A stretch of 64,000 nt of DNA, taken from NCBI RefSeq assembly GCF_002176815.1, contig NZ_CP021648.1, positions 2,984,001 to 3,048,000 on the forward strand, written 5' to 3'. Below the pieces are notes generated by a model. That model worked only from the letters and a program-made list of their open reading frames with translations. It made no database searches and was not told the origin of the DNA. The DNA comes from Acidovorax sp. T1. GTDB lineage: Bacteria; Pseudomonadota; Gammaproteobacteria; Burkholderiales; Burkholderiaceae_C. A program made the translations under genes and the position numbers. Below, piece after piece: positions 1 through 64,000 of this stretch. How positions within the stretch are numbered: position 1 is the stretch's first letter; the number at the start of each line of letters is the position of its first letter.

Positions 1-510
1 TGCGATCTTCATGCCACGCCCGCCGCCACCAAAGGCGGCCTTGATGATGATGGGCAGGCCGTTTTGCTCGGCAAAGGCCAGCACTTCGCTCGCGTCCTTC
101 ACCGGGTCGGGCGTGCCCACCACCAGCGGCGCGCCCACCTGCAGCGCAATCTTGCGCGCCTGCACTTTGTCGCCCAGTTGGGCAATGGTGGTGGGCGATG
201 GGCCAATCCAGGCCAGCCCGGCATCGATGACGGCCTGGGCAAAGCCCTGGTTCTCCGACAGGAATCCGTAGCCGGGGTGCACGGCGTCGGCGCCGCTTTT
301 TTTGGCGATGGCCAGGAGCTTTTCGACGTTGAGGTAGGTGTCTGCTGGGCGGTCGCCATCCAGACCGTAGGCTTCATCGGCCATGCGGGTGTGCAGCGCG
401 TCGATGTCGGCATTGGCGTACACAGCGACGGACTGCACGCCGTAGTCGGCACAGGCGCGGGCGATGCGGACGGCGATCTCGCCGCGATTAGCAATCAGGA
501 CCTTTTTCAT
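1..510 (-). CDS. accC: Biotin carboxylase subunit, N-terminal part
   Basis: Only the first 170 codons lie in the window; the gene continues past its left edge. The protein opens with [19 protein letters not shown], the hallmark of biotin carboxylases, and the ATP-grasp glycine loop FGGGGRGM is reached at the window edge. The family carboxylates biotin on a carrier protein using ATP and bicarbonate. It could be the acetyl-CoA carboxylase subunit. However, it lies just downstream of pxpBC on the same strand, and urea carboxylase combines a biotin carboxylase with PxpB/PxpC-like domains, so a dedicated role in lactam or 5-oxoproline metabolism is possible. The family call is firm; the pathway is inferred. 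Confidence 0.93.
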
Positions 511-538
511 GGATAACTTTCTCTGTGAACTGGCAACG

Positions 539-597
539 CCGTTCGGGCTGAGCTTGTCGAAGCCCTGCGCAGCGCTTCGACTGCGCTCAGTGAACGG
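539..597. repeat. REP-like inverted repeat
   Basis: This intergenic inverted repeat lies between pxpBC and accC. The outer arms are CCGTTC and GAACGG. Inside are GGGCTGAGCTTGTCGAAG and the matching CTTCGACTGCGCTCAG. A single arm of the same family recurs at 15703-15728. Such TTCGGGCTGAGC repeats are widespread in proteobacterial intergenic DNA. A hairpin here could act as an mRNA stabiliser between pxpBC and accC; that role is inferred. Confidence 0.8.
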
Positions 598-625
598 TTT
601 ATGTGAACTCATGTGGCCTCAATCC

Positions 626-2260
626 TCAGAACGCGGCGGGGCGATCCTCAGGCGCCAACTCTGCAAACGGCTGGATCGGGTTGAACCGCAGCCACGCGCC
701 CACAGGGATCTGCCCTGCGCGGTCGAGGTGGTACGGCGCCACGCAGCCGATGACCGGGTAGCCGCCGGTGAGCGGGTGGTCGGCCAAAAACAGCACGGGC
801 TGGCCGCTGGGCGGCACCTGCAGGGCGCCCAATGCCGTACCTTCGCTGGGTAGCTCGCCGGTGATGGCGCGGTCCAGTGGCACCTCGCCTGCCAGGCGCA
901 GGCCCACGCGGTTGGATTGGGGCGTGACCTGCCAGCGCTGCGCTGCAAAGCGGGCGATGGCCTCGGGCGTGAACCAGTCGGTGCGCGGGCCCATCACCAC
1001 GTCCAGCACCACGTCACGCTCCAGCGTGGGCAGGTCGGCGGGCGGCAGCTCGGGCGCGGCCACCACGCAGGTAGCCGGGGCGGGTCGCACGGCCAGCCAG
1101 TCGCCCACGGCCACGGGGGCGGGGCCCACATGGGCCAGGGTGTCGGTGGCGCAGCTGCCCATCACTGGCGCTTCGGCAAAGCCGCCGCGCACGGCCACAT
1201 AGCAGCGCGCGCCTGCGGTGGGTTGGCCCACGGCCAGGGTGTCGCCATCGGCCAGGGCCACGGCCTCGTAACGTTGCGCAGGCCAGCGCTGCCCGGCGGC
1301 CGTGGTCAGCGTCAGCACGGCATCGGCACCGGTGACGGCCACCACGTTCTCGCCCACGCTGCGCAGCTGCAGGCCACCGCCCACGGTCTCCAGCGCAGCC
1401 AGGTGGCTGGGGTTGCCCACCAGGCGGTTGGCGGCCTTGAGGGCGGCCTGGTCCATCGCCCCCGATGCCGACACGCCCTGCCCGGCCTGGCCGTGGCGGC
1501 CCAAGTCCTGGAAGACGGTGAGCAGCCCGGTGGCACGCACCTGCAACCCGGCCTGCCCTGCGGCAAGGCTTGGCTGCGTGCGGCCAGAGGATTCAAGGTC
1601 TTTTTGGCCTGTAGCGCTCTCTGCATAAGCGCTAGCAGCTATTGATTTTGTAGCAATATCCACAAAGCGCACGCGATAGCCTGGCTGCAGCAAGGCGGGC
1701 TGCGCGCGGGCAATGTCCCACATGGCCACGGGGGTGGTGCCAATGATTTGCCACCCGCCAGGGCTGGCCTGCGGGTACACGCCGCTGAAGGTGCCCGCCA
1801 GCCCCACAGAGCCCGCAGGCAGGCGGGTGCGCGGTGTGCTGCGGCGGGGTACGTTCAGGCTGGGGTGGCCGCCGCTCAGGTAGGCAAAGCCGGGCGCAAA
1901 GCCAGTGAAGGCCACGGTGTACTCGCTGCCCGTGTGGCGCTGCACCACTTCATCCGCAGTGATGCCCAGGATCTGCGCCACCTCGGCCAGGTCTTCGCCG
2001 TGGTAGTGCACCGGGATTTCGACCAAGGTATCGCTGCGCTCGGCGCGCTGCGACAGGTCGCGCTGCGCAATGTGCTGCACCAGCACGGCGGCGCTGGTGG
2101 CTGAGGGGCGGTAGCGCACCAGGATGGTCCGCGCAGCGGGGACCAGTTCTTCCACACCGGCCAGCGGGGTGTGCTGCAGCGAGGCCAGCAGCGCCAGGGT
2201 TTCGTCCAGGTCGGCCAGCTCGACGAGCAGCGAATTGAGGGTGACGGGCAAGAAACGCAT
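626..2260 (-). CDS. pxpBC: 5-oxoprolinase subunits B and C fused
   Basis: This 544-residue protein joins the two small 5-oxoprolinase subunits, which are separate proteins in E. coli. The PxpB (KipI/AHS1) part spans about residues 1-200 and contains GFAPGFAYLSG. The PxpC (KipA/AHS2) part spans about 235-544 and begins near VFQDLGRHGQAGQG. With PxpA they perform ATP-dependent ring opening of 5-oxoproline to glutamate. The linker at about residues 201-223 is encoded by a copy of the dispersed repeat and contains SIAASAYAESATGQ, so a mobile element is translated inside the enzyme. The gene starts 7 bases after the pxpA stop and is presumably cotranscribed with it. A biotin-dependent amidolyase role is an alternative because accC follows. 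Confidence 0.92.
   Translation of the reverse strand: MRFLPVTLNSLLVELADLDETLALLASLQHTPLAGVEELVPAARTILVRYRPSATSAAVLVQHIAQRDLSQRAERSDTLVEIPVHYHGEDLAEVAQILGITADEVVQRHTGSEYTVAFTGFAPGFAYLSGGHPSLNVPRRSTPRTRLPAGSVGLAGTFSGVYPQASPGGWQIIGTTPVAMWDIARAQPALLQPGYRVRFVDIATKSIAASAYAESATGQKDLESSGRTQPSLAAGQAGLQVRATGLLTVFQDLGRHGQAGQGVSASGAMDQAALKAANRLVGNPSHLAALETVGGGLQLRSVGENVVAVTGADAVLTLTTAAGQRWPAQRYEAVALADGDTLAVGQPTAGARCYVAVRGGFAEAPVMGSCATDTLAHVGPAPVAVGDWLAVRPAPATCVVAAPELPPADLPTLERDVVLDVVMGPRTDWFTPEAIARFAAQRWQVTPQSNRVGLRLAGEVPLDRAITGELPSEGTALGALQVPPSGQPVLFLADHPLTGGYPVIGCVAPYHLDRAGQIPVGAWLRFNPIQPFAELAPEDRPAAF
1591..1658 (+). repeat. Dispersed palindromic element inside pxpBC
   Basis: Copy of the element recurring across the window: GGCCTGTAGCGCTC, then ATAAGCGCTAGCAGCTATTG. 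It falls exactly in the PxpB-PxpC linker. Read on the minus strand, it keeps the frame open and encodes the same peptide theme (IAA..AY..SATGQ) as the copy inside fdsA. Confidence 0.88.
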
Positions 2261-2266
2261 GCCGAC

Positions 2267-3052
2267 TTACCCCTGGGCCGCGGCCATGAATGAGGCCATG
2301 AACGAAGCGATCTTGATGCCATCGGCCTCAAAGCGCTTGCGCAACTCACGGGCAATGCCCACGGCATCGGGGCTGTCGCCGTGCACGCAGATCGAATCGG
2401 CCTCGATGCGCACGGTGCTGCCGTCAATGGCTTCGACCACACCCTCGCGCACCAGGCGCACCATGCGCTGGGCAATCACTGCAGGGTCGTGCAGCACGGC
2501 GCCTTTTTCGCGGCGCGACACCAGCGCGCCCAGCGGGGTGTAGGCACGGTCGGCAAAGGCTTCGGACACCACGCGCAGGCCCGCATCGCGGGCCCACTGC
2601 ACCAGGGGCGATCCGGCCAGGGCCACCAGCGTTAACTGCGGGTTGATGGCGCGAAGGGCGGTGATCACGTCCTTGGCCTGGCGGGCATCTTGGGCAATGG
2701 TGTTATACAGCGCGCCGTGCGGCTTGACGTAGCGCACCGCAGTGCCCGCAGCCGCCGCCAGCCCTTGCAGGGCACCAATCTGGTAGATCACATCGGCCAC
2801 CAGCTCGGCGCTGGAGATGTCCATGCTGCGACGGCCAAAGCCCTTGAGATCTGGGTAGGCCACGTGGGCGCCCACCACCACGCCGCGCGCTGCGGCGGCG
2901 CGCAGGGTTTGCAATATGCCGACAGGGTCGCCCGCATGAAAGCCGCAGGCCACATTGGCGCTGCTGACAATCTCCAGCATCGCGGCGTCATCGCCCATCG
3001 TCCAGGCGCCCAGACTTTCGCCCAGGTCGCTGTTGAGGTCCATTGTTGTCAT
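2267..3052 (-). CDS. pxpA: 5-oxoprolinase subunit A (LamB/YcsF family)
   Basis: The 261-residue protein begins [15 protein letters not shown] and continues with [12 protein letters not shown], the signature of the LamB/YcsF (PxpA) family, whose usual length is about 250 residues. PxpA works with PxpB and PxpC to convert 5-oxoproline to glutamate with ATP hydrolysis in the cytoplasm. It is followed 6 bases later by pxpBC and preceded by pcp, which releases pyroglutamate from peptides, so the pathway reads in gene order. An internal ATG three codons in (position 3043) is an equally plausible start. Confidence 0.94.
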
Positions 3053-3123
3053 CGTGTTCTCCAGGTGCTGGCGCGTGCAAGGTGCGCGCGGCCAGCGTCA
3101 TCAATCAGCGGGGTGCGCCAGGC

Positions 3124-3861
3124 TCAGTGCAGCGCGCCGCCCACTTCGCGCACATCGGCCTGCACGGCCAGCGCGGTTTCGATGGCCACTTGCAAGCCGC
3201 GTACCTGCGTAGCCAAGGCCATGCTGGGCATGCCGGGGTGCAATGCCGCCAGTTCGGGCAAGGTAGGCACATGAATAAAGCCCCCGCGCACCGCGCCGGA
3301 GCCCGCCGCACCACCCGCTGCAGTACCCGGTGCTGCCCCCGATATCGCCCCTGATGCGCCACCCGCCCGCGTAGCCAGGTGGTGCATCAGCGCATAGAAG
3401 ATGTGGTTGCACACAAAGGTGCCCGCCGTGTTGGACACCGCAGCGGGCACACCCTGGGCCCGCATGTCGCGCACCATGGCCTTGACGGGCAAGGTGGAGA
3501 AGTACGCGACCGGGCCATCGGCGTGCACCGCCGTGTCCACCGGCTGGCGCCCAGCGTTGTCGGGGATGCGGGCGTCGTCCACGTTGATGGCCACGCGCTC
3601 GGGGGTGATCTCGGTGCGCCCACCGGCCAGGCCCAGGCAGATCACCAGCGTGGGCTGCCACTGCGCAACCGCCTGCTCCAGGCGGGCAATGGCATCGCCA
3701 AAGACGCAGGGCAGCTGCACTGCGCGCACGGTGCAGGCACCACCGGCGGATGCTGGTGTGGCTGGCTGCCAGCCGTCCAGCGCGCGGGCCACTTCCCACG
3801 AGGGGTTGAGCGGGTCTTTGTCAAACGGCTCAAAGCCGGTGAGCAGCACGTTCTGCGTCAT
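3124..3861 (-). CDS. pcp: Pyroglutamyl-peptidase I
   Basis: This C15-family cysteine peptidase removes N-terminal pyroglutamate from peptides and so supplies the substrate of the downstream PxpABC. The start LLTGFEPFD is typical. The catalytic triad is visible as Glu88 in TPERVAIN, Cys151 in TFVCNHIFY and His197 in GFIHVP. The length is 245 residues against about 215 in the family. The excess is a glycine/alanine-rich insertion at about residues 166-192, between the catalytic Cys and His. It lies in the same orientation between DUF979 and pxpA with short gaps, consistent with one operon. Confidence 0.95.
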
Positions 3862-3886
3862 GGCGTTTCCTTGGGGTTCATTGAGG

Positions 3887-4843
3887 TTAGCGGAACATCA
3901 GGAAGTACAGCAAAAACACGTTGACCGTGAGCAACACCAGGGCCGTGGGCACCTGGGCACGGATGACGGCGTTCTTGTCTGGCAGTTCCAGCAGCGCGGC
4001 GGGCACGATGTTGAAGTTGGCCGCCATGGGCGTCAGCAGTGTGCCGCAATAGCCCGACAGCATGCCAATGGCCGCCATCACTGCGGGGTCACCGTGGTAC
4101 ACGCCCACCAGCACGGGCACGCCCACGCCGCCCGTCATCACCGGGAAAGCGGCAAAGCCGTTGCCCATGATGATGGTGAACAGCGCCATGCCAATCACAT
4201 ACACGGCCACGGCCACAAAGCGCAGGTCCATGTTGATGTAGGTGGTGGTGACATAGGCCACGGCCTTGCCCACACCCGCGTCCGAGAAGACGAGACCCAG
4301 CATGCCCAGCATTTGCGGCAGCACCAGGGCCCAGCCCAGGGCATCGGTCAGGCGGCGCGATTCGCGCATGCCCTGTGCGGGGGTTTCACGCGTCAGCCAG
4401 CACACCAGCGCCAGCGACAGCACGCAGCCCACGCCCAGGCTCACCAGCGTGGTGTTCTTGGGGTCCAGCAGCGGCACGCCGCCCACCGACAGGTGCTTGG
4501 CCGACAAGGTGCCGATCATGGTGACCAGCGGAATCGCCAGGGCCGGAGCAAACAGCTTGTTGCCCAGGCGCTTGGCGCTGGCCGCGTACTCGGCCACGCT
4601 GGGGCTTTTGTGCTGGCCACCGGCCACGCCGCCAAAGCCCGCAATCAATGCCATGGCCACGGCGCCCACGCCCACCCACAGCGGGGGCAACCGGTCGCCC
4701 ACCAGGAACACCAGGGCATACAGGCCCCAGAACAAGCCGCTGCTCACGCGCTTGGGGTTGCTGCTGTCGGTGAATGTGGCGATGGACGTGAAGGCCAGCA
4801 CGGCACCCACCAGGTAGTACAGGTATTGGATAGAGAGAATCAT
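3887..4843 (-). CDS. DUF979 family membrane protein
   Basis: This 318-residue, strongly hydrophobic protein has about nine predicted membrane segments and begins [17 protein letters not shown]. It matches the DUF979 family, which is almost always paired with DUF969, encoded just upstream. The pair sits at the head of a pyroglutamate operon. The reasonable inference is a two-component permease for 5-oxoproline or pyroglutamyl peptides, but no transport function is shown by the sequence. The gap to pcp is 25 bases and to the DUF969 gene 11 bases. Confidence 0.85.
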
Positions 4844-4854
4844 TGCGGCGCTCC

Positions 4855-5595
4855 TCAGGCAGCTTTGTTGGAAGAAGCTGCAGAGGCGGACAAGGGCTCG
4901 ATGCCCTCGGCCTTCAGCTCACGGGCCAGCACGCCGTCCAGGCGGTACAGGCGCCAGGCGTGGATCAGGAACGCACAGACCGCCGTGGGGATGCCCCAGA
5001 ACGCAACGTGCAGTGGCTCCACATCAATGCCCGCTTCGTGCAGGAAGGTGGTCATCAGCACGATGGCGCCAAAAGCCACGAAGATGTCTTCGCCAAAGAA
5101 CAGGCCCACGTTGTCCGTCGCGGCCGAGAAGGCGCGCAGCTTGTGGCGAATGCGCTCTGGCAGCGTGCCGTAGCGCGCCTCGGTGGCGCCTTCGGCCATG
5201 GGCGCCAGCAGCGGGCGCACCATTTGCGGGTGGCCACCCAGGCTGGTCAGGCCAATGGCAGCGGTGAGCTGGCGCGCAGCCAGGTACACGATGAGCAGGC
5301 GGCCTGCGGTGGCCGATTGGATGGAGCTGATCCAGTTTTGCGCATGCTGGCGCAGGCCATGGCGCTCGAGCAGGCCAATCACCGCCAGGGGCAGCAAGAT
5401 GATGAGCGGCAGGTTGCGCGTCTTGATGAAACCTGTGCCGATGGTGGCGAGGATTTTGTCGATGGGAAACCCGGCTGCCAGGGCGGTGCCCACGGCCGTG
5501 ACGATCACGACCAGCATGGGGTTAAACCGCAGGACAAAGCCCACGATGATGATGGCCACCCCGATGAGCGGCCACAGATTGACGTCACTAAGCAT
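4855..5595 (-). CDS. DUF969 family membrane protein
   Basis: This is a 246-residue membrane protein with hydrophobic segments throughout, beginning MLSDVNLWPLIGVAIIIVG. It belongs to the DUF969 family, the usual partner of DUF979. It is the first gene of the minus-strand run that continues through pcp, pxpA and pxpBC. The region just upstream carries a large palindrome and a divergent GntR gene, so the transport pair is probably the most tightly regulated part of the operon. Function as a 5-oxoproline transporter is inferred from context alone. Confidence 0.85.
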   Translation of the reverse strand: MLSDVNLWPLIGVAIIIVGFVLRFNPMLVVIVTAVGTALAAGFPIDKILATIGTGFIKTRNLPLIILLPLAVIGLLERHGLRQHAQNWISSIQSATAGRLLIVYLAARQLTAAIGLTSLGGHPQMVRPLLAPMAEGATEARYGTLPERIRHKLRAFSAATDNVGLFFGEDIFVAFGAIVLMTTFLHEAGIDVEPLHVAFWGIPTAVCAFLIHAWRLYRLDGVLARELKAEGIEPLSASAASSNKAA

Positions 5596-5997
5596 GTTGA
5601 TCCTTCATTGAGCACACAAACACGACGCACAGCCACGCGCCCCTGAACCAGGGCACAGGCACCGCTGCGCGCGCCTTTCCTCTGCCGCTGCGTGCAGACC
5701 CCAAAGTCCCGAACACGAAGCCAGCCACCTCTCGCCATGCAACTTGCATGCCACATCAAAGAACAAAACATGCACCATTGAGTGGCAATCAAATATTTTT
5801 TGTAGAACAAAAATATTTGATTGTTTTACGATTTGTCGATTTTGCCCAACAAAGAGGCGCCTTCACACTACGTAGAAACCCTCGATTTCTGCCACTCCAA
5901 AGTGGTCTTTTGGCGGCGCAGTCCCTGCGTCGCGCTCCCTCTGGGATGGGCGGGTGATGTGCGGTGGGATGGGCGTCTTTCCCCTTACCATCCGGGC
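5596..5997. other. Divergent intergenic region of the pyroglutamate operon
   Basis: About 400 bases separate the DUF969 gene (leftward) and the GntR gene (rightward). The DUF969-proximal half is ordinary GC-rich DNA without a convincing gene. The middle, about 5757-5840, is markedly AT-rich and contains the palindrome annotated separately. It is the likely site of both divergent promoters. The GntR-proximal part, about 5850-5997, shows no further structure I can support. Confidence 0.6.
5786..5823. promoter_or_regulatory. AT-rich palindrome, probable GntR operator
   Basis: Near-perfect inverted repeat: left arm CAATCAAATATTTTTTGT (5786-5803), spacer AGA, right arm ACAAAAATATTTGATTG (5807-5823). 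Only one T breaks the symmetry. The centre TTGTAGAACAA is itself a perfect dyad of the TTGT-N3-ACAA type bound by many FadR/FCD-type GntR proteins. Such a gene starts 175 bases away. Low GC in a high-GC genome supports a regulatory role for both flanking genes. Confidence 0.7.
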
Positions 5998-6675
5998 ATG
6001 AAGTCAGAACTGAGCAATTTTCAAACACTGAATGACCGCATGGCGGAGCTGATCCGCCAGAAGATCGTGCACGGGGAGTTCACGCCGGGCCAGCGCCTGT
6101 CTGAGGCGGCCCTGAGCGAGAGCCTGGAGATATCGCGCAACACCCTGCGCGAGGTGTTCCGCCTGCTGACCAAGGAGGGGCTGCTCAAGCACGAGCCTAA
6201 CCGGGGCGTGTTTGTGGCCATCCCCAGCATCGCATCCATCATCGACATCTACCGCGTGCGCCGGTTGATTGAATGCCAGGCCCTGGCCCAGGCCTACCCC
6301 CGCCACCCCGCAAAAAAGCACCTGCGCGACGCCGTGGAAATGGCCCTGCGCTGCCGCGATGCAGACGACTGGCAGGGCGTGGGCACGGCCAACATGGAGT
6401 TCCACATGGCCATTGTGGAGCTGGCCGACAGCGAGCGCCTGAACGTGATGTTCTCGCACCTGCTGGCCGAGCTGCGGCTGGCCTTTGGGCTGCTCAACGA
6501 CCCGGAATTTCTGCACATGCCTTATGTGGAGATGAACGTGAATATCCTGGAACTGTTCGAGGCAGGCAAGCTGCAAGAGGCGTCTGCCGCGCTCAACGAG
6601 TACCTGGTGCATTCCGAGCGCATCGTGCTGGCGGTGTACGCACGGCGGATTTCGGATGGCGGGCAGTCCAGGTAA
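5998..6675 (+). CDS. GntR family regulator with FCD ligand domain
   Basis: This 225-residue regulator starts MKSELSNFQTLNDRM. Residues about 10-75 form the GntR winged helix (GQRLSEAALSESLEISRNTLRE). The rest is an all-helical FCD effector domain containing FHMAIVELADS. The ATG at 5998 was chosen because the DNA-binding domain begins just after it; the frame stays open further upstream without homology. It is divergent from the DUF969-DUF979-pcp-pxp operon, with the palindrome at 5786-5823 between them. It therefore probably represses or tunes that operon in response to 5-oxoproline or a related acid; the ligand is a guess. Confidence 0.92.
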   Translation: MKSELSNFQTLNDRMAELIRQKIVHGEFTPGQRLSEAALSESLEISRNTLREVFRLLTKEGLLKHEPNRGVFVAIPSIASIIDIYRVRRLIECQALAQAYPRHPAKKHLRDAVEMALRCRDADDWQGVGTANMEFHMAIVELADSERLNVMFSHLLAELRLAFGLLNDPEFLHMPYVEMNVNILELFEAGKLQEASAALNEYLVHSERIVLAVYARRISDGGQSR

Positions 6676-6910
6676 GCAGACTCCCGGCGCAACAGCTGCG
6701 CACGCACCACCCGACCATCGCCCCATGCCTGCCCGCCGATGTGCGGGCCGTCAATGCATCTATTTTGAAAAGACCGCCGACCGCAACTGGCTTGTGGCCC
6801 TGCACCAGGACGTGAGCATCCCTGCGGCCCAACGGGTTTCAGCGCCCGGCTGGCAAGGCAGGACTGCAAAGGAAAGCTGCCAGGGCGATTTCAAGCCCAA
6901 ACCCATCCAT

Positions 6911-7981
6911 TCACCCCTCAAACTGCGGATGCAACTGCCGGATGCGGTTCATGGCCATGGCAGCTGCAGCCGTGCGGGTCTCCACGCCCAGCTTGGCAAA
7001 CACACGCTCCAGGTGCTTCTTCACCGTGGCGGGGCTGGCGCCCAGGATGTCGCCAATGTCGCGGTTGATCTTGCCCTTGACCACCCAGTACAGCACCTCG
7101 GCCTCGCGCGCGGTGAGCTTGAAGGACAGACTCATGGATTCGATGATCTTGGCGTCCGACACCTCGCGCATCACGATGAGCCAGTCGCCACCGCCTGCGC
7201 TGTCACCCGCCTGCTGGTGCAGGCGGAAGGTGAGCCTGCGGGCGCCCTGCTCTACCGCCAGGCGCGGCGGCTCGGCCAGCGATGCGGCCAGCAGCTCGGC
7301 GGCGTTGTCGGCCAGCACATGGCGGCGCAGCCAGGCCTGCACGGGCTCGGGCGCCCATTGACCAAAGGCGGTGGGCACACCATCGGGGCCCACCTCGCCA
7401 AAGTAGCTTTGCAGCAGCTCGCGCGCCAGCGGGGTCTGCCACACGATGCGGCCGTCCACTGCGCGCACGGTGATGCTGGCGTAGCCAAAGGCGTCGAGTG
7501 CGTTGCGCGCCTCGCGGGCCTGGCGGGCGTCCTGCCGGGCCTTGCGGGCGGCGCCCAGGTGCACCTGCATGCGGGCCATCACCTCGCGCGGCTTGATGGG
7601 CTTGGTGACGTAGTCGATGCCCCCGGCTTCCAGCGCAGCCACCAGGTGCTCGGTTTCGGTGAGGCCCGTCATGAAGATGATGGGGATGTGCGCGGTGGCA
7701 GGCGATGCCTTCAGGCGCCTTGCGACCTCGAAGCCGTCCATGCCGGGCATCATGGCGTCGAGCAGCACGATGTCGGGCAGTGCCTGCGCAGCGCGCTGCA
7801 ACGCGGCCTCGCCATGCGTGGCGACCAGCACCGTGTAACCCGATTCGTCGAGCGCGTCGTGCAGCACGGCAAGGTTGTCGGGCACGTCGTCCACGATGAG
7901 CACCACGTCGCTGTCGGCGCGATCCAGCGCCGCAGCGGGCGCTGCAGGCGCCGGGAAAGAAGGTGGCTTGGCAGTGGTCAT
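6911..7981 (-). CDS. LuxR-type response regulator with a PAS-like middle region
   Basis: This 356-residue response regulator has a receiver domain at about residues 25-145 with the phosphoacceptor Asp in VLLDAMMPG. A middle region of about 130 residues resembles a PAS fold (ITVRAVDGRIVWQT). A C-terminal LuxR helix-turn-helix reads LTAREAEVLYWVVKGK...VKKHLERVFAKLGV. Its ATG overlaps the kinase stop codon (TGATG), so the two are translationally coupled. A GTG one codon earlier is an alternative start. It is the output protein for the transporter-linked kinase encoded immediately upstream. The neighbouring, divergent urease genes are candidate targets. Confidence 0.93.
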   Translation of the reverse strand: MTTAKPPSFPAPAAPAAALDRADSDVVLIVDDVPDNLAVLHDALDESGYTVLVATHGEAALQRAAQALPDIVLLDAMMPGMDGFEVARRLKASPATAHIPIIFMTGLTETEHLVAALEAGGIDYVTKPIKPREVMARMQVHLGAARKARQDARQAREARNALDAFGYASITVRAVDGRIVWQTPLARELLQSYFGEVGPDGVPTAFGQWAPEPVQAWLRRHVLADNAAELLAASLAEPPRLAVEQGARRLTFRLHQQAGDSAGGGDWLIVMREVSDAKIIESMSLSFKLTAREAEVLYWVVKGKINRDIGDILGASPATVKKHLERVFAKLGVETRTAAAAMAMNRIRQLHPQFEG

Positions 7982-10900
7982 CACGAGGGCGCCTGTTCCA
8001 GGATCTGGCCCATTGCATCGAACTGGAACTGCTTGGCCAGTTGCCGCATGGTGACTACGAACGCACTGTGGGCGGGTTGGCTGCGTTCGATGTCGTCCAG
8101 GGTGTTGAGGATGCCACGGTAGTAGCCCAGCGTCACCACCTGGGCCAAGGCCGACAGGGCAGCGGCATCAGGGTACGTGAGGGGTGCTGGCGCGGCGGTT
8201 GCGCCCGTTGGCGCAGGCGCTGCAGCGGCCTCATCTTGCAACCACTGCAAGCCAAGGCGACGTTCCAGCCAGTCCAGCAGCTCTGTGTGGCGCACGGGCT
8301 TGACGATGAAATCTTCGGGGCGGATGCCTACGTCGTTGTCCAGCGCCTTGTCGAACGCGTTGGCGGAAACAATGGCGCAATGCACGTCCGGCAACCGCAT
8401 CTGCCGCACACGTCGCAGCGTCTCCCACCCATCAATGCCCGGCATGGCCAGATCCATGAAGATCGCATGCGGCCGGTAGCCGGTGGCCAACAAATCGAGC
8501 GCATCGTGCCCGCTGGCGGCCTGGCGCAACGCAAAGCCCAGGGGTTCGAGCAGTTGCACCAGCAGCTCGCGGTCAGGCTCTTCGTTGTCTACCACCAGGA
8601 TGCGGCGGCGCTCGCCCACGTAGCCGGTACGGACCCTGGCGGGGCGCGGCAAAGCCGCCGCCCCAGCCTTGCCCAAGGCATCGGCATGCACCTCGGGCAA
8701 AAAGAGTTTGACCTGGAACACCGAGCCCACACCCGGTGTGCTGCCCACCGTCAGCTCGCCGCCCATGAGCACGGTAAGCATCTTGGCAATGGTCAGGCCC
8801 AGGCCCGCGCCGGGCGCGGCCGCAGTGCTGCCACCGCCCGATCCGCCGCGCGCAAAGGGCTCGAAGATGCGCTCGATCTCCTCGGCCGTCAGGCCCGGCC
8901 CGGTGTCCTGCACCTCGATGCGCGCCATCTCGCGCGCATAGCGCACGCGCAGCGTGACGGTGCCCTGCGCGGTGAACTTGACCGCATTGCCCAGCAGGTT
9001 GATGAGAATCTGGCGCAGGCGCTTTTCATCGGCGCGCACCACTTCAGGAATCACACCCAGCACATCGAACTGAAACGCCAGGCCCTTGGCGGCAGCCTGC
9101 AGTTCGAACAGGCTGGCCATCTCGTGCAGGCCGTCGGCAAAACGCATGGGCGTGACATCCAGCGTGAGCTTGCCCGATTCGATGCGCGCGATGTCGAGCG
9201 TGCCCTCGATGAGCGACAGCAGGTGCTCGCCACCCCGGCGGATCACATGCACCGCCTGCTTGCGGTGCGGCGGCACGCCCGCGTCCTCGCCCATCAGCTG
9301 GGCATAGCCCAGGATGGAGTTGAGCGGCGTGCGGATCTCGTGGCTGATAGAGCTGATGTAGCGGCTCTTGGCCTGGTTGGCCTGGTCGGCGGCGCGCTGC
9401 GCGGCTTCGGCCACCTGGCGCGCCTGCTCGGCCACGCTGCGGGCGGTCTGCAGGGCCTCGTCGGTCTGGCGGTGCAGTTCGATCTCGCGCACCAGCAGGC
9501 CGGTCTGGCGGTTGGATTCCTCCTGCGCCACCTGGCGGCTCTTGTGCGCCAGCACCAGCCACCAGGCCACGATGCCCGAGATGACCAGCAGCGCAAGATA
9601 TGCCTTGAGCAGGCCAGAGCGCAAGGCCACTTCGGGCGCGGCCATCACCTCGGTGTCGGTGGCCGCCTGCGCAATGGTGTTGAGTTCCTGGTGGTACAGC
9701 AGCCCCATCACCGAGGCCAGCAGTGGCGCAATCACCAGCATCAGCAGCAGGAAGTGGCCCAGGCCCGTGTCCAGGTAGCGCCACATGGCGCGCGGCAACA
9801 CCCAGCGCAGGGCAGCAGACCACTGCACCGCCATGCTGGCGTGGGGCTTGCACAGGTCACCGCAGCGCGCATCGAGCGTGCAGCACAGTGAGCAGATGGC
9901 GCCCCGGTAGGCGGGGCACTGGGCCATGTCGGGCGCTTCGTACTCGCGCTCGCAGATCACGCAGCGCTGTACGGTGTAGCGCACGTAGCTGCCCAGGTCG
10001 CCCTGCGCATTGCGGCGCAGCGGGCCGTGCAGGGGCACCGCCACCACGTCGGTCAGCGCAGCGGGTTCCGATGGGCGCGCAATGTAGTAGCGCCCCCCGG
10101 TGGCCCAGGCGATGAGCGGTGCGGTGACAAAGGCCACCGCCATCGCGATCACGGCCGAGAACGCCTGCGCCAACGGGCCGAACAACCCCAGGTGCGCGCT
10201 GATGGAAAGGATGGACGCCAGCGCCATCGAGCCCACGCCCACCGGGTTGATGTCATACAGGTGCGCGCGCTTGAACTCGATGCCCTTGGGCGACAGGCCC
10301 AGCGGCTTGTTGATGACGAGGTCGGCCACCACGGACATGATCCAGGCGATGGCGATGTTGGAGTACAACCCCAGCACTTCGCCCATGGCGCGGAACACGT
10401 TCATCTCCATCAGCATGAAGGCGATGAGCGTGTTGAACACCACCCACACCACGCGCCCCGGGTGGCTGTGCGTGAGGCGCGAAAAAAAGTTGGACCACGC
10501 GAGCGACCCCGCATAGGCATTGGTCACATTGATCTTGAGCTGCGAAATCACCACAAACAACGCCGTGGCCGCCACCGCCCAGCCGTAGTTCGGAAAGACG
10601 TATTCATAGGCGGCCAGGTACATCTGGTTCGGGTCCACCGCCCGGTCGGCCGGCACCATGTGGGTGAGCGCCAGGTAGGCCAGCAGCGCACCGCCCAGCA
10701 TCTTGAGCACCCCCAGCACCACCCAGCCCGGCCCGCCCACCAGCACGCCCAGCCACCAGCGCCCGCGCGTGGCCGGTGTGCTGGCGGGCATGAAGCGCAG
10801 GTAGTCGGCTTGCTCTCCCATCTGGGTGATGAGCGCAATGCCCACCGTGAGTGCTGCACCAAACAAGGGCAATTTGAACGTGGCACCGCGCATTGATTCA

Positions 10901-11604
10901 CCACCGTAGTGCACAACTCCAGAAAACGCACCAGGATCACGCACCAACACATAGACAAACGGCACCACCAGCATCACCAGCCACAGCGGCTGCGTCCACA
11001 CCTGCAGGCGGCTGATGGCCGACACACCGTGGGTGACCAGCGGAATCACCACAATGGCGCAGATGAGGTAGCCCCAGGTGGGCGGGATGTCGAGCGCCAG
11101 CTCCAGCGCATAGGCCATCACGGCCGCTTCGAGCGCGAAGAAGATGAAGGTGAAGCTCGCGTAGATCAGCGAAGTGAGCGTGGAGCCGATGTAACCAAAG
11201 CCCGCGCCGCGCGTGAGCAAATCCATGTCCACGCCATAGCGGGCCGCATACACGCTGATGGGCAGGCCCGCCAGGAAGATGATGAGCCCCGTGGCCACGA
11301 TGGCCCAGAAGGCGTTGATGAAGCCGTACTGCACCAGCAGCGTGGCGCCCACGGCCTCCAGGATCAGGAACGACGCGGCGCCGAACGCCGTGTTGGCCAC
11401 CCGCCATTCCGACCACTTGCGAAAGCGCTGCGGCGTGTAGCGCAGCGCGTAATCCTCCATGGTCTCGGTGGCCACCCAGCTGTTGTAGTCGCGGCGCACC
11501 TTGACGACCTGCTGGGGGGCTTGCGCATCCACATCCTGCCCCGACGGCTGCACCGGCGCAGCATCGGCGGGAGCAAGAGAAGCGGAGGAAAGTGGCATGG
11601 GCAT
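7981..11604 (-). CDS. NCS1-type transporter fused to hybrid sensor histidine kinase
   Basis: This protein of about 1207 residues has an unusual design. Residues about 1-500 form a 12-helix NCS1 nucleobase/allantoin:cation symporter domain (RKWSEWRVANTAFGAASFL; GVDMDLLTRGAGFGYIGST). About 543-582 holds eight cysteines (C-x2-C-x11-C-x7-C-x2-CC-x5-C-x3-C). Further membrane segments and a coiled coil follow. The kinase H-box is ISHEIRTPLN with His755; the ATP-binding motifs are NLLGNAVKF, DTGPGL and GAGLGL. A receiver near residues 1000-1120 has Asp1051, and about 80 residues follow it. I chose ATG 11604; an in-frame GTG at 11694 would add 30 residues lacking homology. It probably senses a transported nitrogen compound. 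The divergent urease genes suggest urea, allantoin or a pyrimidine; the ligand is inferred. Confidence 0.9.
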   Translation of the reverse strand: MPMPLSSASLAPADAAPVQPSGQDVDAQAPQQVVKVRRDYNSWVATETMEDYALRYTPQRFRKWSEWRVANTAFGAASFLILEAVGATLLVQYGFINAFWAIVATGLIIFLAGLPISVYAARYGVDMDLLTRGAGFGYIGSTLTSLIYASFTFIFFALEAAVMAYALELALDIPPTWGYLICAIVVIPLVTHGVSAISRLQVWTQPLWLVMLVVPFVYVLVRDPGAFSGVVHYGGESMRGATFKLPLFGAALTVGIALITQMGEQADYLRFMPASTPATRGRWWLGVLVGGPGWVVLGVLKMLGGALLAYLALTHMVPADRAVDPNQMYLAAYEYVFPNYGWAVAATALFVVISQLKINVTNAYAGSLAWSNFFSRLTHSHPGRVVWVVFNTLIAFMLMEMNVFRAMGEVLGLYSNIAIAWIMSVVADLVINKPLGLSPKGIEFKRAHLYDINPVGVGSMALASILSISAHLGLFGPLAQAFSAVIAMAVAFVTAPLIAWATGGRYYIARPSEPAALTDVVAVPLHGPLRRNAQGDLGSYVRYTVQRCVICEREYEAPDMAQCPAYRGAICSLCCTLDARCGDLCKPHASMAVQWSAALRWVLPRAMWRYLDTGLGHFLLLMLVIAPLLASVMGLLYHQELNTIAQAATDTEVMAAPEVALRSGLLKAYLALLVISGIVAWWLVLAHKSRQVAQEESNRQTGLLVREIELHRQTDEALQTARSVAEQARQVAEAAQRAADQANQAKSRYISSISHEIRTPLNSILGYAQLMGEDAGVPPHRKQAVHVIRRGGEHLLSLIEGTLDIARIESGKLTLDVTPMRFADGLHEMASLFELQAAAKGLAFQFDVLGVIPEVVRADEKRLRQILINLLGNAVKFTAQGTVTLRVRYAREMARIEVQDTGPGLTAEEIERIFEPFARGGSGGGSTAAAPGAGLGLTIAKMLTVLMGGELTVGSTPGVGSVFQVKLFLPEVHADALGKAGAAALPRPARVRTGYVGERRRILVVDNEEPDRELLVQLLEPLGFALRQAASGHDALDLLATGYRPHAIFMDLAMPGIDGWETLRRVRQMRLPDVHCAIVSANAFDKALDNDVGIRPEDFIVKPVRHTELLDWLERRLGLQWLQDEAAAAPAPTGATAAPAPLTYPDAAALSALAQVVTLGYYRGILNTLDDIERSQPAHSAFVVTMRQLAKQFQFDAMGQILEQAPS

Positions 11605-11745
11605 GGAATGACAGCAAGCACTGCAGGTGCAGTTTCCATGCCACGGCCGCCCCAGCGAGCACAGCCCCTGCGCCAGATGACGTATGGCGGGCACGGGGCT
11701 TGCTGCCTATGATGAATCCGCTGCCACCAGATCACCCGGTACACC

Positions 11746-11892
11746 ATGAAACTCACCCCTCGTGTTCGACCGCCTCGGCGGTCGCGCGAGCCATTGACCC
11801 CAGCATTGAGTGAAACGAAATGGAACTGACTCCTCGCGTTCGGCCGCACAGCGGTCGCGCGAGCCATTGACCCCAGCATTGAGTGAAACGAA
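11746..11892 (+). repeat. Two abortive tandem copies of the ureA start region
   Basis: Two units, 11746-11819 (74 bases) and 11820-11892 (73 bases), each begin like ureA (ATGAAACTCACCCCTCG and ATGGAACTGACTCCTCGC) and then diverge into GGTCGCGCGAGCCATTGACC and AGCATTGAGTGAAACGAA. The true ureA at 11893 begins with the same 18 bases. The copies stop in frame after 27 and 16 codons. The array therefore looks like slippage or recombination at the 5' end of ureA that also duplicated its leader. Confidence 0.88.
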
Positions 11893-12195
11893 ATGGAACT
11901 GACTCCTCGCGAAAAAGACAAGCTGCTGATCTTCACCGCCGCCCTGCTGGCCGAGCGCCGCAAGGCCCGGGGCCTCAAGCTCAACTACCCCGAGGCCATG
12001 GCCCTGATCAGCGCCGCCGTGATGGAAGGTGCCCGCGACGGCAAGACCGTGGCGCAACTCATGAGCGAAGGCCGCACCGTGCTGACCCGCGCCGATGTGA
12101 TGGACGGCATCGCCGAAATGATTCCGGACATCCAGGTGGAGGCCACCTTCCCTGACGGCACCAAGCTCGTCACCGTGCATCAGCCGATCGTTTGA
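11893..12195 (+). CDS. ureA: Urease gamma subunit
   Basis: This is the complete 100-residue gamma subunit ([19 protein letters not shown]; family length 100). It assembles with UreB and UreC into the nickel enzyme that hydrolyses urea to ammonia and carbon dioxide. Most homologues begin MKLTPRE; the abortive copy at 11746 retains that Lys codon, so the present second codon (Glu) may be a by-product of the duplication. No strong ribosome-binding site is visible; the leader is GAGTGAAACGAA. It is the first gene of the urease run. No ureD precedes it, which is unusual. Confidence 0.97.
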
Positions 12196-12229
12196 CCCCC
12201 TCTTCCCCCTTTCTCTCTGTGGAGCCCCC

Positions 12230-12844
12230 ATGCGCATCGCACACACACACCGCCACACAGTCGCTCTTATTTTTATAGCAATCAGCGCAGTATCCACAAG
12301 CGCTATCGCCCATACAGGGGCTGAATCCCACATCCACCACAGTTTTCTGAGCGGTTTTGCCCACCCGCTCTTTGGCCTGGACCACCTGGCCGCCATGGTG
12401 GCCGTGGGCCTGTGGAGCGCCCTGGCCGCACGCAGCGCCGGGCGCGATCTGCTGTGGGGCCCCGTGGGTTTTGCAGCCATGCTGCTGGCGGGCGCCGTGC
12501 TGGGGTTGCAGGGCGTGGCACTGCCTGCGGTAGAGCCGATGATTGCCGCGTCGCTGCTGGTCACCGGCCTGCTCGTGTGGTCGCGCCTTCGCGTGCCCGG
12601 CCTCGTGGCCGCGCTGGGCGTGGGGGTGTTTGCGGTGTTCCACGGCGTGGCCCACGGCCACGAGCTGGCGGGCAGCGACAGCGCCTGGCAAACCCTGGCG
12701 GGGATGCTGACGGCCACCGTGCTGCTGCACAGCGCAGGCCTGGCGGCTGGCTGGGCCCTGCGCCACCGCCATGTGTGGCTGGCACGCGCAGCCGGCGCTG
12801 GCGTGGCCGCGTTCGGCGGTGCGCTGCTGGCGCAAATGGCCTGA
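12230..12844 (+). CDS. ureJ: HupE/UreJ-type nickel permease
   Basis: The 204-residue HupE/UreJ protein has a signal-like N terminus, the metal-site motif [16 protein letters not shown] near residue 44, the second motif FHGVAHGHE and about six membrane helices. The family imports nickel, and ureJ is commonly inserted between ureA and ureB in this group of bacteria. Residues about 13-27 ([15 protein letters not shown]), which form the hydrophobic part of the signal sequence, appear to be encoded by a diverged copy of the dispersed repeat. Gaps of 34 and 26 bases to ureA and ureB fit an operon. Confidence 0.93.
12267..12310 (-). repeat. Diverged dispersed element in the ureJ signal sequence
   Basis: TTTTTATAGCAATCAGCGC followed by ATCCACAAGCGCTATCGCC aligns with the reverse form of the dispersed element (TTTTGATAGCTGCTAGCGC, ATCCATCAAGCGCTAGAGGCC). 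Several mismatches remain, so the assignment is weaker than for the other copies. If correct, the element supplies the hydrophobic core of the UreJ signal peptide. Confidence 0.55.
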
Positions 12845-12870
12845 ACCCGTCTGCCCACCAGGAGCACGCA

Positions 12871-13176
12871 ATGATCCCAGGCGAACTCTTCACCGAACCC
12901 GGCGAACACCCGCTCAACACCGGCCGCCGCACGCTGACCTTGGTGGTGCGCAACACCGGCGACCGCCCCATCCAGGTGGGATCGCACTACCACTTTGCCG
13001 AGACCAACAACGCCCTGGGCTTTGACCGCGCCGCCGCGCGCGGCATGCGGCTGAACATTGCATCGGGCACCGCCGTGCGTTTTGAGCCCGGCCAGCAGCG
13101 CACGGTAGAGCTGGTGGACTACGCGGGCGAGCGCCGCGTGTATGGCTTTCAGGGCCTGACGCAGGGCGCACTGTAG
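12871..13176 (+). CDS. ureB: Urease beta subunit
   Basis: The 101-residue beta subunit of urease starts at ATG 12871, where MIPGELF begins the conserved family start; the frame remains open upstream without homology. Conserved signatures include [17 protein letters not shown] and LDYAGERR-like [12 protein letters not shown] near the end. It is structural, contributing to the trimer that houses the UreC nickel site. A GGAG lies 7 bases upstream of the start. The 92-base gap to ureC is filled by a copy of the dispersed repeat. Confidence 0.97.
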
Positions 13177-13177
13177 A

Positions 13178-13243
13178 AATTTCAAGCCAAAACAGCCTCT
13201 AGCGCTTGATGGATAAGCGCTAGCAGCTATCAAAAATATAGTT
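13178..13243 (+). repeat. Dispersed palindromic element, reference copy
   Basis: This is one of the best-preserved copies. TAGCGCTT (13200-13207) and AAGCGCTA (13215-13222) form a perfect 8-base inverted repeat with a 7-base loop, followed by GCAGCTATCAA. It begins just after the ureB stop and ends 25 bases before ureC, so it is transcribed within the urease operon. Confidence 0.92.
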
Positions 13244-13268
13244 ACCAGTTCTCGCGGAGTACCCCACC

Positions 13269-15014
13269 ATGGCAACCATTGGACGACGCGCCTACGCCGA
13301 AATGTTCGGCCCCACCGTGGGCGACCGGCTGCGCCTGGCCGACACCGAACTCATCCTGGAGGTCGAGGCCGACTACACGCTGCGCGCTGGCAGCTACGGT
13401 GAAGAGGTAAAGTTTGGCGGCGGCAAGACCATTCGCGACGGCATGGCGCAGTCGCAACGCAGCAATGCGCAAGGTGCAGTCGATACGGTGTTGACCAACG
13501 CCCTGGTGGTGGACCACACCGGCATCTTCAAGGCCGACATTGGCCTCAAGGCAGGCCGCATCGCAGCCATCGGCAAGGCGGGCAACCCCGACGTGCAGCC
13601 CGGCGTGGACATCATCATCGGCCCCGGCACCGAGGTCATCAGCTGCGAGGGCAACATCGTCACCGCAGGCGGCATCGACAGCCACATCCACTTCATCTGC
13701 CCGCAGCAGATCGAAGAAGCCCTGGCCAGCGGCGTGACCACCATGCTGGGCGGCGGCACCGGCCCCGCCACGGGCACGCTGGCCACCACCTGCACGTCGG
13801 GCCCCTTCAACCTGGAGCGCATGCTGCAGGCCGCCGACGCCTTCCCGATGAACCTGGGCTTTTTGGGCAAGGGCAACGCCAGCCTGCCCGATGCGCTGCA
13901 CGAGCAGATCAACGCGGGCGCCATTGGCCTCAAGCTCCACGAAGACTGGGGCACCACGCCCTCGGCCATCAGCAACTGCCTGGACGTGGCGGACGAGACC
14001 GACACGCAGGTCGCCATCCACAGCGACACGCTCAACGAATCGGGCTTTGTAGAGAACACCATCGCCGCCGTGGGCGGGCGCGGCATCTGCGCCTTCCACA
14101 CCGAGGGTGCGGGCGGCGGCCACGCGCCCGACATCCTGCGCGTGGTGGGTGAAGACAACTTCTTGCCCAGCTCCACCAACCCCACCATGCCCTACACGCA
14201 CAACACGCTGGACGAGCATGTGGACATGCTCATGGTGTGCCACCACCTCGATGCGAGCATTGCCGAGGACCTGGCCTTTGCCGAAAGCCGCATCCGCAAG
14301 GAGACCATTGCCGCCGAAGACATCCTGCACGACCTGGGTGCCATCAGCATGATGAGCAGCGACAGCCAGGCCATGGGCCGGGTGGGCGAGGTCATCCTGC
14401 GCACCTGGCAAACGGCGCACAAGATGAAGGTGCAGCGCGGCTGGCTGGCCCCCACCGCCGGCCGCGATGAGCTGGCCGAAATCCTGCAGCGCAACGACAA
14501 CTTCCGCATCAAGCGCTACGTGGCCAAGTACACCATCAACCCCGCCATTGCCCACGGCATCAGCCACGAGGTCGGTTCGCTCGAAGTGGGCAAGTGGGCC
14601 GACATCGTGATCTGGAAGCCCGCCTTCTTTGGCGTGAAACCCGCGCTCATCTTGAAGGGCGGGCTGATCGCCATGGCCGCGATGGGCGACCCGAATGCCT
14701 CCATCCCCACACCGCAGCCGGTGCACTACCGGCCCATGTTTGGCGCATTTGGCGGGGCCGTGGCCAAGACCTCGCTCACCTTTGTCTCGCAGGCGGGCCT
14801 GAACGCTGGCATTGGCGAGCGCTTTGGCCTGCGCAAAACCTTGAGCGCCGTGCACAACATCCGCGGCATCCGCAAGCGCGACATGGTGCACAACAGCTAC
14901 ACACCCAAGATGGAAGTGGACGCGCAAACCTACACCGTGCGCGCAGATGGACAATTGCTCACCTGCGAGCCCGCCACGGTGTTGCCGATGGCGCAGCGCT
15001 ATTTCCTTTTCTGA
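13269..15014 (+). CDS. ureC: Urease alpha (catalytic) subunit
   Basis: The 581-residue catalytic subunit carries a complete dinickel centre. His139 and His141 lie in DSHIHF, the carbamylated Lys222 in GLKLHEDWG, followed by His224, and catalytic His325 in MVCHHLD. By the constant five-residue offset from the Klebsiella enzyme, the remaining ligands are expected at His251, His277 and Asp365; Asp365 falls in [12 protein letters not shown]. It hydrolyses urea in the cytoplasm. Length and residues suggest an active enzyme, provided nickel insertion is supported by an UreD encoded elsewhere. Confidence 0.99.
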
Positions 15015-15022
15015 CCCCATCG

Positions 15023-15667
15023 ATGATCCAGATCTCCAAACTCATCCCCCAAGGCCAAGGCCTTGCGCCTGTGCTACTCAAGCGCGCCACCACCATCGAG
15101 CTGGACTGGGACGTGCGCCAGAAAAGCCGTTTTGCCGCTACGGATTCGGCCGGGCGTGAGCTGGGCGTGTTTCTGCCACGCGGCACGCTGGTGCGCGGCG
15201 GCGATGTGCTGGTGGCCGAAGACGGCTCTCTGGTGCGCGTGCTGGCCGCGCCGCAGCCGGTGCAGGTCATCACGCACTGCGCCCATCACGGCACGCCGTT
15301 TGACCTGACGCGCGCCGCCTACCACCTGGGCAACCGGCATGTGCCCATCGAGCTGCAGCCCGACCACCTCAAGATCGAGCCCGACCATGTGCTGGCCGAC
15401 ATGCTGCGCGCCATGCACCTGATCGTGACCGAGCAAAACCTGCCGTTTGAGCCCGAAGGCGGTGCCTATGCGGCGGGCCACGGCGGGGGCCATAGTCACA
15501 GCCATGGTCACGGCCATTCCCATGACCACGCGCACGATCATGACCACGGACATGCCCACACCGATGCACCGGCTGCGACCGAGCCCCCCGCCCGTGGCCG
15601 CACCGTGTCCATCCCCGTGGTCGCCCAGGGCCATGTGCACGGCCCGCACTGCAACCACGACCACTGA
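15023..15667 (+). CDS. ureE: Urease accessory nickel carrier UreE
   Basis: The 214-residue UreE homodimer subunit delivers nickel to the apourease-UreF-UreG complex. The N-terminal domain (about 1-75) and the metal-binding domain with THCAHHGTPFDLTRAAYHLGNRH are followed by a His/Asp-rich tail from about residue 152 (HSHSHGHGHSHDHAHDHDHG) ending HGPHCNHDH. The long histidine tail suggests nickel storage as well as delivery, as known for some UreE proteins. The start at ATG 15023 is 8 bases after the ureC stop. Confidence 0.95.
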   Translation: MIQISKLIPQGQGLAPVLLKRATTIELDWDVRQKSRFAATDSAGRELGVFLPRGTLVRGGDVLVAEDGSLVRVLAAPQPVQVITHCAHHGTPFDLTRAAYHLGNRHVPIELQPDHLKIEPDHVLADMLRAMHLIVTEQNLPFEPEGGAYAAGHGGGHSHSHGHGHSHDHAHDHDHGHAHTDAPAATEPPARGRTVSIPVVAQGHVHGPHCNHDH

Positions 15668-15702
15668 GCAGGCAATGAGCCGCCCGCAACGCAACCCCCT
15701 CT

Positions 15703-15728
15703 CCGTTCGGGCTGAGCCTGTCGAAGCC
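15703..15728 (+). repeat. Single arm of the REP-like repeat
   Basis: CCGTTCGGGCTGAGC and CTGTCGAAGCC match the left arm of the inverted repeat at 539-597 almost exactly. The second arm is missing here. It lies in the 124-base gap between ureE and ureF, which holds no gene I can support. Confidence 0.75.
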
Positions 15729-15791
15729 AAGGCACGCTGCATGCCCCACCTGCGCCCCCACCCCCAGCCACTGGGCTGACCCACCACCACC

Positions 15792-16502
15792 ATGCGCGCC
15801 GACCGCCCCACGCCCCTGCCCGCCGCCAGCTTCTTGCAGCTGATGTGGCTCGCCTCACCCGCGCTGCCGGTGGGCGGTTTTTCGTATTCCGAGGGGCTGG
15901 AAAGCGCCGTCGAATACGCTGGCATCGACAGCGAGGCCGCGGTGGCCAACTGGCTGCTGGACCAGCTGCACATTGCCCAGGCGCGCGGCGACATGGCGCT
16001 GATCACCAAGGCCGTGGGCGCCTGGCGCCGCGCCGACTGGGATCGTGTGCGCGAGCTCAACGACTGGGTGCTGCACACCCGCGAAACCAGCGAGCTGCGG
16101 CTGCAAACCGAGCAGATGGGCCGCTCCATGGCCGACTGGCTGCGCAACCAGCACCAGGGCGATGCACAACGGATGCCCGCCGTGCGCCACCTGGCCGCCC
16201 TGCCCCCCACCTACCCCGTGGCGTATGCACTGGCCGCGTCCATCACCCAGGCCAGCGTGCGCGATGTGCTGCTGGCCTACGCCTTTGGCTGGGCCGAAAA
16301 CATGGTGCAGGCCGCCCTCAAATCGATGCAGCTGGGCCAGAGCGCCGGCCAGCGCATCCTCGCCCGCCTGGCCGAAGCCATCCCCGCTGCCGCCGACCAC
16401 GCCATCGGCCTGATGGACAGCGAGCGCCAGGCTTTCTCACCCATGCTGGCCATACTCAGCAGCCAGCACGAAGTCCAATATTCAAGGCTTTTTCGCTCCT
16501 AG
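15792..16502 (+). CDS. ureF: Urease accessory protein UreF
   Basis: The 236-residue helical chaperone UreF links UreD, UreG and apourease during GTP-dependent nickel insertion. The signature [18 protein letters not shown] lies near residues 20-40, and [13 protein letters not shown] follows later. The last residues (VQYSRLFRS) and the stop codon are read from the edge of a dispersed-repeat copy that starts around 16473, so the native C terminus may have been replaced by repeat-encoded residues. Family members often end near [14 protein letters not shown], so the effect may be only the stop. Confidence 0.95.
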
Positions 16503-16546
16503 CGCACGCACCGCCTGCGCAAGCAGCTATTGATTTAATAGTAACA
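16473..16546 (+). repeat. Dispersed element overlapping the ureF 3' end
   Basis: TCCAATATTCAAGGC, CTCCTAGCGC, CTGCGCAAGCAGCTATTGAT and TTAATAGTAAC follow the element in order, with the central inverted repeat changed. It covers the last codons and stop of ureF and fills the gap to ureG. Confidence 0.75.
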
Positions 16547-16552
16547 AACGCC

Positions 16553-17242
<690 letters not shown>

Positions 17243-17263
17243 CCATCAGGCCCAAGCGACTCC

Positions 17264-17279
17264 GGCAGGGCACCCTGCC
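17264..17279. terminator. Possible hairpin between convergent genes
   Basis: A perfect 7-base inverted repeat, GGCAGGG CA CCCTGCC, lies between the converging ureG and M48 genes. There is no thymidine run on either side, so it is at best a weak or Rho-assisted terminator. Confidence 0.3.
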
Positions 17280-17288
17280 AAGCGAGAT

Positions 17289-18373
17289 TTACAGGCGGGC
17301 GAACGGGTCGACCAGCGAGGCCAGCGTCACGGCACCTGGCGCCACGGTGCCCGCGCGGCGTGTGGCCTCGGGCGGCTCGTTGACCGGTGTGAGCGGCAGC
17401 GGCTGCATGCTGCGGCCATAGATGCGCTGCACGCGCTCTGCCAGCGTGGGGTGCGAGTCGAGCCAGCGCTCCATGGCGCCCGCGCCCGGCAGGTCCACCA
17501 GCAGCATGTGCTGCACCGCGGGGTGCGCCAGCCCCTGGTGGGTTGCGCGCTCGTAGCCTGCGGGGTGTCGCGCCGCTGCGCCATCACCTTGCGCAACACG
17601 CCGCCCAGGCCGTCGCGGCTGCGCGTCCATTGCACGGCGCGGGCATCGGCAAGGTATTCGCGCTGGCGCGACACGGCAGCCTTGAGCATGCGGCCTGCCA
17701 GCCAGCCGGCAAATCCCGCCAGCATGATGGCCGAGCCAAACAGCCATGCCAGGCCACGGCGCTCGCGCAGTTCGTCGCCAAAGTTGTAAACCAGCTCCAA
17801 CCCGAACACCATGCCCGCCAGGCGCATCTTCAGGCGCGTGTCGCCTTCGTGCAGGTGGCTCAGTTCGTGGGCCACCATGCCCTGCAGTTCCTCGCGCGTG
17901 AGGTGGTCAAGCGCGCCCTGGGTGACGGCCACCACGGCGTCGCTCGCGTCCCATCCGGCGGCGAAGGCGTTGATGGCTTCGGTGCGTGGCAGCACCATGA
18001 CCTGCGGCGGCGGCATGTGGGCCGCGATGCACAGTTCATCCACGACATTGCACAGGCGTTGCTCGGCATGCGACACGTTGGGCCGGGCCTCGCGCGCGCC
18101 AATGCGCTGGGCGAGCTTGACGCCACCCGCACGCAGGTTGGACGTTTCCACCCACCAGCCGCCAAGCACCAGCATCAGCGACACCCCCACGTTCACCGCC
18201 AAAAAACCGGCCGGAAACGGCAGATGCACCGGCAACACCGCCGCCATCAGCAGCCAGGCCACCACCAGCGCCCCATGCACGGCCGCCACCAGCACGGCCA
18301 CGGCCAGCGCAAAGGCGAGCAGCAGCCGCCGCGTTTCGCTGCGGGCGGTGTGCTGATGGTCCCAGAACCTCAT
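17289..18373 (-). pseudogene. M48 family metalloprotease with a frameshift
   Basis: The N-terminal frame (start 18373) encodes membrane helices and the zinc motif MVAHELSHLHEGDTR (HEXXH) with the third-ligand region REYLADARAVQ. Near 17562-17565 the C-terminal sequence moves to another frame, where HPAVQHMLLVDLPG and WLDSHPTLAERVQRIYG, typical M48 (HtpX-like) C-terminal motifs, continue to the stop at 17289. One base appears to be missing from the CCCC run in the coding strand. The protease acts at the inner membrane and is often encoded beside lemA, as here. It may be a true inactivating mutation, or a sequencing error in a homopolymer. Confidence 0.82.
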
Positions 18374-18395
18374 GGGGAAAGCTTACGCAGGTCGC

Positions 18396-18995
18396 CTATT
18401 GTCCGAACTGCACCCGGGGCGCGGCACGCTCTTCCTCGCTGCGCGTGGCTTGGAGCATGGGCGCAGAGGGAAAGCCCAGCAGCCGCGCCACCACGATGGC
18501 CGGAAACCGCGCGGCCTGGTCGTTGAAGTCGAGGACCTGGTCGTTGTAGGCCTGGCGCGCAAAACCCAGGCGGTTCTCGGTGCTGGTGAGTTCCTCGCTG
18601 AGCGACTGCATGGTGGTGTCGGCCTTGAGATCGGGGTAGTTTTCGGCCACCGCCATCAGGCGCCCCAGGCTGCCGCCCAGGGCCTGCTCAGCCACGGCCA
18701 GCGCCCCCAAGGCGCCCGCGCTGGTGGGCGCCGTCCGTGCTGCGGTGGCGGCCCTCTGCGCCTGGCCGCGCGCCTTGATCACCGCCTCCAGCGTAGCCGC
18801 TTCATGGGCCAGATAGCCGCGCGCCACTTCCACGAGGTTGGGCACCAGATCGTAGCGGCGCTTGAGTTGCACGTCGATCTGGGCAAAGGCATTGGCAATG
18901 CGGTTGCGCAACTGCACCAGCCGGTTGTAAACCGCAATGGCCCAGAGCACCAACGCAGCGATCACTGCCAGAACAATCCATGCAGTTGCCGACAT
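18396..18995 (-). CDS. lemA: LemA family protein
   Basis: The 199-residue protein has one N-terminal membrane helix (about residues 4-24) and a long helical coiled domain with the family motifs YNRLVQLRNRIANAFAQIDV, LKRRYDLVPNLVEVA and ENYPDLKA. LemA proteins have no firmly assigned molecular function and are frequently encoded next to M48 peptidases, as here. The gene precedes the M48 gene by 22 bases, so the two are likely cotranscribed. Confidence 0.94.
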   Translation of the reverse strand: MSATAWIVLAVIAALVLWAIAVYNRLVQLRNRIANAFAQIDVQLKRRYDLVPNLVEVARGYLAHEAATLEAVIKARGQAQRAATAARTAPTSAGALGALAVAEQALGGSLGRLMAVAENYPDLKADTTMQSLSEELTSTENRLGFARQAYNDQVLDFNDQAARFPAIVVARLLGFPSAPMLQATRSEEERAAPRVQFGQ

Positions 18996-19140
18996 ATCCC
19001 ACCTCCCGTTTGATTGAATGAGGGCATCTTAGCGGCCGAAGATGGCTTGGCTGAAACCGCCAATGCAGGCCGCAGTGCATGGTGCGCAGCCGCCAAAGCA
19101 GCGCACACAATGGATATGAATGAAAACAGGCTCAACCCAT

Positions 19141-19182
19141 TTATTGGCAAGCGTTAGCAGCTATGTAACTCATAGCAATCGC
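19141..19182 (+). repeat. Partial dispersed element downstream of the globin gene
   Basis: TTGGCAAGCGTTAGCAGCTAT and CATAGCAATCG match the right half of the dispersed element; the left half is degenerate. It lies in the gap between lemA and the globin gene, 12 bases beyond the globin stop. Confidence 0.7.
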
Positions 19183-19193
19183 ATCCTGCAAGC

Positions 19194-19625
19194 TCACACG
19201 CCCTTGTTGCGCATCCAGTCGGCCGTGCCCATGAAGCTCTCTTTCAGCCGCGCCCGCAAGTCCTGCGGCACGCCGGTTTCGCCCATGGCCTGGTCCATGC
19301 AGGCCACCCACTGGTCGCGCTCCTTGATGCCGATGGCAAACGGCATGTGGCGCGCACGCAGGCGGGGATGGCCAAACTGGTCGGTGTAGTACGACGGCCC
19401 GCCCAGCCAGCCGCACAGGAACATGAAGAGCTTTTGCCGCGCATCGGCCAGCTCGCTGCCGTGGGCGGCACGCAGTTCGGCGTAGCCGGGCTCCAGATCC
19501 ATGAGGTCGTAGAAGCGCTCGGTCAGCGCGCGCACGCGCTCTTCGCCGCCGATCCATTCAAAGGGCGTTTCTGCGGCTGCAGGGTTGGCACGATCTTCGT
19601 GCGTATCAAGGTTTGGATTATTCAT
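19194..19625 (-). CDS. glbO: Group II truncated haemoglobin
   Basis: The 143-residue protein has the two-on-two globin pattern of group II (trHbO): FMFLCGWLGGPSYYTDQFGHP and RARHMPFAIG, the latter providing the proximal His, then ERDQWVACMDQAM. Such proteins bind oxygen, nitric oxide or peroxide and are linked to oxygen or redox stress handling. It appears monocistronic, with a copy of the dispersed element at each end. The upstream copy occupies the probable promoter region. Confidence 0.95.
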   Translation of the reverse strand: MNNPNLDTHEDRANPAAAETPFEWIGGEERVRALTERFYDLMDLEPGYAELRAAHGSELADARQKLFMFLCGWLGGPSYYTDQFGHPRLRARHMPFAIGIKERDQWVACMDQAMGETGVPQDLRARLKESFMGTADWMRNKGV

Positions 19626-19629
19626 ATAA

Positions 19630-19690
19630 AAACCGGCTCAAGCGCAATGCTATCAAGCGCTGACAGCTATCAAATTAATACTAAAGCAAC
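19630..19690 (+). repeat. Dispersed element upstream of the globin gene
   Basis: AACCGGCTCAAGCGC, ATCAAGCGCTGACAGCTATC and AAATTAATA reproduce the element with changes in the left arm. It ends 26 bases before the stop of the FtsX-type gene, so it lies between the two minus-strand genes. Confidence 0.8.
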
Positions 19691-19716
19691 CATTTCGCAG
19701 CAAGGTCCGGCATCGC

Positions 19717-22236
19717 CTATTCCGCAGAACGCCGCAGTGTCTCTACCACGGGGCGGTTGAGCACATCGCGCAGCCCCCACCAGCCTGCGGCCAGAGCCAG
19801 CACGGCGCCCGCCAGGGCCCCGACCAGCGGCACCCAGGGCGCGGCGGTCCACGCGAAATCGAACACGTAGCGCGCCAAGGCCCAGCCCACGGCCACGGCC
19901 ACGCAGCTGGCCAAAAAGCCCGCGAGCAGGCCCACGCCCACCAGCTCGGCGCGCTGCACCTGGCGCAGCAGGCTGGCGCGGGCGCCCACGGCGCGCATGA
20001 TGGCGAACTCGCGCGCACGCTCCTCGCGCGTGGCCGTGACGGCGGCAAACAGCACCACCAGCCCGGCCGCCAGCGTGAAGGCAAACAAAAATTCGACCGC
20101 CTGGATCACCTGTTCCAGCACGCGCTGGATCTGGGCAATGGTGGCGCCCATGTCCACGTTGGTGATGTTGGGAAACTGGCGCACCAGCGCGTTGTCGAAC
20201 CCCGCCTTGTCGGGGGCCCGGAACGCGGCGAGGTAAGTCACCGGCACATCCTGCAGGTGGGCCACGGGGAACATCACGAAGAAATTGGCGCGCATGGAGC
20301 CCCAGTCCACCTTGCGCAGGCTGGTGATGCGGGCCTCGCTTTGCACGCCGCCCATGTCAAAACGCAGGCTGTCGCCCAGCCGCAGGCCCAGGGTTTGCGC
20401 AATGCCCTCTTCGACGCTGATGGCGCCCTCCTCGCCGGGTGTCCATTGGCCGGCTACCACCTGGTTGTGGCCGGGCGCATCGACGGCGTTGGAGAGGTTG
20501 AACTCGCGGTCCACCAGGCGCTTGGCGCGGTCTTCAACGTAGTTGTCGGGACCCACGGGCTGGCCATTCACGGCCAGCAGGCGGCCGCGGATCATGGGGT
20601 ACCAGTCGTAGCGGGCCACGCCCGCATTTTTGAGCACCTGCTGGAAGGCATCGGCCTGGTCGGGCATGACATTGATGACGAAGCGGTTGGGCGCGTCGGG
20701 CGGCGTGGCCTGGCGCCAGCTGGCAATCAGGTCGGTGCGCAGCAACACCAGCAGCACCAGCGCCAGCAGCCCCACGGCCAAGCTGCTGACCTGCACCACG
20801 GCATAGGCCGGGCGCGCCGAAATCTGCCGCGTGGCCAGCACCAGCCAGCGCGGCGCCGTGGATTCGTTGACGCTCTTGCGCAGCAGCTTCACCGCCACCC
20901 AGCTCAAGAGCGCAAACAGCGCCACGGCCCCGGCAAAGCCACCCACGGCGATCAGGCCCAGCACCAGATCGCTGCTCACGGCCAGCAGCAGTGCCGCAAA
21001 ACCGGCCACGCCCACCGCCAGCACGGCCAGAGAAACAGGTTTGAGCCCGCCCATGTCGCGCCGAATCACGCGCAGCGGCGGCACCTGGGCCAGCTGCAGC
21101 ACCGGCGGCAGCCCAAAGGCCAGCAGCAGCGTCAGGCCCATGCCCAGGCCAAACGCCACCGGCCACAGGCTGGGCGCGGGCAGGGCCGACTCCACCAGCC
21201 CGGCCAGCAGCAGCACGAACACGTTGTGCACCAGGTAGCCAAGCGCCACGCCCAGGGCACTGGCAAACAGGCCGATCAGCGCGAACTCGATGGTGTAGGC
21301 GCCCGCGATGGCGCGCTGGCTTTGGCCCAGCACGCGCAGCATGGCCGACGCATCGAGATGGTCGGCCGCAAAGCCCCGCGCCGCCAGCGCCACGGCCACG
21401 GCCGACAGCAGTGCCGCCAGCAGGGCCACCAGGTTGAGAAACTTCTGGGCGCGGTCCAGCGTCTGGCGCATTTCGGGGCGGCCGCTTTCGAGCGACTCGA
21501 CGCGCACGCCGTGCACTTCAGGCTTCTTGGCCTCGGCCGCAGCCCATTCGCTGAAAGCCTTGACGGCTGCGGGCGTTCCGGCCACGGCAAAGCGGTAGGT
21601 GATGCGGCTAGCCGGCTGCACCAGCCCGGTGGCCGGCACATCGGCCTGGTTAAGCAGGACGCGCGGCGCAAAGCTCATGAAGCCGGTGCCCCGGTCGGGC
21701 TCCACCACGATGATGCGGGCAATGCGCAGCTGCGCATCACCGAGCAGCAGCATGTCGCCCATCGACAGGCCCAGCGCTTCCAGCAAGGGGGCGTCCACCC
21801 ACACCTCGCCTGGCGCCGGAATATCGCTGGTGGCCTGCCCCAAGGCATCGGGCGAATCGGCCACCTGCAGGCTGCCGCGCAAGGGATAGCCCGGCTCCAC
21901 GCTCTTGAGGGCGACGAGCTTGGTGGCTCCGCCCTGCTGCTCGCTGGCCCGCCCCATGGTCGGAAAGCCCATGGTCGTCACCGTCTGCAGGCCCAGCGCC
22001 CGCGCGCGCTCGACAAAGGCGGGGGGCGTAGGGTTGTCGCTGGCCACCACGGCATCGCCGCCCAGCAGCTGCAGGGCGTCGCGCTGCAGCCCGCCTTGCA
22101 AGCGATCGGCAAAAAACCCCACCGACGTCAGCGCCGCCACCGCCAGGGTGACAGCCACGATGAGCAGGCGCAACTCTCCGGCGCGCAGGTCACGCGCCAG
22201 GGTGCGCAACCCCAGGCGAAAAAAGGACAGATTCAT
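19717..22236 (-). CDS. FtsX/MacB-type ABC transporter permease
   Basis: The 839-residue permease begins MNLSFFRLGLRTLARDLRAGELRLL and has about ten membrane helices arranged as two FtsX blocks, with large periplasmic domains after the first helix and in the middle. It resembles E. coli YbbP (about 800 residues), which partners the ATPase YbbA. No ATPase gene is next to it in this window. ATG 22236 was chosen because the frame further upstream lacks homology. The substrate is unknown; an envelope or lipid-related role is typical of the superfamily. Confidence 0.9.
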   Translation of the reverse strand: MNLSFFRLGLRTLARDLRAGELRLLIVAVTLAVAALTSVGFFADRLQGGLQRDALQLLGGDAVVASDNPTPPAFVERARALGLQTVTTMGFPTMGRASEQQGGATKLVALKSVEPGYPLRGSLQVADSPDALGQATSDIPAPGEVWVDAPLLEALGLSMGDMLLLGDAQLRIARIIVVEPDRGTGFMSFAPRVLLNQADVPATGLVQPASRITYRFAVAGTPAAVKAFSEWAAAEAKKPEVHGVRVESLESGRPEMRQTLDRAQKFLNLVALLAALLSAVAVALAARGFAADHLDASAMLRVLGQSQRAIAGAYTIEFALIGLFASALGVALGYLVHNVFVLLLAGLVESALPAPSLWPVAFGLGMGLTLLLAFGLPPVLQLAQVPPLRVIRRDMGGLKPVSLAVLAVGVAGFAALLLAVSSDLVLGLIAVGGFAGAVALFALLSWVAVKLLRKSVNESTAPRWLVLATRQISARPAYAVVQVSSLAVGLLALVLLVLLRTDLIASWRQATPPDAPNRFVINVMPDQADAFQQVLKNAGVARYDWYPMIRGRLLAVNGQPVGPDNYVEDRAKRLVDREFNLSNAVDAPGHNQVVAGQWTPGEEGAISVEEGIAQTLGLRLGDSLRFDMGGVQSEARITSLRKVDWGSMRANFFVMFPVAHLQDVPVTYLAAFRAPDKAGFDNALVRQFPNITNVDMGATIAQIQRVLEQVIQAVEFLFAFTLAAGLVVLFAAVTATREERAREFAIMRAVGARASLLRQVQRAELVGVGLLAGFLASCVAVAVGWALARYVFDFAWTAAPWVPLVGALAGAVLALAAGWWGLRDVLNRPVVETLRRSAE

Positions 22237-22310
22237 GGGTATGGACCTTAGCGCAATTGCGCCCCCAAAGTGGCTCTGGGGATTTGCCGCAGCCACTGCG
22301 GTGTTGCAAC

Positions 22311-23198
22311 TTACCCGACAGGTACCGGTGCGACAGGACGGGCCAGCGCCAGTTCGGGCTGCAGCACCAATCGGTCGGCGCCGCTGTAGCAAACGAAGCG
22401 CCGATTGGTTGCCCGGCCAATGGCGCACAGGCCAAGTTGCTGCGCCACGGCATGGCCCATCTGCGTCATGCCACTGCGCGACACCACGATGGGCACGCCC
22501 ATCTGCGCCGACTTGATGACCATCTCGCTAGTCAGCCGGCCCGTGGTGTAGAACACCTTGTCGCCCCCTGCCATGTCACCATCCTGCATCCACATCCAGC
22601 CGGCGATGGTGTCGATGGCGTTGTGCCGGCCCACGTCTTCCACGAACGTGAGCAGCTCTTCGCCGCGAAACAGCGCACAGCCATGCACCGAGCCGGCAGA
22701 CTTGTAAGTGCTTTCCTTGAGGCGGATGGCGTTGACGATGCCATAGAGCTGCGCCTGCGTGAGCTGCGCTGCCGGCAGCTCGATGCGATCGACCTCGTCC
22801 ATGAGCCCGCCAAACACGCTGCCCTGCCCACAACCGGTGGTCACCACCTTGCTGGCGGTGCGCTCTTCGATGCGTGCAATGCCGTGGCGCGTGCGCACGG
22901 CGGCGGCGTGGACCTCCCAATCGACCGTGATGGATTCGATGTCCAAAACCGACTCCACCAGCCGCTGGTTGCGCAGGTAGCCCAGCACCAACAACTCGGG
23001 TTGCGCGCCCAACGTCATGAGGGTGACGAGCTCGCGCTTGTCCACGTAGACGGTGAGCGGCCGCTCAGCCGGAATCTGCACCTGCTCGCGCTCGCCCAGT
23101 TCATTGACAACCTCCACGCCGTGAGTGAGGGGCGCCTGGGCTTGCGTAAGACGCGGCAGGGCTGGCACAACAGAAGCGGGGTGCGAAGAACGTTTCAT
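22311..23198 (-). CDS. fdhD: Formate dehydrogenase sulfurtransferase FdhD
   Basis: The 295-residue FdhD/NarQ-type protein transfers sulfur to the molybdenum cofactor so that formate dehydrogenases become active. Conserved blocks are FGGLMDEV, EDVGRHNAIDTIAGW and SEMVIKSAQMGVPIVVSRS. The conserved loop reads TTGCGQGS with Cys123; E. coli FdhD has a second Cys three residues later that is absent here. A terminator lies upstream, between it and the membrane formate dehydrogenase operon, so it probably has its own promoter. It is likely to serve both formate dehydrogenases encoded here. Confidence 0.95.
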   Translation of the reverse strand: MKRSSHPASVVPALPRLTQAQAPLTHGVEVVNELGEREQVQIPAERPLTVYVDKRELVTLMTLGAQPELLVLGYLRNQRLVESVLDIESITVDWEVHAAAVRTRHGIARIEERTASKVVTTGCGQGSVFGGLMDEVDRIELPAAQLTQAQLYGIVNAIRLKESTYKSAGSVHGCALFRGEELLTFVEDVGRHNAIDTIAGWMWMQDGDMAGGDKVFYTTGRLTSEMVIKSAQMGVPIVVSRSGMTQMGHAVAQQLGLCAIGRATNRRFVCYSGADRLVLQPELALARPVAPVPVG

Positions 23199-23311
23199 GG
23201 GGTCAATATACGCACTAGCCGCTTATACGTAATAGCGCGTGGACTCTTGGTGGCTGGTTGCGCCGGCGCCGGGACGCCCTGCGCACTGTCCGCAAGGCGT
23301 CGGTCCCGCCA

Positions 23312-23348
23312 CAAAAAAAGCCGCGCTCACAAAGTGGGCACGGCTTTC
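23312..23348 (-). terminator. Intrinsic terminator of the membrane formate dehydrogenase operon
   Basis: On the minus strand GAAAGCCGTGC pairs with GCGCGGCTTT around a short loop and is followed by a run of seven T. It lies just after the stop of the small secreted protein at 23367 and before fdhD. Confidence 0.8.
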
Positions 23349-23366
23349 ATCCAGGCGATGGCTGCC

Positions 23367-23759
23367 TCAGGACTTGGGCGCCGACGCAGCTGCCGCAGCA
23401 GGCACCAGCGTGCTGGGCGGGCTGCTGGCGGTGCCTGGTGGCGAATGCGCGCCAGCCGCTTCAACGGGCTTGGCAGCTGGCGGTGTGTAAGCGAAGGGGC
23501 CGGGGTCGGTACAGCCCGAACCAACAGCAGTGGCTGGCTTTGCCGACGGCGTCGTCTTTCGATAGTGGGCTGCCACGCGGTCTTGCGACTGGCACAGTTT
23601 GTAGTTGTCCACCTTGCCAGCCCATGCGGCCTTGGCGGCGGCTTCTGCCGCTTTGGCAGCCGCTTCAGGCGAGGGAGCGGGCAGCTTGGCCGATGCCAGC
23701 GTACAAACGCTGGCCGCGCAAAGCGCCAGCAAAGAGGAACGGGAAAAGTGCATCATCAT
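23367..23759 (-). CDS. Small secreted protein of unknown function
   Basis: I do not recognise a characterised family. From ATG 23759 the product has about 130 residues, with an N-terminal signal peptide (HFSRSSLLALCAASVCTLASA), then an Ala-rich helix, a central block with WAGKVDNYKLCQSQDRVAAHY and a second cysteine, and a Pro/Ala-rich tail. It is probably periplasmic with one disulfide. It follows the cytochrome subunit gene directly and precedes the terminator, so it belongs to the formate dehydrogenase operon. The start is one of three successive ATG codons. Confidence 0.7.
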   Translation of the reverse strand: MMMHFSRSSLLALCAASVCTLASAKLPAPSPEAAAKAAEAAAKAAWAGKVDNYKLCQSQDRVAAHYRKTTPSAKPATAVGSGCTDPGPFAYTPPAAKPVEAAGAHSPPGTASSPPSTLVPAAAAASAPKS

Positions 23760-23770
23760 GGGGCGAAACC

Positions 23771-24988
23771 TCATACCTGCGCGGGCTGGCCCGCTGATGG
23801 TGTTGCGGCAGCATTGGCCGCCGGTTGGCTGGCGCTGCGTTGACGGGGAATCTTGCCTGCCTGGACATCGTCGTACCAGAGCTCATGGTGCTCTTTCGCC
23901 CATGCCTCGCTCACGTAGCCCGTCTTCATGGCCTTGTAGGCGCCTCGCATGCCCACGGTGCCCATGTAGATATGGCCGCAGATCAGCGCCATCATCCAGA
24001 TGGCCAGGGTGGCGTGGATCATGTGGGCGATCTGCATGTCGCCACGCACGTCACCAAAACCAGGAATCAGCTTGTCGAGCACCAGACCCGTTGCCACCAC
24101 CAAGATGCCCGGGATGGTGATGCCCCACCAGAACAGCCCCTTTTCACCCGCGTTAAAACGGTGCGAAGGCACCTGGTGGTCACCGCCGCCCAGCATGCCG
24201 CCGCCCTTGCTGAGCCAGACGATATCGGCGCGGTTGGCGATGTTGTCCTTCACAAACGTGAGGATGATGACCAGCAGCGAAACGGCAAACAGGGGGCCCA
24301 TGAAGTTGTGCACGTTCTTGAGCGCGTAGGTCAGCCAGCCAAAGAGCGTGCTGCCGATAATCGGCAGCAGAAAGAACTTGCCAAACGCCATCACAATGCC
24401 CGAAATCGCCAGCGCAATGAATGCGCCGGCATTGGCCCAGTGCGCCGCGCGTTCAAACGGGGTGAAGCGCTCGATCTTGCGGCCTGATTCGGGATGCTCG
24501 TGCCCCATGGCTCCCTTGGTGAAATAGAAAATCGCCAAGGCCAGCAACACCAGGCTCAGCAAGGCAGCACCATAGGGAATGATCCACTGGTTGCGCACCT
24601 GGCGCCATGCCTCACCTGCATTGGTGAAACGCGAGCCGGGGTACTCCACAAAAGGCTGGATCAGATTGCCCGCTTCGGGCGCCTGGGTCTTGGGCAGGCT
24701 GCTGTAGCCCGTCACGCCCTGCCCCACCTGGCGCCACATGGGCGCGTTGTTGCCGGGCTGCACCTTCATGCGCTCGCCGTTGGTCTGCTCGGCGTACTGC
24801 GGGTCGGCGCTGGCGTCGGGTTTGACCTGAAAGATGCTCTGGCTCTGGATGCCTCCGGTTGCAGCGGGGGTAGCCGGTGCAGCGGTTGCAGGCGCAGCAG
24901 CGGCATCCGGCGCTGCCGGAGCCTGGGCGCCCGCAGGCCCCCAGGCCAGGCCAGCCGCCAAAGCCAGGGTCCACACGATGTGTTTCAT
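23771..24988 (-). CDS. fdoI: Formate dehydrogenase cytochrome b subunit
   Basis: The 405-residue subunit starts at ATG 24988 with a signal peptide (MKHIVWTLALAAGLAWG), has an Ala/Pro-rich periplasmic part to about residue 130, then about five membrane helices. The core matches the cytochrome b556 gamma subunit family: ERAAHWANAGAFIALAISG, LKNVHNFMGPLF and MIHATLAIWMMALICGHIY, where histidines ligate haem b. It anchors the periplasmic enzyme and passes electrons to quinone. The N-terminal extension makes it about 190 residues longer than E. coli FdoI and resembles other betaproteobacterial forms. Confidence 0.93.
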   Translation of the reverse strand: MKHIVWTLALAAGLAWGPAGAQAPAAPDAAAAPATAAPATPAATGGIQSQSIFQVKPDASADPQYAEQTNGERMKVQPGNNAPMWRQVGQGVTGYSSLPKTQAPEAGNLIQPFVEYPGSRFTNAGEAWRQVRNQWIIPYGAALLSLVLLALAIFYFTKGAMGHEHPESGRKIERFTPFERAAHWANAGAFIALAISGIVMAFGKFFLLPIIGSTLFGWLTYALKNVHNFMGPLFAVSLLVIILTFVKDNIANRADIVWLSKGGGMLGGGDHQVPSHRFNAGEKGLFWWGITIPGILVVATGLVLDKLIPGFGDVRGDMQIAHMIHATLAIWMMALICGHIYMGTVGMRGAYKAMKTGYVSEAWAKEHHELWYDDVQAGKIPRQRSASQPAANAAATPSAGQPAQV

Positions 24989-24996
24989 GGCGGGCC

Positions 24997-25233
24997 TCAC
25001 TTGGACTGGGAGCGGGTGTATTCGTTCTGGCCGTACTGCTGGCGCGCCTTCAGCTGCTGCTCCCAGCTGGTCTTGTCGCCCGCCTTCCAGCCCGGCTGGG
25101 TGAAATTGCTGCCGGTGCCCGCGTAAGGTGCAGCGTCTTGCTTCACACCGCCACCGGTCTGGGGCTTTTCGGAGCAGGCGGCCAGGCCGGCAAGGGCCAA
25201 CACCGCTGTCAGGATGAGGGTTACGCGCTTCAT
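24997..25233 (-). CDS. Small lipoprotein of the formate dehydrogenase operon
   Basis: The 78-residue product starts at ATG 25233 and carries a lipoprotein signal ending LALAGLAAC, so Cys20 should be lipidated. The mature part is short and polar (WKAGDKTSWEQQLKARQQYG). Its ATG overlaps the stop of the iron-sulfur subunit gene by four bases, so it is translationally coupled. No function is known to me; position suggests assembly or stabilisation of the membrane-bound enzyme. Confidence 0.8.
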   Translation of the reverse strand: MKRVTLILTAVLALAGLAACSEKPQTGGGVKQDAAPYAGTGSNFTQPGWKAGDKTSWEQQLKARQQYGQNEYTRSQSK

Positions 25234-25850
25234 GACTTGGCTCCTGCAGGTGGCTGGGCACCCTTTTGCGTGCCATAGGCCGTGCCCCAGCCCCACACTT
25301 CGGCACCCTTGCCGCGCTGCACCACGCGGTTGCGGAAGATGTCGGCGACCACATCGCCGTCACCTGCCAGCAGGGCCTTGGTCGAGCACATTTCGGCACA
25401 AGCGGGCAGTTTGCCTTCGGCCAGACGGTTGCGGCCGTATTTCTCGAACTCTGCCTGGCTGCCGTTGACCTCTGGGCCACCGGCACAGAAGGTGCACTTG
25501 TCCATCTTGCCGCGCACGCCAAAGGTGCCTTGCGACGGAAACTGCGGCGCGCCAAACGGGCAGGCATAGCTGCAGTAGCCACAGCCAATGCAGACATCCT
25601 TGTCGTGCAGCACCACACCCTCTTCGGTGCGGTAAAAGCAGTTGACGGGGCAGACCGCCATGCAGGGCGCATCGCTGCAGTGCATGCAGGCCACCGAGAT
25701 CGATTTTTCGCCGGGCACCCCGTCGTTGAGGGTGACCACTCTGCGGCGGTTCACACCCCACGGCACCTCGTGCTCGTTCTTGCAGGCGGTGACGCAGCCG
25801 TTACATTCGATACAGCGCTCTGCATCGCAGATGAATTTCATTCGTGCCAT
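25230..25850 (-). CDS. fdoH: Formate dehydrogenase iron-sulfur subunit
   Basis: The 206-residue ferredoxin-type beta subunit has four cysteine groups typical of four [4Fe-4S] clusters: CIECNGCVTAC, CMHCSDAPCMAVCP, CIGCGYCSYACP and CTFC...CAEMC. It relays electrons from the molybdenum catalytic subunit to cytochrome b. It lacks the C-terminal membrane helix of E. coli FdoH, so anchoring must rely on the cytochrome subunit. The gene lies between the catalytic subunit (29-base gap) and the small lipoprotein (4-base overlap). Confidence 0.95.
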   Translation of the reverse strand: MARMKFICDAERCIECNGCVTACKNEHEVPWGVNRRRVVTLNDGVPGEKSISVACMHCSDAPCMAVCPVNCFYRTEEGVVLHDKDVCIGCGYCSYACPFGAPQFPSQGTFGVRGKMDKCTFCAGGPEVNGSQAEFEKYGRNRLAEGKLPACAEMCSTKALLAGDGDVVADIFRNRVVQRGKGAEVWGWGTAYGTQKGAQPPAGAKS

Positions 25851-25879
25851 TGTTCTGTCTCCTGGTCAGTGCTGCGCGC

Positions 25880-28846
25880 TCACGCCCGTTCCACGTTGCA
25901 GATCGTGGTCTTGGTTTCCTGCATCATGGTCACGCTATCGTAGCCATAGGTGGTGGCCGTGTTCACGGCTTCGCCGCGTACCACAGGTGCCGCACCCTTG
26001 GGGTAATACGCCAGCATGTCCGCCCCTTGCCAGCGGCCAGAGAAGTGAAACGGCATCCAGACCGTGTCTGGTGCAACCCGTTCGGTGACCAGCGCCTGCA
26101 CATTCAGGCGTGCGCCCGTAGGGCTGCTCAGCCACACACGCTCGCCGTTGCGGATGCCCCGGTCGGCCGCCGTCTTGGGGTTGATCTCGACGAACGACTC
26201 CTGCTGCAACTCGGCCAGCCAGGGGTTGGAACGGGTTTCCTCGCCGCCACCTTCGTATTCGACCAAGCGGCCGGAAGTCAGGATGAGCGGGAACTTCTCG
26301 TACACCTTGTCGGCCACGTTCTTGTCCTGCAGGCTCTTGTAGAGCGTGGGCAGGCGCCAGAAAGCCTTTTTGTCGTCGTGCGTGGGGTACTTGGCCACCA
26401 GGTCGGGACGCGTACCATAAATGGGCTCGCGGTGCTGAGGAATCGCATCGGGGAAATTCCAGACCACGGCACGGGCCTTGGCATTGCCAAAGGGGTGGCA
26501 ACCATGCTTCATGGCCACACGAATGATGGCGCCTGTGGGGTCGGTCTTCCAGTTCTTGCCTTCGGCCTTGGCCTTCTCGGCATCACTGAGGTCGTCCCAC
26601 CAGCCCAGCTTCTTGAGCAGCACATGGTCGAACTCTGGATAGCCCGTGGTGATCTCGCTGCCCAGCGAGTGCGATCCATCCTCGGCCAGCAGGTTCTGAC
26701 CGTCTTTTTCGACGCCGAAGTTGGCGCGGAAGTTACCACCCCCGTCCATCACATGCTTGGAGGTGTCGTACAGGTTGGGCGAGCCCGGGTGCTTGAGCTC
26801 GGGTGTGCCATAGCAAGGCCAGGGAAGCCCAAAGTAGTCGCCAGCGAAGTCGTACCCGGTTTCCTTGTCCTTGCCACCCTTGGCCTTGAGGGTTTTCACA
26901 TCGAACAAATGCATGTTCTTCATGTGGGCCTTCAGGCGCTCAGGGCTCTGGCCGGTGTAGCCAATGGTCCAGACGCTCTTGTTGATTTCGCGCAGGATAT
27001 CCTCGGGCACGGGCTCGTCCATGCCCTTGACCTTCTGCATCTTGTAGTTCTTGACCAACTCGTCGGCAAAACCGAGTTTTTGCGCGAACTGGTACATGAT
27101 CATGTGGTCGGTGCGGCTCTCCCACAGCGGTTCGATCACCTTCTCGCGCCACTGCAGGGAACGGTTCGATGCCGTGCACGAGCCGCTGGTCTCGAATTGC
27201 GTGGCCGCTGGCAGCAGATACACCGCACGGTTGGGGTTCAGGTCTTCGGGCTTGCCGGGCATGGCCGCCATGGCGGCGGTGGCCGATGGATACGGGTCCA
27301 CCACGACCAGCAGATCGAGCTTGTCCATGGCCCGCTTCATTTCCAGGCCGCGCGTCTGCGAGTTGGGCGCATGGCCCCAGAAGAACACACCGCGCAGGTT
27401 GGAGTCCTGATCGATCAGCTCGTTGTTCTCCAACACACCGTCGATCCAGCGCGACACGGTGATGCCGTTCTTGGTCATCATCGCAGGCGACGCATACTGT
27501 TTCTTGATCCACTCGAAGTCCACGCCCCACACGGCGGCGAAGTGCTTCCACGAGCCTTCGGCCAGGCCGTAGTAGCCAGGCAGCGAATCGGGGTTGGGGC
27601 CCACATCGGTGGCGCCCTGCACGTTATCGTGGCCGCGGAAAATGTTGGTGCCGCCGCCGCTTTTACCCACATTGCCCAGTGCCAGTTGCAGGATGCACGA
27701 GGCACGCACAATGGCGTTTCCGATGGTGTGCTGTGTCTGGCCCATGCACCATACGATGGTGCCGGGATTGTTCTCGTGCAGCAGCGTGGCAATTTGCAGC
27801 ACCCGCGCCTCGGGAACGCCGCAGGCTTCCTCCACCTTGTCGGGCGTCCACTTGGCCAGCACTTCCTCGCGCACCTTGTCCATGCCATAGACACGGTCGT
27901 TGATGTACTTCTTGTCTTCCCAGCCGTTCTTGAAAATGTGGTACAGCAGGCCAAACAGGAAGGGGATGTCGGTGCCCGAGCGGATGCGCACGAATTCGTC
28001 GGCCTTGGCTGCGGTGCGGGTGAAGCGGGGGTCCACCACGATCATCTTGCAACCGGTTTCCTTGGCGTGCAGCATGTGCAGCATGCTGACCGGGTGGGCT
28101 TCGGCCGCGTTGGAGCCGATGTACAAAGCGACCTTGCTGTTTTGCATGTCGTTGTACGAATTGGTCATGGCGCCGTAGCCCCATGTGTTGGCCACACCCG
28201 CCACCGTGGTGGAGTGGCAAATGCGCGCCTGGTGGTCGCAGTTGTTGGTGCCCCAGAAGCTCACGAACTTGCGCAGCAGGTAAGCCTGCTCGTTGTTGTG
28301 TTTGGACGACCCTACAAAGTACACGCTGTCAGGGCCGCTGGCCTTGCGCAGCTCCTGCATCTTGGCCGTGATTTCGTTCAGAGCCGTGTCCCAGCTGATG
28401 CGCTCGTATTTGCCATTGACCAGTTTCATCGGATAGCGCAGGCGGTACTCGCCATGGCCGTGCTCGCGCAGGGCCGCGCCCTTGGCGCAGTGGGCGCCCA
28501 GATTGATGGGCGAGTCGAACACCGCCTCCTGCCGCACCCAGACGCCGTTCTCAACCACGGCATCGACCGCGCAACCCACTGAACAGTGGGAACACACCGT
28601 GCGGCGCACTTCGATCTTGCTGTCGCCGATGCCGACCTTGGCGCCTTCGGCTGCGTTGGATTTCTTGACCAGCGTGAGCTGCGAGGCGGCGATGCCCACG
28701 CCCACCCCCAAGCCGGAGCGGCGCAGGAACGAGCGGCGGTCCATAGTGGGCAGGGCCTGCGACAGGCCACGGCGCAGGCTGTGCACAAAAGGCGATGCAG
28801 AGCTGTTGCCCTGCACGGAATGGGAAGGCTTCTTGGTTAGCAACAT
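25880..28846 (-). CDS. fdoG: Formate dehydrogenase catalytic subunit, periplasmic
   Basis: The product is about 988 residues, starting at ATG 28846. A twin-arginine signal lies around residues 37-60 (MDRRSFLRRSGLGVGVG), so the folded enzyme is exported. Next come a [4Fe-4S] site beginning CSHCSVGC and the molybdopterin domains. The metal ligand is Cys in ARICHSTTVAG where E. coli FdoG has selenocysteine, so no recoding is needed. It oxidises formate to carbon dioxide in the periplasm. The frame is open upstream to 29155, but that stretch overlaps the separate small Tat gene. The operon order is small Tat protein, catalytic, Fe-S, lipoprotein, cytochrome b. Confidence 0.96.
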   Translation of the reverse strand: MLLTKKPSHSVQGNSSASPFVHSLRRGLSQALPTMDRRSFLRRSGLGVGVGIAASQLTLVKKSNAAEGAKVGIGDSKIEVRRTVCSHCSVGCAVDAVVENGVWVRQEAVFDSPINLGAHCAKGAALREHGHGEYRLRYPMKLVNGKYERISWDTALNEITAKMQELRKASGPDSVYFVGSSKHNNEQAYLLRKFVSFWGTNNCDHQARICHSTTVAGVANTWGYGAMTNSYNDMQNSKVALYIGSNAAEAHPVSMLHMLHAKETGCKMIVVDPRFTRTAAKADEFVRIRSGTDIPFLFGLLYHIFKNGWEDKKYINDRVYGMDKVREEVLAKWTPDKVEEACGVPEARVLQIATLLHENNPGTIVWCMGQTQHTIGNAIVRASCILQLALGNVGKSGGGTNIFRGHDNVQGATDVGPNPDSLPGYYGLAEGSWKHFAAVWGVDFEWIKKQYASPAMMTKNGITVSRWIDGVLENNELIDQDSNLRGVFFWGHAPNSQTRGLEMKRAMDKLDLLVVVDPYPSATAAMAAMPGKPEDLNPNRAVYLLPAATQFETSGSCTASNRSLQWREKVIEPLWESRTDHMIMYQFAQKLGFADELVKNYKMQKVKGMDEPVPEDILREINKSVWTIGYTGQSPERLKAHMKNMHLFDVKTLKAKGGKDKETGYDFAGDYFGLPWPCYGTPELKHPGSPNLYDTSKHVMDGGGNFRANFGVEKDGQNLLAEDGSHSLGSEITTGYPEFDHVLLKKLGWWDDLSDAEKAKAEGKNWKTDPTGAIIRVAMKHGCHPFGNAKARAVVWNFPDAIPQHREPIYGTRPDLVAKYPTHDDKKAFWRLPTLYKSLQDKNVADKVYEKFPLILTSGRLVEYEGGGEETRSNPWLAELQQESFVEINPKTAADRGIRNGERVWLSSPTGARLNVQALVTERVAPDTVWMPFHFSGRWQGADMLAYYPKGAAPVVRGEAVNTATTYGYDSVTMMQETKTTICNVERA

Positions 28847-28860
28847 GGCGTGCCCCGTTG

Positions 28861-29070
28861 TCAGAGTTGGGTGGTCTTGTAGTACTGCTTCACGCGGGCA
28901 GACAGGTGGTAGCCACCGCCCTTTTCGGGTGCGACGCGAGCGGGCTCGGACACCACAGCATCGGACGGCGCAACATGGGGAAGCGCCACAACGGCTGCTG
29001 CGGCAGCCCCTGCGGTGGCGGCGCCAGAAAAGAAACTCCGGCGGGAGGAATTGGGCTGGCGGTTCTGCAT
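28861..29070 (-). CDS. Formate dehydrogenase region Tat-target protein
   Basis: This 69-residue protein has a twin-arginine motif (NSSRRSFFSG) followed by an Ala-rich hydrophobic stretch and a short tail ending GYHLSARVKQYYKTTQL. It matches the small formate dehydrogenase region Tat-target family encoded just upstream of catalytic subunits. A role in assembly or export of the enzyme is presumed in the family but not established. It is the first gene of the membrane formate dehydrogenase operon. Confidence 0.87.
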   Translation of the reverse strand: MQNRQPNSSRRSFFSGAATAGAAAAAVVALPHVAPSDAVVSEPARVAPEKGGGYHLSARVKQYYKTTQL

Positions 29071-29107
29071 GCTTGTCTCCAGAATGGCTGGCAGCTATGA
29101 AACGGAA

Positions 29108-29135
29108 TTCATATGAGTCTATGTCAGTGTGTGAA
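29108..29135 (-). promoter_or_regulatory. Possible promoter of the membrane formate dehydrogenase operon
   Basis: On the minus strand TTCACA (29135-29130), a 16-base spacer and TATGAA (29113-29108) resemble a sigma-70 promoter. It lies 38 bases before the small Tat gene in the 149-base gap after the TorD-like gene. The evidence is sequence resemblance only. Confidence 0.35.
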
Positions 29136-29219
29136 AGCCTGCAATGCGACACCACAACCGCCGACCAAAGCGCTCATCTTTTGGAACACGCGGATCAGGG
29201 TTAATGCTGACCCACAGGC

Positions 29220-29852
29220 TCACTCCATCATGTCGAAGCCCTGGGTTTCTACCGACACAAAAGCCCGCGTAAACTGGGCCACAGCGGCATAAAACCGGGC
29301 CTGCGGCTGAGCCGCAAGGGCATCACACAACAGCAATACCCAGGGCTGTAGATGCGTTGCAAAAAAATCGCGCTGCGCCGTCAGGTTACAGACAGCGACG
29401 TCATCACCCGCGATCAGGTAGCGCATCACTTCGCACAAGTAGGCGACGTGGTCCTCGGTCTCGGACATGGCCTCGTCGCGTGCCAACCCCAGCCTATCCA
29501 GGTCGGTGCGCAGGCGGGCGAGCGGCTTCTCATTGAGGAAACCGCTCAGGTAATGCGAGCCGTACAAAAACACCTCCGGCTTGCCCACGCCGCCAAAGAG
29601 GCGGTCGAACTCTTGCGCAATCACGCCGTCGCTCAGTTCACGGGCCGCGCCCACCAGCACCTGCCAGGGCTCTTGCAAAAAGGCACCATCGGCGGGCGCC
29701 TCGGTCACGGACACCCGCAGGGCAGACAACAGATCGGCGCTGGGCGCGGCGTAATACAGCTGCGACAGCAGGCCATACAGCTCGGCGCGTGCGGTTTCCT
29801 CGTCGAGCGCAGAGCTGCCGCCCAGGGGGGTCAAAGTGGATGGGGCGCTCAC
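29220..29852 (-). CDS. TorD-like molecular chaperone
   Basis: This 210-residue, helical protein resembles TorD/DmsD-type chaperones that bind Tat signal peptides of molybdoenzymes before cofactor insertion. Visible blocks are ELYGLLSQLYYAAPS, EFDRLFGGVGKPEVFLYGS and DHVAYLCEVMRYL. The start is a GTG at 29852 that overlaps the polyferredoxin stop by four bases. The likely client is the periplasmic formate dehydrogenase catalytic subunit encoded downstream. Confidence 0.88.
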   Translation of the reverse strand: MSAPSTLTPLGGSSALDEETARAELYGLLSQLYYAAPSADLLSALRVSVTEAPADGAFLQEPWQVLVGAARELSDGVIAQEFDRLFGGVGKPEVFLYGSHYLSGFLNEKPLARLRTDLDRLGLARDEAMSETEDHVAYLCEVMRYLIAGDDVAVCNLTAQRDFFATHLQPWVLLLCDALAAQPQARFYAAVAQFTRAFVSVETQGFDMME

Positions 29853-31954
29853 AGGTCGGTCACTTTCGTTTCGCTTTGGGAGGAATACAGGTCGATCACA
29901 CGGCAGTCGCTGCACATCTTCAGCCGCTCCAGCGCCTCGCCCTGGAACATGGGGTGGCCCGACAGCTTGCCCAACATAGCCTCGATGGCCTTCACGGTGC
30001 CAAACGGCTTGCTGCAGCGCACACAGGCCCACGGCTTGGCTTCGTTGAGCACACGCAATTGCGCACGCTCGGGCGCCAGCAGCAGGCGCGGCTGCAGGGT
30101 GATGGCGTTCTCTGGGCAAGTGGTGGCGCACAGGCCACACTGCACGCAGTTCTTTTCGATGAAGCGCAGCTGCGGCAGCTGCGGGTTGTCCTGCAGCGCA
30201 CTCGCCGGGCAGGCGCTCACGCAGCTCAGGCACAGGGTGCAGCGGTCTTTGTTGACCTCAATAGTGCCCAGGGGCGACCCCACTGCGGGCAAGACAATGG
30301 CCTGGGGCCGCTCGGCCACGGGCATCGGGGCCTGCTCGATGAGGTGGTCGAGCGCCATCTCCAGCGTGCTGCGTTTTTCCTGCGCCACGGCAAAGCGTGC
30401 GGCCACGGTCGGGGTCTTCTGACGGGTCTGGCCCAGGGCCTGCAAGGCGGCATCCAGCTCGGTGGGGTGCGCAGCGCGCAGCAGTTGCACATGCGTGCCG
30501 GTGTAGCCCAGGCCCCGCAAGATGGCTTGCGCCACATCCATCTGCGCCTGCAGGCCGTCGAGGTACTGCGGCGCCTCTTCGTGCGTCGCCAGCACCACCA
30601 CCGTCGAGGCACCGTAGGCAATGGCGCTCAGCCACAAGTCCACCCCGGTGCTGGCCGTGTGCCACAGCGCCACCGGGATCACGTTGGCAGGCACGCCCTG
30701 CGCCAGTTTGAGCTGCGCGGCGCGGCCCAGCTCTTCCACCAGTGCCTGGCCGCGCTCCTGGCTGTGCAGCAGCAGCACGGCGTCCTTGCCGCCTGCTGCG
30801 GTGTAGGTGGACAACAGGGTCTTGAGCCTGGTGCCCTGCTCTGTCGCGCTGGGGTAGGCATAGGTCAGCGCACCCGTGGGGCACACGGTGGTGCAAGCGC
30901 CGCAGCCCACGCACAGGTTGGGGTTCACCTTGATTTGCTGGCGGCTCTTGTCGCTGCTCACGGCCTCGGCCGAGCAGATGTCCACGCAGGCGTTGCAGCC
31001 CACGGTTTCGTTGCGGCTGTGGGCGCAGAGTTTTTGCTTGTAGACAAAAAACTTGGGCTTCTCGAACTCGCCCACCAGCTCGCGCAGCTTCAGCAGCGTA
31101 GCCAGGTCGCGCCCATCCCATCGCAGGTAACCCTGCGGCAGCGCGTGCTGCAAGAAGGTGGGCGTGGCGGTGGGTGAGCGCAGGTCCAGCACCAGGTCAA
31201 AGCGCTCGGTCTGCGCGGCAGCATCGCGCGTAAAGTCGATGGCACCGGCCACCTGGCACACCTTCACGCAGGCGCGGTGCGACTGGCAGACGGCCAGATC
31301 AATCTGGTAGTCGAGGCCAATGGCGTTCTCGGGGCAGGCCGCCACACAGGCGTTGCAGCGCGTGCACAAATCCAGGTCGATGGGGTTGTCCGCCGCCCAT
31401 TGCAGATCGAACGCGCCCAGCCACCCCGCAAGGCCCGTGATGCGCCCGCCCAGCACCGGAAAGCGCCGCGCCTGCGCGCCCCCCGCGTTGCCTGGGCCCT
31501 GGGTGAACAGCGTCACGTCCAGCACATCCGACACCAGGGCCGCGGCCTGCTCGGCCTGGTCGATCGGGCCGATGATGAGCAAGCGGCCGGTGCTCTTGTA
31601 GGTGACCGTGGGCACGGGCGGCGGATCGGGCAACCGGGCGGCCGCCAGCAGCGCGGCGATCTTGGGGCTGGCCTTGGCGGCATCGCGGCTCCAGCCACCG
31701 GTTTCGCGGATGTTCACAAACCGGATAGGCGACACCGCGCCTTCGGTCTGCTGGCCCAGGTCACCAAAAAGGCGCTGCTCCTGGGTGCAGGCCACCACCA
31801 CGTCGTCGCCCGACTGGATGGCCTTTTGGAACGCCCCCGCGTCGCGCCGACACAGGGTGGAGTGAAGGGTCAGGTCTTCATGCAGTGCCTCGCCCAACGC
31901 TTTGGCGTTGAGGGGCATCGTCTGGTTGCAGTCGCAGATGAGCGTCGTGGTCAT
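29849..31954 (-). CDS. Polyferredoxin of the formate dehydrogenase region
   Basis: The 701-residue cytoplasmic protein has at least four [4Fe-4S] motifs: CTRCNACVAACP, CVGCGACTTVCP, CTLCLSCVSACP and CVQCGLCATTCP, plus further cysteine groups (CQSHRACVKVC, CNACVDIC, CVRCSKPF, CSDCR). It starts at ATG 31954 (MTTTLICDCNQTMPLN). The family is found with DUF3305, DUF3306 and TorD-like genes near formate dehydrogenases. Electron delivery during enzyme maturation is a plausible but unproven role. Its first 77 bases overlap the end of the DUF3306 gene in another frame. Confidence 0.9.
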   Translation of the reverse strand: MTTTLICDCNQTMPLNAKALGEALHEDLTLHSTLCRRDAGAFQKAIQSGDDVVVACTQEQRLFGDLGQQTEGAVSPIRFVNIRETGGWSRDAAKASPKIAALLAAARLPDPPPVPTVTYKSTGRLLIIGPIDQAEQAAALVSDVLDVTLFTQGPGNAGGAQARRFPVLGGRITGLAGWLGAFDLQWAADNPIDLDLCTRCNACVAACPENAIGLDYQIDLAVCQSHRACVKVCQVAGAIDFTRDAAAQTERFDLVLDLRSPTATPTFLQHALPQGYLRWDGRDLATLLKLRELVGEFEKPKFFVYKQKLCAHSRNETVGCNACVDICSAEAVSSDKSRQQIKVNPNLCVGCGACTTVCPTGALTYAYPSATEQGTRLKTLLSTYTAAGGKDAVLLLHSQERGQALVEELGRAAQLKLAQGVPANVIPVALWHTASTGVDLWLSAIAYGASTVVVLATHEEAPQYLDGLQAQMDVAQAILRGLGYTGTHVQLLRAAHPTELDAALQALGQTRQKTPTVAARFAVAQEKRSTLEMALDHLIEQAPMPVAERPQAIVLPAVGSPLGTIEVNKDRCTLCLSCVSACPASALQDNPQLPQLRFIEKNCVQCGLCATTCPENAITLQPRLLLAPERAQLRVLNEAKPWACVRCSKPFGTVKAIEAMLGKLSGHPMFQGEALERLKMCSDCRVIDLYSSQSETKVTDL

Positions 31955-32609
31955 TGTCGGTATGGCTGGCTGGCGTGACCACCGCGTCCTGGGCAGAGCG
32001 TGGGTGCACCTCAGGCTCGCTAGAGGGAACGCTAGGAACAGCGTTGCATACCCGGGACTGTGCCACGTCTGCGGGGCTTTGCGCCTCCGCATCATCCCGA
32101 GGCTGACTGGCCGGCGGGGATATTGGTGCCTCGGGGGCCGCATCCGGCACCAAATCGCCCTGCAGACTCTGCGCAGCTAACGTGGCTTTTTTCTCTTGGT
32201 CAAAAAAGCCCAGCGCATGCGCGCTGGCCATCTTTCGCAGCATGCCTGCGGGCAGCGGGTCGGGCTGGGTGTAGTCGCCGATGTAGATGTCCAAACCATC
32301 CATCACATTGAAGTGCGGATCGGCAAACAGCTTTTTCATGGCCAGGTTGCGCACCTCGGGCGAGACGGCACGGGCCACGAACGGTTTGAAGTCGGACGCG
32401 GGCGTGAGGGCCTCAGCGTCAGCCAGCGTGGGCGGCGGTGGCACCTCGGCGACGGGGGATGCAGGTGTGGCTGGCGCTGCCACAGCGGCCGCCGCCGCTG
32501 GCGCTGGGGTTGCCACCTGGGGGGCGGGCGGGGGCGGGTCTTGCACGGGATTGCCCGCCAGCACGTCCTGCTTGCGGCGCGACCAGCGGCTGAGGAATCC
32601 GTCAGCCAT
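31878..32609 (-). CDS. DUF3306 family protein
   Basis: The 243-residue protein begins MADGFLSRWSRRKQ, the DUF3306 hallmark. It continues through an Ala/Pro-rich spacer (about residues 25-75) to the conserved core FVARAVSPEVRNLAMKKLF and FNVMDGLDIYIGDYT, and ends with a low-complexity polar tail. The tail runs 77 bases into the polyferredoxin gene. DUF3306 genes accompany molybdenum formate dehydrogenases; the function is unknown. Its start overlaps the DUF3305 stop by 8 bases. Confidence 0.88.
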   Translation of the reverse strand: MADGFLSRWSRRKQDVLAGNPVQDPPPPAPQVATPAPAAAAAVAAPATPASPVAEVPPPPTLADAEALTPASDFKPFVARAVSPEVRNLAMKKLFADPHFNVMDGLDIYIGDYTQPDPLPAGMLRKMASAHALGFFDQEKKATLAAQSLQGDLVPDAAPEAPISPPASQPRDDAEAQSPADVAQSRVCNAVPSVPSSEPEVHPRSAQDAVVTPASHTDNDHDAHLRLQPDDAPQRQSVGRGTA

Positions 32610-33159
32610 GGCCACCCCCTCCTCCCCCGCCACGGAGCTTCTCGGTGGACACCGAGGCCGGGTTGCCAAAGCGGTCTTGCAACGTGCGAAAGCTCTCTGG
32701 ACGCTTGCGGCGCTTGGGCTCGGGCTGGTAGTGCTCGTCAACAAAGGCGCGCAGCGCCTCCACCACTTCGGGCGCAGCAGGCACCTGCTCCACGGATTCC
32801 TGCGCGTCCAGCCAGCGGCCCGCGTCGTGGTAGCTCAGGCTCACCGCCACGGGACGGGCCAGCGGGACCTCGCCCGTGCCGGTGTCGTCATCGCGGCGCC
32901 ACATCACAAACCAGCAGGGGGCTGGCGAAGTGAGGTTCAGGTGGTAGCCCTCGGCATCGTCGCGGAACAGCTCCACGCGAAAGCCGGGGAACAGCCAGCG
33001 CTGCTCTCGCTCGTCTTGGATCAGCAGGCGAGGTTCGGAGCCAAAGGCGGGCTCGTGGATCACCACCTCGGCCAGCGACCACCGCCAGGGCTGCCAGCGG
33101 TTGTCGATGTGCTCACACCGCATGATCACGGCAACGTCGGTGTAGGGGCGCTCAGTCAT
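32602..33159 (-). CDS. DUF3305 family protein
   Basis: This 185-residue protein begins MTERPYTDVAVIMRCEHI and contains the conserved CWFVMWRRDDD and VSLSYHDAGRWLDAQE blocks of DUF3305. It ends in a glycine run (RGGGGGGGHG). It precedes DUF3306 with an 8-base overlap and follows fdsA by 83 bases, so it could be expressed with either formate dehydrogenase. No enzymatic motif is visible; the conserved association with formate dehydrogenase genes suggests a maturation factor. Confidence 0.88.
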   Translation of the reverse strand: MTERPYTDVAVIMRCEHIDNRWQPWRWSLAEVVIHEPAFGSEPRLLIQDEREQRWLFPGFRVELFRDDAEGYHLNLTSPAPCWFVMWRRDDDTGTGEVPLARPVAVSLSYHDAGRWLDAQESVEQVPAAPEVVEALRAFVDEHYQPEPKRRKRPESFRTLQDRFGNPASVSTEKLRGGGGGGGHG

Positions 33160-33242
33160 GGGCGCAGACTTTACCCCGGCGCAGCCCCCTCAGACAGCAA
33201 TGCCCGCAAAGCCCCGCAACCCGCGTGCGGATACACGGCGCG

Positions 33243-36137
33243 TCAGACGATTTCGCTGCCGGTGCCCTGCAACACATCCACCGCCACCGCGCAGTACTTG
33301 AACTCCGGGATCTTTCCAAAGGGGTCCAGCGCAGCATTGGTGAGCAGATTGGCTGCCGCCTCCACATACGCAAACGGCATGAACACCGTGCCGCGCGGCG
33401 TGCCGTCGTCGCGGCGCACGCGCACCTGCAGCATGCCCCGCCGTGAACGGATGCCCACCAGCGCGCCGGGCGCCACGCCCAGCCGGGCGAGTTCATCGCC
33501 ATGCAGCGATGCGGTGGCCATGGGCTCGATGGCGTCCAGCACGGTGCTGCGCCGCGTCATGCTGCCGGTGTGCCAGTGCTCCAGCTGGCGGCCAGTGATG
33601 AGCACCAGCGGGTAGTCAGCGTCGGGCTTCTCGGCGGCCGGGATCACGCTGGCGGGTACCAGTTGCAGGCGGCCCGTGGGCGTCGGGAAGTTCTCGATGA
33701 AGACGATGGGCTGGCCGGGGTCGTCGGCCGTGAGGCACGGGTAGGTCACGCTGGAGTCGCGCTCCAGCCGGTCCCAGGTGATGCCCTCAATGCTGGCGTG
33801 CATGGCCTGGCGCATTTCTTCGTACACGGCGGCCACGCCCGATTCCTCGCCCGCATAGTTCCAGTCCAGGCCCATGCGCCGGGCGATCTGCTGAATGATC
33901 CACAAATCCGGCCGTGCATCACCCGGCGGGTTCAAGGCACGGCGGCCCATCTGCACCATGCGGTCGGTGTTGCTGGCGGTGCCGGTCTTCTCGGGCCAGG
34001 CGCTGGCGGGCAGCACCACGTCGGCCAGCCAGGCGGTCTCGGTCAAAAAGATGTCCTGCACCACCAGGTGCTGCAGGCTGGCCAGCGCGTGGCGCGCGTG
34101 GTTCAGGTCGGGGTCGCTCATGGCGGGGTTCTCGCCCATGATGTACATGCCGCGCACCTTGTGCGGGTCGGTGTCAGGCGCCAGGGCCTTGTGCATGATC
34201 TCGACGACCGTGTAGCCCGGCGCTTCATCGAGCTGGGTGCCCCAGAAGTCTTCAAACCACGCATGTGCCCCGGCGTTATCCACACGCTGGTAGTTAGGGA
34301 ACATCATGGGGATCAGGCCCGCATCGCTCGCGCCCTGCACATTGTTCTGGCCGCGCAGCGGGTGCAGGCCCGAGCCGGGCTTGCCGATCTGGCCGGTGAC
34401 GGCGCACAGCGCGATCAGGCAGCGCGCGTTGTCGGTGCCGTGCACATGCTGGCTCACGCCCATGCCCCAGAGGATCATGGAGGACTTGGCGGTGGCAAAC
34501 GCCCGCGCCACCTCGCGCAGCGCCTCGGCCGGGATGCCGCACACCGGCGCCATGGCCTCGGGGCTGCAGCCCATCACGTTGGCCTTGAGGGCCTCGAAGT
34601 TGTTGGCGCGATCCTTGATGAAGGCTTCATCCACCAGCCCCTCGTCGATCACCGTATGGATCAGCGCGTTGAGCATGGCCACGTCGGTGTCGGCCTTGAA
34701 CTGCAGGGTGCGCCAGGCGTGGCGGCCGATGTCGGTCACGCGCGGGTCGGCCAGCACGATCTTCGCGCCGCGCTTGGCAGCGTTCTTCATCCAGGTCGCC
34801 GCCACCGGGTGGTTGGCCGTGGGGTTGGATCCGATCACGAAGATCAGCTCGGCATGCTCCACGTCGTGCACCGGGTTGCTCACCGCGCCGGAGCCCACGC
34901 CTTCGAGCAGCGCGGCCACGCTGGACGCATGGCACAGCCGCGTGCAGTGGTCCACGTTGTTGCTGCCAAAGCCGGTGCGCACCAGCTTCTGGAACAGGTA
35001 GGCCTCCTCGTTGCTGCCCTTGGCCGAGCCGAAGCCCGCCAGCGCCTTGGGGCCGTGGGTGTCGCGCAGGCTTTTGAGCTGCACTGCGGCGAGATCCAGC
35101 GCCTCGTCCCAGGTCGCCTCGCGGAAGGTGCTGCGCCAGTCGGCGCCGTAGGGGCGTACCTCCTTGGGCACACCGGGCTTGCGGATCAGCGGCACCGTGA
35201 GGCGGTCGGGATGGTGGGCGTAGTCAAAGCCGAAGCGCCCTTTCACGCACAGGCGGCCGTGGTTGGCGGGGCCGTCGCGGCCTTCCACGCTGATGATCTT
35301 TTCATCGCGCACGTTGTAGGTGATGAGGCAGCCCACGCCGCAAAACGGGCAGACCGAATCCACCTTGCGGTCCACCTTTTGCGAGCCGATGTGCGTTTTG
35401 GGGCTGAGCGCGCCCGTGGGGCAGGCCTGCACGCATTCGCCGCAAGCCACGCAGGTGCTGGCCGCCATGGGGTCGTCGAGGTCAAACACGATCTTGCTGT
35501 CTGCCCCGCGCAGCGCGTAGCCGATCACGTCGTTCACCTGTTCCTCGCGGCAGGCGCGCACGCAGCGGTTGCACTGGATGCAGGCGTCCAGATTCACCGC
35601 CATCGCGGGGTGACTGAGATCGGGCGCAGGCTGCTCGCGGCGCAGGGCTTGGAGGGCCGGACGCACGGCCACACCCAAGCGATCCGCCCACTGGCTCAGC
35701 TCGCCGTGTTGGCCCACCGTTTCAGCATTTTTTGAATCAAATTGGCCTGTAGCGCTTGATACATAAGCGCCACCAGCTATCAATTCAGGAGTATCTGATT
35801 TGCCATCGTTCCACCGGTAGCCCACGTCCGGCATGTCCGACAGCAGCATCTCCAGCACCATCTGCTGGCTCTTGCGTGCACGCGGGCTGGCCGCCTGCAC
35901 CTTCATGCCTTCAGTCGGCGCGCGGCAGCAGCTGGGGGCCAGCGTGCGCTCGCCCGCAATCTCGACCACGCAGGCGCGGCAGTTGCCGTCGGGGCGAAGG
36001 CCGTCGGTGTAGCAAAGGTGCGGAATCTCCACCCCGTGGCGTTGCGCGGCTTTCAGGATGGTTTCGCCAGGGTGGGCGGTGACGGGCTGGCCGTCCAGCT
36101 CGAAGGCCACGCCGCAGGTTGGTTGCAACGCGCTCAT
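33243..36137 (-). CDS. fdsA: NAD-dependent formate dehydrogenase catalytic subunit
   Basis: The 964-residue soluble catalytic subunit has an N-terminal [2Fe-2S] domain (Cys42, Cys53, Cys56, Cys70), two [4Fe-4S] motifs (CIQCNRCVRAC, CVACGECVQACP), the bis-MGD domain opening with CPFCGVGC, and the metal ligand Cys in TRLCHASSV. With FdsB/FdsG it oxidises formate and reduces NAD in the cytoplasm. Residues about 115-138 (PELIAGGAYVSSATGQFDS) are encoded by a dispersed-repeat copy inserted in frame between the [2Fe-2S] domain and the [4Fe-4S] motifs. The start overlaps the fdsGB stop (ATGA). Confidence 0.96.
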   Translation of the reverse strand: MSALQPTCGVAFELDGQPVTAHPGETILKAAQRHGVEIPHLCYTDGLRPDGNCRACVVEIAGERTLAPSCCRAPTEGMKVQAASPRARKSQQMVLEMLLSDMPDVGYRWNDGKSDTPELIAGGAYVSSATGQFDSKNAETVGQHGELSQWADRLGVAVRPALQALRREQPAPDLSHPAMAVNLDACIQCNRCVRACREEQVNDVIGYALRGADSKIVFDLDDPMAASTCVACGECVQACPTGALSPKTHIGSQKVDRKVDSVCPFCGVGCLITYNVRDEKIISVEGRDGPANHGRLCVKGRFGFDYAHHPDRLTVPLIRKPGVPKEVRPYGADWRSTFREATWDEALDLAAVQLKSLRDTHGPKALAGFGSAKGSNEEAYLFQKLVRTGFGSNNVDHCTRLCHASSVAALLEGVGSGAVSNPVHDVEHAELIFVIGSNPTANHPVAATWMKNAAKRGAKIVLADPRVTDIGRHAWRTLQFKADTDVAMLNALIHTVIDEGLVDEAFIKDRANNFEALKANVMGCSPEAMAPVCGIPAEALREVARAFATAKSSMILWGMGVSQHVHGTDNARCLIALCAVTGQIGKPGSGLHPLRGQNNVQGASDAGLIPMMFPNYQRVDNAGAHAWFEDFWGTQLDEAPGYTVVEIMHKALAPDTDPHKVRGMYIMGENPAMSDPDLNHARHALASLQHLVVQDIFLTETAWLADVVLPASAWPEKTGTASNTDRMVQMGRRALNPPGDARPDLWIIQQIARRMGLDWNYAGEESGVAAVYEEMRQAMHASIEGITWDRLERDSSVTYPCLTADDPGQPIVFIENFPTPTGRLQLVPASVIPAAEKPDADYPLVLITGRQLEHWHTGSMTRRSTVLDAIEPMATASLHGDELARLGVAPGALVGIRSRRGMLQVRVRRDDGTPRGTVFMPFAYVEAAANLLTNAALDPFGKIPEFKYCAVAVDVLQGTGSEIV
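35724..35795 (+). repeat. Dispersed palindromic element inside fdsA
   Basis: TGAATCAAATTGGCCTGTAG, CGCTTGATACATAAGCGCCA and CCAGCTATCAATTC reproduce the full element, including outer flanks seen in intergenic copies. It is read through on the minus strand without a stop and adds about 24 residues. Confidence 0.93.
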
Positions 36138-38032
36138 GGCTGGGCTCCCTTCGGCAGTTGCTCGGCCAGCGGGCTGTTGCGCGGCTTGGGCAGGTCGCCC
36201 GGCCAGGGCCCCTCGCCCACTTCGTGCGCAAAGTATTTGTGGATACAGCGGATGGGGTTGGGCGCAGCCTGGCCCAGGCCGCAGATGGAAGCGTCGGCCA
36301 TTACCTGTGCCAGGTCGTCGAGCAGTTCTTCATCCCACTTCGGCGCTTGCATCAGCGTGGCCGCCTTGGCCGTGCCGACGCGGCAAGGCGTGCACTGGCC
36401 GCAGCTTTCGTGCTCAAAAAAGCGCATCACGTTCAGCGCCGCGTCGCGCGCGCGGTCGTGCTGGCTGAGCACGATGACGGCGGCCGAGCCGATAAAGCAG
36501 CCGTAGGGCTGCAACGTGTCGAAGTCCAGGGGAATCTGGTTCAGGCTGGCGGGCAGGATGCCGCCTGAGGCGCCGCCCGGCAGGTACGCATAGAGCTGGT
36601 GGCCGTCCAACATGCCGCCGCAGTATTCGTCGATGAGTTCCTGCACCGTGATGCCCGCAGGCGCGAGCTTGACGCCAGGGTGCTTCACCCGGCCGCTCAC
36701 GCTGAAACTGCGCAGTCCCTTGCGGCCGTTGCGGCCAAAGCTGGCAAACCACTGCGGCCCGCGCTCCACGATGTCGCGCACCCAGTACAGCGTCTCGAAG
36801 TTGTGCTCCAGCGTGGGCCGGCCGAACAGACCCACCTGCGCGATGTAGGGCGGGCGCATGCGGGGTTCGCCACGCTTGCCTTCGATGCTCTCGATCATGG
36901 CCGACTCTTCGCCGCAGATGTAGGCGCCCGCACCCCGGCGCAGCTCGATGTGCGGCAGGGGGCATGGGGGCTGGGCATGCAGGTCGTCCAGCGCCTTTTG
37001 CAGCAGCGCTCGGCAGCCGTGGTATTCGTCGCGCAGGTAGATGTAGATAGCCTCGGTGCCCACCACCTGGGCGGCGATGAGCACGCCTTCCAGAAAGCGG
37101 TGCGGGTCGCGTTCCAGATACGTGCGATCTTTGAACGTGCCGGGCTCGCCTTCGTCGATATTGACGGCCATCAGGCGTGGCGCGGGTTGGTCCCGAACAA
37201 TGCGCCACTTGCGTCCCGCCGGAAAGCCCGCGCCCCCCAGGCCGCGCAGGCCCGAATCCTCCATGGCCGCAAGCACGGCCTCGGCATCCCGCTCGCCGTT
37301 GACCAGCGCGGCGGCCAGCTGGTAGCCACCGTGGGCGCGATAGGTGGCGAGGTCGGTGTGGGCAGGACTGACGGAGTCCGGCTGCGCAGGCACGCTTTGC
37401 TCGGCCAGCGCTGCAATATCAAAATTGATAGCTGCCAGCGCTGGTGGATGAAGCGCCAGAGCCCGATTTGGCTTCAAACTGACCGCTTCCAACACCGCAT
37501 CCACGGTAGCGTGCGGCACCGGGCACTGGTGCACCACGGCCACCGGCGCCTGCTCGCAGCGGCCCACGCAGGGCACGGCCACCACCTGCACGTCGCCCTG
37601 CCCGGCCGCAAGCAGGCGCTCGGGCAGCGTGGCCAACAGTTCGCGCGCGCCCGCCATGCTGCAGCTCAGGCTGTCGCACACCCGCAGCACCAGACGGGGC
37701 GCCTGGGCATCCTCGCCGCGCACGATCTCAAAGTGGTGGTAGAAGCTGGCCACCTCATACACCTCGGCCATGGGCAGGTTCATCTGCTTGGCCAGCGCCA
37801 CCAGGTGCCGGTCGTGCAGCACGCCGAAGCGGTCGTTCAGGCGGTGCAGGTATTCAATGAGCAGGTCGCGCCGAAAGCCAGTGGCCGGGCGCGGGCCCAG
37901 CAGCCGCGCCACATCGGCCATGGCAGCGTCTTCAGGCTGGCGGCCCTTGAGGCGGCTTTTGCGGCGGATGCGCTCGCGCATGTCGTCCGGTGTGCCCAGG
38001 GGCACGGCGGCGGTTGGCGGGGTGGTTTTCAT
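36134..38032 (-). CDS. fdsB: Fused NAD-dependent formate dehydrogenase FdsG-FdsB
   Basis: In this 632-residue fusion, residues about 35-180 are the FdsG (NuoE-like) thioredoxin-fold [2Fe-2S] domain (RVCDSLSCSMAG, VPCVGRCEQAP). About 215-632 form FdsB (NuoF-like), with the FMN/NAD site GLRGLGGAGFPAGRKW and the [4Fe-4S] motif ESCGQCTPCRVG. It accepts electrons from FdsA and reduces NAD. The two parts are separate genes in several known fds operons. The linker at residues 184-207 (LKPNRALALHPPALAAINFD) is encoded by a dispersed element in the opposite orientation to the fdsA copy. No fdsD gene is seen after fdsA. Confidence 0.94.
   Translation of the reverse strand: MKTTPPTAAVPLGTPDDMRERIRRKSRLKGRQPEDAAMADVARLLGPRPATGFRRDLLIEYLHRLNDRFGVLHDRHLVALAKQMNLPMAEVYEVASFYHHFEIVRGEDAQAPRLVLRVCDSLSCSMAGARELLATLPERLLAAGQGDVQVVAVPCVGRCEQAPVAVVHQCPVPHATVDAVLEAVSLKPNRALALHPPALAAINFDIAALAEQSVPAQPDSVSPAHTDLATYRAHGGYQLAAALVNGERDAEAVLAAMEDSGLRGLGGAGFPAGRKWRIVRDQPAPRLMAVNIDEGEPGTFKDRTYLERDPHRFLEGVLIAAQVVGTEAIYIYLRDEYHGCRALLQKALDDLHAQPPCPLPHIELRRGAGAYICGEESAMIESIEGKRGEPRMRPPYIAQVGLFGRPTLEHNFETLYWVRDIVERGPQWFASFGRNGRKGLRSFSVSGRVKHPGVKLAPAGITVQELIDEYCGGMLDGHQLYAYLPGGASGGILPASLNQIPLDFDTLQPYGCFIGSAAVIVLSQHDRARDAALNVMRFFEHESCGQCTPCRVGTAKAATLMQAPKWDEELLDDLAQVMADASICGLGQAAPNPIRCIHKYFAHEVGEGPWPGDLPKPRNSPLAEQLPKGAQP
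37413..37482 (-). repeat. Dispersed palindromic element in the FdsG-FdsB linker
   Basis: On the plus strand, AATTGATAGCTGCCAGCGC, GATGAAGCGCCAGAGCC and TTGGCTTCAAACTGA are the reverse complement arrangement of the element. The copy lies precisely between the FdsG and FdsB domains. Confidence 0.88.
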
Positions 38033-38153
38033 CGGGCCGTCATACAGGAAGAGATCAAGCGCAGGCAGTGTGGCCGTTGCCCGCTATGGCGTCAATGCCG
38101 CAGTCCCACCGCTCGGGACAGCCCGCGCCGCCGGGCGCGGGCCCTCTCGCATA

Positions 38154-39245
38154 TCAAGTGTTCTTGCTGATCGAGATGGTGGGGAACTTGCTGGAGAAGT
38201 CCTTGGCCTGCTGGGCGATCTTCACCGCCACATCGCGCGCCACCTTCTTGTAAATCTGGGCGACCTCGCCATCGGGGTCAGCCACCACGGTGGGCTTGCC
38301 GCTGTCGGCCTGCAGGCGGATGCTCATGTTCAGCGGCAGCGCGCCCAGGTAGTCCATGCCGTACTCGGCCGCCATCTTCTTGCCGCCGTCGGCGCCAAAA
38401 ATGTGTTCCACATGGCCACAGTTGCTGCACACGTGGGCGGCCATGTTCTCGACGATGCCCAGGATGGGCACACCCACCTTCTCAAACATCTTGATGCCCT
38501 TCTTGGCGTCGAGCAGGGCAATGTCTTGTGGCGTGGTGACGATCACGGCGCCGGTCATGGGCACGCGCTGGGAGAGCGTGAGCTGGATGTCGCCGGTGCC
38601 GGGCGGCATGTCGATGATGAGGTAGTCCAGGTCTTTCCAGTTGGTCTGGCGCAGCAGTTGCTCCAGCGCCTGGGTGGCCATGGGGCCGCGCCAGATCATG
38701 GCTTCGTCCTGGTCCACCAAAAAACCGATGGACATGACCTGCACGCCATAGTTTTCGAGCGGCTCCATGGTCTTGCCGTCTTCGCTTTCGGGGCGACGGT
38801 TGATGCCCAGCATCATGGGCTGGCTGGGGCCGTAGATGTCGGCGTCGAGCACGCCCACGCTGGCGCCCTCGGCGGCCAGCGCCAGCGCCAGGTTGGCGGC
38901 CGTGGTGCTCTTGCCCACGCCGCCCTTGCCCGAGGCCACGGCGATGATGTTCTTGACCTGCGGCAGCAATTGCACGCCGCGCTGCACGGCATGCGCCACC
39001 ACCTTGGTGGTGATGTTGACCGACACGTTCTCCACCCCGGCCACGCCCTTGGCGGCGGCCACCAGGCTGCGGCGCAGCTCAGGCACCAGGCTCTTGGCGG
39101 GGTAACCCAGCTCCACATCAAAGGCCACGTCGCCGCCAGTGATCTGCACATTGCGCAGCGCGCGGGTGCTGACGAAATCCTGGCCGGTATGGGGGTCCAG
39201 CACGCTGGAAAGTGCGGCCAAGAGGCCCTGTTCGGTGACTGACAT
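38154..39245 (-). CDS. apbC: Iron-sulfur cluster carrier ApbC/Mrp
   Basis: The 363-residue P-loop protein has an N-terminal DUF59-like domain (about 1-90) and a ParA/MinD-type ATPase with VASGKGGVGKSTTAANLAL and DADIYGPSQP. The cluster-binding CSNC motif is in HVCSNCGHVEHIFG. It binds and transfers [4Fe-4S] clusters to apoproteins. Its position just upstream of the Fe-S-rich formate dehydrogenase genes is fitting, though Mrp is a general housekeeping factor. The 121-base gap to fdsGB contains a GC-rich hairpin without a T run. Confidence 0.95.
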   Translation of the reverse strand: MSVTEQGLLAALSSVLDPHTGQDFVSTRALRNVQITGGDVAFDVELGYPAKSLVPELRRSLVAAAKGVAGVENVSVNITTKVVAHAVQRGVQLLPQVKNIIAVASGKGGVGKSTTAANLALALAAEGASVGVLDADIYGPSQPMMLGINRRPESEDGKTMEPLENYGVQVMSIGFLVDQDEAMIWRGPMATQALEQLLRQTNWKDLDYLIIDMPPGTGDIQLTLSQRVPMTGAVIVTTPQDIALLDAKKGIKMFEKVGVPILGIVENMAAHVCSNCGHVEHIFGADGGKKMAAEYGMDYLGALPLNMSIRLQADSGKPTVVADPDGEVAQIYKKVARDVAVKIAQQAKDFSSKFPTISISKNT

Positions 39246-39365
39246 TCAAATAACTCCTGTGGGGCCGGTAGTCTATCCAAGCGCTGTTCCCCCGGTGTCT
39301 GAAGGACAATGCGCACGCTTTGCCTCCTGGCGCAACCGCCGCCGCCCCGAACGAAAAGGACCCCC

Positions 39366-39944
39366 GTGAAATTCAAGATGGCCGAGAAATCCCTGTTTGC
39401 CGTGCTGCTGCGCTCGCCGTGGTGGATCAGCTTTGTGGTGGTGGCCCTCATCACGCTGGCATCGGGCGCGCTGCTGCCCAAGGAATATTTCGTGGTCGGT
39501 GCGCTGGCCGGTTTCCCCATCTTCGTGGTGGGCTGCATGGCCGCCTGGAGGCAGCTGCGCGCACCCAATTCCGCCAAAGTGATCGAGATGCTCGGCGCTG
39601 CGGCCACCATGCCCTGGCGTGACTTTGCCAACACGCTGGCAGCCGCCTGGACGCACACAGGCTACACCGTAGAACGCATTCCTGACAACGGTGCCGCCGA
39701 TTTCTGCCTGACCCGGAGCGGCAGCACCACGCTGGCCAGCGCCCGCCGCTGGAAAGCCGCCACCCATGGCGTGGAGCCGCTGCGCGAGCTGCGCGCCGCC
39801 ATGGACCAGCGCGGGGCGGCCACGGGCTTGTATGTGCTGGCCCAGGGCAGCCTCAGCGACAACGCCCGGCTGTATGCGCGCGACCACGGCATCACCCTCG
39901 TGCAGGACGACACCCTGGCCGCCCTGCTGCTTGCCAAGCCCTGA
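39366..39944 (+). CDS. Membrane-anchored Mrr-like restriction endonuclease fold protein
   Basis: The 192-residue protein has two N-terminal membrane helices (about 15-60) and a C-terminal domain resembling the Mrr/DUF2034 nuclease fold ([21 protein letters not shown]). The expected QxK strand reads LASARRWKA, so the catalytic Gln/Lys pair is not intact and nuclease activity is doubtful. The start is a GTG at 39366 preceded by AAAGGA. An ATG four codons later is an alternative. It lies between apbC and metG; no role is known to me. Confidence 0.75.
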
Positions 39945-40026
39945 GGCTGAGACCGCTGACGCAGCGCCGGCAAAAGCGGCCCCGCAGCGCCTAAAATCGC
40001 GGGTTCCGCCCGAGAAAGTCGCTTTC

Positions 40027-42132
40027 ATGCCGTCTGCACGCAAACTTTTTGTCACCACCGCCCTGCCCTACGCCAATGGCAACTTCCACATCGGCCACAT
40101 CATGGAATACATCCAGGCCGACATCTGGGTGCGCACGCAGCGGCTGCTGGGCAACGCGGTGAATTTTGTCGGTGCCGACGACACGCACGGCGCGCCCATC
40201 ATGATCGCCGCCGAAAAAGCCGGCAAAACGCCCCAGCAGTTCGTGGCCGACATCGCCGCCGGGCGCCAGCAGTACCTCGATGGTTTTCACATCAAATTCG
40301 ACAACTGGCACAGCACCGACGCGCCAGAAAACCACCAGCTGGCGCAAGACATCTACCGCGACCTCAAGGCCAACGGCCTGATCGAGACGCGCACCATCGA
40401 GCAGTTCTTCGACCCCGAGAAGGCCATGTTCCTGCCGGATCGCTTCATCAAAGGCGAATGCCCAAAGTGCCATGCCAAGGACCAGTACGGCGACAACTGC
40501 GAGGTCTGCGGCGCCGTGTATGCGCCCACCGACCTCATCAACCCGTACTCGGCGCTGTCGGGCGCCAAGCCGGTGCTCAAAAGCTCCGAGCATTTCTTCT
40601 TCAAGCTGTCGGACCCGCGCTGCGTGGCATTTTTGGAAGACTGGACGCAAAACGGCCGCCTGCAGCCCGAGGTGGCCAACAAGGTGCGCGAGTGGTTCAG
40701 CGTGCGCACCAACCCCGACGGCACAACCAGCGAAGGCCTGGGCGACTGGGACATCTCGCGCGATGCGCCCTACTTCGGCATCGAAATTCCTGATGCGCCA
40801 GGCAAATACTTTTATGTGTGGCTCGACGCGCCCATCGGCTACCTGGCCTCGCTGAAGAACCTGCTCGAAAAGCGCGGCGAAGATTACGACGCCTACATGG
40901 CCGACCCGGCGCTGGAGCAGTACCACTTCATCGGCAAGGACATCGTCACCTTCCACACCCTGTTCTGGCCGGCCACGCTGAAATTCAGCGGCCGCAAGGT
41001 GCCCGACTCGGTGTTCGTGCACGGCTTTTTGACGGTGAACAACGGCGAGAAGATGAGCAAGAGCCGGGGCACGGGCCTGGACCCGCTCAAGTACCTGGGC
41101 CTGGGCATGAACGCCGAGTGGCTGCGCTACTACCTGGCTACCAAGCTGAGCAGCCGTAACGAGGACATCGACTTCAACGCCGACGACTTCATGGCCCGCG
41201 TCAACAGCGACCTGATCGGCAAGTACATCAACATAGCCTCGCGCGCGGCCGGCTTTATCGCCAAGCGCTTTGGCGGCCAGCTCGGCGAGGTGTCGGCCGA
41301 CGGCGACGCGTTGCTGGACCACCTGCGCACCGTGGCGCCGTCCATCATCGAGCTGCTGGCCGAACGCGAATACGGCAAGGCCCTGCGCGAAACCATGCTG
41401 CTGACCGACCGCGTGAACGCCTACGTGGACCAGAACAAGCCCTGGGAGCTGGCCAAGCAGGACGGCATGGAAGGCCGCCTGCAAGACGTGTGCACCACCT
41501 GCATCGAGGCCTTTCGCCTGCTCACCATCCTGCTCAAGCCGGTGCTGCCAGCGCTGGCCGCGCAGGTCGAAGCGTTTTTGAAAGTGCAGCCATTCACCTT
41601 TGCCGACGCCGCCACCATGCTCGGCAAGGGCCATGTGATCGGCGAATACAAGCACCTGATGCAGCGCGTGGATGCCAAACAGCTTGAAGCATTGTTTGAG
41701 GCCCCAGCGCAGGCAGCACCTGCGCAAGCAGCTACAGAAAGCGTAGCACCCGGCGGCGAGGAACTGGCCCCCACCATCACCATCGACGACTTCACCAAGA
41801 TCGACCTGCGCATCGCGCTGATCGTCAACTGCGAGGCCGTGGAGGGCTCGACCAAGCTGCTGCGCCTGACGCTGGATGTGGGCGAGGGCACGGACACGCA
41901 GGGGAATCCCATCACCCGCAACGTGTTCAGCGGCATCGCCAGCGCCTACCAGCCCGCCGACCTGATCGGCAAGCACACCGTGATGGTGGCCAACCTGGCG
42001 CCGCGCAAGATGAAGTTTGGCGTGAGCGAAGGCATGGTGTTGGCCGCCAGCCATGGCGACGAGAAGGCCAACCCCGGCATCTACGTGCTCAACCCCTGGC
42101 CGGGCGCCACACCCGGCATGCGCGTACGCTGA
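40027..42132 (+). CDS. metG: Methionyl-tRNA synthetase
   Basis: This 701-residue class I synthetase charges initiator and elongator tRNA-Met. HIGH is present at residues 21-24 (FHIGHIMEY), a four-cysteine zinc knuckle is in [17 protein letters not shown], and KMSKS is in GEKMSKSRG near residue 342. The C-terminal tRNA-binding domain begins about residue 585 ([12 protein letters not shown]). The Ala/Gln-rich linker before it (about 560-578) contains a partial dispersed element. A strong terminator follows. Confidence 0.98.
41718..41749 (+). repeat. Partial dispersed element in the metG linker
   Basis: ACCTGCGCAAGCAGCTACAG and AAAGCGTAGCACC match the right half of the short form of the element (GCGCAAGCAGCTATTG, AGCATAGCAA at 45733-45760). 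It is again at a domain junction, but it is only a partial match. Confidence 0.5.
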
Positions 42133-42159
42133 ACGGTGCCGTGCGTGCGCCCCCACGCA

Positions 42160-42182
42160 AAGGCCCTTCGGGGCCTTTTTTG
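42160..42182 (+). terminator. Intrinsic terminator after metG
   Basis: A stem AAGGCCC with loop TTCG and GGGCCTT is followed by a T run. It starts 28 bases after the metG stop. Confidence 0.88.
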
Positions 42183-42214
42183 TTGGCCGGCGCAGACGTC
42201 GACAACCCGCCCGA

Positions 42215-42847
42215 TCACTCTGCCGTATAGCGCCCCGGCCGGTGGCTGATCCACAAGAAGCCGCTCATCACCAGCACAGCCAGCACCGAATACGCCACGC
42301 GCTCCACCGGCACGATGAACAGCGCCAGCAGCACCACGGTGCCGTCGATCATCATTTGCACCTTGCCGGCACGCATGCCGTAGCGGCTTTGCAGGTACAG
42401 CGAAACCACCGTGGCCCCGCCCAGGCTAGAGCGGTGCCGCGCCAGGAACAGGCAGCCCGTGCCCAGCAGCAACCCGCCGAGCAGCGAAGCGAACAGCGGG
42501 TTCAGGTAGTCCACATGCATCACATGCGGGAACAGCTCGGTCAGCACCGACAGCAGGGCCACGCAGACAAAAGTCTTGATCGTGAACTCGCGCCCCATGC
42601 GCGTCCAGGCGAACCAGTAAAAGGGCAGGTTCACCACAAAAAACAGTTTGCCGAACGAGATGCCCGTCACGTAATGCAGCAAAAACGCCACGCCCGCCGT
42701 GCCGCCCACCAGCAGGCCGGCCTGGTTGAACAGCATGAGCGCCATGGCGACAAACAGCGTGCCGGCAAACAGTGCCTGCACATCTTCAAACGTTCCGTGG
42801 CGCAGGGAGGATGGCGGTGCTGAGGCGTCAGGCATGGGTGGATTCAT
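42215..42847 (-). CDS. YitT family membrane protein
   Basis: This protein of about 210 residues has five to six membrane helices, including FNQAGLLVGGTAGVAFLLHYVTG and LGGLLLGTGCLFLARHRSSLGG, which are typical of the YitT/DUF161 family. The C-terminal DUF2179 domain found in many Gram-positive members is absent. ATG 42847 is chosen; ATG 42835 is also possible. It converges on metG across the terminator and is divergent from the sulP gene. Its substrate is unknown. Confidence 0.85.
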   Translation of the reverse strand: MNPPMPDASAPPSSLRHGTFEDVQALFAGTLFVAMALMLFNQAGLLVGGTAGVAFLLHYVTGISFGKLFFVVNLPFYWFAWTRMGREFTIKTFVCVALLSVLTELFPHVMHVDYLNPLFASLLGGLLLGTGCLFLARHRSSLGGATVVSLYLQSRYGMRAGKVQMMIDGTVVLLALFIVPVERVAYSVLAVLVMSGFLWISHRPGRYTAE

Positions 42848-42920
42848 GGAATGGAGGCAAGCAAGCAACGCGCCAGACGGCGTGGCGGCTGACCGCCGCG
42901 CCCACGGCGCCCGCTGCACG

Positions 42921-42987
42921 ATTTTCAATCATATCGGCCTGCAGCGCCTATCTATAAAGCGCCATAAGCTATTAAATAAATAGCAAC
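42921..42987 (+). repeat. Dispersed element between yitT-like and sulP genes
   Basis: TTTTCAATCATATCGGCCTG, CAGCGCCTATC, AAAGCGCCATAAGCTATTAA and ATAGCAAC follow the element in order. It lies in the divergent region between the YitT-like and SulP genes and could affect both promoters. Confidence 0.88.
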
Positions 42988-43101
42988 AGAATGAACAGCA
43001 GCTAACCGGGATGCGGTCGCCACGGTTGCGTATGCTCACTGGCTCACTACACTGGAGCCACAGGCCCCGGCCCTCGCTTTTTAGCTGCACCCACTTCATC
43101 C

Positions 43102-44823
43102 ATGCGTTTCTCGTTTGCCTTTCACCCCCGTCTGCTGGACGCGCTGCGCGGCTACAGCCGCAGCCGCTGGCTAGCCGATGTGGGCGCGGGCGTCACGGTG
43201 GGCATCGTCGCGCTGCCGCTGGCCATGGCCTTTGCCATCGCCAGCGGCCTCAAGCCCGAAGCCGGGCTGTGGACGGCCATCATTGGCGGCTTCCTGATCG
43301 CTCTGCTGGGCGGCACCAACGTGCAGATCGGCGGGCCTGCGGGGGCCTTCATCGTCATCGTGTACGGCATCGTCGAACGCTATGGCGTGGCCAACCTGCT
43401 GATCTCCACGGCCTGCGCGGGGGTGCTGCTGTTTGTGCTGGGGATGTTCAAGCTCGGCAACCTGGTGCGCTTTGTGCCAGTGAGCATCGTCATCGGTTTC
43501 ACCAACGGCATCGCGGTGCTGATCGGGCTGTCACAGCTCAAGGACTGGCTGGGGCTGGCCATCGACAAGATGCCGGGCAACTTTTTCTCGCAGGTGCACA
43601 CGCTGGCCCTGCACCTTGGCAGTTACAACCCCCATGCGCTCGCGCTGGGCGCTGCCTGCCTGGGCGGGCTGTTTTTATGGCCACGGCTGTTCGTGCAGGG
43701 CTCGCCGGTGCTGCGCGTGGCCGAGGGCCACACCGTGCGCCGCTTTGCGCGCATTCCGGCGCCCGTGGTGGCGCTGGTCACGCTCACCGTGCTGGCGCGC
43801 TGGCTGGAGATGCCGGTGGAGACCATCGGCAGCAAGTTTGGCGGTATTCCGCAACAGCCGCCGGCGTTTGCGCTGCCCGATTTTTCCTGGGACACCGTGC
43901 GCCTGCTGGTCACGCCCACCGTCACCATTGCGCTCTTGGGTGCCATCGAGTCGCTGCTGTGCGCGCGCGTTGCCGACCAGGTGGCCACCGACCCGCACTA
44001 CCGCAAGCACGACCCCAACCAGGAGCTGATGGCCCAGGGCGTGGCCAATTTCGTGGTGCCGTTCTTCGGCGGCATGCCGGCCACCGGCACCATTGCCCGC
44101 ACCGTGACCAACCTGCGTGCGGGCGCCACCAGCCCCATTGCAGGCATCGTGCACGCGGCCACGCTGGCGGTGATCGTGCTGGTGGCCGCGCCACTGGCGC
44201 TGCACATTCCGCTGGCGGTGCTGGCCGGCATCCTGTTGCATGTCGCCTGGAACATGGGCGAATGGCATGAGTTTGCACGCCTCAGGCACTTCAGCAACCA
44301 CTACCGGCTGCTGATGCTGGGCACATTCTTCCTCACCGTGGTGTTCGACCTCACGGTGGCGGTGGAAGTGGGGCTGGGGCTGGCGTGCGTGCTGTTTGTG
44401 CGGCGCATGAGCGCGCTGTTCCGCGCCGAGCGCGCGCCCACGCTCACCCCTGCCACCCCTGGCGCACCGGGGCTGGCCGTTGAAGCTGGGCCACGCCCCC
44501 GGATGGCATGGCACCTGCACGGCGCGCTGTTTTTTGGCGCGGCCGCCAAGATCGACCCCATCGTGCAGGCCGTGGAGGCCGGCCCCGAGGGCCCGGAAGT
44601 GGTGCTGAACGCGCGCGACCTGTTCGCGCTCGACACCACGGGCCTCGAAGGCCTGGAGCAGATTCTCAAGGCCGTGGGCCAGCGCGGCGGCGTGCTGTGG
44701 GTGGTGGATGCGCAGGAGCAGCCACGCTCGCTGATGGAGCGCTCGGGCTTCAGCGCCCGGATGGCCGAGCAGAACGCGGCGCAAGGCCGCAAACGCTACG
44801 AAAGCAAGAGCGAGAGCGAATAG
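43102..44823 (+). CDS. SulP family inorganic anion transporter
   Basis: The 573-residue transporter of the SLC26/SulP family has about 12 membrane helices (GVTVGIVALPLAMAFAIASG, GGTNVQIGGPAGAFIVIVYG). A cytoplasmic STAS domain spans about residues 465-555 (LNARDLFALDTTGLEGLEQI), where the family's Asp-Ser/Thr phosphorylation-type loop lies. Substrates in the family include sulfate, bicarbonate and dicarboxylates; nothing in the context decides between them. It is encoded singly, with the dispersed repeat upstream. Confidence 0.94.
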   Translation: MRFSFAFHPRLLDALRGYSRSRWLADVGAGVTVGIVALPLAMAFAIASGLKPEAGLWTAIIGGFLIALLGGTNVQIGGPAGAFIVIVYGIVERYGVANLLISTACAGVLLFVLGMFKLGNLVRFVPVSIVIGFTNGIAVLIGLSQLKDWLGLAIDKMPGNFFSQVHTLALHLGSYNPHALALGAACLGGLFLWPRLFVQGSPVLRVAEGHTVRRFARIPAPVVALVTLTVLARWLEMPVETIGSKFGGIPQQPPAFALPDFSWDTVRLLVTPTVTIALLGAIESLLCARVADQVATDPHYRKHDPNQELMAQGVANFVVPFFGGMPATGTIARTVTNLRAGATSPIAGIVHAATLAVIVLVAAPLALHIPLAVLAGILLHVAWNMGEWHEFARLRHFSNHYRLLMLGTFFLTVVFDLTVAVEVGLGLACVLFVRRMSALFRAERAPTLTPATPGAPGLAVEAGPRPRMAWHLHGALFFGAAAKIDPIVQAVEAGPEGPEVVLNARDLFALDTTGLEGLEQILKAVGQRGGVLWVVDAQEQPRSLMERSGFSARMAEQNAAQGRKRYESKSESE

Positions 44824-44937
44824 TTCCCCCCACCGCAAGCGCCAAAGCAGTGTGACTCCAACGGCTGGGTGCGGCGCGGCTGCGAACCATGCGCGCCGTT
44901 GTCAACCTGCAGACGCCCTCAAAACGGTTTCACGATC

Positions 44938-45450
44938 TCAGCGCCCGCCCTTGTTCTCGGGCGCGTCCATGTCGGGGCCGATCTGCGTGCGCAGCACCGT
45001 GGCGCCGTCCGTGGTCACCACGGTGAACACCTTGGGGATGTTGGGCGGCTCGGCAAAGCGCCAGTCGTGGTGGGTTTCGCCGCTGAGCCGGTAGGGCGTG
45101 ACCTTGGCCGGCTTGCCCAGGATGCGGCGCACCAGCGCCATGTCTGTGCCGGGCGTGATGCGGGCAAAGTTCTCGGGCGTGAGCACCTGGCGCACGGCCA
45201 CCAGCCTGCCATCGGCACCCACGGTGATCATGTAATTGATCTGGCCGGCGGGCTGGCGGTTGTATTCGAGGGTGCGCGCGCCATCGGCGTCGTCCCAGAC
45301 GGTTTCGGGGGCGCCAAAGCGGTCGCGCACGTCGGCCTCGGTGGAAACACCGGGCTGCAGTTCGCTGATGCGCTGCGCGTCGCATCCAGCAAGGGCGACC
45401 AGACTGAGGGCCGCCGCGGCAAGCGCCAGGGCACTGAAATGAAAGGGCAT
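44938..45450 (-). CDS. BamE/SmpA-like outer membrane lipoprotein
   Basis: The 170-residue lipoprotein has a signal ending ALSLVALAGC (lipidated Cys23) and a duplicated BamE-type motif: ISELQPGVSTEADVRDRFG near residue 28 and FARITPGTDMALVRRILGKP near residue 95. BamE itself has one such unit and is smaller, so this is a relative rather than the BAM component. It probably sits in the outer membrane facing the periplasm. It is divergent from the DUF3460 gene by 42 bases. Confidence 0.86.
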   Translation of the reverse strand: MPFHFSALALAAAALSLVALAGCDAQRISELQPGVSTEADVRDRFGAPETVWDDADGARTLEYNRQPAGQINYMITVGADGRLVAVRQVLTPENFARITPGTDMALVRRILGKPAKVTPYRLSGETHHDWRFAEPPNIPKVFTVVTTDGATVLRTQIGPDMDAPENKGGR

Positions 45451-45492
45451 GGAAGGCTCCCGGTAAAATCAAGCAAGAGAGGTTATCAGTCC

Positions 45493-45699
45493 ATGTCCAT
45501 TTTCCGCCGTCCCGACTACCAGTCCGAAGCCACCCAGTTCATCGAGCAGCTCAAAGCCCAAAGGCCCGAGCTGGATGCGCAGCAGCGTGCGGGCCGCGCC
45601 CTGCTGTGGGACAAGCAGGTGGACCGCAAGATCTGGGGCGAATACCGCGATGCCCAGGTGCCGCAAAAGCCCTACGTCTATCAGACCAATGCTGATTGA
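45493..45699 (+). CDS. DUF3460 family protein
   Basis: The 68-residue protein starts at ATG 45493 (MSIFRRPDYQSEATQFIEQL) and ends with PQKPYVYQTNAD. It matches DUF3460, a short conserved betaproteobacterial family of unknown function commonly found just before scpA, as here. It is cytoplasmic and largely helical, with no membrane segment. The 64 bases before scpA are a dispersed-repeat copy. Confidence 0.88.
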   Translation: MSIFRRPDYQSEATQFIEQLKAQRPELDAQQRAGRALLWDKQVDRKIWGEYRDAQVPQKPYVYQTNAD

Positions 45700-45701
45700 G
45701 C

Positions 45702-45761
45702 ATGAAAATGGCCTCTTGCGCTTTACCAGCAAGCGCAAGCAGCTATTGATAGCATAGCAAT
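45702..45761 (+). repeat. Dispersed element between DUF3460 and scpA
   Basis: ATGAAAATGGCCTCTTGCGC, TTTACCAGCAAGCGCAAGC, AGCTATTGATAG and CATAGCAA form a full copy whose arms read TTGCGCTT / AAGCGCAA. It fills the gap up to the scpA start codon. Confidence 0.9.
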
Positions 45762-45763
45762 CC

Positions 45764-46609
45764 ATGCACAGCGCAAGCCCTGCCGAGGCCACTGCCATCG
45801 CCCCGGGTGCCATGCCCGATGTGGTGGACCAAGTGGCGCTGGCCCGCCTGTATGGCGAGCCGCTGTTTGCGCTGCCGCAAGACCTGTACATCCCGCCCGA
45901 CGCGCTTGAAGTCTTCCTCGAAGCCTTTGAAGGCCCGCTCGATCTGCTGCTGTACCTGATCCGCAAGCAGAACTTCAACATCCTCGACATCCCCATGGCC
46001 GGCCTCACGCGCCAGTATCTGGTGTACGTGGATGAGATCCGCAGCCGCAACCTGGAGCTGGCCGCCGAATACCTGCTGATGGCGGCCATGCTGATCGAGA
46101 TCAAGTCACGCATGCTGCTGCCGCCCAAAAAGCAGGAAGGCAGCGAAGAAGCCGAAGACCCGCGCGCCGAGCTGGTGCGCCGCCTGCTTGAATACGAGCA
46201 GATGAAAATGGCCGCCATGCGCCTGGCGCAGCTGCCGCAGTATGGGCGCGACTTTGTGAAGGCGCAGGTGTACATCGAGCAAAGCCTGCAGCCACGCTTT
46301 CCGGATGTGCATGTGGTCGATCTGCAGCAAGCCTGGTACGACATCCTGAAGCGCGCCCGGCTCGTGCAGCACCACAAGATCACCCGCGAAGAGCTGAGCG
46401 TGCGTGAATACATGAGCATGGTGCTCAGAACCCTCAAAGGGCGCCGCTTTGTCGAGTTTGAAGAGCTGTTCGACCCCCGCCATGGCAGCACCGTGCTGGT
46501 GGTGACCTTCATCGCGCTGCTGGAGCTGGCCAAAGAGACCCTGATCGAGATCACCCAAGCCGAGGCCTTCGCCCCCATTTACGTCCGGCTGGCCTATGTA
46601 CCGACATGA
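45764..46609 (+). CDS. scpA: Segregation and condensation protein A
   Basis: The 281-residue kleisin of the bacterial SMC complex bridges the Smc heads and ScpB for chromosome segregation. The family core FEGPLDLLLYLIRKQNFNILDIP, LAAEYLLMAAMLIEIKSRMLLPP and the C-terminal winged helix (FEELFDPRHGSTVLVVTFIALLEL) are all present. Its start follows a dispersed repeat by two bases. In related genomes panC and panD often follow scpA; here nadB and panD follow and panC lies elsewhere in the window. Confidence 0.95.
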   Translation: MHSASPAEATAIAPGAMPDVVDQVALARLYGEPLFALPQDLYIPPDALEVFLEAFEGPLDLLLYLIRKQNFNILDIPMAGLTRQYLVYVDEIRSRNLELAAEYLLMAAMLIEIKSRMLLPPKKQEGSEEAEDPRAELVRRLLEYEQMKMAAMRLAQLPQYGRDFVKAQVYIEQSLQPRFPDVHVVDLQQAWYDILKRARLVQHHKITREELSVREYMSMVLRTLKGRRFVEFEELFDPRHGSTVLVVTFIALLELAKETLIEITQAEAFAPIYVRLAYVPT

Positions 46610-46727
46610 CACCCCCCTGAGCGGCTGCGCCGCTTCCCCCCTCTCTCGCGGCGCGGGAGGGGGACGCCACCGGTGGCCTGGCAAAGCCAGTTCCACGGTG
46701 GCTCTGGCATGGAGCGGCGCCCATTTC
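46608..46727 (+). repeat. Second repeat type with nested GC hairpins
   Basis: The 137-base gap between scpA and nadB contains CTGAGCGGCTGCGCCGCTTC, CCCCCCTCTC, GAGGGGGACGCCACCGGTGG and CCTGGCAAAGCCAG, a series of short inverted repeats. The arrangement resembles long intergenic repeats common in Comamonadaceae. There is no second copy in this window, so the repeat status rests on recognition alone. Confidence 0.45.
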
Positions 46728-46746
46728 TCAGGCCACGAAAAACCCC

Positions 46747-48342
46747 ATGCAATCCCACGACTTTGACGTTCTCATCGTAGGCAGCGGCCTCGCAGGCCTC
46801 TCGGCCGCCCTGCACCTGGCGCCCACGCACCGCGTGGCCGTCATCACCAAACGCCAGCTGCAGGACGGCGCCAGCGCCTGGGCCCAGGGCGGCATTGCCG
46901 CCGTGCTGGCCGACGACGACAGCTTTGCCGCGCACATTGAGGACACCCTGGTGGCCGGCGCCGGCCTGTGCGACCTGGCCGCCACGCGCTTCGTGGTGGA
47001 AAACGCCCCCGAGGCCATCGCCTGGCTGCGCCAGCTGGGCGTGCCGTTTTCGCTGGAAGGCGACCAGCTGCACCTCACGCGCGAAGGCGGCCACAGCGCG
47101 CGCCGCATTGCCCATGTGACCGACGCCACCGGCGCCGCCGTGCAACGCACGCTGATCGACGTGGTGCGCGGCACGCCCGGCATCACGCTGTTCGAGCAGC
47201 ACACGCTGGTGGACGTCATCACCAGCCACAAGCTCGGCCTGGCGGGCCCGCAGCAGTGCCTGGGCCTGTATGCGCTCGACGATGCCACCGACGAGGTCGT
47301 CACCTTCCACGCGCCGCAAACCATTTTGGCCACGGGCGGCGCGGGCAAGGTGTACCTGTACACCACCAACCCAGACACCGCCACCGGCGACGGCATTGCC
47401 GCGGCCTGGCGCGCCGGCTGCCGCGTGGGCAACATGGAGTTCATCCAGTTTCACCCCACGGGGCTGTACCACCCGCACGAAAAGTCCTTCCTCATCAGCG
47501 AGGCCGTGCGCGGCGAAGGCGGCAAATTGCTGCTGCCGCCCTCCGCCGGCGGCACGCGCTTCATGCTGGACCACGACCCGCGCGCCGAACTGGCCCCGCG
47601 CGATGTGGTCGCCCGCGCAATCGACTTCGAGATGAAAAAGCACGGGCTGGACTGCGTGCACCTGGACATCTCGCACCAGAGCCCCGCGTTTTTGCAGGAG
47701 CACTTCCCCAACATCCTGGCGCACTGCGCGTCGCTGGGCATCGACATCACCAAAGAGCCCATTCCGGTGGTGCCCACGGCCCACTTCACCTGCGGCGGCG
47801 TGCTGACCGACCTGGCCGGCCGCACCGATGTGCCCGGCCTGTTTGCCGTGGGCGAAGCCGCCTACACCGGCCTGCACGGGGCCAACCGGCTGGCCAGCAA
47901 CTCGCTGCTCGAATGCATCGTGTTCGCCCGCGCCGCCGCCCACGCCATCGCCGCCGCGCCGCGCACGCCCGTGCCGGCCCTGCCGCACTGGGACGACAGC
48001 CGCGTCACCGACGCCGACGAGTCAGTGGTCATCTCGCACAACTGGGACGAGCTGCGCCGCTTCATGTGGGACTACGTGGGCATCGTGCGCACCAACAAAC
48101 GACTGGAACGCGCGGCCCACCGCATCGCGCTGCTGCAGGCCGAGATACAAGAGTTCTACGCCAACTTCCACGTCACGCGCGACCTGCTGGAGCTGCGCAA
48201 CCTGGTGCAGGTGGCCGACCTCATCGTGCGCAGCGCACAGCTGCGCCGCGAAAGCCGCGGCCTGCACTACAGCCGCGACTACCCCGCGCTCGCTGCGCCC
48301 GCCGCGCCCACCATCCTGGTTCCGCCCGTCGCGCAACGCTGA
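46747..48342 (+). CDS. nadB: L-aspartate oxidase
   Basis: The 531-residue flavoprotein oxidises L-aspartate to iminoaspartate, which NadA condenses to quinolinate. The FAD motif VLIVGSGLAGLSAALHLA is at the N terminus. The family blocks GASAWAQGGIAAV, GGAGKVYLYTTNP and GLHGANRLASNSLLECIVF follow. The nadA and nadC genes lie about 5 kb away on the other strand. Downstream panD also uses aspartate, so the two drains on that amino acid are neighbours, 33 bases apart. Confidence 0.97.
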   Translation: MQSHDFDVLIVGSGLAGLSAALHLAPTHRVAVITKRQLQDGASAWAQGGIAAVLADDDSFAAHIEDTLVAGAGLCDLAATRFVVENAPEAIAWLRQLGVPFSLEGDQLHLTREGGHSARRIAHVTDATGAAVQRTLIDVVRGTPGITLFEQHTLVDVITSHKLGLAGPQQCLGLYALDDATDEVVTFHAPQTILATGGAGKVYLYTTNPDTATGDGIAAAWRAGCRVGNMEFIQFHPTGLYHPHEKSFLISEAVRGEGGKLLLPPSAGGTRFMLDHDPRAELAPRDVVARAIDFEMKKHGLDCVHLDISHQSPAFLQEHFPNILAHCASLGIDITKEPIPVVPTAHFTCGGVLTDLAGRTDVPGLFAVGEAAYTGLHGANRLASNSLLECIVFARAAAHAIAAAPRTPVPALPHWDDSRVTDADESVVISHNWDELRRFMWDYVGIVRTNKRLERAAHRIALLQAEIQEFYANFHVTRDLLELRNLVQVADLIVRSAQLRRESRGLHYSRDYPALAAPAAPTILVPPVAQR

Positions 48343-48375
48343 ACACAGCCCCCCCGCTCAACCGCCCACACCGCC

Positions 48376-48756
48376 ATGTACCGCACCCTGCTCAAATCCA
48401 AGATCCACCGCGCCACCACCACGCACTGCGAGCTGCACTACGAAGGCTCCTGCGCCATCGACGAAGACCTGCTCGATGCCGCCAACCTGGTCGAAAACGA
48501 ACAGGTCCACATCTGGAACATCAACAACGGTGAGCGCTTCATCACCTACGCCATCAAGGGCCAGCGCGGCAGCGGCATGATCTCGGTCAACGGCTCGGCC
48601 GCCCGCCGCGCCGCCGTGGGCGACCTGCTCATCATTGCGGCATTTGCCCAAGTGCCCGAAGACCAGGTGGCCACACACAAGCCCCAGCTGGTGTTTGTCG
48701 ATGGCCACAACCGCCAGACCGAACTGCGCCACCATGTGCCCACCCAGGCTCTGTAA
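48376..48756 (+). CDS. panD: Aspartate 1-decarboxylase
   Basis: The 126-residue proenzyme makes beta-alanine for pantothenate and is self-cleaved at Gly24-Ser25 in HYEGSCAID to create the pyruvoyl group. [21 protein letters not shown], containing the catalytic Tyr region, is conserved. Length and motifs are complete. The beta-alanine feeds PanC, encoded near 62 kb. The gene follows nadB closely and precedes the HpaF-like gene in the same direction. Confidence 0.96.
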
Positions 48757-48792
48757 CGCCCGCTTTATCACCACCACCGCCGAAAGCAGACC

Positions 48793-49152
48793 ATGCCCCA
48801 CCTGATCGTCGAATACTCGCAAAACCTTGCTGGCTTCCCCGAGGCGCAAGCCCTGACCGAGCTGAACCAGGCAGTCACCAGTAGCCCCGAAGTGCTGGAC
48901 GAGGCCGACCTCAAAAGCCGCTTCGTGCTGGTGGACAGCTTTGAAGTGGGCACCGCCCCCGCCAACCGCGCCTTTGTGCACGCCCAGCTGCGCCTGCTGT
49001 CGGGCCGCACGCCCGAGGCCAAGAAAGACCTGTCCGAGCGCATCGCCGAGGTGCTGCGCCGCCTCTCGCCCAAGCCGGCCGGCGTGATGGTGCAGCTGAG
49101 CGTGGAAATCGTCGATATGGACCGCGGCTCTTACGTCAAAGAGCGGCTGTAA
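48793..49152 (+). CDS. 5-carboxymethyl-2-hydroxymuconate isomerase family protein
   Basis: The 119-residue member of the CHMI (HpaF) family begins MPHLIVEYSQNL, with the catalytic N-terminal proline exposed after methionine removal. The characterised enzyme acts in homoprotocatechuate degradation. There are no other hpa genes nearby, so the physiological substrate here is uncertain and a general tautomerase role is possible. The gene lies 36 bases after panD and is followed by a dispersed repeat. Confidence 0.88.
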   Translation: MPHLIVEYSQNLAGFPEAQALTELNQAVTSSPEVLDEADLKSRFVLVDSFEVGTAPANRAFVHAQLRLLSGRTPEAKKDLSERIAEVLRRLSPKPAGVMVQLSVEIVDMDRGSYVKERL

Positions 49153-49165
49153 GCCATCGCCGCCA

Positions 49166-49232
49166 ATTTTTAATAAAACAGGGCTGTAGCGCTTATCCAG
49201 CAAGCGCCAGCAGCTCCTTTTTTTATAGTGAC
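49166..49232 (+). repeat. Dispersed element supplying the start of the DTW gene
   Basis: AATAAAACAGGGCTGTAGCG, CTTATCCAGCAAGCGCCAGC, AGCTCCTTTTTTTATAGTGAC is a full copy. Its right end contains the GTG at 49228 that begins the next gene. Confidence 0.88.
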
Positions 49233-49875
49233 ACCGCTCAGCGCCAGTCGTCCGCGCTGCCCCACCTGCCTGCGCCCGCACAGCGCCTGCATCTGCCGCT
49301 GGGCCACCCCGGTGGCGCACCGCACCGAGGTGCTGATCCTGCAGCACCCGCTGGAGCTGCACGAGGCCAAGGGCACGGCCCGGCTGCTGCACCTGAGCCT
49401 GCCGCACAGCCGCATGGTGACGGGCGAACAGTTGGACCCCAGCGCGCTGCAGCCGCTGCTGACAGCGCCATTTGCAGCAACGGACGCAGCCCACACCCCG
49501 CGCCACGCACTGCTGCTCTACCCCGAGGCCCCGCAAGACGCCGCCCTGGGCATTGCCACCCCGCCGCCGCTGGACCCGGCCTGGCTGCCAACGCCAGAGC
49601 GCCTGCGCCTGGTGGTGCTCGACGGCACCTGGCGCAAAAGCCGCAAGATGCTGCACCTGAACCCGTTGCTGCAGCAGCTGCCGCGCCTGCCGCTGCGCGC
49701 ACTGCCGGCCTCGCGCTACCGCATCCGCTCGGCGCGCCAGCCGCACCAGCTCTCTACCCTGGAGGCCACCTGCGCGGCACTGGCGCAACTGGAAGCCGAC
49801 CCGGACCGGTTCGAGCCCCTGCTCCGCGCCTTCGACGGGTTTGTGGCGCAACAAGCGGCCTGGCAGGGCCGGTAA
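49228..49875 (+). CDS. tapT: DTW-domain tRNA-uridine aminocarboxypropyltransferase
   Basis: The 215-residue DTW-domain protein has the N-terminal cysteine set CPTCLRPHSACIC and the hallmark VLDGTWRKSRKML; YRIRSARQPHQLSTLEA follows. Characterised DTW proteins attach an aminocarboxypropyl group to uridine in tRNA (acp3U) using S-adenosylmethionine. The start is a GTG at 49228 lying in the end of a dispersed-repeat copy; no ATG is available before the first conserved cysteines. The name follows E. coli TapT by similarity. Confidence 0.86.
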   Translation: MTPLSASRPRCPTCLRPHSACICRWATPVAHRTEVLILQHPLELHEAKGTARLLHLSLPHSRMVTGEQLDPSALQPLLTAPFAATDAAHTPRHALLLYPEAPQDAALGIATPPPLDPAWLPTPERLRLVVLDGTWRKSRKMLHLNPLLQQLPRLPLRALPASRYRIRSARQPHQLSTLEATCAALAQLEADPDRFEPLLRAFDGFVAQQAAWQGR

Positions 49876-49917
49876 GGGCGGCAATGCCATCGCAATGGCG
49901 AGCCGCTGGATCAGCAA

Positions 49918-49978
49918 ATTACTATCAAAAACATAGCTTCTAGCGCTTTACCAATAAGGGCCAGAGCCAAAAAATACT
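49918..49978 (-). repeat. Dispersed element between convergent genes
   Basis: ACTATCAAAAACATAGCTTC, TAGCGCTTTACC and AATAAGGGCCAGAGCC are a reverse-type copy with a damaged right arm. It lies between the converging DTW and pabBC genes. Confidence 0.78.
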
Positions 49979-49985
49979 CAAAACA

Positions 49986-51773
49986 TCACGGCACCAATTC
50001 AGCCGCCAACCAGCCGCGCAGGCTGTTAACAAACGCCCAGGCCTGCACACGCGGCACATCCTCTACGCGCACCACAGCCTCGGTCAGGCGCCCCTCGCGC
50101 AGGGCCACTGCGCGGCCCACGCCGGGCAGCAGGCCGCAGGCCAGTGGCGGCGTGACCCAGCGGCCGTCCAGCAGCATGGCGATGTTGCCAAACGTGCATT
50201 CGGTGATCTCGCCGGCTTCGTTGTAAAGCACGGTGTCGAACACACCGGGCGTGGTGGGCGCAAACGCTGCGTAGTGCGCGCGGCGCGTGGTCTTGTAGCG
50301 CACGAATTCGCCATGGGCTTCATCCAGCGGGCGGTGGGCCAGTTGCAGGCGCACCGGCTCGGGCGTGGGCTGCAGGGCAAAGGCTTCGGCGCGGGGCTGG
50401 CCGCGCCCGTCCAGCAGCAGGCGCACGCGCCATGCGCCAGCGGGGTGGCTGGCGGCCAGCGCCTGCAGGCAGTGCTGCACGGCCGCAGCGTCGAACGGCA
50501 CGTTGAAATGCGCGGCCGTGCCTTGCAGCCGCGCCAGATGTTCAGCCAGATGGCGGAACTGGCCCGCTTGCAGCGCCAGGGTTTCGAGCAGATCGAAGGG
50601 CTGGCTGGCGCGCAGGGCAAAAGCGCGCTTGTGGCGCCATTCGTTCCATTCGGCACCGGCCTGGGCGCCCGAGGTGATGCCGCTGCCAATGCCGCAGCGT
50701 GCCTGGCCATCGCGCAGCACCACGGTGCGAATCGGCACGTTGAAGGTGGCGCGGATGCCCCCCGCGCCATCCGGCCGCACCACGCCGATGGCGCCGCAAT
50801 AGATGCCGCGCGGGCCTGGCTCCAGCGCGTGGATGGCCTGCATGGCACGCACCTTGGGCGCGCCGGTGATCGAGCCGCAGGGAAACAGCGCGCCAAACAC
50901 GTCGCCAAGCCGGGTGCCGGGCCGGGTGCGCGCCTGCACATCGGACGTCATCTGCCACACGGCCGGCAGCGCTTCGGTATGAAAAAGCCGGGGCACCTGC
51001 ACGCTGAAGGGCTCGGCAATGCGCGAGAGGTCGTTGCGCAGCAGGTCCACGATCATCACGTTTTCGGCGCGCTCCTTGGGCGAGGCACGCAGGGCGGCGG
51101 CATGGGCGGCATCCTGCTGGGGCGTGGCGCCGCGCGGCGCCGTGCCCTTCATGGGCCGGGTGAGGATATGGCCGGCCGCGCCGCCGCCCGGCCCGCTGTG
51201 CCAGTCGAAAAACAGCTCGGGCGAGACGCTGAGCACCTGCTCGTCGCCCATGTCGAAGCAGGCCGCATAACCGCCCGGCTGCGCGCGCTGCAGGGCCGCA
51301 AACAGGGCGTGGGCGGGTTGCGCCCCGCCGCCCTGCACGCTGGCCACCGTCTGCGCCGTGTAATTGACCTGGTAATACTCGCCCCGGGCGATGGCCTGGT
51401 GGATGGCGGCCAGGGCCGCATCAAACTGCGCGCGCCCCTGCACGGTGTGCCAGTGCAATGTGGGCGCATCCTGGGGCGGCAGCTCGGCAGCGGGCCAGGG
51501 CAGCGCCGCGTCGTGGATGGCAAACCAGGCCAGCGGGCCATCGGCGGGGTGGGTCTGCACGGCGGCGTCGAAGGCCGGCGCGGCCTCGTAGCACAGCGCG
51601 CCGATGCACCAGGCGCCGCCCTCGGCGGCGGCCTGCACGGCGGCCAGCACCGCGCGCACCTGGGCCGGCTCGCGCGCCACCAGCACGGCGCGCGGCGTGC
51701 CAAAGGCATGGCGCAGGTGCGGCGCACCGGGGTCGTTCGGGTTGGCAAAATCAATCAGTGCGGTTGGAACCAA
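49986..51773 (-). CDS. pabBC: Fused aminodeoxychorismate synthase component I and lyase
   Basis: This 595-residue bifunctional protein makes p-aminobenzoate for folate. Residues about 1-370 are PabB (GEYYQVNYT, TRPMKGTAPRG, RAENVMIVDLLRNDL, PCGSITGAPKVRAM). About 385-595 are PabC, a PLP-dependent lyase (VRYKTTRRAHY, NEAGEITECTFGNIAML). The start is a TTG at 51773 with GGAGG five bases upstream; there is no in-frame ATG before the conserved core, and a stop derived from the dispersed repeat lies just upstream. PabA is expected elsewhere. Confidence 0.93.
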   Translation of the reverse strand: MVPTALIDFANPNDPGAPHLRHAFGTPRAVLVAREPAQVRAVLAAVQAAAEGGAWCIGALCYEAAPAFDAAVQTHPADGPLAWFAIHDAALPWPAAELPPQDAPTLHWHTVQGRAQFDAALAAIHQAIARGEYYQVNYTAQTVASVQGGGAQPAHALFAALQRAQPGGYAACFDMGDEQVLSVSPELFFDWHSGPGGGAAGHILTRPMKGTAPRGATPQQDAAHAAALRASPKERAENVMIVDLLRNDLSRIAEPFSVQVPRLFHTEALPAVWQMTSDVQARTRPGTRLGDVFGALFPCGSITGAPKVRAMQAIHALEPGPRGIYCGAIGVVRPDGAGGIRATFNVPIRTVVLRDGQARCGIGSGITSGAQAGAEWNEWRHKRAFALRASQPFDLLETLALQAGQFRHLAEHLARLQGTAAHFNVPFDAAAVQHCLQALAASHPAGAWRVRLLLDGRGQPRAEAFALQPTPEPVRLQLAHRPLDEAHGEFVRYKTTRRAHYAAFAPTTPGVFDTVLYNEAGEITECTFGNIAMLLDGRWVTPPLACGLLPGVGRAVALREGRLTEAVVRVEDVPRVQAWAFVNSLRGWLAAELVP

Positions 51774-51779
51774 ATGGGC

Positions 51780-51824
51780 CTCCAGGGCTTGCAGAATCTG
51801 CGCGAGCAGCTATGAAAAAAGGAT
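51780..51824 (+). repeat. Partial dispersed element upstream of pabBC
   Basis: GGGCTTGCAGAATCTGCGC and GAGCAGCTATGAAAA match the short form of the element. It lies in the leader of pabBC, where it supplies the in-frame stop just upstream of the TTG start. It is also part of the 197-base divergent region with queE. Confidence 0.6.
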
Positions 51825-51970
51825 TGACGGCAGCCGCCGCAAGCGCGGCACCGTAGCCCAATGCCCCGGCTGCAAGGCATTGCCAGCCAGCCAAAAGACG
51901 GGCGTCTGACCGGCGCCGGGCACTAGCGAAGATAATCCCCCACCCCGCTCGTCGCTCCAACCCGCACGCA

Positions 51971-52609
51971 ATGACCTACTCCGTCAAGGAAATTTTCTAC
52001 ACCCTGCAAGGCGAAGGCGGCCAGGCGGGCAGCCCGGCCGTGTTCTGCCGTTTTGCAGGCTGCAACCTCTGGAGCGGCCGCGAACAAGACCGCGCCAACG
52101 CCATCTGCCGCTTTTGCGATACCGACTTTGTGGGCACCGACGGCACCCTGGGCGGCAAGTTTGCCGACGCCGATGCCCTGGCGCACCAGATTGCCGCCCT
52201 GTGGCCTGCGGGCGACGCACACCACCGGCTGGTGGTGCTGACGGGCGGCGAGCCGCTGCTGCAAGTGGATGCCGCGCTGATCGCGGCCCTGCATGCGCAG
52301 GGCTTTCGCATCGCCGTCGAGACCAATGGCACCGTGGCGGCCCCGCAAGGCATCGACTGGCTGTGCGTGAGCCCCAAGGCCGGCGCCGGCTGGGTGCAGC
52401 GCCAGGGGCAGGAGTTGAAAGTGGTGTGGCCGCAGCCGGGGCTGGACCTGGATGTGCTGGAGGCCACCGGCCAGTTCCAGCACCGCTTTCTGCAGCCCAT
52501 GGACGGGCCCGACCAGGCCCGCCACATCGCCCTGTGCATCGATCTGTGCCTGCAGCGCCCCGCGTGGCGCCTGAGCCTGCAGACCCACAAGCTCACCGGC
52601 ATCCGATAA
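51971..52609 (+). CDS. queE: 7-carboxy-7-deazaguanine synthase
   Basis: This 212-residue radical SAM enzyme converts 6-carboxytetrahydropterin to 7-carboxy-7-deazaguanine in queuosine biosynthesis. It begins MTYSVKEIFYTLQGEGGQAG. The cluster motif is the C-x14-C-x2-C variant (C at CNLWSG, then CRFCDTDF) rather than the usual C-x3-C-x2-C, which is known for Burkholderia-type QueE. TGGEPLLQ is the SAM-binding GGE motif. queD follows after 38 bases. Confidence 0.95.
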   Translation: MTYSVKEIFYTLQGEGGQAGSPAVFCRFAGCNLWSGREQDRANAICRFCDTDFVGTDGTLGGKFADADALAHQIAALWPAGDAHHRLVVLTGGEPLLQVDAALIAALHAQGFRIAVETNGTVAAPQGIDWLCVSPKAGAGWVQRQGQELKVVWPQPGLDLDVLEATGQFQHRFLQPMDGPDQARHIALCIDLCLQRPAWRLSLQTHKLTGIR

Positions 52610-52647
52610 GCCCACCGATAAGCCCCGTTCCTGTTTGTTCGTCCACC

Positions 52648-53025
52648 ATGCAATTCACCGTCAGCCAGCGTTTTTTCTTTGATGCCGCCCACACGCTGCA
52701 ACGCGAGATCGAGGCTGAAGGCAGCCGCCGCGTGCACGGCCACACCTACCACGCCGAGGTGTGGGTGCAGGGCCCGCGCAATCCCGCCAACGGCATGGTG
52801 ATCGACCTGGGTTTTCTGCGCCAGCACCTCGCCGTGGTGCGCGAGCAGCTCGACCACCACCTGCTCGATGAAGTGCCGGGGCTGGGCGCGCCCACGCTGG
52901 AGAACCTGTGCGCCTTCATCGCCCAGCAACTGTCGGGCATGCAACCGCCGCCAAGCCGCGTGCGGGTGTGGCGCGAAGCGCTGGGGGACGGCTGCACCCT
53001 CGACCTGGCGCCGCCCCGGGCCTGA
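52648..53025 (+). CDS. queD: QueD-like 6-carboxytetrahydropterin synthase
   Basis: The 125-residue PTPS-family protein has zinc ligands in FDAAHTL, VHGHTYHAEV and a DHHLLDEVPGL block with ALGDG at the end. It should convert dihydroneopterin triphosphate to 6-carboxytetrahydropterin, the QueE substrate. The position occupied by the catalytic Cys of E. coli QueD (just before the HGH motif) is Ser here (EGSRRVHGH). The chemistry may therefore differ, or another residue may take over. Placement after queE supports the queuosine role. Confidence 0.88.
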   Translation: MQFTVSQRFFFDAAHTLQREIEAEGSRRVHGHTYHAEVWVQGPRNPANGMVIDLGFLRQHLAVVREQLDHHLLDEVPGLGAPTLENLCAFIAQQLSGMQPPPSRVRVWREALGDGCTLDLAPPRA

Positions 53026-53049
53026 ACCGTCGTCCCCGCCTGACCCCGC

Positions 53050-54168
53050 TCAGGCCGCGCCGATGTTCGGCACCAGGCCGGCCACCGGCTGGCCGTTTTT
53101 CAGCGCGGCGGTGAAGGCCAGCATGCGGTCGATGGGCAGGCGCGCGCGCGGGATCAGGGCCGGGTCGACGTGGATGGCATTGCAGCCCGTCTCCAGCACC
53201 TGCGCCACGCCGGCCAGGCCGTTCATGGCCATCCAGGGGCAGTGGGCGCAGCTTTTGCAGGTGGCGCTGTTGCCGGCGGTGGGCGCCTCAATGAACACCT
53301 TGCCGGGGTTCAGGGTGCGCAGCTTGTGCATCATGCCGTTGTCGGTGGCCACGATGAACTCGCGTGCGTCCATGCTGCGCGCGGCGTTCAGGATGCCCGA
53401 TGTGGAGCCCACGGCGTCGGCCAGGGCGATCACGTCGGCGGGGCTTTCGGGGTGCACCAGCACCTTGGCCAGGGGGTGCTCTTTTTTGAGCAGCTCCAGC
53501 TCCAGCGCCTTGAACTCGTCGTGCACGATGCAGGCGCCGTTCCACATCACCATGTCGGCGCCGGTTTCGCGGCGGATGTAGTCGCCCAGATGCCGGTCGG
53601 GCGCCCACAGGATCTTCTGGCCCTGGTCTTTGAGGGCGCGCACGATGTCGAGCGCGCAGCTCGATGTGACCAGCCAGTCGGCGCGGGCTTTGACGGCGGC
53701 GCTGGTGTTGGCATACACCACCACGGTGCGGTCGGGGTGGGCGTCGCAAAACGCGCTGAATTCTTCGATGGGGCAGCCCAAATCGAGCGAGCAGGTGGCG
53801 TCCAGGTCGGGCATGAGCACGGTTTTCTCGGGCGAGAGGATCTTGGCCGTCTCGCCCATGAAGCGCACGCCGCTCACCACCAGCGTCTGCGCGGCGTGGT
53901 CACGGCCAAAGCGGGCCATCTCCAGCGAGTCGCTGACGATGCCGCCGGTTTCTTCGGCCAGATCCTGCAAGTCGGGGTGCACGTAATAGTGCGACACCAT
54001 GACCGCGTTCTTCTCTTTCAGCAGGCGGCGGATCTTGTCCTTGAGCTGCGCGCGCTCGTCCTTCGACAGCTCGGCGGGCACGCGGGCCCAGGCGTGCTTG
54101 GTACTGCACACCGCGCCGTCGGTGGGCTGCTCGTAATCGACTTCTTTGAGGGTGATGGTGGTGTTCAT
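53050..54168 (-). CDS. nadA: Quinolinate synthase
   Basis: The 372-residue [4Fe-4S] enzyme condenses iminoaspartate with dihydroxyacetone phosphate to quinolinate. Three cluster cysteines are visible in the regions [22 protein letters not shown] and [26 protein letters not shown] and [12 protein letters not shown] are family blocks. Its start overlaps the nadC stop by four bases, so nadC-nadA is a translationally coupled pair; NadB is encoded near 47 kb. Confidence 0.96.
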
Positions 54169-55046
54169 GCCAGCTCCTGCAGGCGCATCGAGAAATCGGT
54201 GGCCTTCACGTCTTTGGTGAGGGTGCCGATGGAGATGCGGTCCACGCCGGTTTCGGCCAGCTCGCGCAGGCCCGCCAGCGTGACGCCGCCCGAGATTTCG
54301 AGGATGGCACCACCCCCCGTATGCGCTGCGTTGATGCGCACGGCCTCGCGCAGCATGGGCAGCGGCATGTTGTCGAGCAGCACCATCTTCGCTCCGGCAT
54401 CCAGCGCCTCGGTCAGCTGCACCAGCGTTTCCACCTCGATCTCGATGAAGGTTGCCTGCGCCGCCACCTGCTGGGCGGCGCGCAGCACGGCGGTCACGCC
54501 GCCGGCGGCGGCAATGTGGTTCTCTTTGATGAGCACGGCGTCGTGCAGGCCGATGCGGTGGTTGGTGCCGCCGCCCACGCGCACGGCGTATTTTTGCGCC
54601 AGGCGCAGGCCGGGCAGGGTTTTGCGGGTGTCCACGATGCGCGCGCGGGTGCCGGCCACCATATCCACATAGGTGCGGGTTTTGGTGGCCACGGCGGACA
54701 GCAGCTGCAAAAAGTTGAGCGCCGTGCGCTCGGCGCTGAGCAGCGCGCGGGCGTTGCCCTCGATCTCCAGCACCACCTGGTCGGGGGCGCAGCGCTGGCC
54801 CTCGGCCACATGCCAGGTCAGCTGCACGGAAGGGTCGAGCGCGCGCAAGGCGGCCTCGGCCCAGGGGGCACCGCAGATCACGGCAGCCTCGCGCGCCAGG
54901 ATGCGCCCACGGGTGCGGCGCTGGGGGTCGATCAGGCCAGCGGTCAAGTCGCCGCTGCCCACGTCTTCTTCAAGGGCCCGGGCCACATCGGCGCGGGCCA
55001 GGGCGGCCACTGCCGCGTCGCTGAAATCGTCGGTAGCATTTGTCAT
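54165..55046 (-). CDS. nadC: Nicotinate-nucleotide pyrophosphorylase (carboxylating)
   Basis: The 293-residue enzyme joins quinolinate to phosphoribosyl pyrophosphate, giving nicotinate mononucleotide. ATG 55046 ([20 protein letters not shown]) is used; the frame upstream lacks homology. The conserved blocks are [46 protein letters not shown] and [11 protein letters not shown]. The gene is first of the nadC-nadA pair and divergent from nothing nearby; fahA lies upstream on the same strand after 105 bases. Confidence 0.96.
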
Positions 55047-55151
55047 GGGCGCAGAGCATAGCGGCATTGGCCAGGGCAGCGCCGTTGCGCGGGCTTCACC
55101 CGCAGTCCCGGTGCGGGCACAGGGCACGCACGGCGGGCTGCCCGCGCCGAT

Positions 55152-56465
55152 TCAGCGCGCGGGCAGCACGGTGCCCCAGCACTCACCAAAGCCGATGCGC
55201 GCCGCACCGGGCTTTTCGCACCAGCCGCGCAGCACCACCGCGTCGCCGTCTTCCAGGTACGTGCGCTGCTCGCCGCCGGGCAGCTGCAGCGGGTTCTTGC
55301 CGCCGGCGGTCAGCTCGATCAGCGCGCCCGCCTGATCCAGCGTGGGGCCCGACAGGGTGCCGCTGCCCAGCAGGTCGCCGGGTTGCAGGTTGCAGCCGTT
55401 GACGGTGTGGTGCGCGAGCATTTGCGCCACCGTCCAGTAGGCGTGACGGTAGCTGGTGCGGCAGATGCTGGCGTCGCCCTGCCCGGCCGCGGCCATGCGC
55501 GGCGTGCGCAGGCCCACCTGCAGCTGGATGTCGAACGCGCCGCCCGCGCGGTTGGCGGGGCTGTCCAGGTAAGGCAGCGGCGCGGGGTCGCCCTCGGGGC
55601 GGGCAAAGGCCACGCGGTACGGCGCCAGCGCCTCCAGCGTCACGATCCACGGCGAAATGGTGGTGGCGAAGTTCTTGGCCAGGAACGGGCCCAGGGGCTG
55701 GTATTCCCAGGCCTGGAGGTCGCGGGCCGACCAGTCGTTGAGCAGGCAGAGGCCAAACACATGCTGCTCAGCCTCGGTGATGGGCACGGCGTCGCCCGGG
55801 GCGTTGCCATCGCCCACGAAGATGCCCAACTCCAGCTCGATGTCCAGGCGCTGGCTGGGCCCCAGCGAAGGCGTCTGCGCGCCCGCTGCCAAGGTCTGGC
55901 CCTTGGGGCGGTGAAAGGCCTGGCCCGACACGCCAATGCTGGACGCGCGCCCGTGGTAGCCGATGGGCACCCATTTGTAGTTGGGCATCAGCGGGTTGTC
56001 GGGGCGGAACAGGCGGCCGATGTTGGTGGCGTGGTGCACCGAGGTGTAGAAGTCGGTGTAGTCGCCAATGCGGGCGGGCACGTCGTATTCGGCCTCGGCC
56101 TGGGGTACCAGGCAGGCCTGCAGCGCGGCTTGCCCGGGCGCGCCTTCGCGCAGGGCACGCGACAGCGCCAGGCGCAGAGCGCGCCAGGCACCGTGGCCCA
56201 GGGCCATCAGGGCGTTGAGCTTGTCGTTGGCTGCGGCCTGCACGGCCACCGCCGCCTCGCCCGAGAACACGCCGGCACCGGCCAGCGCCGCCAGGTCGAT
56301 GATCTGGTCGCCAATGGCCACGCCGCCGCGCCAGGGCTCGGTGCGGCCCTGGCGGCGAAACACGGCAAACGGCAGGTTCTGGATCGGAAAATCGGCGCCC
56401 GCCGCGTTGGCAGAGGCCACCCAGCTGCGCAGCAGCGGGTCGTGGGTTTCGTTCAGGAGCGTCAT
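55152..56465 (-). CDS. fahA: Fumarylacetoacetase
   Basis: The 437-residue, full-length FAH hydrolyses fumarylacetoacetate to fumarate and acetoacetate at the end of the homogentisate pathway. Catalytic and metal residues are visible in DYTDFYTSVHHATN, DIELELGIFVG and LLNDWSARD. ATG 56465 (MTLLNETHDP) was chosen over upstream codons without homology. It is the last gene of the operon running from 60526. Homogentisate dioxygenase and maleylacetoacetate isomerase are not in this window. Confidence 0.94.
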   Translation of the reverse strand: MTLLNETHDPLLRSWVASANAAGADFPIQNLPFAVFRRQGRTEPWRGGVAIGDQIIDLAALAGAGVFSGEAAVAVQAAANDKLNALMALGHGAWRALRLALSRALREGAPGQAALQACLVPQAEAEYDVPARIGDYTDFYTSVHHATNIGRLFRPDNPLMPNYKWVPIGYHGRASSIGVSGQAFHRPKGQTLAAGAQTPSLGPSQRLDIELELGIFVGDGNAPGDAVPITEAEQHVFGLCLLNDWSARDLQAWEYQPLGPFLAKNFATTISPWIVTLEALAPYRVAFARPEGDPAPLPYLDSPANRAGGAFDIQLQVGLRTPRMAAAGQGDASICRTSYRHAYWTVAQMLAHHTVNGCNLQPGDLLGSGTLSGPTLDQAGALIELTAGGKNPLQLPGGEQRTYLEDGDAVVLRGWCEKPGAARIGFGECWGTVLPAR

Positions 56466-56481
56466 GCGGTTCGTCCGTGCG

Positions 56482-57018
56482 TCATTGCGCCATGCTGCCG
56501 TCGTGCATCCAGGCGGCATGCTTGGGAGCGCGGCGGGTTTCGCTCCACTCCTGCAGCATCTCCCACTTCACGGCATCGAGCTTGGCGTACATCTCGGGCG
56601 TGCCGATGTCGCAGGCCAGCTCCAGGCGGTGGCCATTGGGGTCGAAGAAGTAGATGCTCTTGAAGATGGTGTGGTCGGTAGGGCCGACCACCTCGATGCC
56701 AGCGGCCTCCAGGCGGGCCTTGGTGGCCAGCAGCGTGTCCATCGAATCCACACTGAGCGCCAGGTGCTGCACCCAGCTCGGGGTGTTGTGGTCGCGGTCC
56801 ATGGGCGGCTGGGCGGGCAGTTCGAAAAACGCCAGCACATTGCCGTTGCCGGCATCCAGGAACACATGCATGTAGGGGTCGGGGGCCTTGGTCGAGGGCA
56901 CCTCGTTTTCGGCAATGGCCAGCACGAACTTCATATCGAGGTGCTTGACGTACCAGTCCACGGTTTGCTTGGCATCCTTGCAGCGGTAGGCAACGTGGTG
57001 AATTTTCTGAACCAGCAT
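56482..57018 (-). CDS. VOC superfamily (glyoxalase/dioxygenase fold) protein
   Basis: The 178-residue protein has two paired beta-alpha modules of the vicinal oxygen chelate fold. Likely metal ligands are His in KIHHVAYRC, His in WVQHLALSV and Glu in NGHRLELACD. It could be an isomerase, lyase or extradiol-type dioxygenase. Because it lies between a flavoprotein hydroxylase and fumarylacetoacetase, it probably acts on an aromatic ring-cleavage intermediate. The gaps to its neighbours are 16 and 42 bases. Confidence 0.85.
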   Translation of the reverse strand: MLVQKIHHVAYRCKDAKQTVDWYVKHLDMKFVLAIAENEVPSTKAPDPYMHVFLDAGNGNVLAFFELPAQPPMDRDHNTPSWVQHLALSVDSMDTLLATKARLEAAGIEVVGPTDHTIFKSIYFFDPNGHRLELACDIGTPEMYAKLDAVKWEMLQEWSETRRAPKHAAWMHDGSMAQ

Positions 57019-57060
57019 GGCGGTCTCCTTGGGGCGTTGGAAGGCGAATCCTGAAGGGAA

Positions 57061-57285
57061 TTACAGGTCTTGCAGGGCCGCCTGCAAATGGCGGCCAAAA
57101 GCCTCGGCGTCGCCCAGCGCCTGGGCGTTGAGCAGCGCGAGCTTGACGAGGAACAGTTCGGCCTTGGCGGGGCCGGCCTGGTCGATGGCAGTGGCGAGCT
57201 GGTCATAGACCTGCTCCAGCCCGGCGATGCCGAGGGCGGGCTGGCCCAGCGCGGACGATACAGGGGTCATGGAAGTGTTGGACAC
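57061..57285 (-). CDS. DUF2783 small protein
   Basis: The 74-residue helical protein (ALGIAGLEQVYDQLATAIDQ) matches DUF2783. The start is a GTG at 57285 with a strong TAAGGAG eight bases upstream; the internal ATG at 57270 lacks a comparable site. It lies 12 bases after the flavoprotein hydroxylase gene. A comparable small coupling protein (MhaB) accompanies the flavoprotein 3-hydroxyphenylacetate 6-hydroxylase in Pseudomonas. Whether DUF2783 serves the same purpose is inferred. Confidence 0.82.
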   Translation of the reverse strand: MSNTSMTPVSSALGQPALGIAGLEQVYDQLATAIDQAGPAKAELFLVKLALLNAQALGDAEAFGRHLQAALQDL

Positions 57286-57297
57286 GGTGCGGTCTCC

Positions 57298-58989
57298 TTA
57301 CTGGGGCAATGCGTGGTTCAGGGCCGCCTGCAGGCGGGTGGCATCGAGCGTGAGCCAGCGGGCACACACATGCTGGTCGGGGCGCAGCAGGTAGGCCGCG
57401 CCGCTGGCGGGCACGCCGTAGCGCGCGCGGAAATGGCCATCGGCATCGGCCAGGGTCTGGTCGGCACCGGCCACCGGGGCGCTGGCGCCCACGGCGGTCA
57501 CCCGCAGCGGCACGCCCTTGGCACGGGCGGCGTTCACCACGGATTGCAGCGCCTCGGGCATGGCCGCGCCTTCGGTGAAATACAGCAGGTCAAAGCCGCC
57601 ACCGAGGTGGTCGAGCAGATAGTCGTTGGCCGACAGGCGGATGTTTTGCGGCGGCGCGCCGTGGGCCGGTCCGGCCTTGAACAAGGCGTTGTCGTCGCCG
57701 GGGCTATTGAGCGCCGACTGCGTGTATTCGTGCGGCCGCGAGGTGCGCCAGTGGTAGAGCGGGCGCACAAATTCTTGCGACAGCGACAGCGACAGCACGG
57801 CATCGCGCAGCAGCCGAAAGCCCCGCGTGGGCGGCGTCATGAAGCGCGTGCTCTTGCCCGACTCTTCGATGATCTCGCGGGCAGCGCCCACGCGTTCGCG
57901 GCTGTAGTTGTCCACCAGCGCGGCGCTGGCGATGCCCTTGACCGCAAAGGCCAGGTGCCAGCCCAGCGACTGCGCGTCCTGGAAGGCGGTGTTGGCACCG
58001 CGCACGCCAAAAATCGGCAGTAGGTGGGCGGCGTCGCCGGTGAACAGCACGCGGCCGTGGCGGTAGTCGGGCAGTGTCAGCGTGCGGGCCGAATACACCG
58101 AGCTCCAGTCCATCTCCCAGGGTTTGTCGCCGTGGCCGATCTGCGCCAGCAGCGCATTGATGCGGGTGGCCAGCGCGGCCGGCTGCAGCGCGTCTTCGGG
58201 GGTTTCGTTCTCGGGCAGCTGGTAGTCCACGCGCCAGATGCCATGCGGCTCGCGGTGCATCAGCACGGTGTTGCCGGGGTTCCAGTCGGGGTCAAAGAAA
58301 GCCAGGCGCTCGGTGGGCAGCGGCAGGTCGATGCGGATGTCGGCAATCACGAAGCGGCCTTCGTACGAGGCGCCCTCCATCTGCAGGTCGAACGCGGCGC
58401 GGATCGCAGAACGCCCGCCATCTGCAGCCACCACCCAGTCGGCGTGCAGCTGGTAGGGCCCTTCGGGGGTGTCCACCTCCAGCGTGGCGCCGGTGGCGTC
58501 CTGCGCCACCTGCGTGACCTTGTTGCCCCAGCGGAAATCGACCAGCGGCTCGGCCTGGCAGGCATCCAAGAGGTATTCCTCCATGTACTGCTGCTGGATG
58601 TTGAGCATGGGAAAAAACCGGTCGTCCGCGTCGTGCGGCGCTTCCATGCGGAACACGCGCTGGCCCCGGTAGTACGAGTTGCCAAAGCGCCAGGGCAGGC
58701 CGTTGTCCACCATGCGCTGGGCCACGCCGACCTGCTGCAGGATCTCCAGCGAACGGCGCGTGAACACGATGGCACGGCTGCCCTGCGAGACCTGCAGCTC
58801 CGATTCGAGCACCACGCTGGCCACGCCGTGGCGGGCCAGCTCGAGTGCTGTGACCATGCCCGAGGGGCCCGAGCCGACGATCACCACCGGGTGGCGGCCC
58901 TGGGCCGGATGCTGCGATGCCAGCCACGGGGCGTGGACCTGGTAGGGGTAATAGATAGAGGGGCGCGCTTGCGTGGTGGGCTGGTGCAT
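57298..58989 (-). CDS. FAD-dependent aromatic hydroxylase
   Basis: The 563-residue class A flavoprotein monooxygenase has an N-terminal FAD motif VIVGSGPSGMVTALELA at about residues 36-52, the mid motif AADGGRSAIR, and GDAAHLLPIFGVRGANTAF contacting FAD. A C-terminal thioredoxin-like region follows. Related enzymes (MhpA, 3-hydroxyphenylacetate 6-hydroxylase) add a hydroxyl group to a phenolic acid with NAD(P)H. The presence of fumarylacetoacetase points to a homogentisate-forming reaction or a related para-hydroxylation. The exact substrate cannot be read from the sequence. Confidence 0.9.
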   Translation of the reverse strand: MHQPTTQARPSIYYPYQVHAPWLASQHPAQGRHPVVIVGSGPSGMVTALELARHGVASVVLESELQVSQGSRAIVFTRRSLEILQQVGVAQRMVDNGLPWRFGNSYYRGQRVFRMEAPHDADDRFFPMLNIQQQYMEEYLLDACQAEPLVDFRWGNKVTQVAQDATGATLEVDTPEGPYQLHADWVVAADGGRSAIRAAFDLQMEGASYEGRFVIADIRIDLPLPTERLAFFDPDWNPGNTVLMHREPHGIWRVDYQLPENETPEDALQPAALATRINALLAQIGHGDKPWEMDWSSVYSARTLTLPDYRHGRVLFTGDAAHLLPIFGVRGANTAFQDAQSLGWHLAFAVKGIASAALVDNYSRERVGAAREIIEESGKSTRFMTPPTRGFRLLRDAVLSLSLSQEFVRPLYHWRTSRPHEYTQSALNSPGDDNALFKAGPAHGAPPQNIRLSANDYLLDHLGGGFDLLYFTEGAAMPEALQSVVNAARAKGVPLRVTAVGASAPVAGADQTLADADGHFRARYGVPASGAAYLLRPDQHVCARWLTLDATRLQAALNHALPQ

Positions 58990-59031
58990 GGTGAGTCGTC
59001 AATCCATCAAAAAAGTAAAACGGCCGTCCGA

Positions 59032-59547
59032 TCAGCAGCGCTCGTTGTGCGCGACCAGGCGGTCAAGCAGCTTGCCCAGCTGGGCCAGTTCGCGGGGGCT
59101 CAGGCAGCCAAAAATTTCGCGGTTGCGCCGCACCACCAGCTGGTTGGTGGCCTGCCAGCGCGCGCGGCCTTCTGGCGAAAGCATCAGCACCACGCCGCGC
59201 CCGTCGGCCTCGCTGCCCTGCTTGAGCACCAGCCCCCGGTCCACCAGCGCCTGGGCAGCGCGGCTGGCCTGGCTTTTGTTGAGGTTGGACAGGCGCGCCA
59301 GGTCCTTGACCGACAGCGGCTCGAAGGTGCCGATGGTGGTGAGGCAGCGGCCATCGCTGAGCGACAGCCCCGCCTCCTCCAGGTAAGCCTGGTGGCTCAC
59401 CGGGTCGGACAACTTGCCCAGGTGGTGAAACCGGTAGGAAAACGAGCGGTTGAGCGGCACGTCGAACGGGTCACCCGCGCCCACCGGGTCGGCGGCGGGT
59501 TCGGCCGGGGCGTCTGGGGAGGCTGCGGAGCGGGCGGGCCGGGCCAT
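59032..59547 (-). CDS. MarR family transcriptional regulator
   Basis: The 171-residue regulator starts at ATG 59547, with a Pro/Ala-rich leader of about 35 residues, then a MarR winged helix ([45 protein letters not shown]). It lies inside the operon, between the solute-binding protein (4-base gap) and the hydroxylase gene. It therefore regulates its own expression if it acts on the operators at 60637-60683. A phenolic acid is the likely inducer. Confidence 0.92.
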
Positions 59548-59551
59548 GGGA

Positions 59552-60526
59552 TCAGTCCAGCTTGATGCCGCTGGCCTTGATGACCTGGCCCCACTTGGCG
59601 CGCTCATCGGCCCCATAGCGGGCCATCTGCTCGGGCGAGCTGGGAATGGACTCCAGGCCCAGCGTCTGCAGGCGCGCCTTGACTGCCGTGCTGTCCATGG
59701 CGGCAAGCAAGGCCGCATTGAGCTTGGCAATCACGTCCTTGGGCGTACCCGCAGGCACCACCAGGCCTTGCCAGGCATAGGCCTCAAAGCCCTTGAGGCC
59801 CTGCTCCTGCAGCGTGGGAATGTCCTCGAAACCCTTGACCCGCTTGGGGCTGGCCACGCCGATGGCGCGCAGCTTGCCGGCGGCCACAAACTGGTATCCG
59901 CTGGCCGTGTCCACGAACATGAAGGGCACCTGGCCGGCCACCACATCCTGCACCGCAGGCGCCGCGCCGCGATACGGCACATGGGTGAAGTGGTTGCCGG
60001 TTTTCTCGCGGAACAGCTCGGCAGCCAGGTGGTGCGGGCTGCCCGGGCCGGGCGAGGCGTAATTGGCGGCGTTCTGGGCCTTGGCCCAGGCCAGGAACTC
60101 AGGCAGCGTCTTGGCGGGCACCTGCGGGTTGACCACCAGGATCATCGGAAACCGCACCGTGAGGCCGACCGGGGCCAGGTCCTTCTCGGCGCTGTAGCCG
60201 AGCCTGGTGTACAGCGACGGGTTGGCCGCCAGCGTGGCGGTGTCGGCGGACATCAGCACATAGCCATCGGCCTTGGCCCGGGCCACGTATTCCGCCCCGA
60301 TGTTGGTGGCCGCGCCAGGCTTGTTGTTGATGATGATGGGCTGGCCCAGCAACTTGCCCATGGCCTCGGCCAGCGTGCGCGCCACCACGTCGGTGCCGCC
60401 GCCCGCGGGGTAGGGAACCACCCATTCGATGGTCTTGGAAGGATAGGTCTGGGCCGCCGCAGCCGTGCAGGCGGTGAGCACGGCCAGGGCGAAAAGGCGG
60501 CGGGTGGTGGGCAGAAAAGCGCGCAT
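59552..60526 (-). CDS. Bug-family solute-binding protein
   Basis: The 324-residue periplasmic binding protein of the tripartite tricarboxylate transporter (Bug) class starts at ATG 60526 with a signal peptide ([17 protein letters not shown]). The typical blocks [32 protein letters not shown] and [20 protein letters not shown] follow. It probably captures the aromatic acid degraded by the operon it heads. The membrane partners TctA/TctB are not encoded nearby, as is usual for this large family. Confidence 0.94.
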
Positions 60527-60636
60527 GTAAAACCTCGAAATCAAGCAGGATGGATTGAGCTGGAACAACGACACCAAAACCACCACCGGGCAGATACATG
60601 CGGTATTGATCTGGCTCAGCGAATGTACAGAATTTG

Positions 60637-60683
60637 GTTGCGTGCGCAACTAGATATTTACCCTAATAGTTGCGCACGCAACT
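60637..60683 (-). promoter_or_regulatory. Paired MarR operators around the operon promoter
   Basis: Two nearly identical dyads occur: GTTGCG-TG-CGCAAC (60637-60650) and AGTTGCG-CA-CGCAACT (60668-60683). Their centres are 32 bases apart, about three helical turns. Between them the DNA is AT-rich; on the minus strand TTGCGT in the upstream dyad and AAATAT form a possible -35/-10 pair spaced 16. Binding would block the promoter of the aromatic operon. panB starts 123 bases to the right and could also be affected. Confidence 0.8.
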
Positions 60684-60805
60684 TGCCGCACCATGCTGCG
60701 GACGGGCCACACGCGCTTGCTGCGGCGTCAAACCGCAGGCACCACAGGCCCCGATGGCATAGACATGGCATAGACTCGCGGCACTTTTTTGCCCATGGGA
60801 CCTTC

Positions 60806-61699
60806 ATGACTGATCCTGCGCAGCTCCCGGCCACACCCCACGCCACCCCTTACGGCACGCTGCCACCCGCGTCGCCCCTGCCCCAGCGCCGGCCCGTCAG
60901 CCTGCCGCGCCTGGCGCAGATGCGCGAAGCCGGCGAAAAAGTCACCATGCTCACGGCCTACGACGCCACCTTTGCCGCCGTGGCCGACGCGGCGGGCGTC
61001 GAATGCATTCTGGTGGGCGACTCGCTCGGCATGGTCTGCCAGGGCCTGCCCAGCACCGTGGGCGTGTCGCTGGACACCATGGCCTACCACACGGCCAGCG
61101 TGGCGCGCGGCCTGCACCGGGTGCAGGGCACGGCCTGGCTGGTGGCCGATCTGCCCTATGGCACCTACCATGAATCCCGCGAACAGGCCCTGCGCAGCGC
61201 CTGCACGCTGATGCAGGCGGGCGCGCACATGGTCAAGCTCGAAGGCGGCGGCTGGACGGCGCCCACGGTGGAGTTTCTGGTGCAGCGCGGCGTGCCCGTG
61301 TGCGCCCACCTGGGGCTGACGCCGCAAACCGTGCACGCCCTGGGCGGCTACCGCGTGCAGGGCAAAACCGAAGACGCAGCGCGCACCCTGCGCAAGGAAG
61401 CCCTGGAGCTGCAAGCCGCCGGCGCCGCCATGCTGGTGCTGGAGATGGTGCCCGCCCCGCTGGCCGCCGAAATCACCGCCGAGCTGCCGCACTGCCACAC
61501 CATCGGCATTGGCGCGGGCAATGGCACGGCCGGCCAGGTGCTGGTGTTGCACGACATGCTGGGCATGAACCTGGGCAAGATGCCAAAGTTCGTGCACAAC
61601 TTCATGCAGGACACCGGCAGCGTGCGCGGTGCCATGGAAGCCTATGTACAGGCCGTCAAGCAGGGCCGCTTTCCCGACAACGCATTGCACGCCTGGTAA
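60806..61699 (+). CDS. panB: Ketopantoate hydroxymethyltransferase
   Basis: The 297-residue enzyme of pantothenate synthesis adds a hydroxymethyl group from methylenetetrahydrofolate to alpha-ketoisovalerate. The conserved blocks are [27 protein letters not shown] (Mg-binding Asp), [10 protein letters not shown] and [11 protein letters not shown] (catalytic Glu). ATG 60806 was chosen; the first 30 residues form a variable leader. panC follows after 26 bases. Confidence 0.96.
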
Positions 61700-61725
61700 G
61701 GCCCCTCTTTCACCCAGATCTCCAA

Positions 61726-62580
61726 ATGCTCATCGCCCGCTCCATTCCCGAACTGCGCGCCGCCCTGGCCGGCCGCCGCCCCGCCTTCGTGCCCACCATG
61801 GGCAACCTGCACGCGGGGCACCTGTCGCTGGTGCACCAGGCCCGGCCGCTGGGCGACACCACCGTGGTCAGCATCTTTGTGAACCGCCTTCAGTTTCTGC
61901 CCCACGAAGACTTCGACAGCTACCCGCGCACCTGGGATGCCGACTGCGCCCAACTGCAGGCCGCCGGCTGCGATGTGCTGTTTGCGCCGCGCGAGACCGA
62001 CCTCTACCCCGAGCCGCAGACCTTCAAGGTGCACCCCGACCCGCAACTGGCCGACATGCTCGAAGGCCAGTTCCGCCCCGGTTTCTTCATCGGGGTGGCC
62101 ACGGTGGTGATGAAACTGTTCAGCTGCGTGTTTGGCGCCAACGGCGGCGGCACGGCGGTGTTTGGCCGCAAGGATTACCAGCAGCTCATGGTGATCCGCC
62201 AGATGGTGCGGCAGTTTGCGCTGCCCATCGACGTGGTGGCGGGCGACACCAGCCGCGCCCCCGACGGCCTGGCCCTGAGCTCGCGCAACGGCTACCTGAG
62301 CGCACCTGAGCGCCAGGAAGCGGTGGCGCTGTCGCAGGCGCTGCAGCAACTGTCCAACCACTGGGCCGCTGCGCAGGCCGCTGGCACGCTGCAGGCGGCC
62401 GACCTGGAGCAGCAGGCGCTGGACCAGCTGCGCGCGCGCGGCTGGCTGCCCGACTACTTGACGGTGCGCCGGCGCCTGGATTTGCAGCCGGCCACGCAGG
62501 GCGACGCGCCCGGAACGCTGGTGGCCCTGGGCGCCGCCCGGCTGGGGGCCACGCGGCTGATTGACAACCGGGAGTTCTGA
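61726..62580 (+). CDS. panC: Pantothenate synthetase
   Basis: The 284-residue ligase joins pantoate and beta-alanine using ATP. The nucleotidyl-transferase motif [14 protein letters not shown] (HxGH), [32 protein letters not shown] and [11 protein letters not shown] are all intact. Beta-alanine comes from PanD, encoded at 48 kb. It is cotranscribed with panB. Confidence 0.97.
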
Positions 62581-62640
62581 GCCCGGCCCCATGGGTTTCG
62601 AACCCGATCGGGCCCTGGCGCCTGTTCACGGCATGTCAAT

Positions 62641-62705
62641 GCTATTCAATTAATAGCTGCAAGCGCTTATACATCAAGCACTACAGCCTGATTTCACCCA
62701 AAAAG
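62641..62705 (-). repeat. Dispersed element between panC and lysA
   Basis: ATTCAATTAATAGCTGCAAG, CGCTTATACATCAAGCACTA and CAGCCTGATTTCACCC are a reverse-type copy. The 265-base gap between panC and lysA otherwise shows only a short GGGTTTCGAACCC dyad at 62594-62606. Confidence 0.88.
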
Positions 62706-62845
62706 CCGATCTATCGCAAGGCAACGCCATCGGCGGGCCGCGCTGCGGGTGCTGTTCAGAATGAATGCCCGGTAAACTTCAACGCCCCGGGTCCAACGAT
62801 GGACCCACCGCACACTTTCGCTTCTTCCAGCACCCGCATCGCCCC

Positions 62846-64000
62846 ATGTCCAACCCTTTCTCGCCTGCGCAACTGTGGTCCCTGGCCGACCAGTTCGGCA
62901 CCCCGCTGTGGGTGTATGACGCCGCCACCATCCGACAGCGCATTGCGCAGCTGTCCAACTTTGAAACCATCCGCTTTGCGCAAAAAGCCTGCTCCAACAT
63001 CCACATTTTGAAACTCATGCGCGAGCAGGGTGTGAAGGTGGACGCGGTCTCGCGCGGCGAGATCCTGCGCGCGCTGGCCGCCGGTTACCAGGCGGGCCAC
63101 CAGAGCAATGCGCCGTCCGAGATCGTCTTCACGGCCGACCTGTTCGACGCGGCCACACTGGCCTGCGTGATCGAGCACGACGTGCCGGTGAACGCCGGCT
63201 CCATCGACATGCTGCACCAGCTGGGCGCCGCATCGCCGGGCCACGCGGTGTGGCTGCGCATCAACCCCGGCTTTGGCCATGGCCACAGCAACAAGACCAA
63301 CACCGGCGGCGAGCACAGCAAGCACGGCATCTGGCACACCGACCTGCCGGCCGCGCTGGCCGCCATCCGCCAGCATGGCCTGAAGCTGGTGGGGCTGCAC
63401 ATGCACATCGGCTCGGGCGTGGACTACCGCCACCTCGAACAAGTGTGCGGCGCCATGGTAGAGCTGGTGCGCACCACGCATGCCACAGGGCACGACCTGC
63501 ACGCCATTTCGGCCGGCGGCGGCCTGTCCATCCCCTACCGCGATGGCGAACCGATCATCGACACGCAGCACTACCACGGCCTGTGGGATGCCGCGCGCCA
63601 GCAGGCCGAGGCCATCGTGGACCACCCGCTGGGCCTGGAGATCGAGCCTGGCCGCTACCTGGTGGCCGAATCGGGCGTACTACTGGGCGAGGTGCGCGCC
63701 ACCAAGGATGCGGGCAACAACCATTTCATGCTGCTCGATACCGGCTTCAACGAGCTGATGCGCCCGTCGATGTACGGCAGCTACCACACCATGAGCGTCC
63801 TGCGCCGCGACGGCAGCACGGCGGCCCACCGGCCCAGCGTGGTGGCGGGGCCGCTGTGCGAATCGGGCGACGTGTTCACGCAGGGCGACGGCGGCGTGGT
63901 GCTGCCGCGCAACCTGCCCGATGCGCAGGTGGGCGATTTGCTGGTCATCCACGACGCAGGCGCCTATGGCGCCTCGATGTCCTCCAACTACAACACCCGG
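62846..64000 (+). CDS. lysA: Diaminopimelate decarboxylase-like protein, 3' end missing
   Basis: The first 385 codons are present; the gene runs off the right edge. This fold III PLP enzyme begins MSNPFSPAQLWSLADQFGTP; the PLP lysine is in RFAQKACSNI. GLHMHIGSGVDY, SAGGGLSIPY, EPGRYLVAESG and AGPLCESGD are conserved. Diaminopimelate decarboxylase makes lysine in the cytoplasm. About 30 C-terminal residues should lie outside the window. Close relatives acting on other amino acids are possible, but less likely. Confidence 0.92.
   Translation, partial: MSNPFSPAQLWSLADQFGTPLWVYDAATIRQRIAQLSNFETIRFAQKACSNIHILKLMREQGVKVDAVSRGEILRALAAGYQAGHQSNAPSEIVFTADLFDAATLACVIEHDVPVNAGSIDMLHQLGAASPGHAVWLRINPGFGHGHSNKTNTGGEHSKHGIWHTDLPAALAAIRQHGLKLVGLHMHIGSGVDYRHLEQVCGAMVELVRTTHATGHDLHAISAGGGLSIPYRDGEPIIDTQHYHGLWDAARQQAEAIVDHPLGLEIEPGRYLVAESGVLLGEVRATKDAGNNHFMLLDTGFNELMRPSMYGSYHTMSVLRRDGSTAAHRPSVVAGPLCESGDVFTQGDGGVVLPRNLPDAQVGDLLVIHDAGAYGASMSSNYNTR

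What the first reader, a model, noticed from the sequence alone, without database searches (positions are those of the whole stretch)
35724..35795. Dispersed palindromic element translated in frame inside FdsA
A full copy of the intergenic element, flanks included, is read through inside fdsA and adds about 24 residues containing IAGGAYVSSATGQ between the [2Fe-2S] domain and the [4Fe-4S] motifs. Rickettsia palindromic elements are the known precedent for small repeats living inside genes. Here the host, sequence and structure differ. The reading frame avoids stops and gives a short polar, glycine/alanine-rich peptide, as if selected for harmless insertion.
Basis: partly seen in the sequence, partly recalled or inferred. 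Interest (0 to 1): 0.82.

Follow-up and report, generated by a model that had tools for sequence, protein, structure and literature searches.

The report
Genome-wide DNA motif inside fdsA
A 72-base, partly palindromic DNA motif that recurs hundreds of times on this Acidovorax-type chromosome is translated in frame inside a formate dehydrogenase gene; it behaves less like a jumping repeat than like a chromosome-wide DNA label, possibly one for recognising the bacterium's own DNA during uptake.

Summary
Window 35725-35796 is a copy of a ~72-bp dyad motif, read in frame in fdsA. An 864-kb sample has 129 copies (none in shuffled sequence), 36 inside genes. The RPE-like 'inserted mobile element' reading is only partly supported. 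In fdsA, motif-bearing linkers are longer (27-37 residues against 8-21 in most others), so insertion is possible there. But in mutS, trpF and argF the motif lies on native codons: motif-poor relatives align without a 24-residue gap. Site scores tend to be higher in motif-rich genomes. Copies are nearly absent from the minor contigs (1 found, 47 expected), rarely lie close together and show little arm covariation. This resembles uptake sequences (DUS/USS), and some Acidovorax are reported naturally transformable. An uptake-type DNA signal is my best explanation (about 0.38). A REP/MITE-like repeat is the main rival, sharing the preference for gene ends, linkers and repair genes. No uptake function was tested, and a motif-free Verminephrobacter-like genome speaks against it. 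Searches of one open library found no earlier description.

The parts
35725..35796 (+). dispersed 72-bp dyad motif copy inside fdsA (read by fdsA on the minus strand); the finding
   Evidence: nhmmer E=1.8e-17 over 35727-35794; same position and 72-nt spacing in 5 of 5 syntenic relatives
33243..36137 (-). fdsA, formate dehydrogenase alpha subunit, 964 aa
36134..38032 (-). fdsB-type gene with fused FdsG-like domain, 632 aa
37412..37483 (-). motif copy inside fdsB, linker between the thioredoxin-like [2Fe-2S] domain (54-182) and the 51K domain (from 258); reads SLKPNRALALHPPALAAINFD
   Evidence: hits about 1.2-1.3 kb upstream of fdsA also in L042, L048, L056, L061, L067
1587..1658 (+). motif copy inside a PxpB/PxpC-type (CT_C_D + CT_A_B) fusion gene 626-2260 minus, in the interdomain linker
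41680..41751 (+). degenerate motif copy inside the methionyl-tRNA synthetase gene (tRNA-synt_1g + tRNA_bind), linker before the tRNA_bind domain; length differs between relatives in multiples of 3
12259..12330 (-). motif copy
   Evidence: E=3e-06
13175..13246 (+). motif copy, not inside a called gene
   Evidence: E=9e-19
16475..16546 (+). motif copy, not inside a called gene
   Evidence: E=4e-11
19109..19180 (+). motif copy
   Evidence: E=1e-05
19615..19686 (+). motif copy
   Evidence: E=8e-10
42917..42988 (+). motif copy, not inside a called gene; same position in G011 and G033
   Evidence: E=4e-15
45691..45762 (+). motif copy, not inside a called gene; motif-like sequence at the same position in 5 of 5 relatives
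   Evidence: E=5e-16
49162..49233 (+). motif copy, not inside a called gene
   Evidence: E=2e-14
49917..49988 (-). motif copy
   Evidence: E=1e-09
51758..51829 (+). motif copy
   Evidence: E=1e-11
62637..62708 (-). motif copy
   Evidence: E=9e-12

Best explanation
The segment is one of roughly 600 chromosomal copies (extrapolated from a sample) of a ~72-bp dyad DNA motif with consensus CGAGATTTTGAGTCAAATTGGCCTCTAGCGCTTATCGATCAAGCGCTAGCAGCTATCAATTTAATAGCAATT (ends and loop weakly conserved). The motif is recognised as double-stranded DNA by some genome-wide reader and is kept close to consensus wherever the protein or intergenic DNA tolerates it, including the FdsA linker. I commit to an uptake-type signal: a label that marks chromosomal DNA for preferred uptake in natural transformation, as DUS/USS do. 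Shown here: copy number, coding copies, copies on native codons at three genes, rich and poor genomes within the genus, lower site scores in poor genomes, near absence from minor contigs, few close pairs. Inferred: a DNA-level reader, and its identity as the uptake machinery.
For: (1) Native codons: over the motif segment TrpF is 147 nt in 14 of 14 same-genus genomes and MutS 156 nt in 14 of 14, motif-poor G002, G005, G031, G032 included; ArgF is 156 nt in the rich genomes and in G002, G031 and outgroup G075, but 4 residues shorter in G005 and G032 and 3 shorter in nine other-genus genomes. TrpF has no gap there against solved 1lbm, MutS a two-residue difference against 5x9w. (2) Motif-rich genomes score higher at these sites: 8 rich against 15 poor genomes, p 2e-06 for ArgF, TrpF and MutS, 2.8e-04 for APH; against the 5 poor genomes of the same genus 7.8e-04 for three, 0.023 for APH, where rich G033 lacks the motif. 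FdsA-site score tracks genome density over 27 genomes, rho 0.74. (3) Minor contigs C2-C4: 1 copy in 315.5 kb against 47.1 expected. (4) Pairs under 1 kb: 9 against 18.7 random (95% 12-26). (5) Both orientations and several reading frames occur in genes, and arm covariation is weak (largest z 2.9). (6) Replication/repair genes mutS, mutL, uvrA, dnaX, error-prone polIII alpha, addA-type: 6 of 28 against 0 of 28 length-matched controls, one-sided p=0.012. (7) Passages of PMC4212676: A. temperans and A. facilis are naturally transformable; A. temperans transformants were seen only with same-species DNA; V. eiseniae data were read as selective DNA binding. (8) Published parallels (passages): uptake sequences are held to arise by point mutation, sit in permissive places, can start genes, favour maintenance genes, have dialects, and form dyads in Simonsiella.
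Against: No uptake was measured and no receptor identified. G031, whose FdsA linker equals that of a protein named Verminephrobacter aporrectodeae (P0097), has only 0+2 pattern matches, yet Verminephrobacter eiseniae is reported competent and selective; so selective uptake in that lineage need not use this motif. Loci named A. delafieldii (L032) and A. defluvii (L071) carry the motif, yet in the paper neither species was transformed and their DNA did not transform A. temperans, so a shared motif does not explain the reported species barrier. The motif (58.6 bits, 43 positions above 0.5 bit) is far longer than DUS/USS. Few intermediate sites exist in this genome (13 of 144 sites above -5 score below 30), which does not favour gradual birth. 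In fdsA the motif goes with a longer linker, as an insertion would give. Repair-gene and linker bias is also reported for REPs (PMC3733652). Synonymous difference in the fdsA segment is low (0.116 against 0.235 and 0.215 in the flanks), but other windows of the gene reach 0.10. ComEC and DprA are found in motif-rich and motif-poor genomes alike (32 of 32, one ComEC below its cut-off). Counts per 20 kb are not more even than random (variance/mean 1.23). The genomes are not phylogenetically independent.
Confidence: 0.38

Rival explanations
1. A REP/MITE-like dispersed repeat that spreads by insertion (with or without a RAYT-type transposase) and survives in intergenic DNA, gene ends and protein linkers; the fdsA copy is an old insertion, as the first reader proposed in RPE terms.
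For: Location pattern fits REPs: of 129 copies 68 intergenic, 25 at gene edges (21 end and 7 start overlaps, some copies touching two genes), 36 inside; of the 91 non-internal copies with both neighbours called, 28 lie in convergent and 6 in divergent gaps, while of 511 gaps over 30 nt 81 are convergent and 80 divergent. Longer FdsA linkers where the motif is present. The published REP survey reports intragenic REPs in linkers and in replication/repair genes. Three Y1_Tnp genes in the genome. Patchy distribution in the family. Few intermediate sites.
Against: No insertion of motif length at trpF, mutS, argF. No GTAG/CGTC tag in the consensus. Close pairs are rarer than random. Only one copy, on one side, in about 10 kb around the three Y1_Tnp genes, no more than the genome density gives. 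Little arm covariation. Almost none on the minor contigs.
Confidence: 0.31
2. A binding site for a chromosome-organising or nucleoid protein, scattered over the chromosome and kept by selection at individual sites.
For: Dyad DNA motif in both orientations, on native codons, nearly absent from the minor contigs, few close pairs.
Against: No ori/ter gradient or strand bias evident in 40 sampled windows (by eye, not tested formally). Absent or decayed in five of 35 members of the same genus. 58.6 bits is long for such sites (the comparison is from general knowledge). No candidate protein was searched for.
Confidence: 0.18
3. An RNA hairpin element (mRNA stability, termination or pausing) that also happens to lie in coding sequence.
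For: The fdsA copy folds at -22.1 kcal/mol, z -2.85. Preference for gene ends.
Against: Copies in both orientations inside genes. No clear G-T pair excess and little covariation over 128 copies. In fdsA the stem is broken in several species while the outer arms stay. No Rfam match at gathering score.
Confidence: 0.08

Closest known systems
DNA uptake sequences (Neisseriaceae DUS, Pasteurellaceae USS)
   Same: Hundreds to thousands of chromosomal copies; permissive coding and intergenic places; copies held to arise by substitution; core rather than acquired DNA; repair-gene bias; lineage dialects; start codons supplied by the motif in some genes; a dyad arrangement in Simonsiella (passages).
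   Different: The motif here is about 72 bp and 58.6 bits instead of a 9-12-bp core with flanks; the host is a Comamonadaceae chromosome; uptake function is not tested; the fdsA copy goes with a longer linker.
Rickettsia palindromic elements (RPE)
   Same: Palindromic element translated in frame in many unrelated proteins (passages).
   Different: RPEs are 105-146-bp insertions in the passage read; here three of four further genes examined show no insertion of motif length. RPE sequences were not aligned to the motif.
REP elements (GTAG and CGTC families)
   Same: Dispersed palindromes, gene-end preference, intragenic cases in linkers and repair genes (passages).
   Different: Length, no GTAG/CGTC tag in the consensus, few close pairs, no RAYT flanked on both sides, no insertion at three genes. 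Acidovorax, Comamonadaceae, Polaromonas, Delftia and Variovorax do not occur in that paper's main text.

Membership tests
DNA uptake sequence (DUS/USS) | Promotes uptake of DNA that carries it by competent cells | not testable with these tools
   Bench assay needed.
DNA uptake sequence (DUS/USS) | Strong over-representation on the chromosome | tested here: met
   129 copies in 864 kb, 0 in shuffled sequence.
DNA uptake sequence (DUS/USS) | Arises in existing sequence by substitution rather than insertion | tested here: inconclusive
   Met at trpF, mutS, argF; not clear at the APH-family gene (10 aa shorter in two poor genomes) and at fdsA (longer linkers).
DNA uptake sequence (DUS/USS) | Scarce in plasmids and acquired DNA | tested here: met
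   1 copy in 315.5 kb of minor contigs against 47.1 expected; that these contigs are plasmids is inferred, and chromosomal islands were not delimited.
DNA uptake sequence (DUS/USS) | Host lineage naturally competent, with the transport genes | tested here: inconclusive
   ComEC and DprA found; competence of some Acidovorax species from a paper. Competence of this strain not tested; the genes do not separate rich from poor genomes and also match non-competent controls.
DNA uptake sequence (DUS/USS) | Bias to genome-maintenance genes | tested here: inconclusive
   6 of 28 against 0 of 28; small, libraries differ between sets, REPs show it too.
Rickettsia palindromic element | In-frame insertion: homologues lack exactly the element | tested here: not met
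   Not met at trpF, mutS, argF; inconclusive at fdsA.
Rickettsia palindromic element | Palindromic and translated in frame in unrelated genes | tested here: met
   36 of 129 copies, 33 called genes.
REP (GTAG/CGTC) | Tetranucleotide tag beside the stem | tested here: not met
   Not in the consensus of 128 copies.
REP (GTAG/CGTC) | RAYT gene flanked by the repeats (GTAG class) | tested here: not met
   One copy on one side in three Y1_Tnp loci.
Rfam family | Match above gathering score | tested here: not met
   Only a 5_ureB_sRNA match elsewhere in the window.

The most novel reading that the evidence does not exclude
Probability: 0.36. Interest if true: 0.88.

Novelty: new variant of a known kind. 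Interest (0 to 1): 0.73.

Why it matters
The passages read tie required uptake sequences to Neisseria and Pasteurellaceae. A third case, with rich and poor members inside one genus, would make the old question of drive against selection in the upkeep of uptake sequences directly testable. It would also explain repeat-like peptides in many Acidovorax proteins without a mobile element. If it is instead a REP-like family, it remains a large coding-tolerant repeat for which the searches made here found no description.

Tried and rejected
Rfam: no match to the element at gathering score. Literature: Comamonadaceae with palindromic or intergenic repeat, 74 papers, 20 listed, none about this element by title; Acidovorax with repetitive element and palindromic, 5 papers, listing only; three motif strings, 0 papers; 'DNA uptake sequence' with Comamonadaceae, 0 papers; Acidovorax, natural transformation, uptake sequence, two of three terms, 188 papers, 12 listed; a four-term search on uptake signal sequence and betaproteobacteria, 2 papers. 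'Not described' therefore means not found in this open library by these searches; most of those papers were not opened.

Palindrome axis: I first counted pairs on a wrong axis and repeated it on the right one. Apparent compensatory changes seen by eye at window 45691 and in one relative's copies did not hold up as covariation over 128 copies, so RNA structure was set low. Synonymous constraint in fdsA looked striking, but equal-length windows elsewhere reached the same value; I keep only the conservation of rare codons (ATA in 26 of 27; GCT in 27 of 27; ATA is 2.3% of Ile codons and GCT 5.3% of Ala codons).

Other repeat-like peptides in the same FdsA linker (L033, L069, L049, L053, L056, P0114) suggested a hotspot for several repeat families. 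For the five loci, the cores have only 1-2 matches within the locus, so recurrence in those genomes is untested.

Dropped rows and limits: 21 of 80 named FdsA loci gave no linker by my pattern. One of 129 copies was left out of the 128. UvrA was left out of the linker statistic because its many overlapping ABC hits give no clean domain borders, and the first half of DapF was set by hand at 22-140. 4 of 33 genes with internal copies were not scanned for domains. Genes were called by my own codon-usage script. Control genes were named with NCBIfam at E<=1e-20 (7 of 28 unnamed), the test genes with Pfam and 8 of them with NCBIfam; the control pool includes island genes. The score matrix was made from copies of this genome, the tested sites included; G000 was left out of the tests but kept in the correlation. 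Organism names of the solved structures 1lbm (Thermotoga maritima) and 5x9w (Neisseria gonorrhoeae) are recalled.
Full report
WHAT IS THERE. fdsA lies at window 33243-36137 on the minus strand. Its [2Fe-2S] domain ends near residue 83 and its 4Fe-4S motifs begin near 178. Between them, window 35725-35796 is a copy of a dispersed motif that fdsA reads as TPELIAGGAYVSSATGQFDSKNAE. The window is G000:C1:2984001-3048000 of a 4.42-Mb genome in four contigs, and close FdsA homologues with a name are called Acidovorax. A motif pattern gave 225 forward and 232 reverse matches in the genome against 2 and 2 for the reversed pattern; symmetric copies count twice there.

COPY NUMBER AND SHAPE. A profile was built from 73 copies already held. 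In 40 evenly spaced 20-kb stretches plus the window (864 kb) it found 129 non-overlapping copies at E<=0.01 and none in a shuffled control. That is about 150 per Mb, or by extrapolation about 600 on the 4.1-Mb chromosome. 128 ungapped copies carry 58.6 bits in total, with 43 positions above 0.5 bit. The strongest parts are GCGC...GCGC and AGCTAT, with A/T blocks outside.

IN GENES. With my own gene caller, 36 of 129 copies lie inside genes, 25 overlap gene edges and 68 are intergenic. Copies are read in both orientations and in several frames. 29 of the 33 genes were scanned for domains. Of 31 copies in 28 proteins, 18 have their midpoint outside any Pfam domain against 10.3 expected (p=0.0012); in proteins with two or more domains it is 15 of 22 against 7.6 (p=0.00035). 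Examples are the linkers of FdsA, FdsB, PxpB/PxpC-type, MutL, DnaX (two copies), MocR-type, MetRS and aconitase-type proteins.

NOT ALWAYS AN INSERTION. I compared four further genes with 23 other genomes. In TrpF and MutS the same-genus genomes with almost no motif (G002, G005, G031, G032) have the same segment length and alignable residues but different nucleotides. Eight other-genus TrpF segments are four residues shorter, in the flank after the motif. In ArgF, G002, G031 and G075 (another genus) have the same length as the rich genomes; G005 and G032 are four residues shorter and nine other-genus genomes three. TrpF aligns without a gap to solved 1lbm, and MutS to 5x9w with a two-residue difference. 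DapF has 10-11 residues more than its solved homologues. In the APH-family gene two motif-poor genomes are ten residues shorter, motif-poor G002 keeps a motif-like sequence, and motif-rich G033 lacks the motif at unchanged length. So at three of four genes the motif was acquired without the insertion that an RPE-like element needs.

FDSA ITSELF. The motif region is present in 26 of 26 same-genus FdsA sequences extracted (own included; diverged in some), plus G026, and absent in G031. Linkers counted as motif-bearing have 33-37 residues in 84 of 120 homologues; 21 of 24 without it have 8-21, and 12 with 27 or 29 residues carry a diverged form. An insertion or a linker expansion is therefore possible here. 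Over 27 genomes rare codons inside it are kept (ATA 26 of 27, GCT 27 of 27), and its score falls with genome motif density (rho 0.74, p=1e-05; phylogeny not corrected). In motif-poor G030 (16 matches in 4.3 Mb) the core has decayed while the outer arms remain, and its ArgF, MutS and APH sites keep reduced scores (34.5, 41.0, 33.0).

GENOME-WIDE BEHAVIOUR. 30 of 35 same-genus relatives have 50 or more pattern matches; five have 2-16; the 24 genomes of other families have at most 9. In a family-wide draw of 200 genomes I count 26 with 50 or more, in 19 genera, several of which also hold a poor member. The minor contigs hold 1 copy in 315.5 kb against 47.1 expected. Pairs closer than 1 kb are half as frequent as random (9 against 18.7). 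Site scores are higher in motif-rich genomes in ArgF, TrpF, MutS and APH. Arm-to-arm covariation is weak. Few sites have intermediate scores (13 of 144).

INTERPRETATION. These facts point to a DNA-level motif with a genome-wide reader. Among known things it resembles uptake sequences most: copies on native codons, permissive places, poverty of the minor contigs, maintenance genes (6 of 28 against 0 of 28 controls, p=0.012), possible dialects, a start codon (published parallels: passages). From passages of PMC4212676, A. temperans and A. facilis are naturally transformable, A. temperans only with same-species DNA, and V. eiseniae data were read as selective binding. Against this, the Verminephrobacter-like genome G031 lacks the motif, and loci named A. 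delafieldii and A. defluvii carry it although neither was transformed and their DNA did not transform A. temperans in that paper. The main rival is a REP/MITE-like repeat, which shares the gene-end preference and, by PMC3733652, the linker and repair-gene bias. The length of the motif and the lack of intermediates also weigh against a simple DUS analogy. No uptake experiment exists here, so I do not file it as a DUS; I say it works most like one.

PAPERS. Passages only: PMC4212676, PMC2346458, PMC3630211, PMC1939737, PMC2229807, PMC3733652, PMC7811141. Others appear only as search listings. Davidsen 2004 was seen only as cited in the passages.

Noticed in passing
L122 (G000:C1:3047665-3050704; match about 1.2 kb beyond the window end): The ATG of an ORF of at least 346 codons beginning MKIVVLGAGAWGTALA (looks like gpsA, recalled) lies inside a motif copy, so the motif supplies start codon and first residues.
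   Followed up: partly
L033, L069, L049, L053, L056 and protein P0114, FdsA linker: Other FdsA homologues carry different G+C-rich palindrome-like or repeat-like peptides in the same linker, as if this site accepts several repeat families.
   Followed up: partly
window 37412-37483: The neighbouring fdsB gene carries its own motif copy in an interdomain linker, with hits at a like distance from fdsA in loci of other names (L042, L048, L056, L061, L067).
   Followed up: partly
window 11778-11911: A perfect 61-nt direct repeat with 73-nt spacing.
   Followed up: no
window 13430-13719: Rfam match to 5_ureB_sRNA on the minus strand.
   Followed up: no
L164:12110-18079: A 1989-residue UvrA-type protein that looks like a tandem of two UvrA halves, with a motif copy at residues 1022-1046 near the junction.
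   Followed up: partly
L134 and L135 (G000:C1 near 2245765 and 1953977): Near-identical stretches around motif copies, apparently a larger repeated segment in the chromosome.
   Followed up: no
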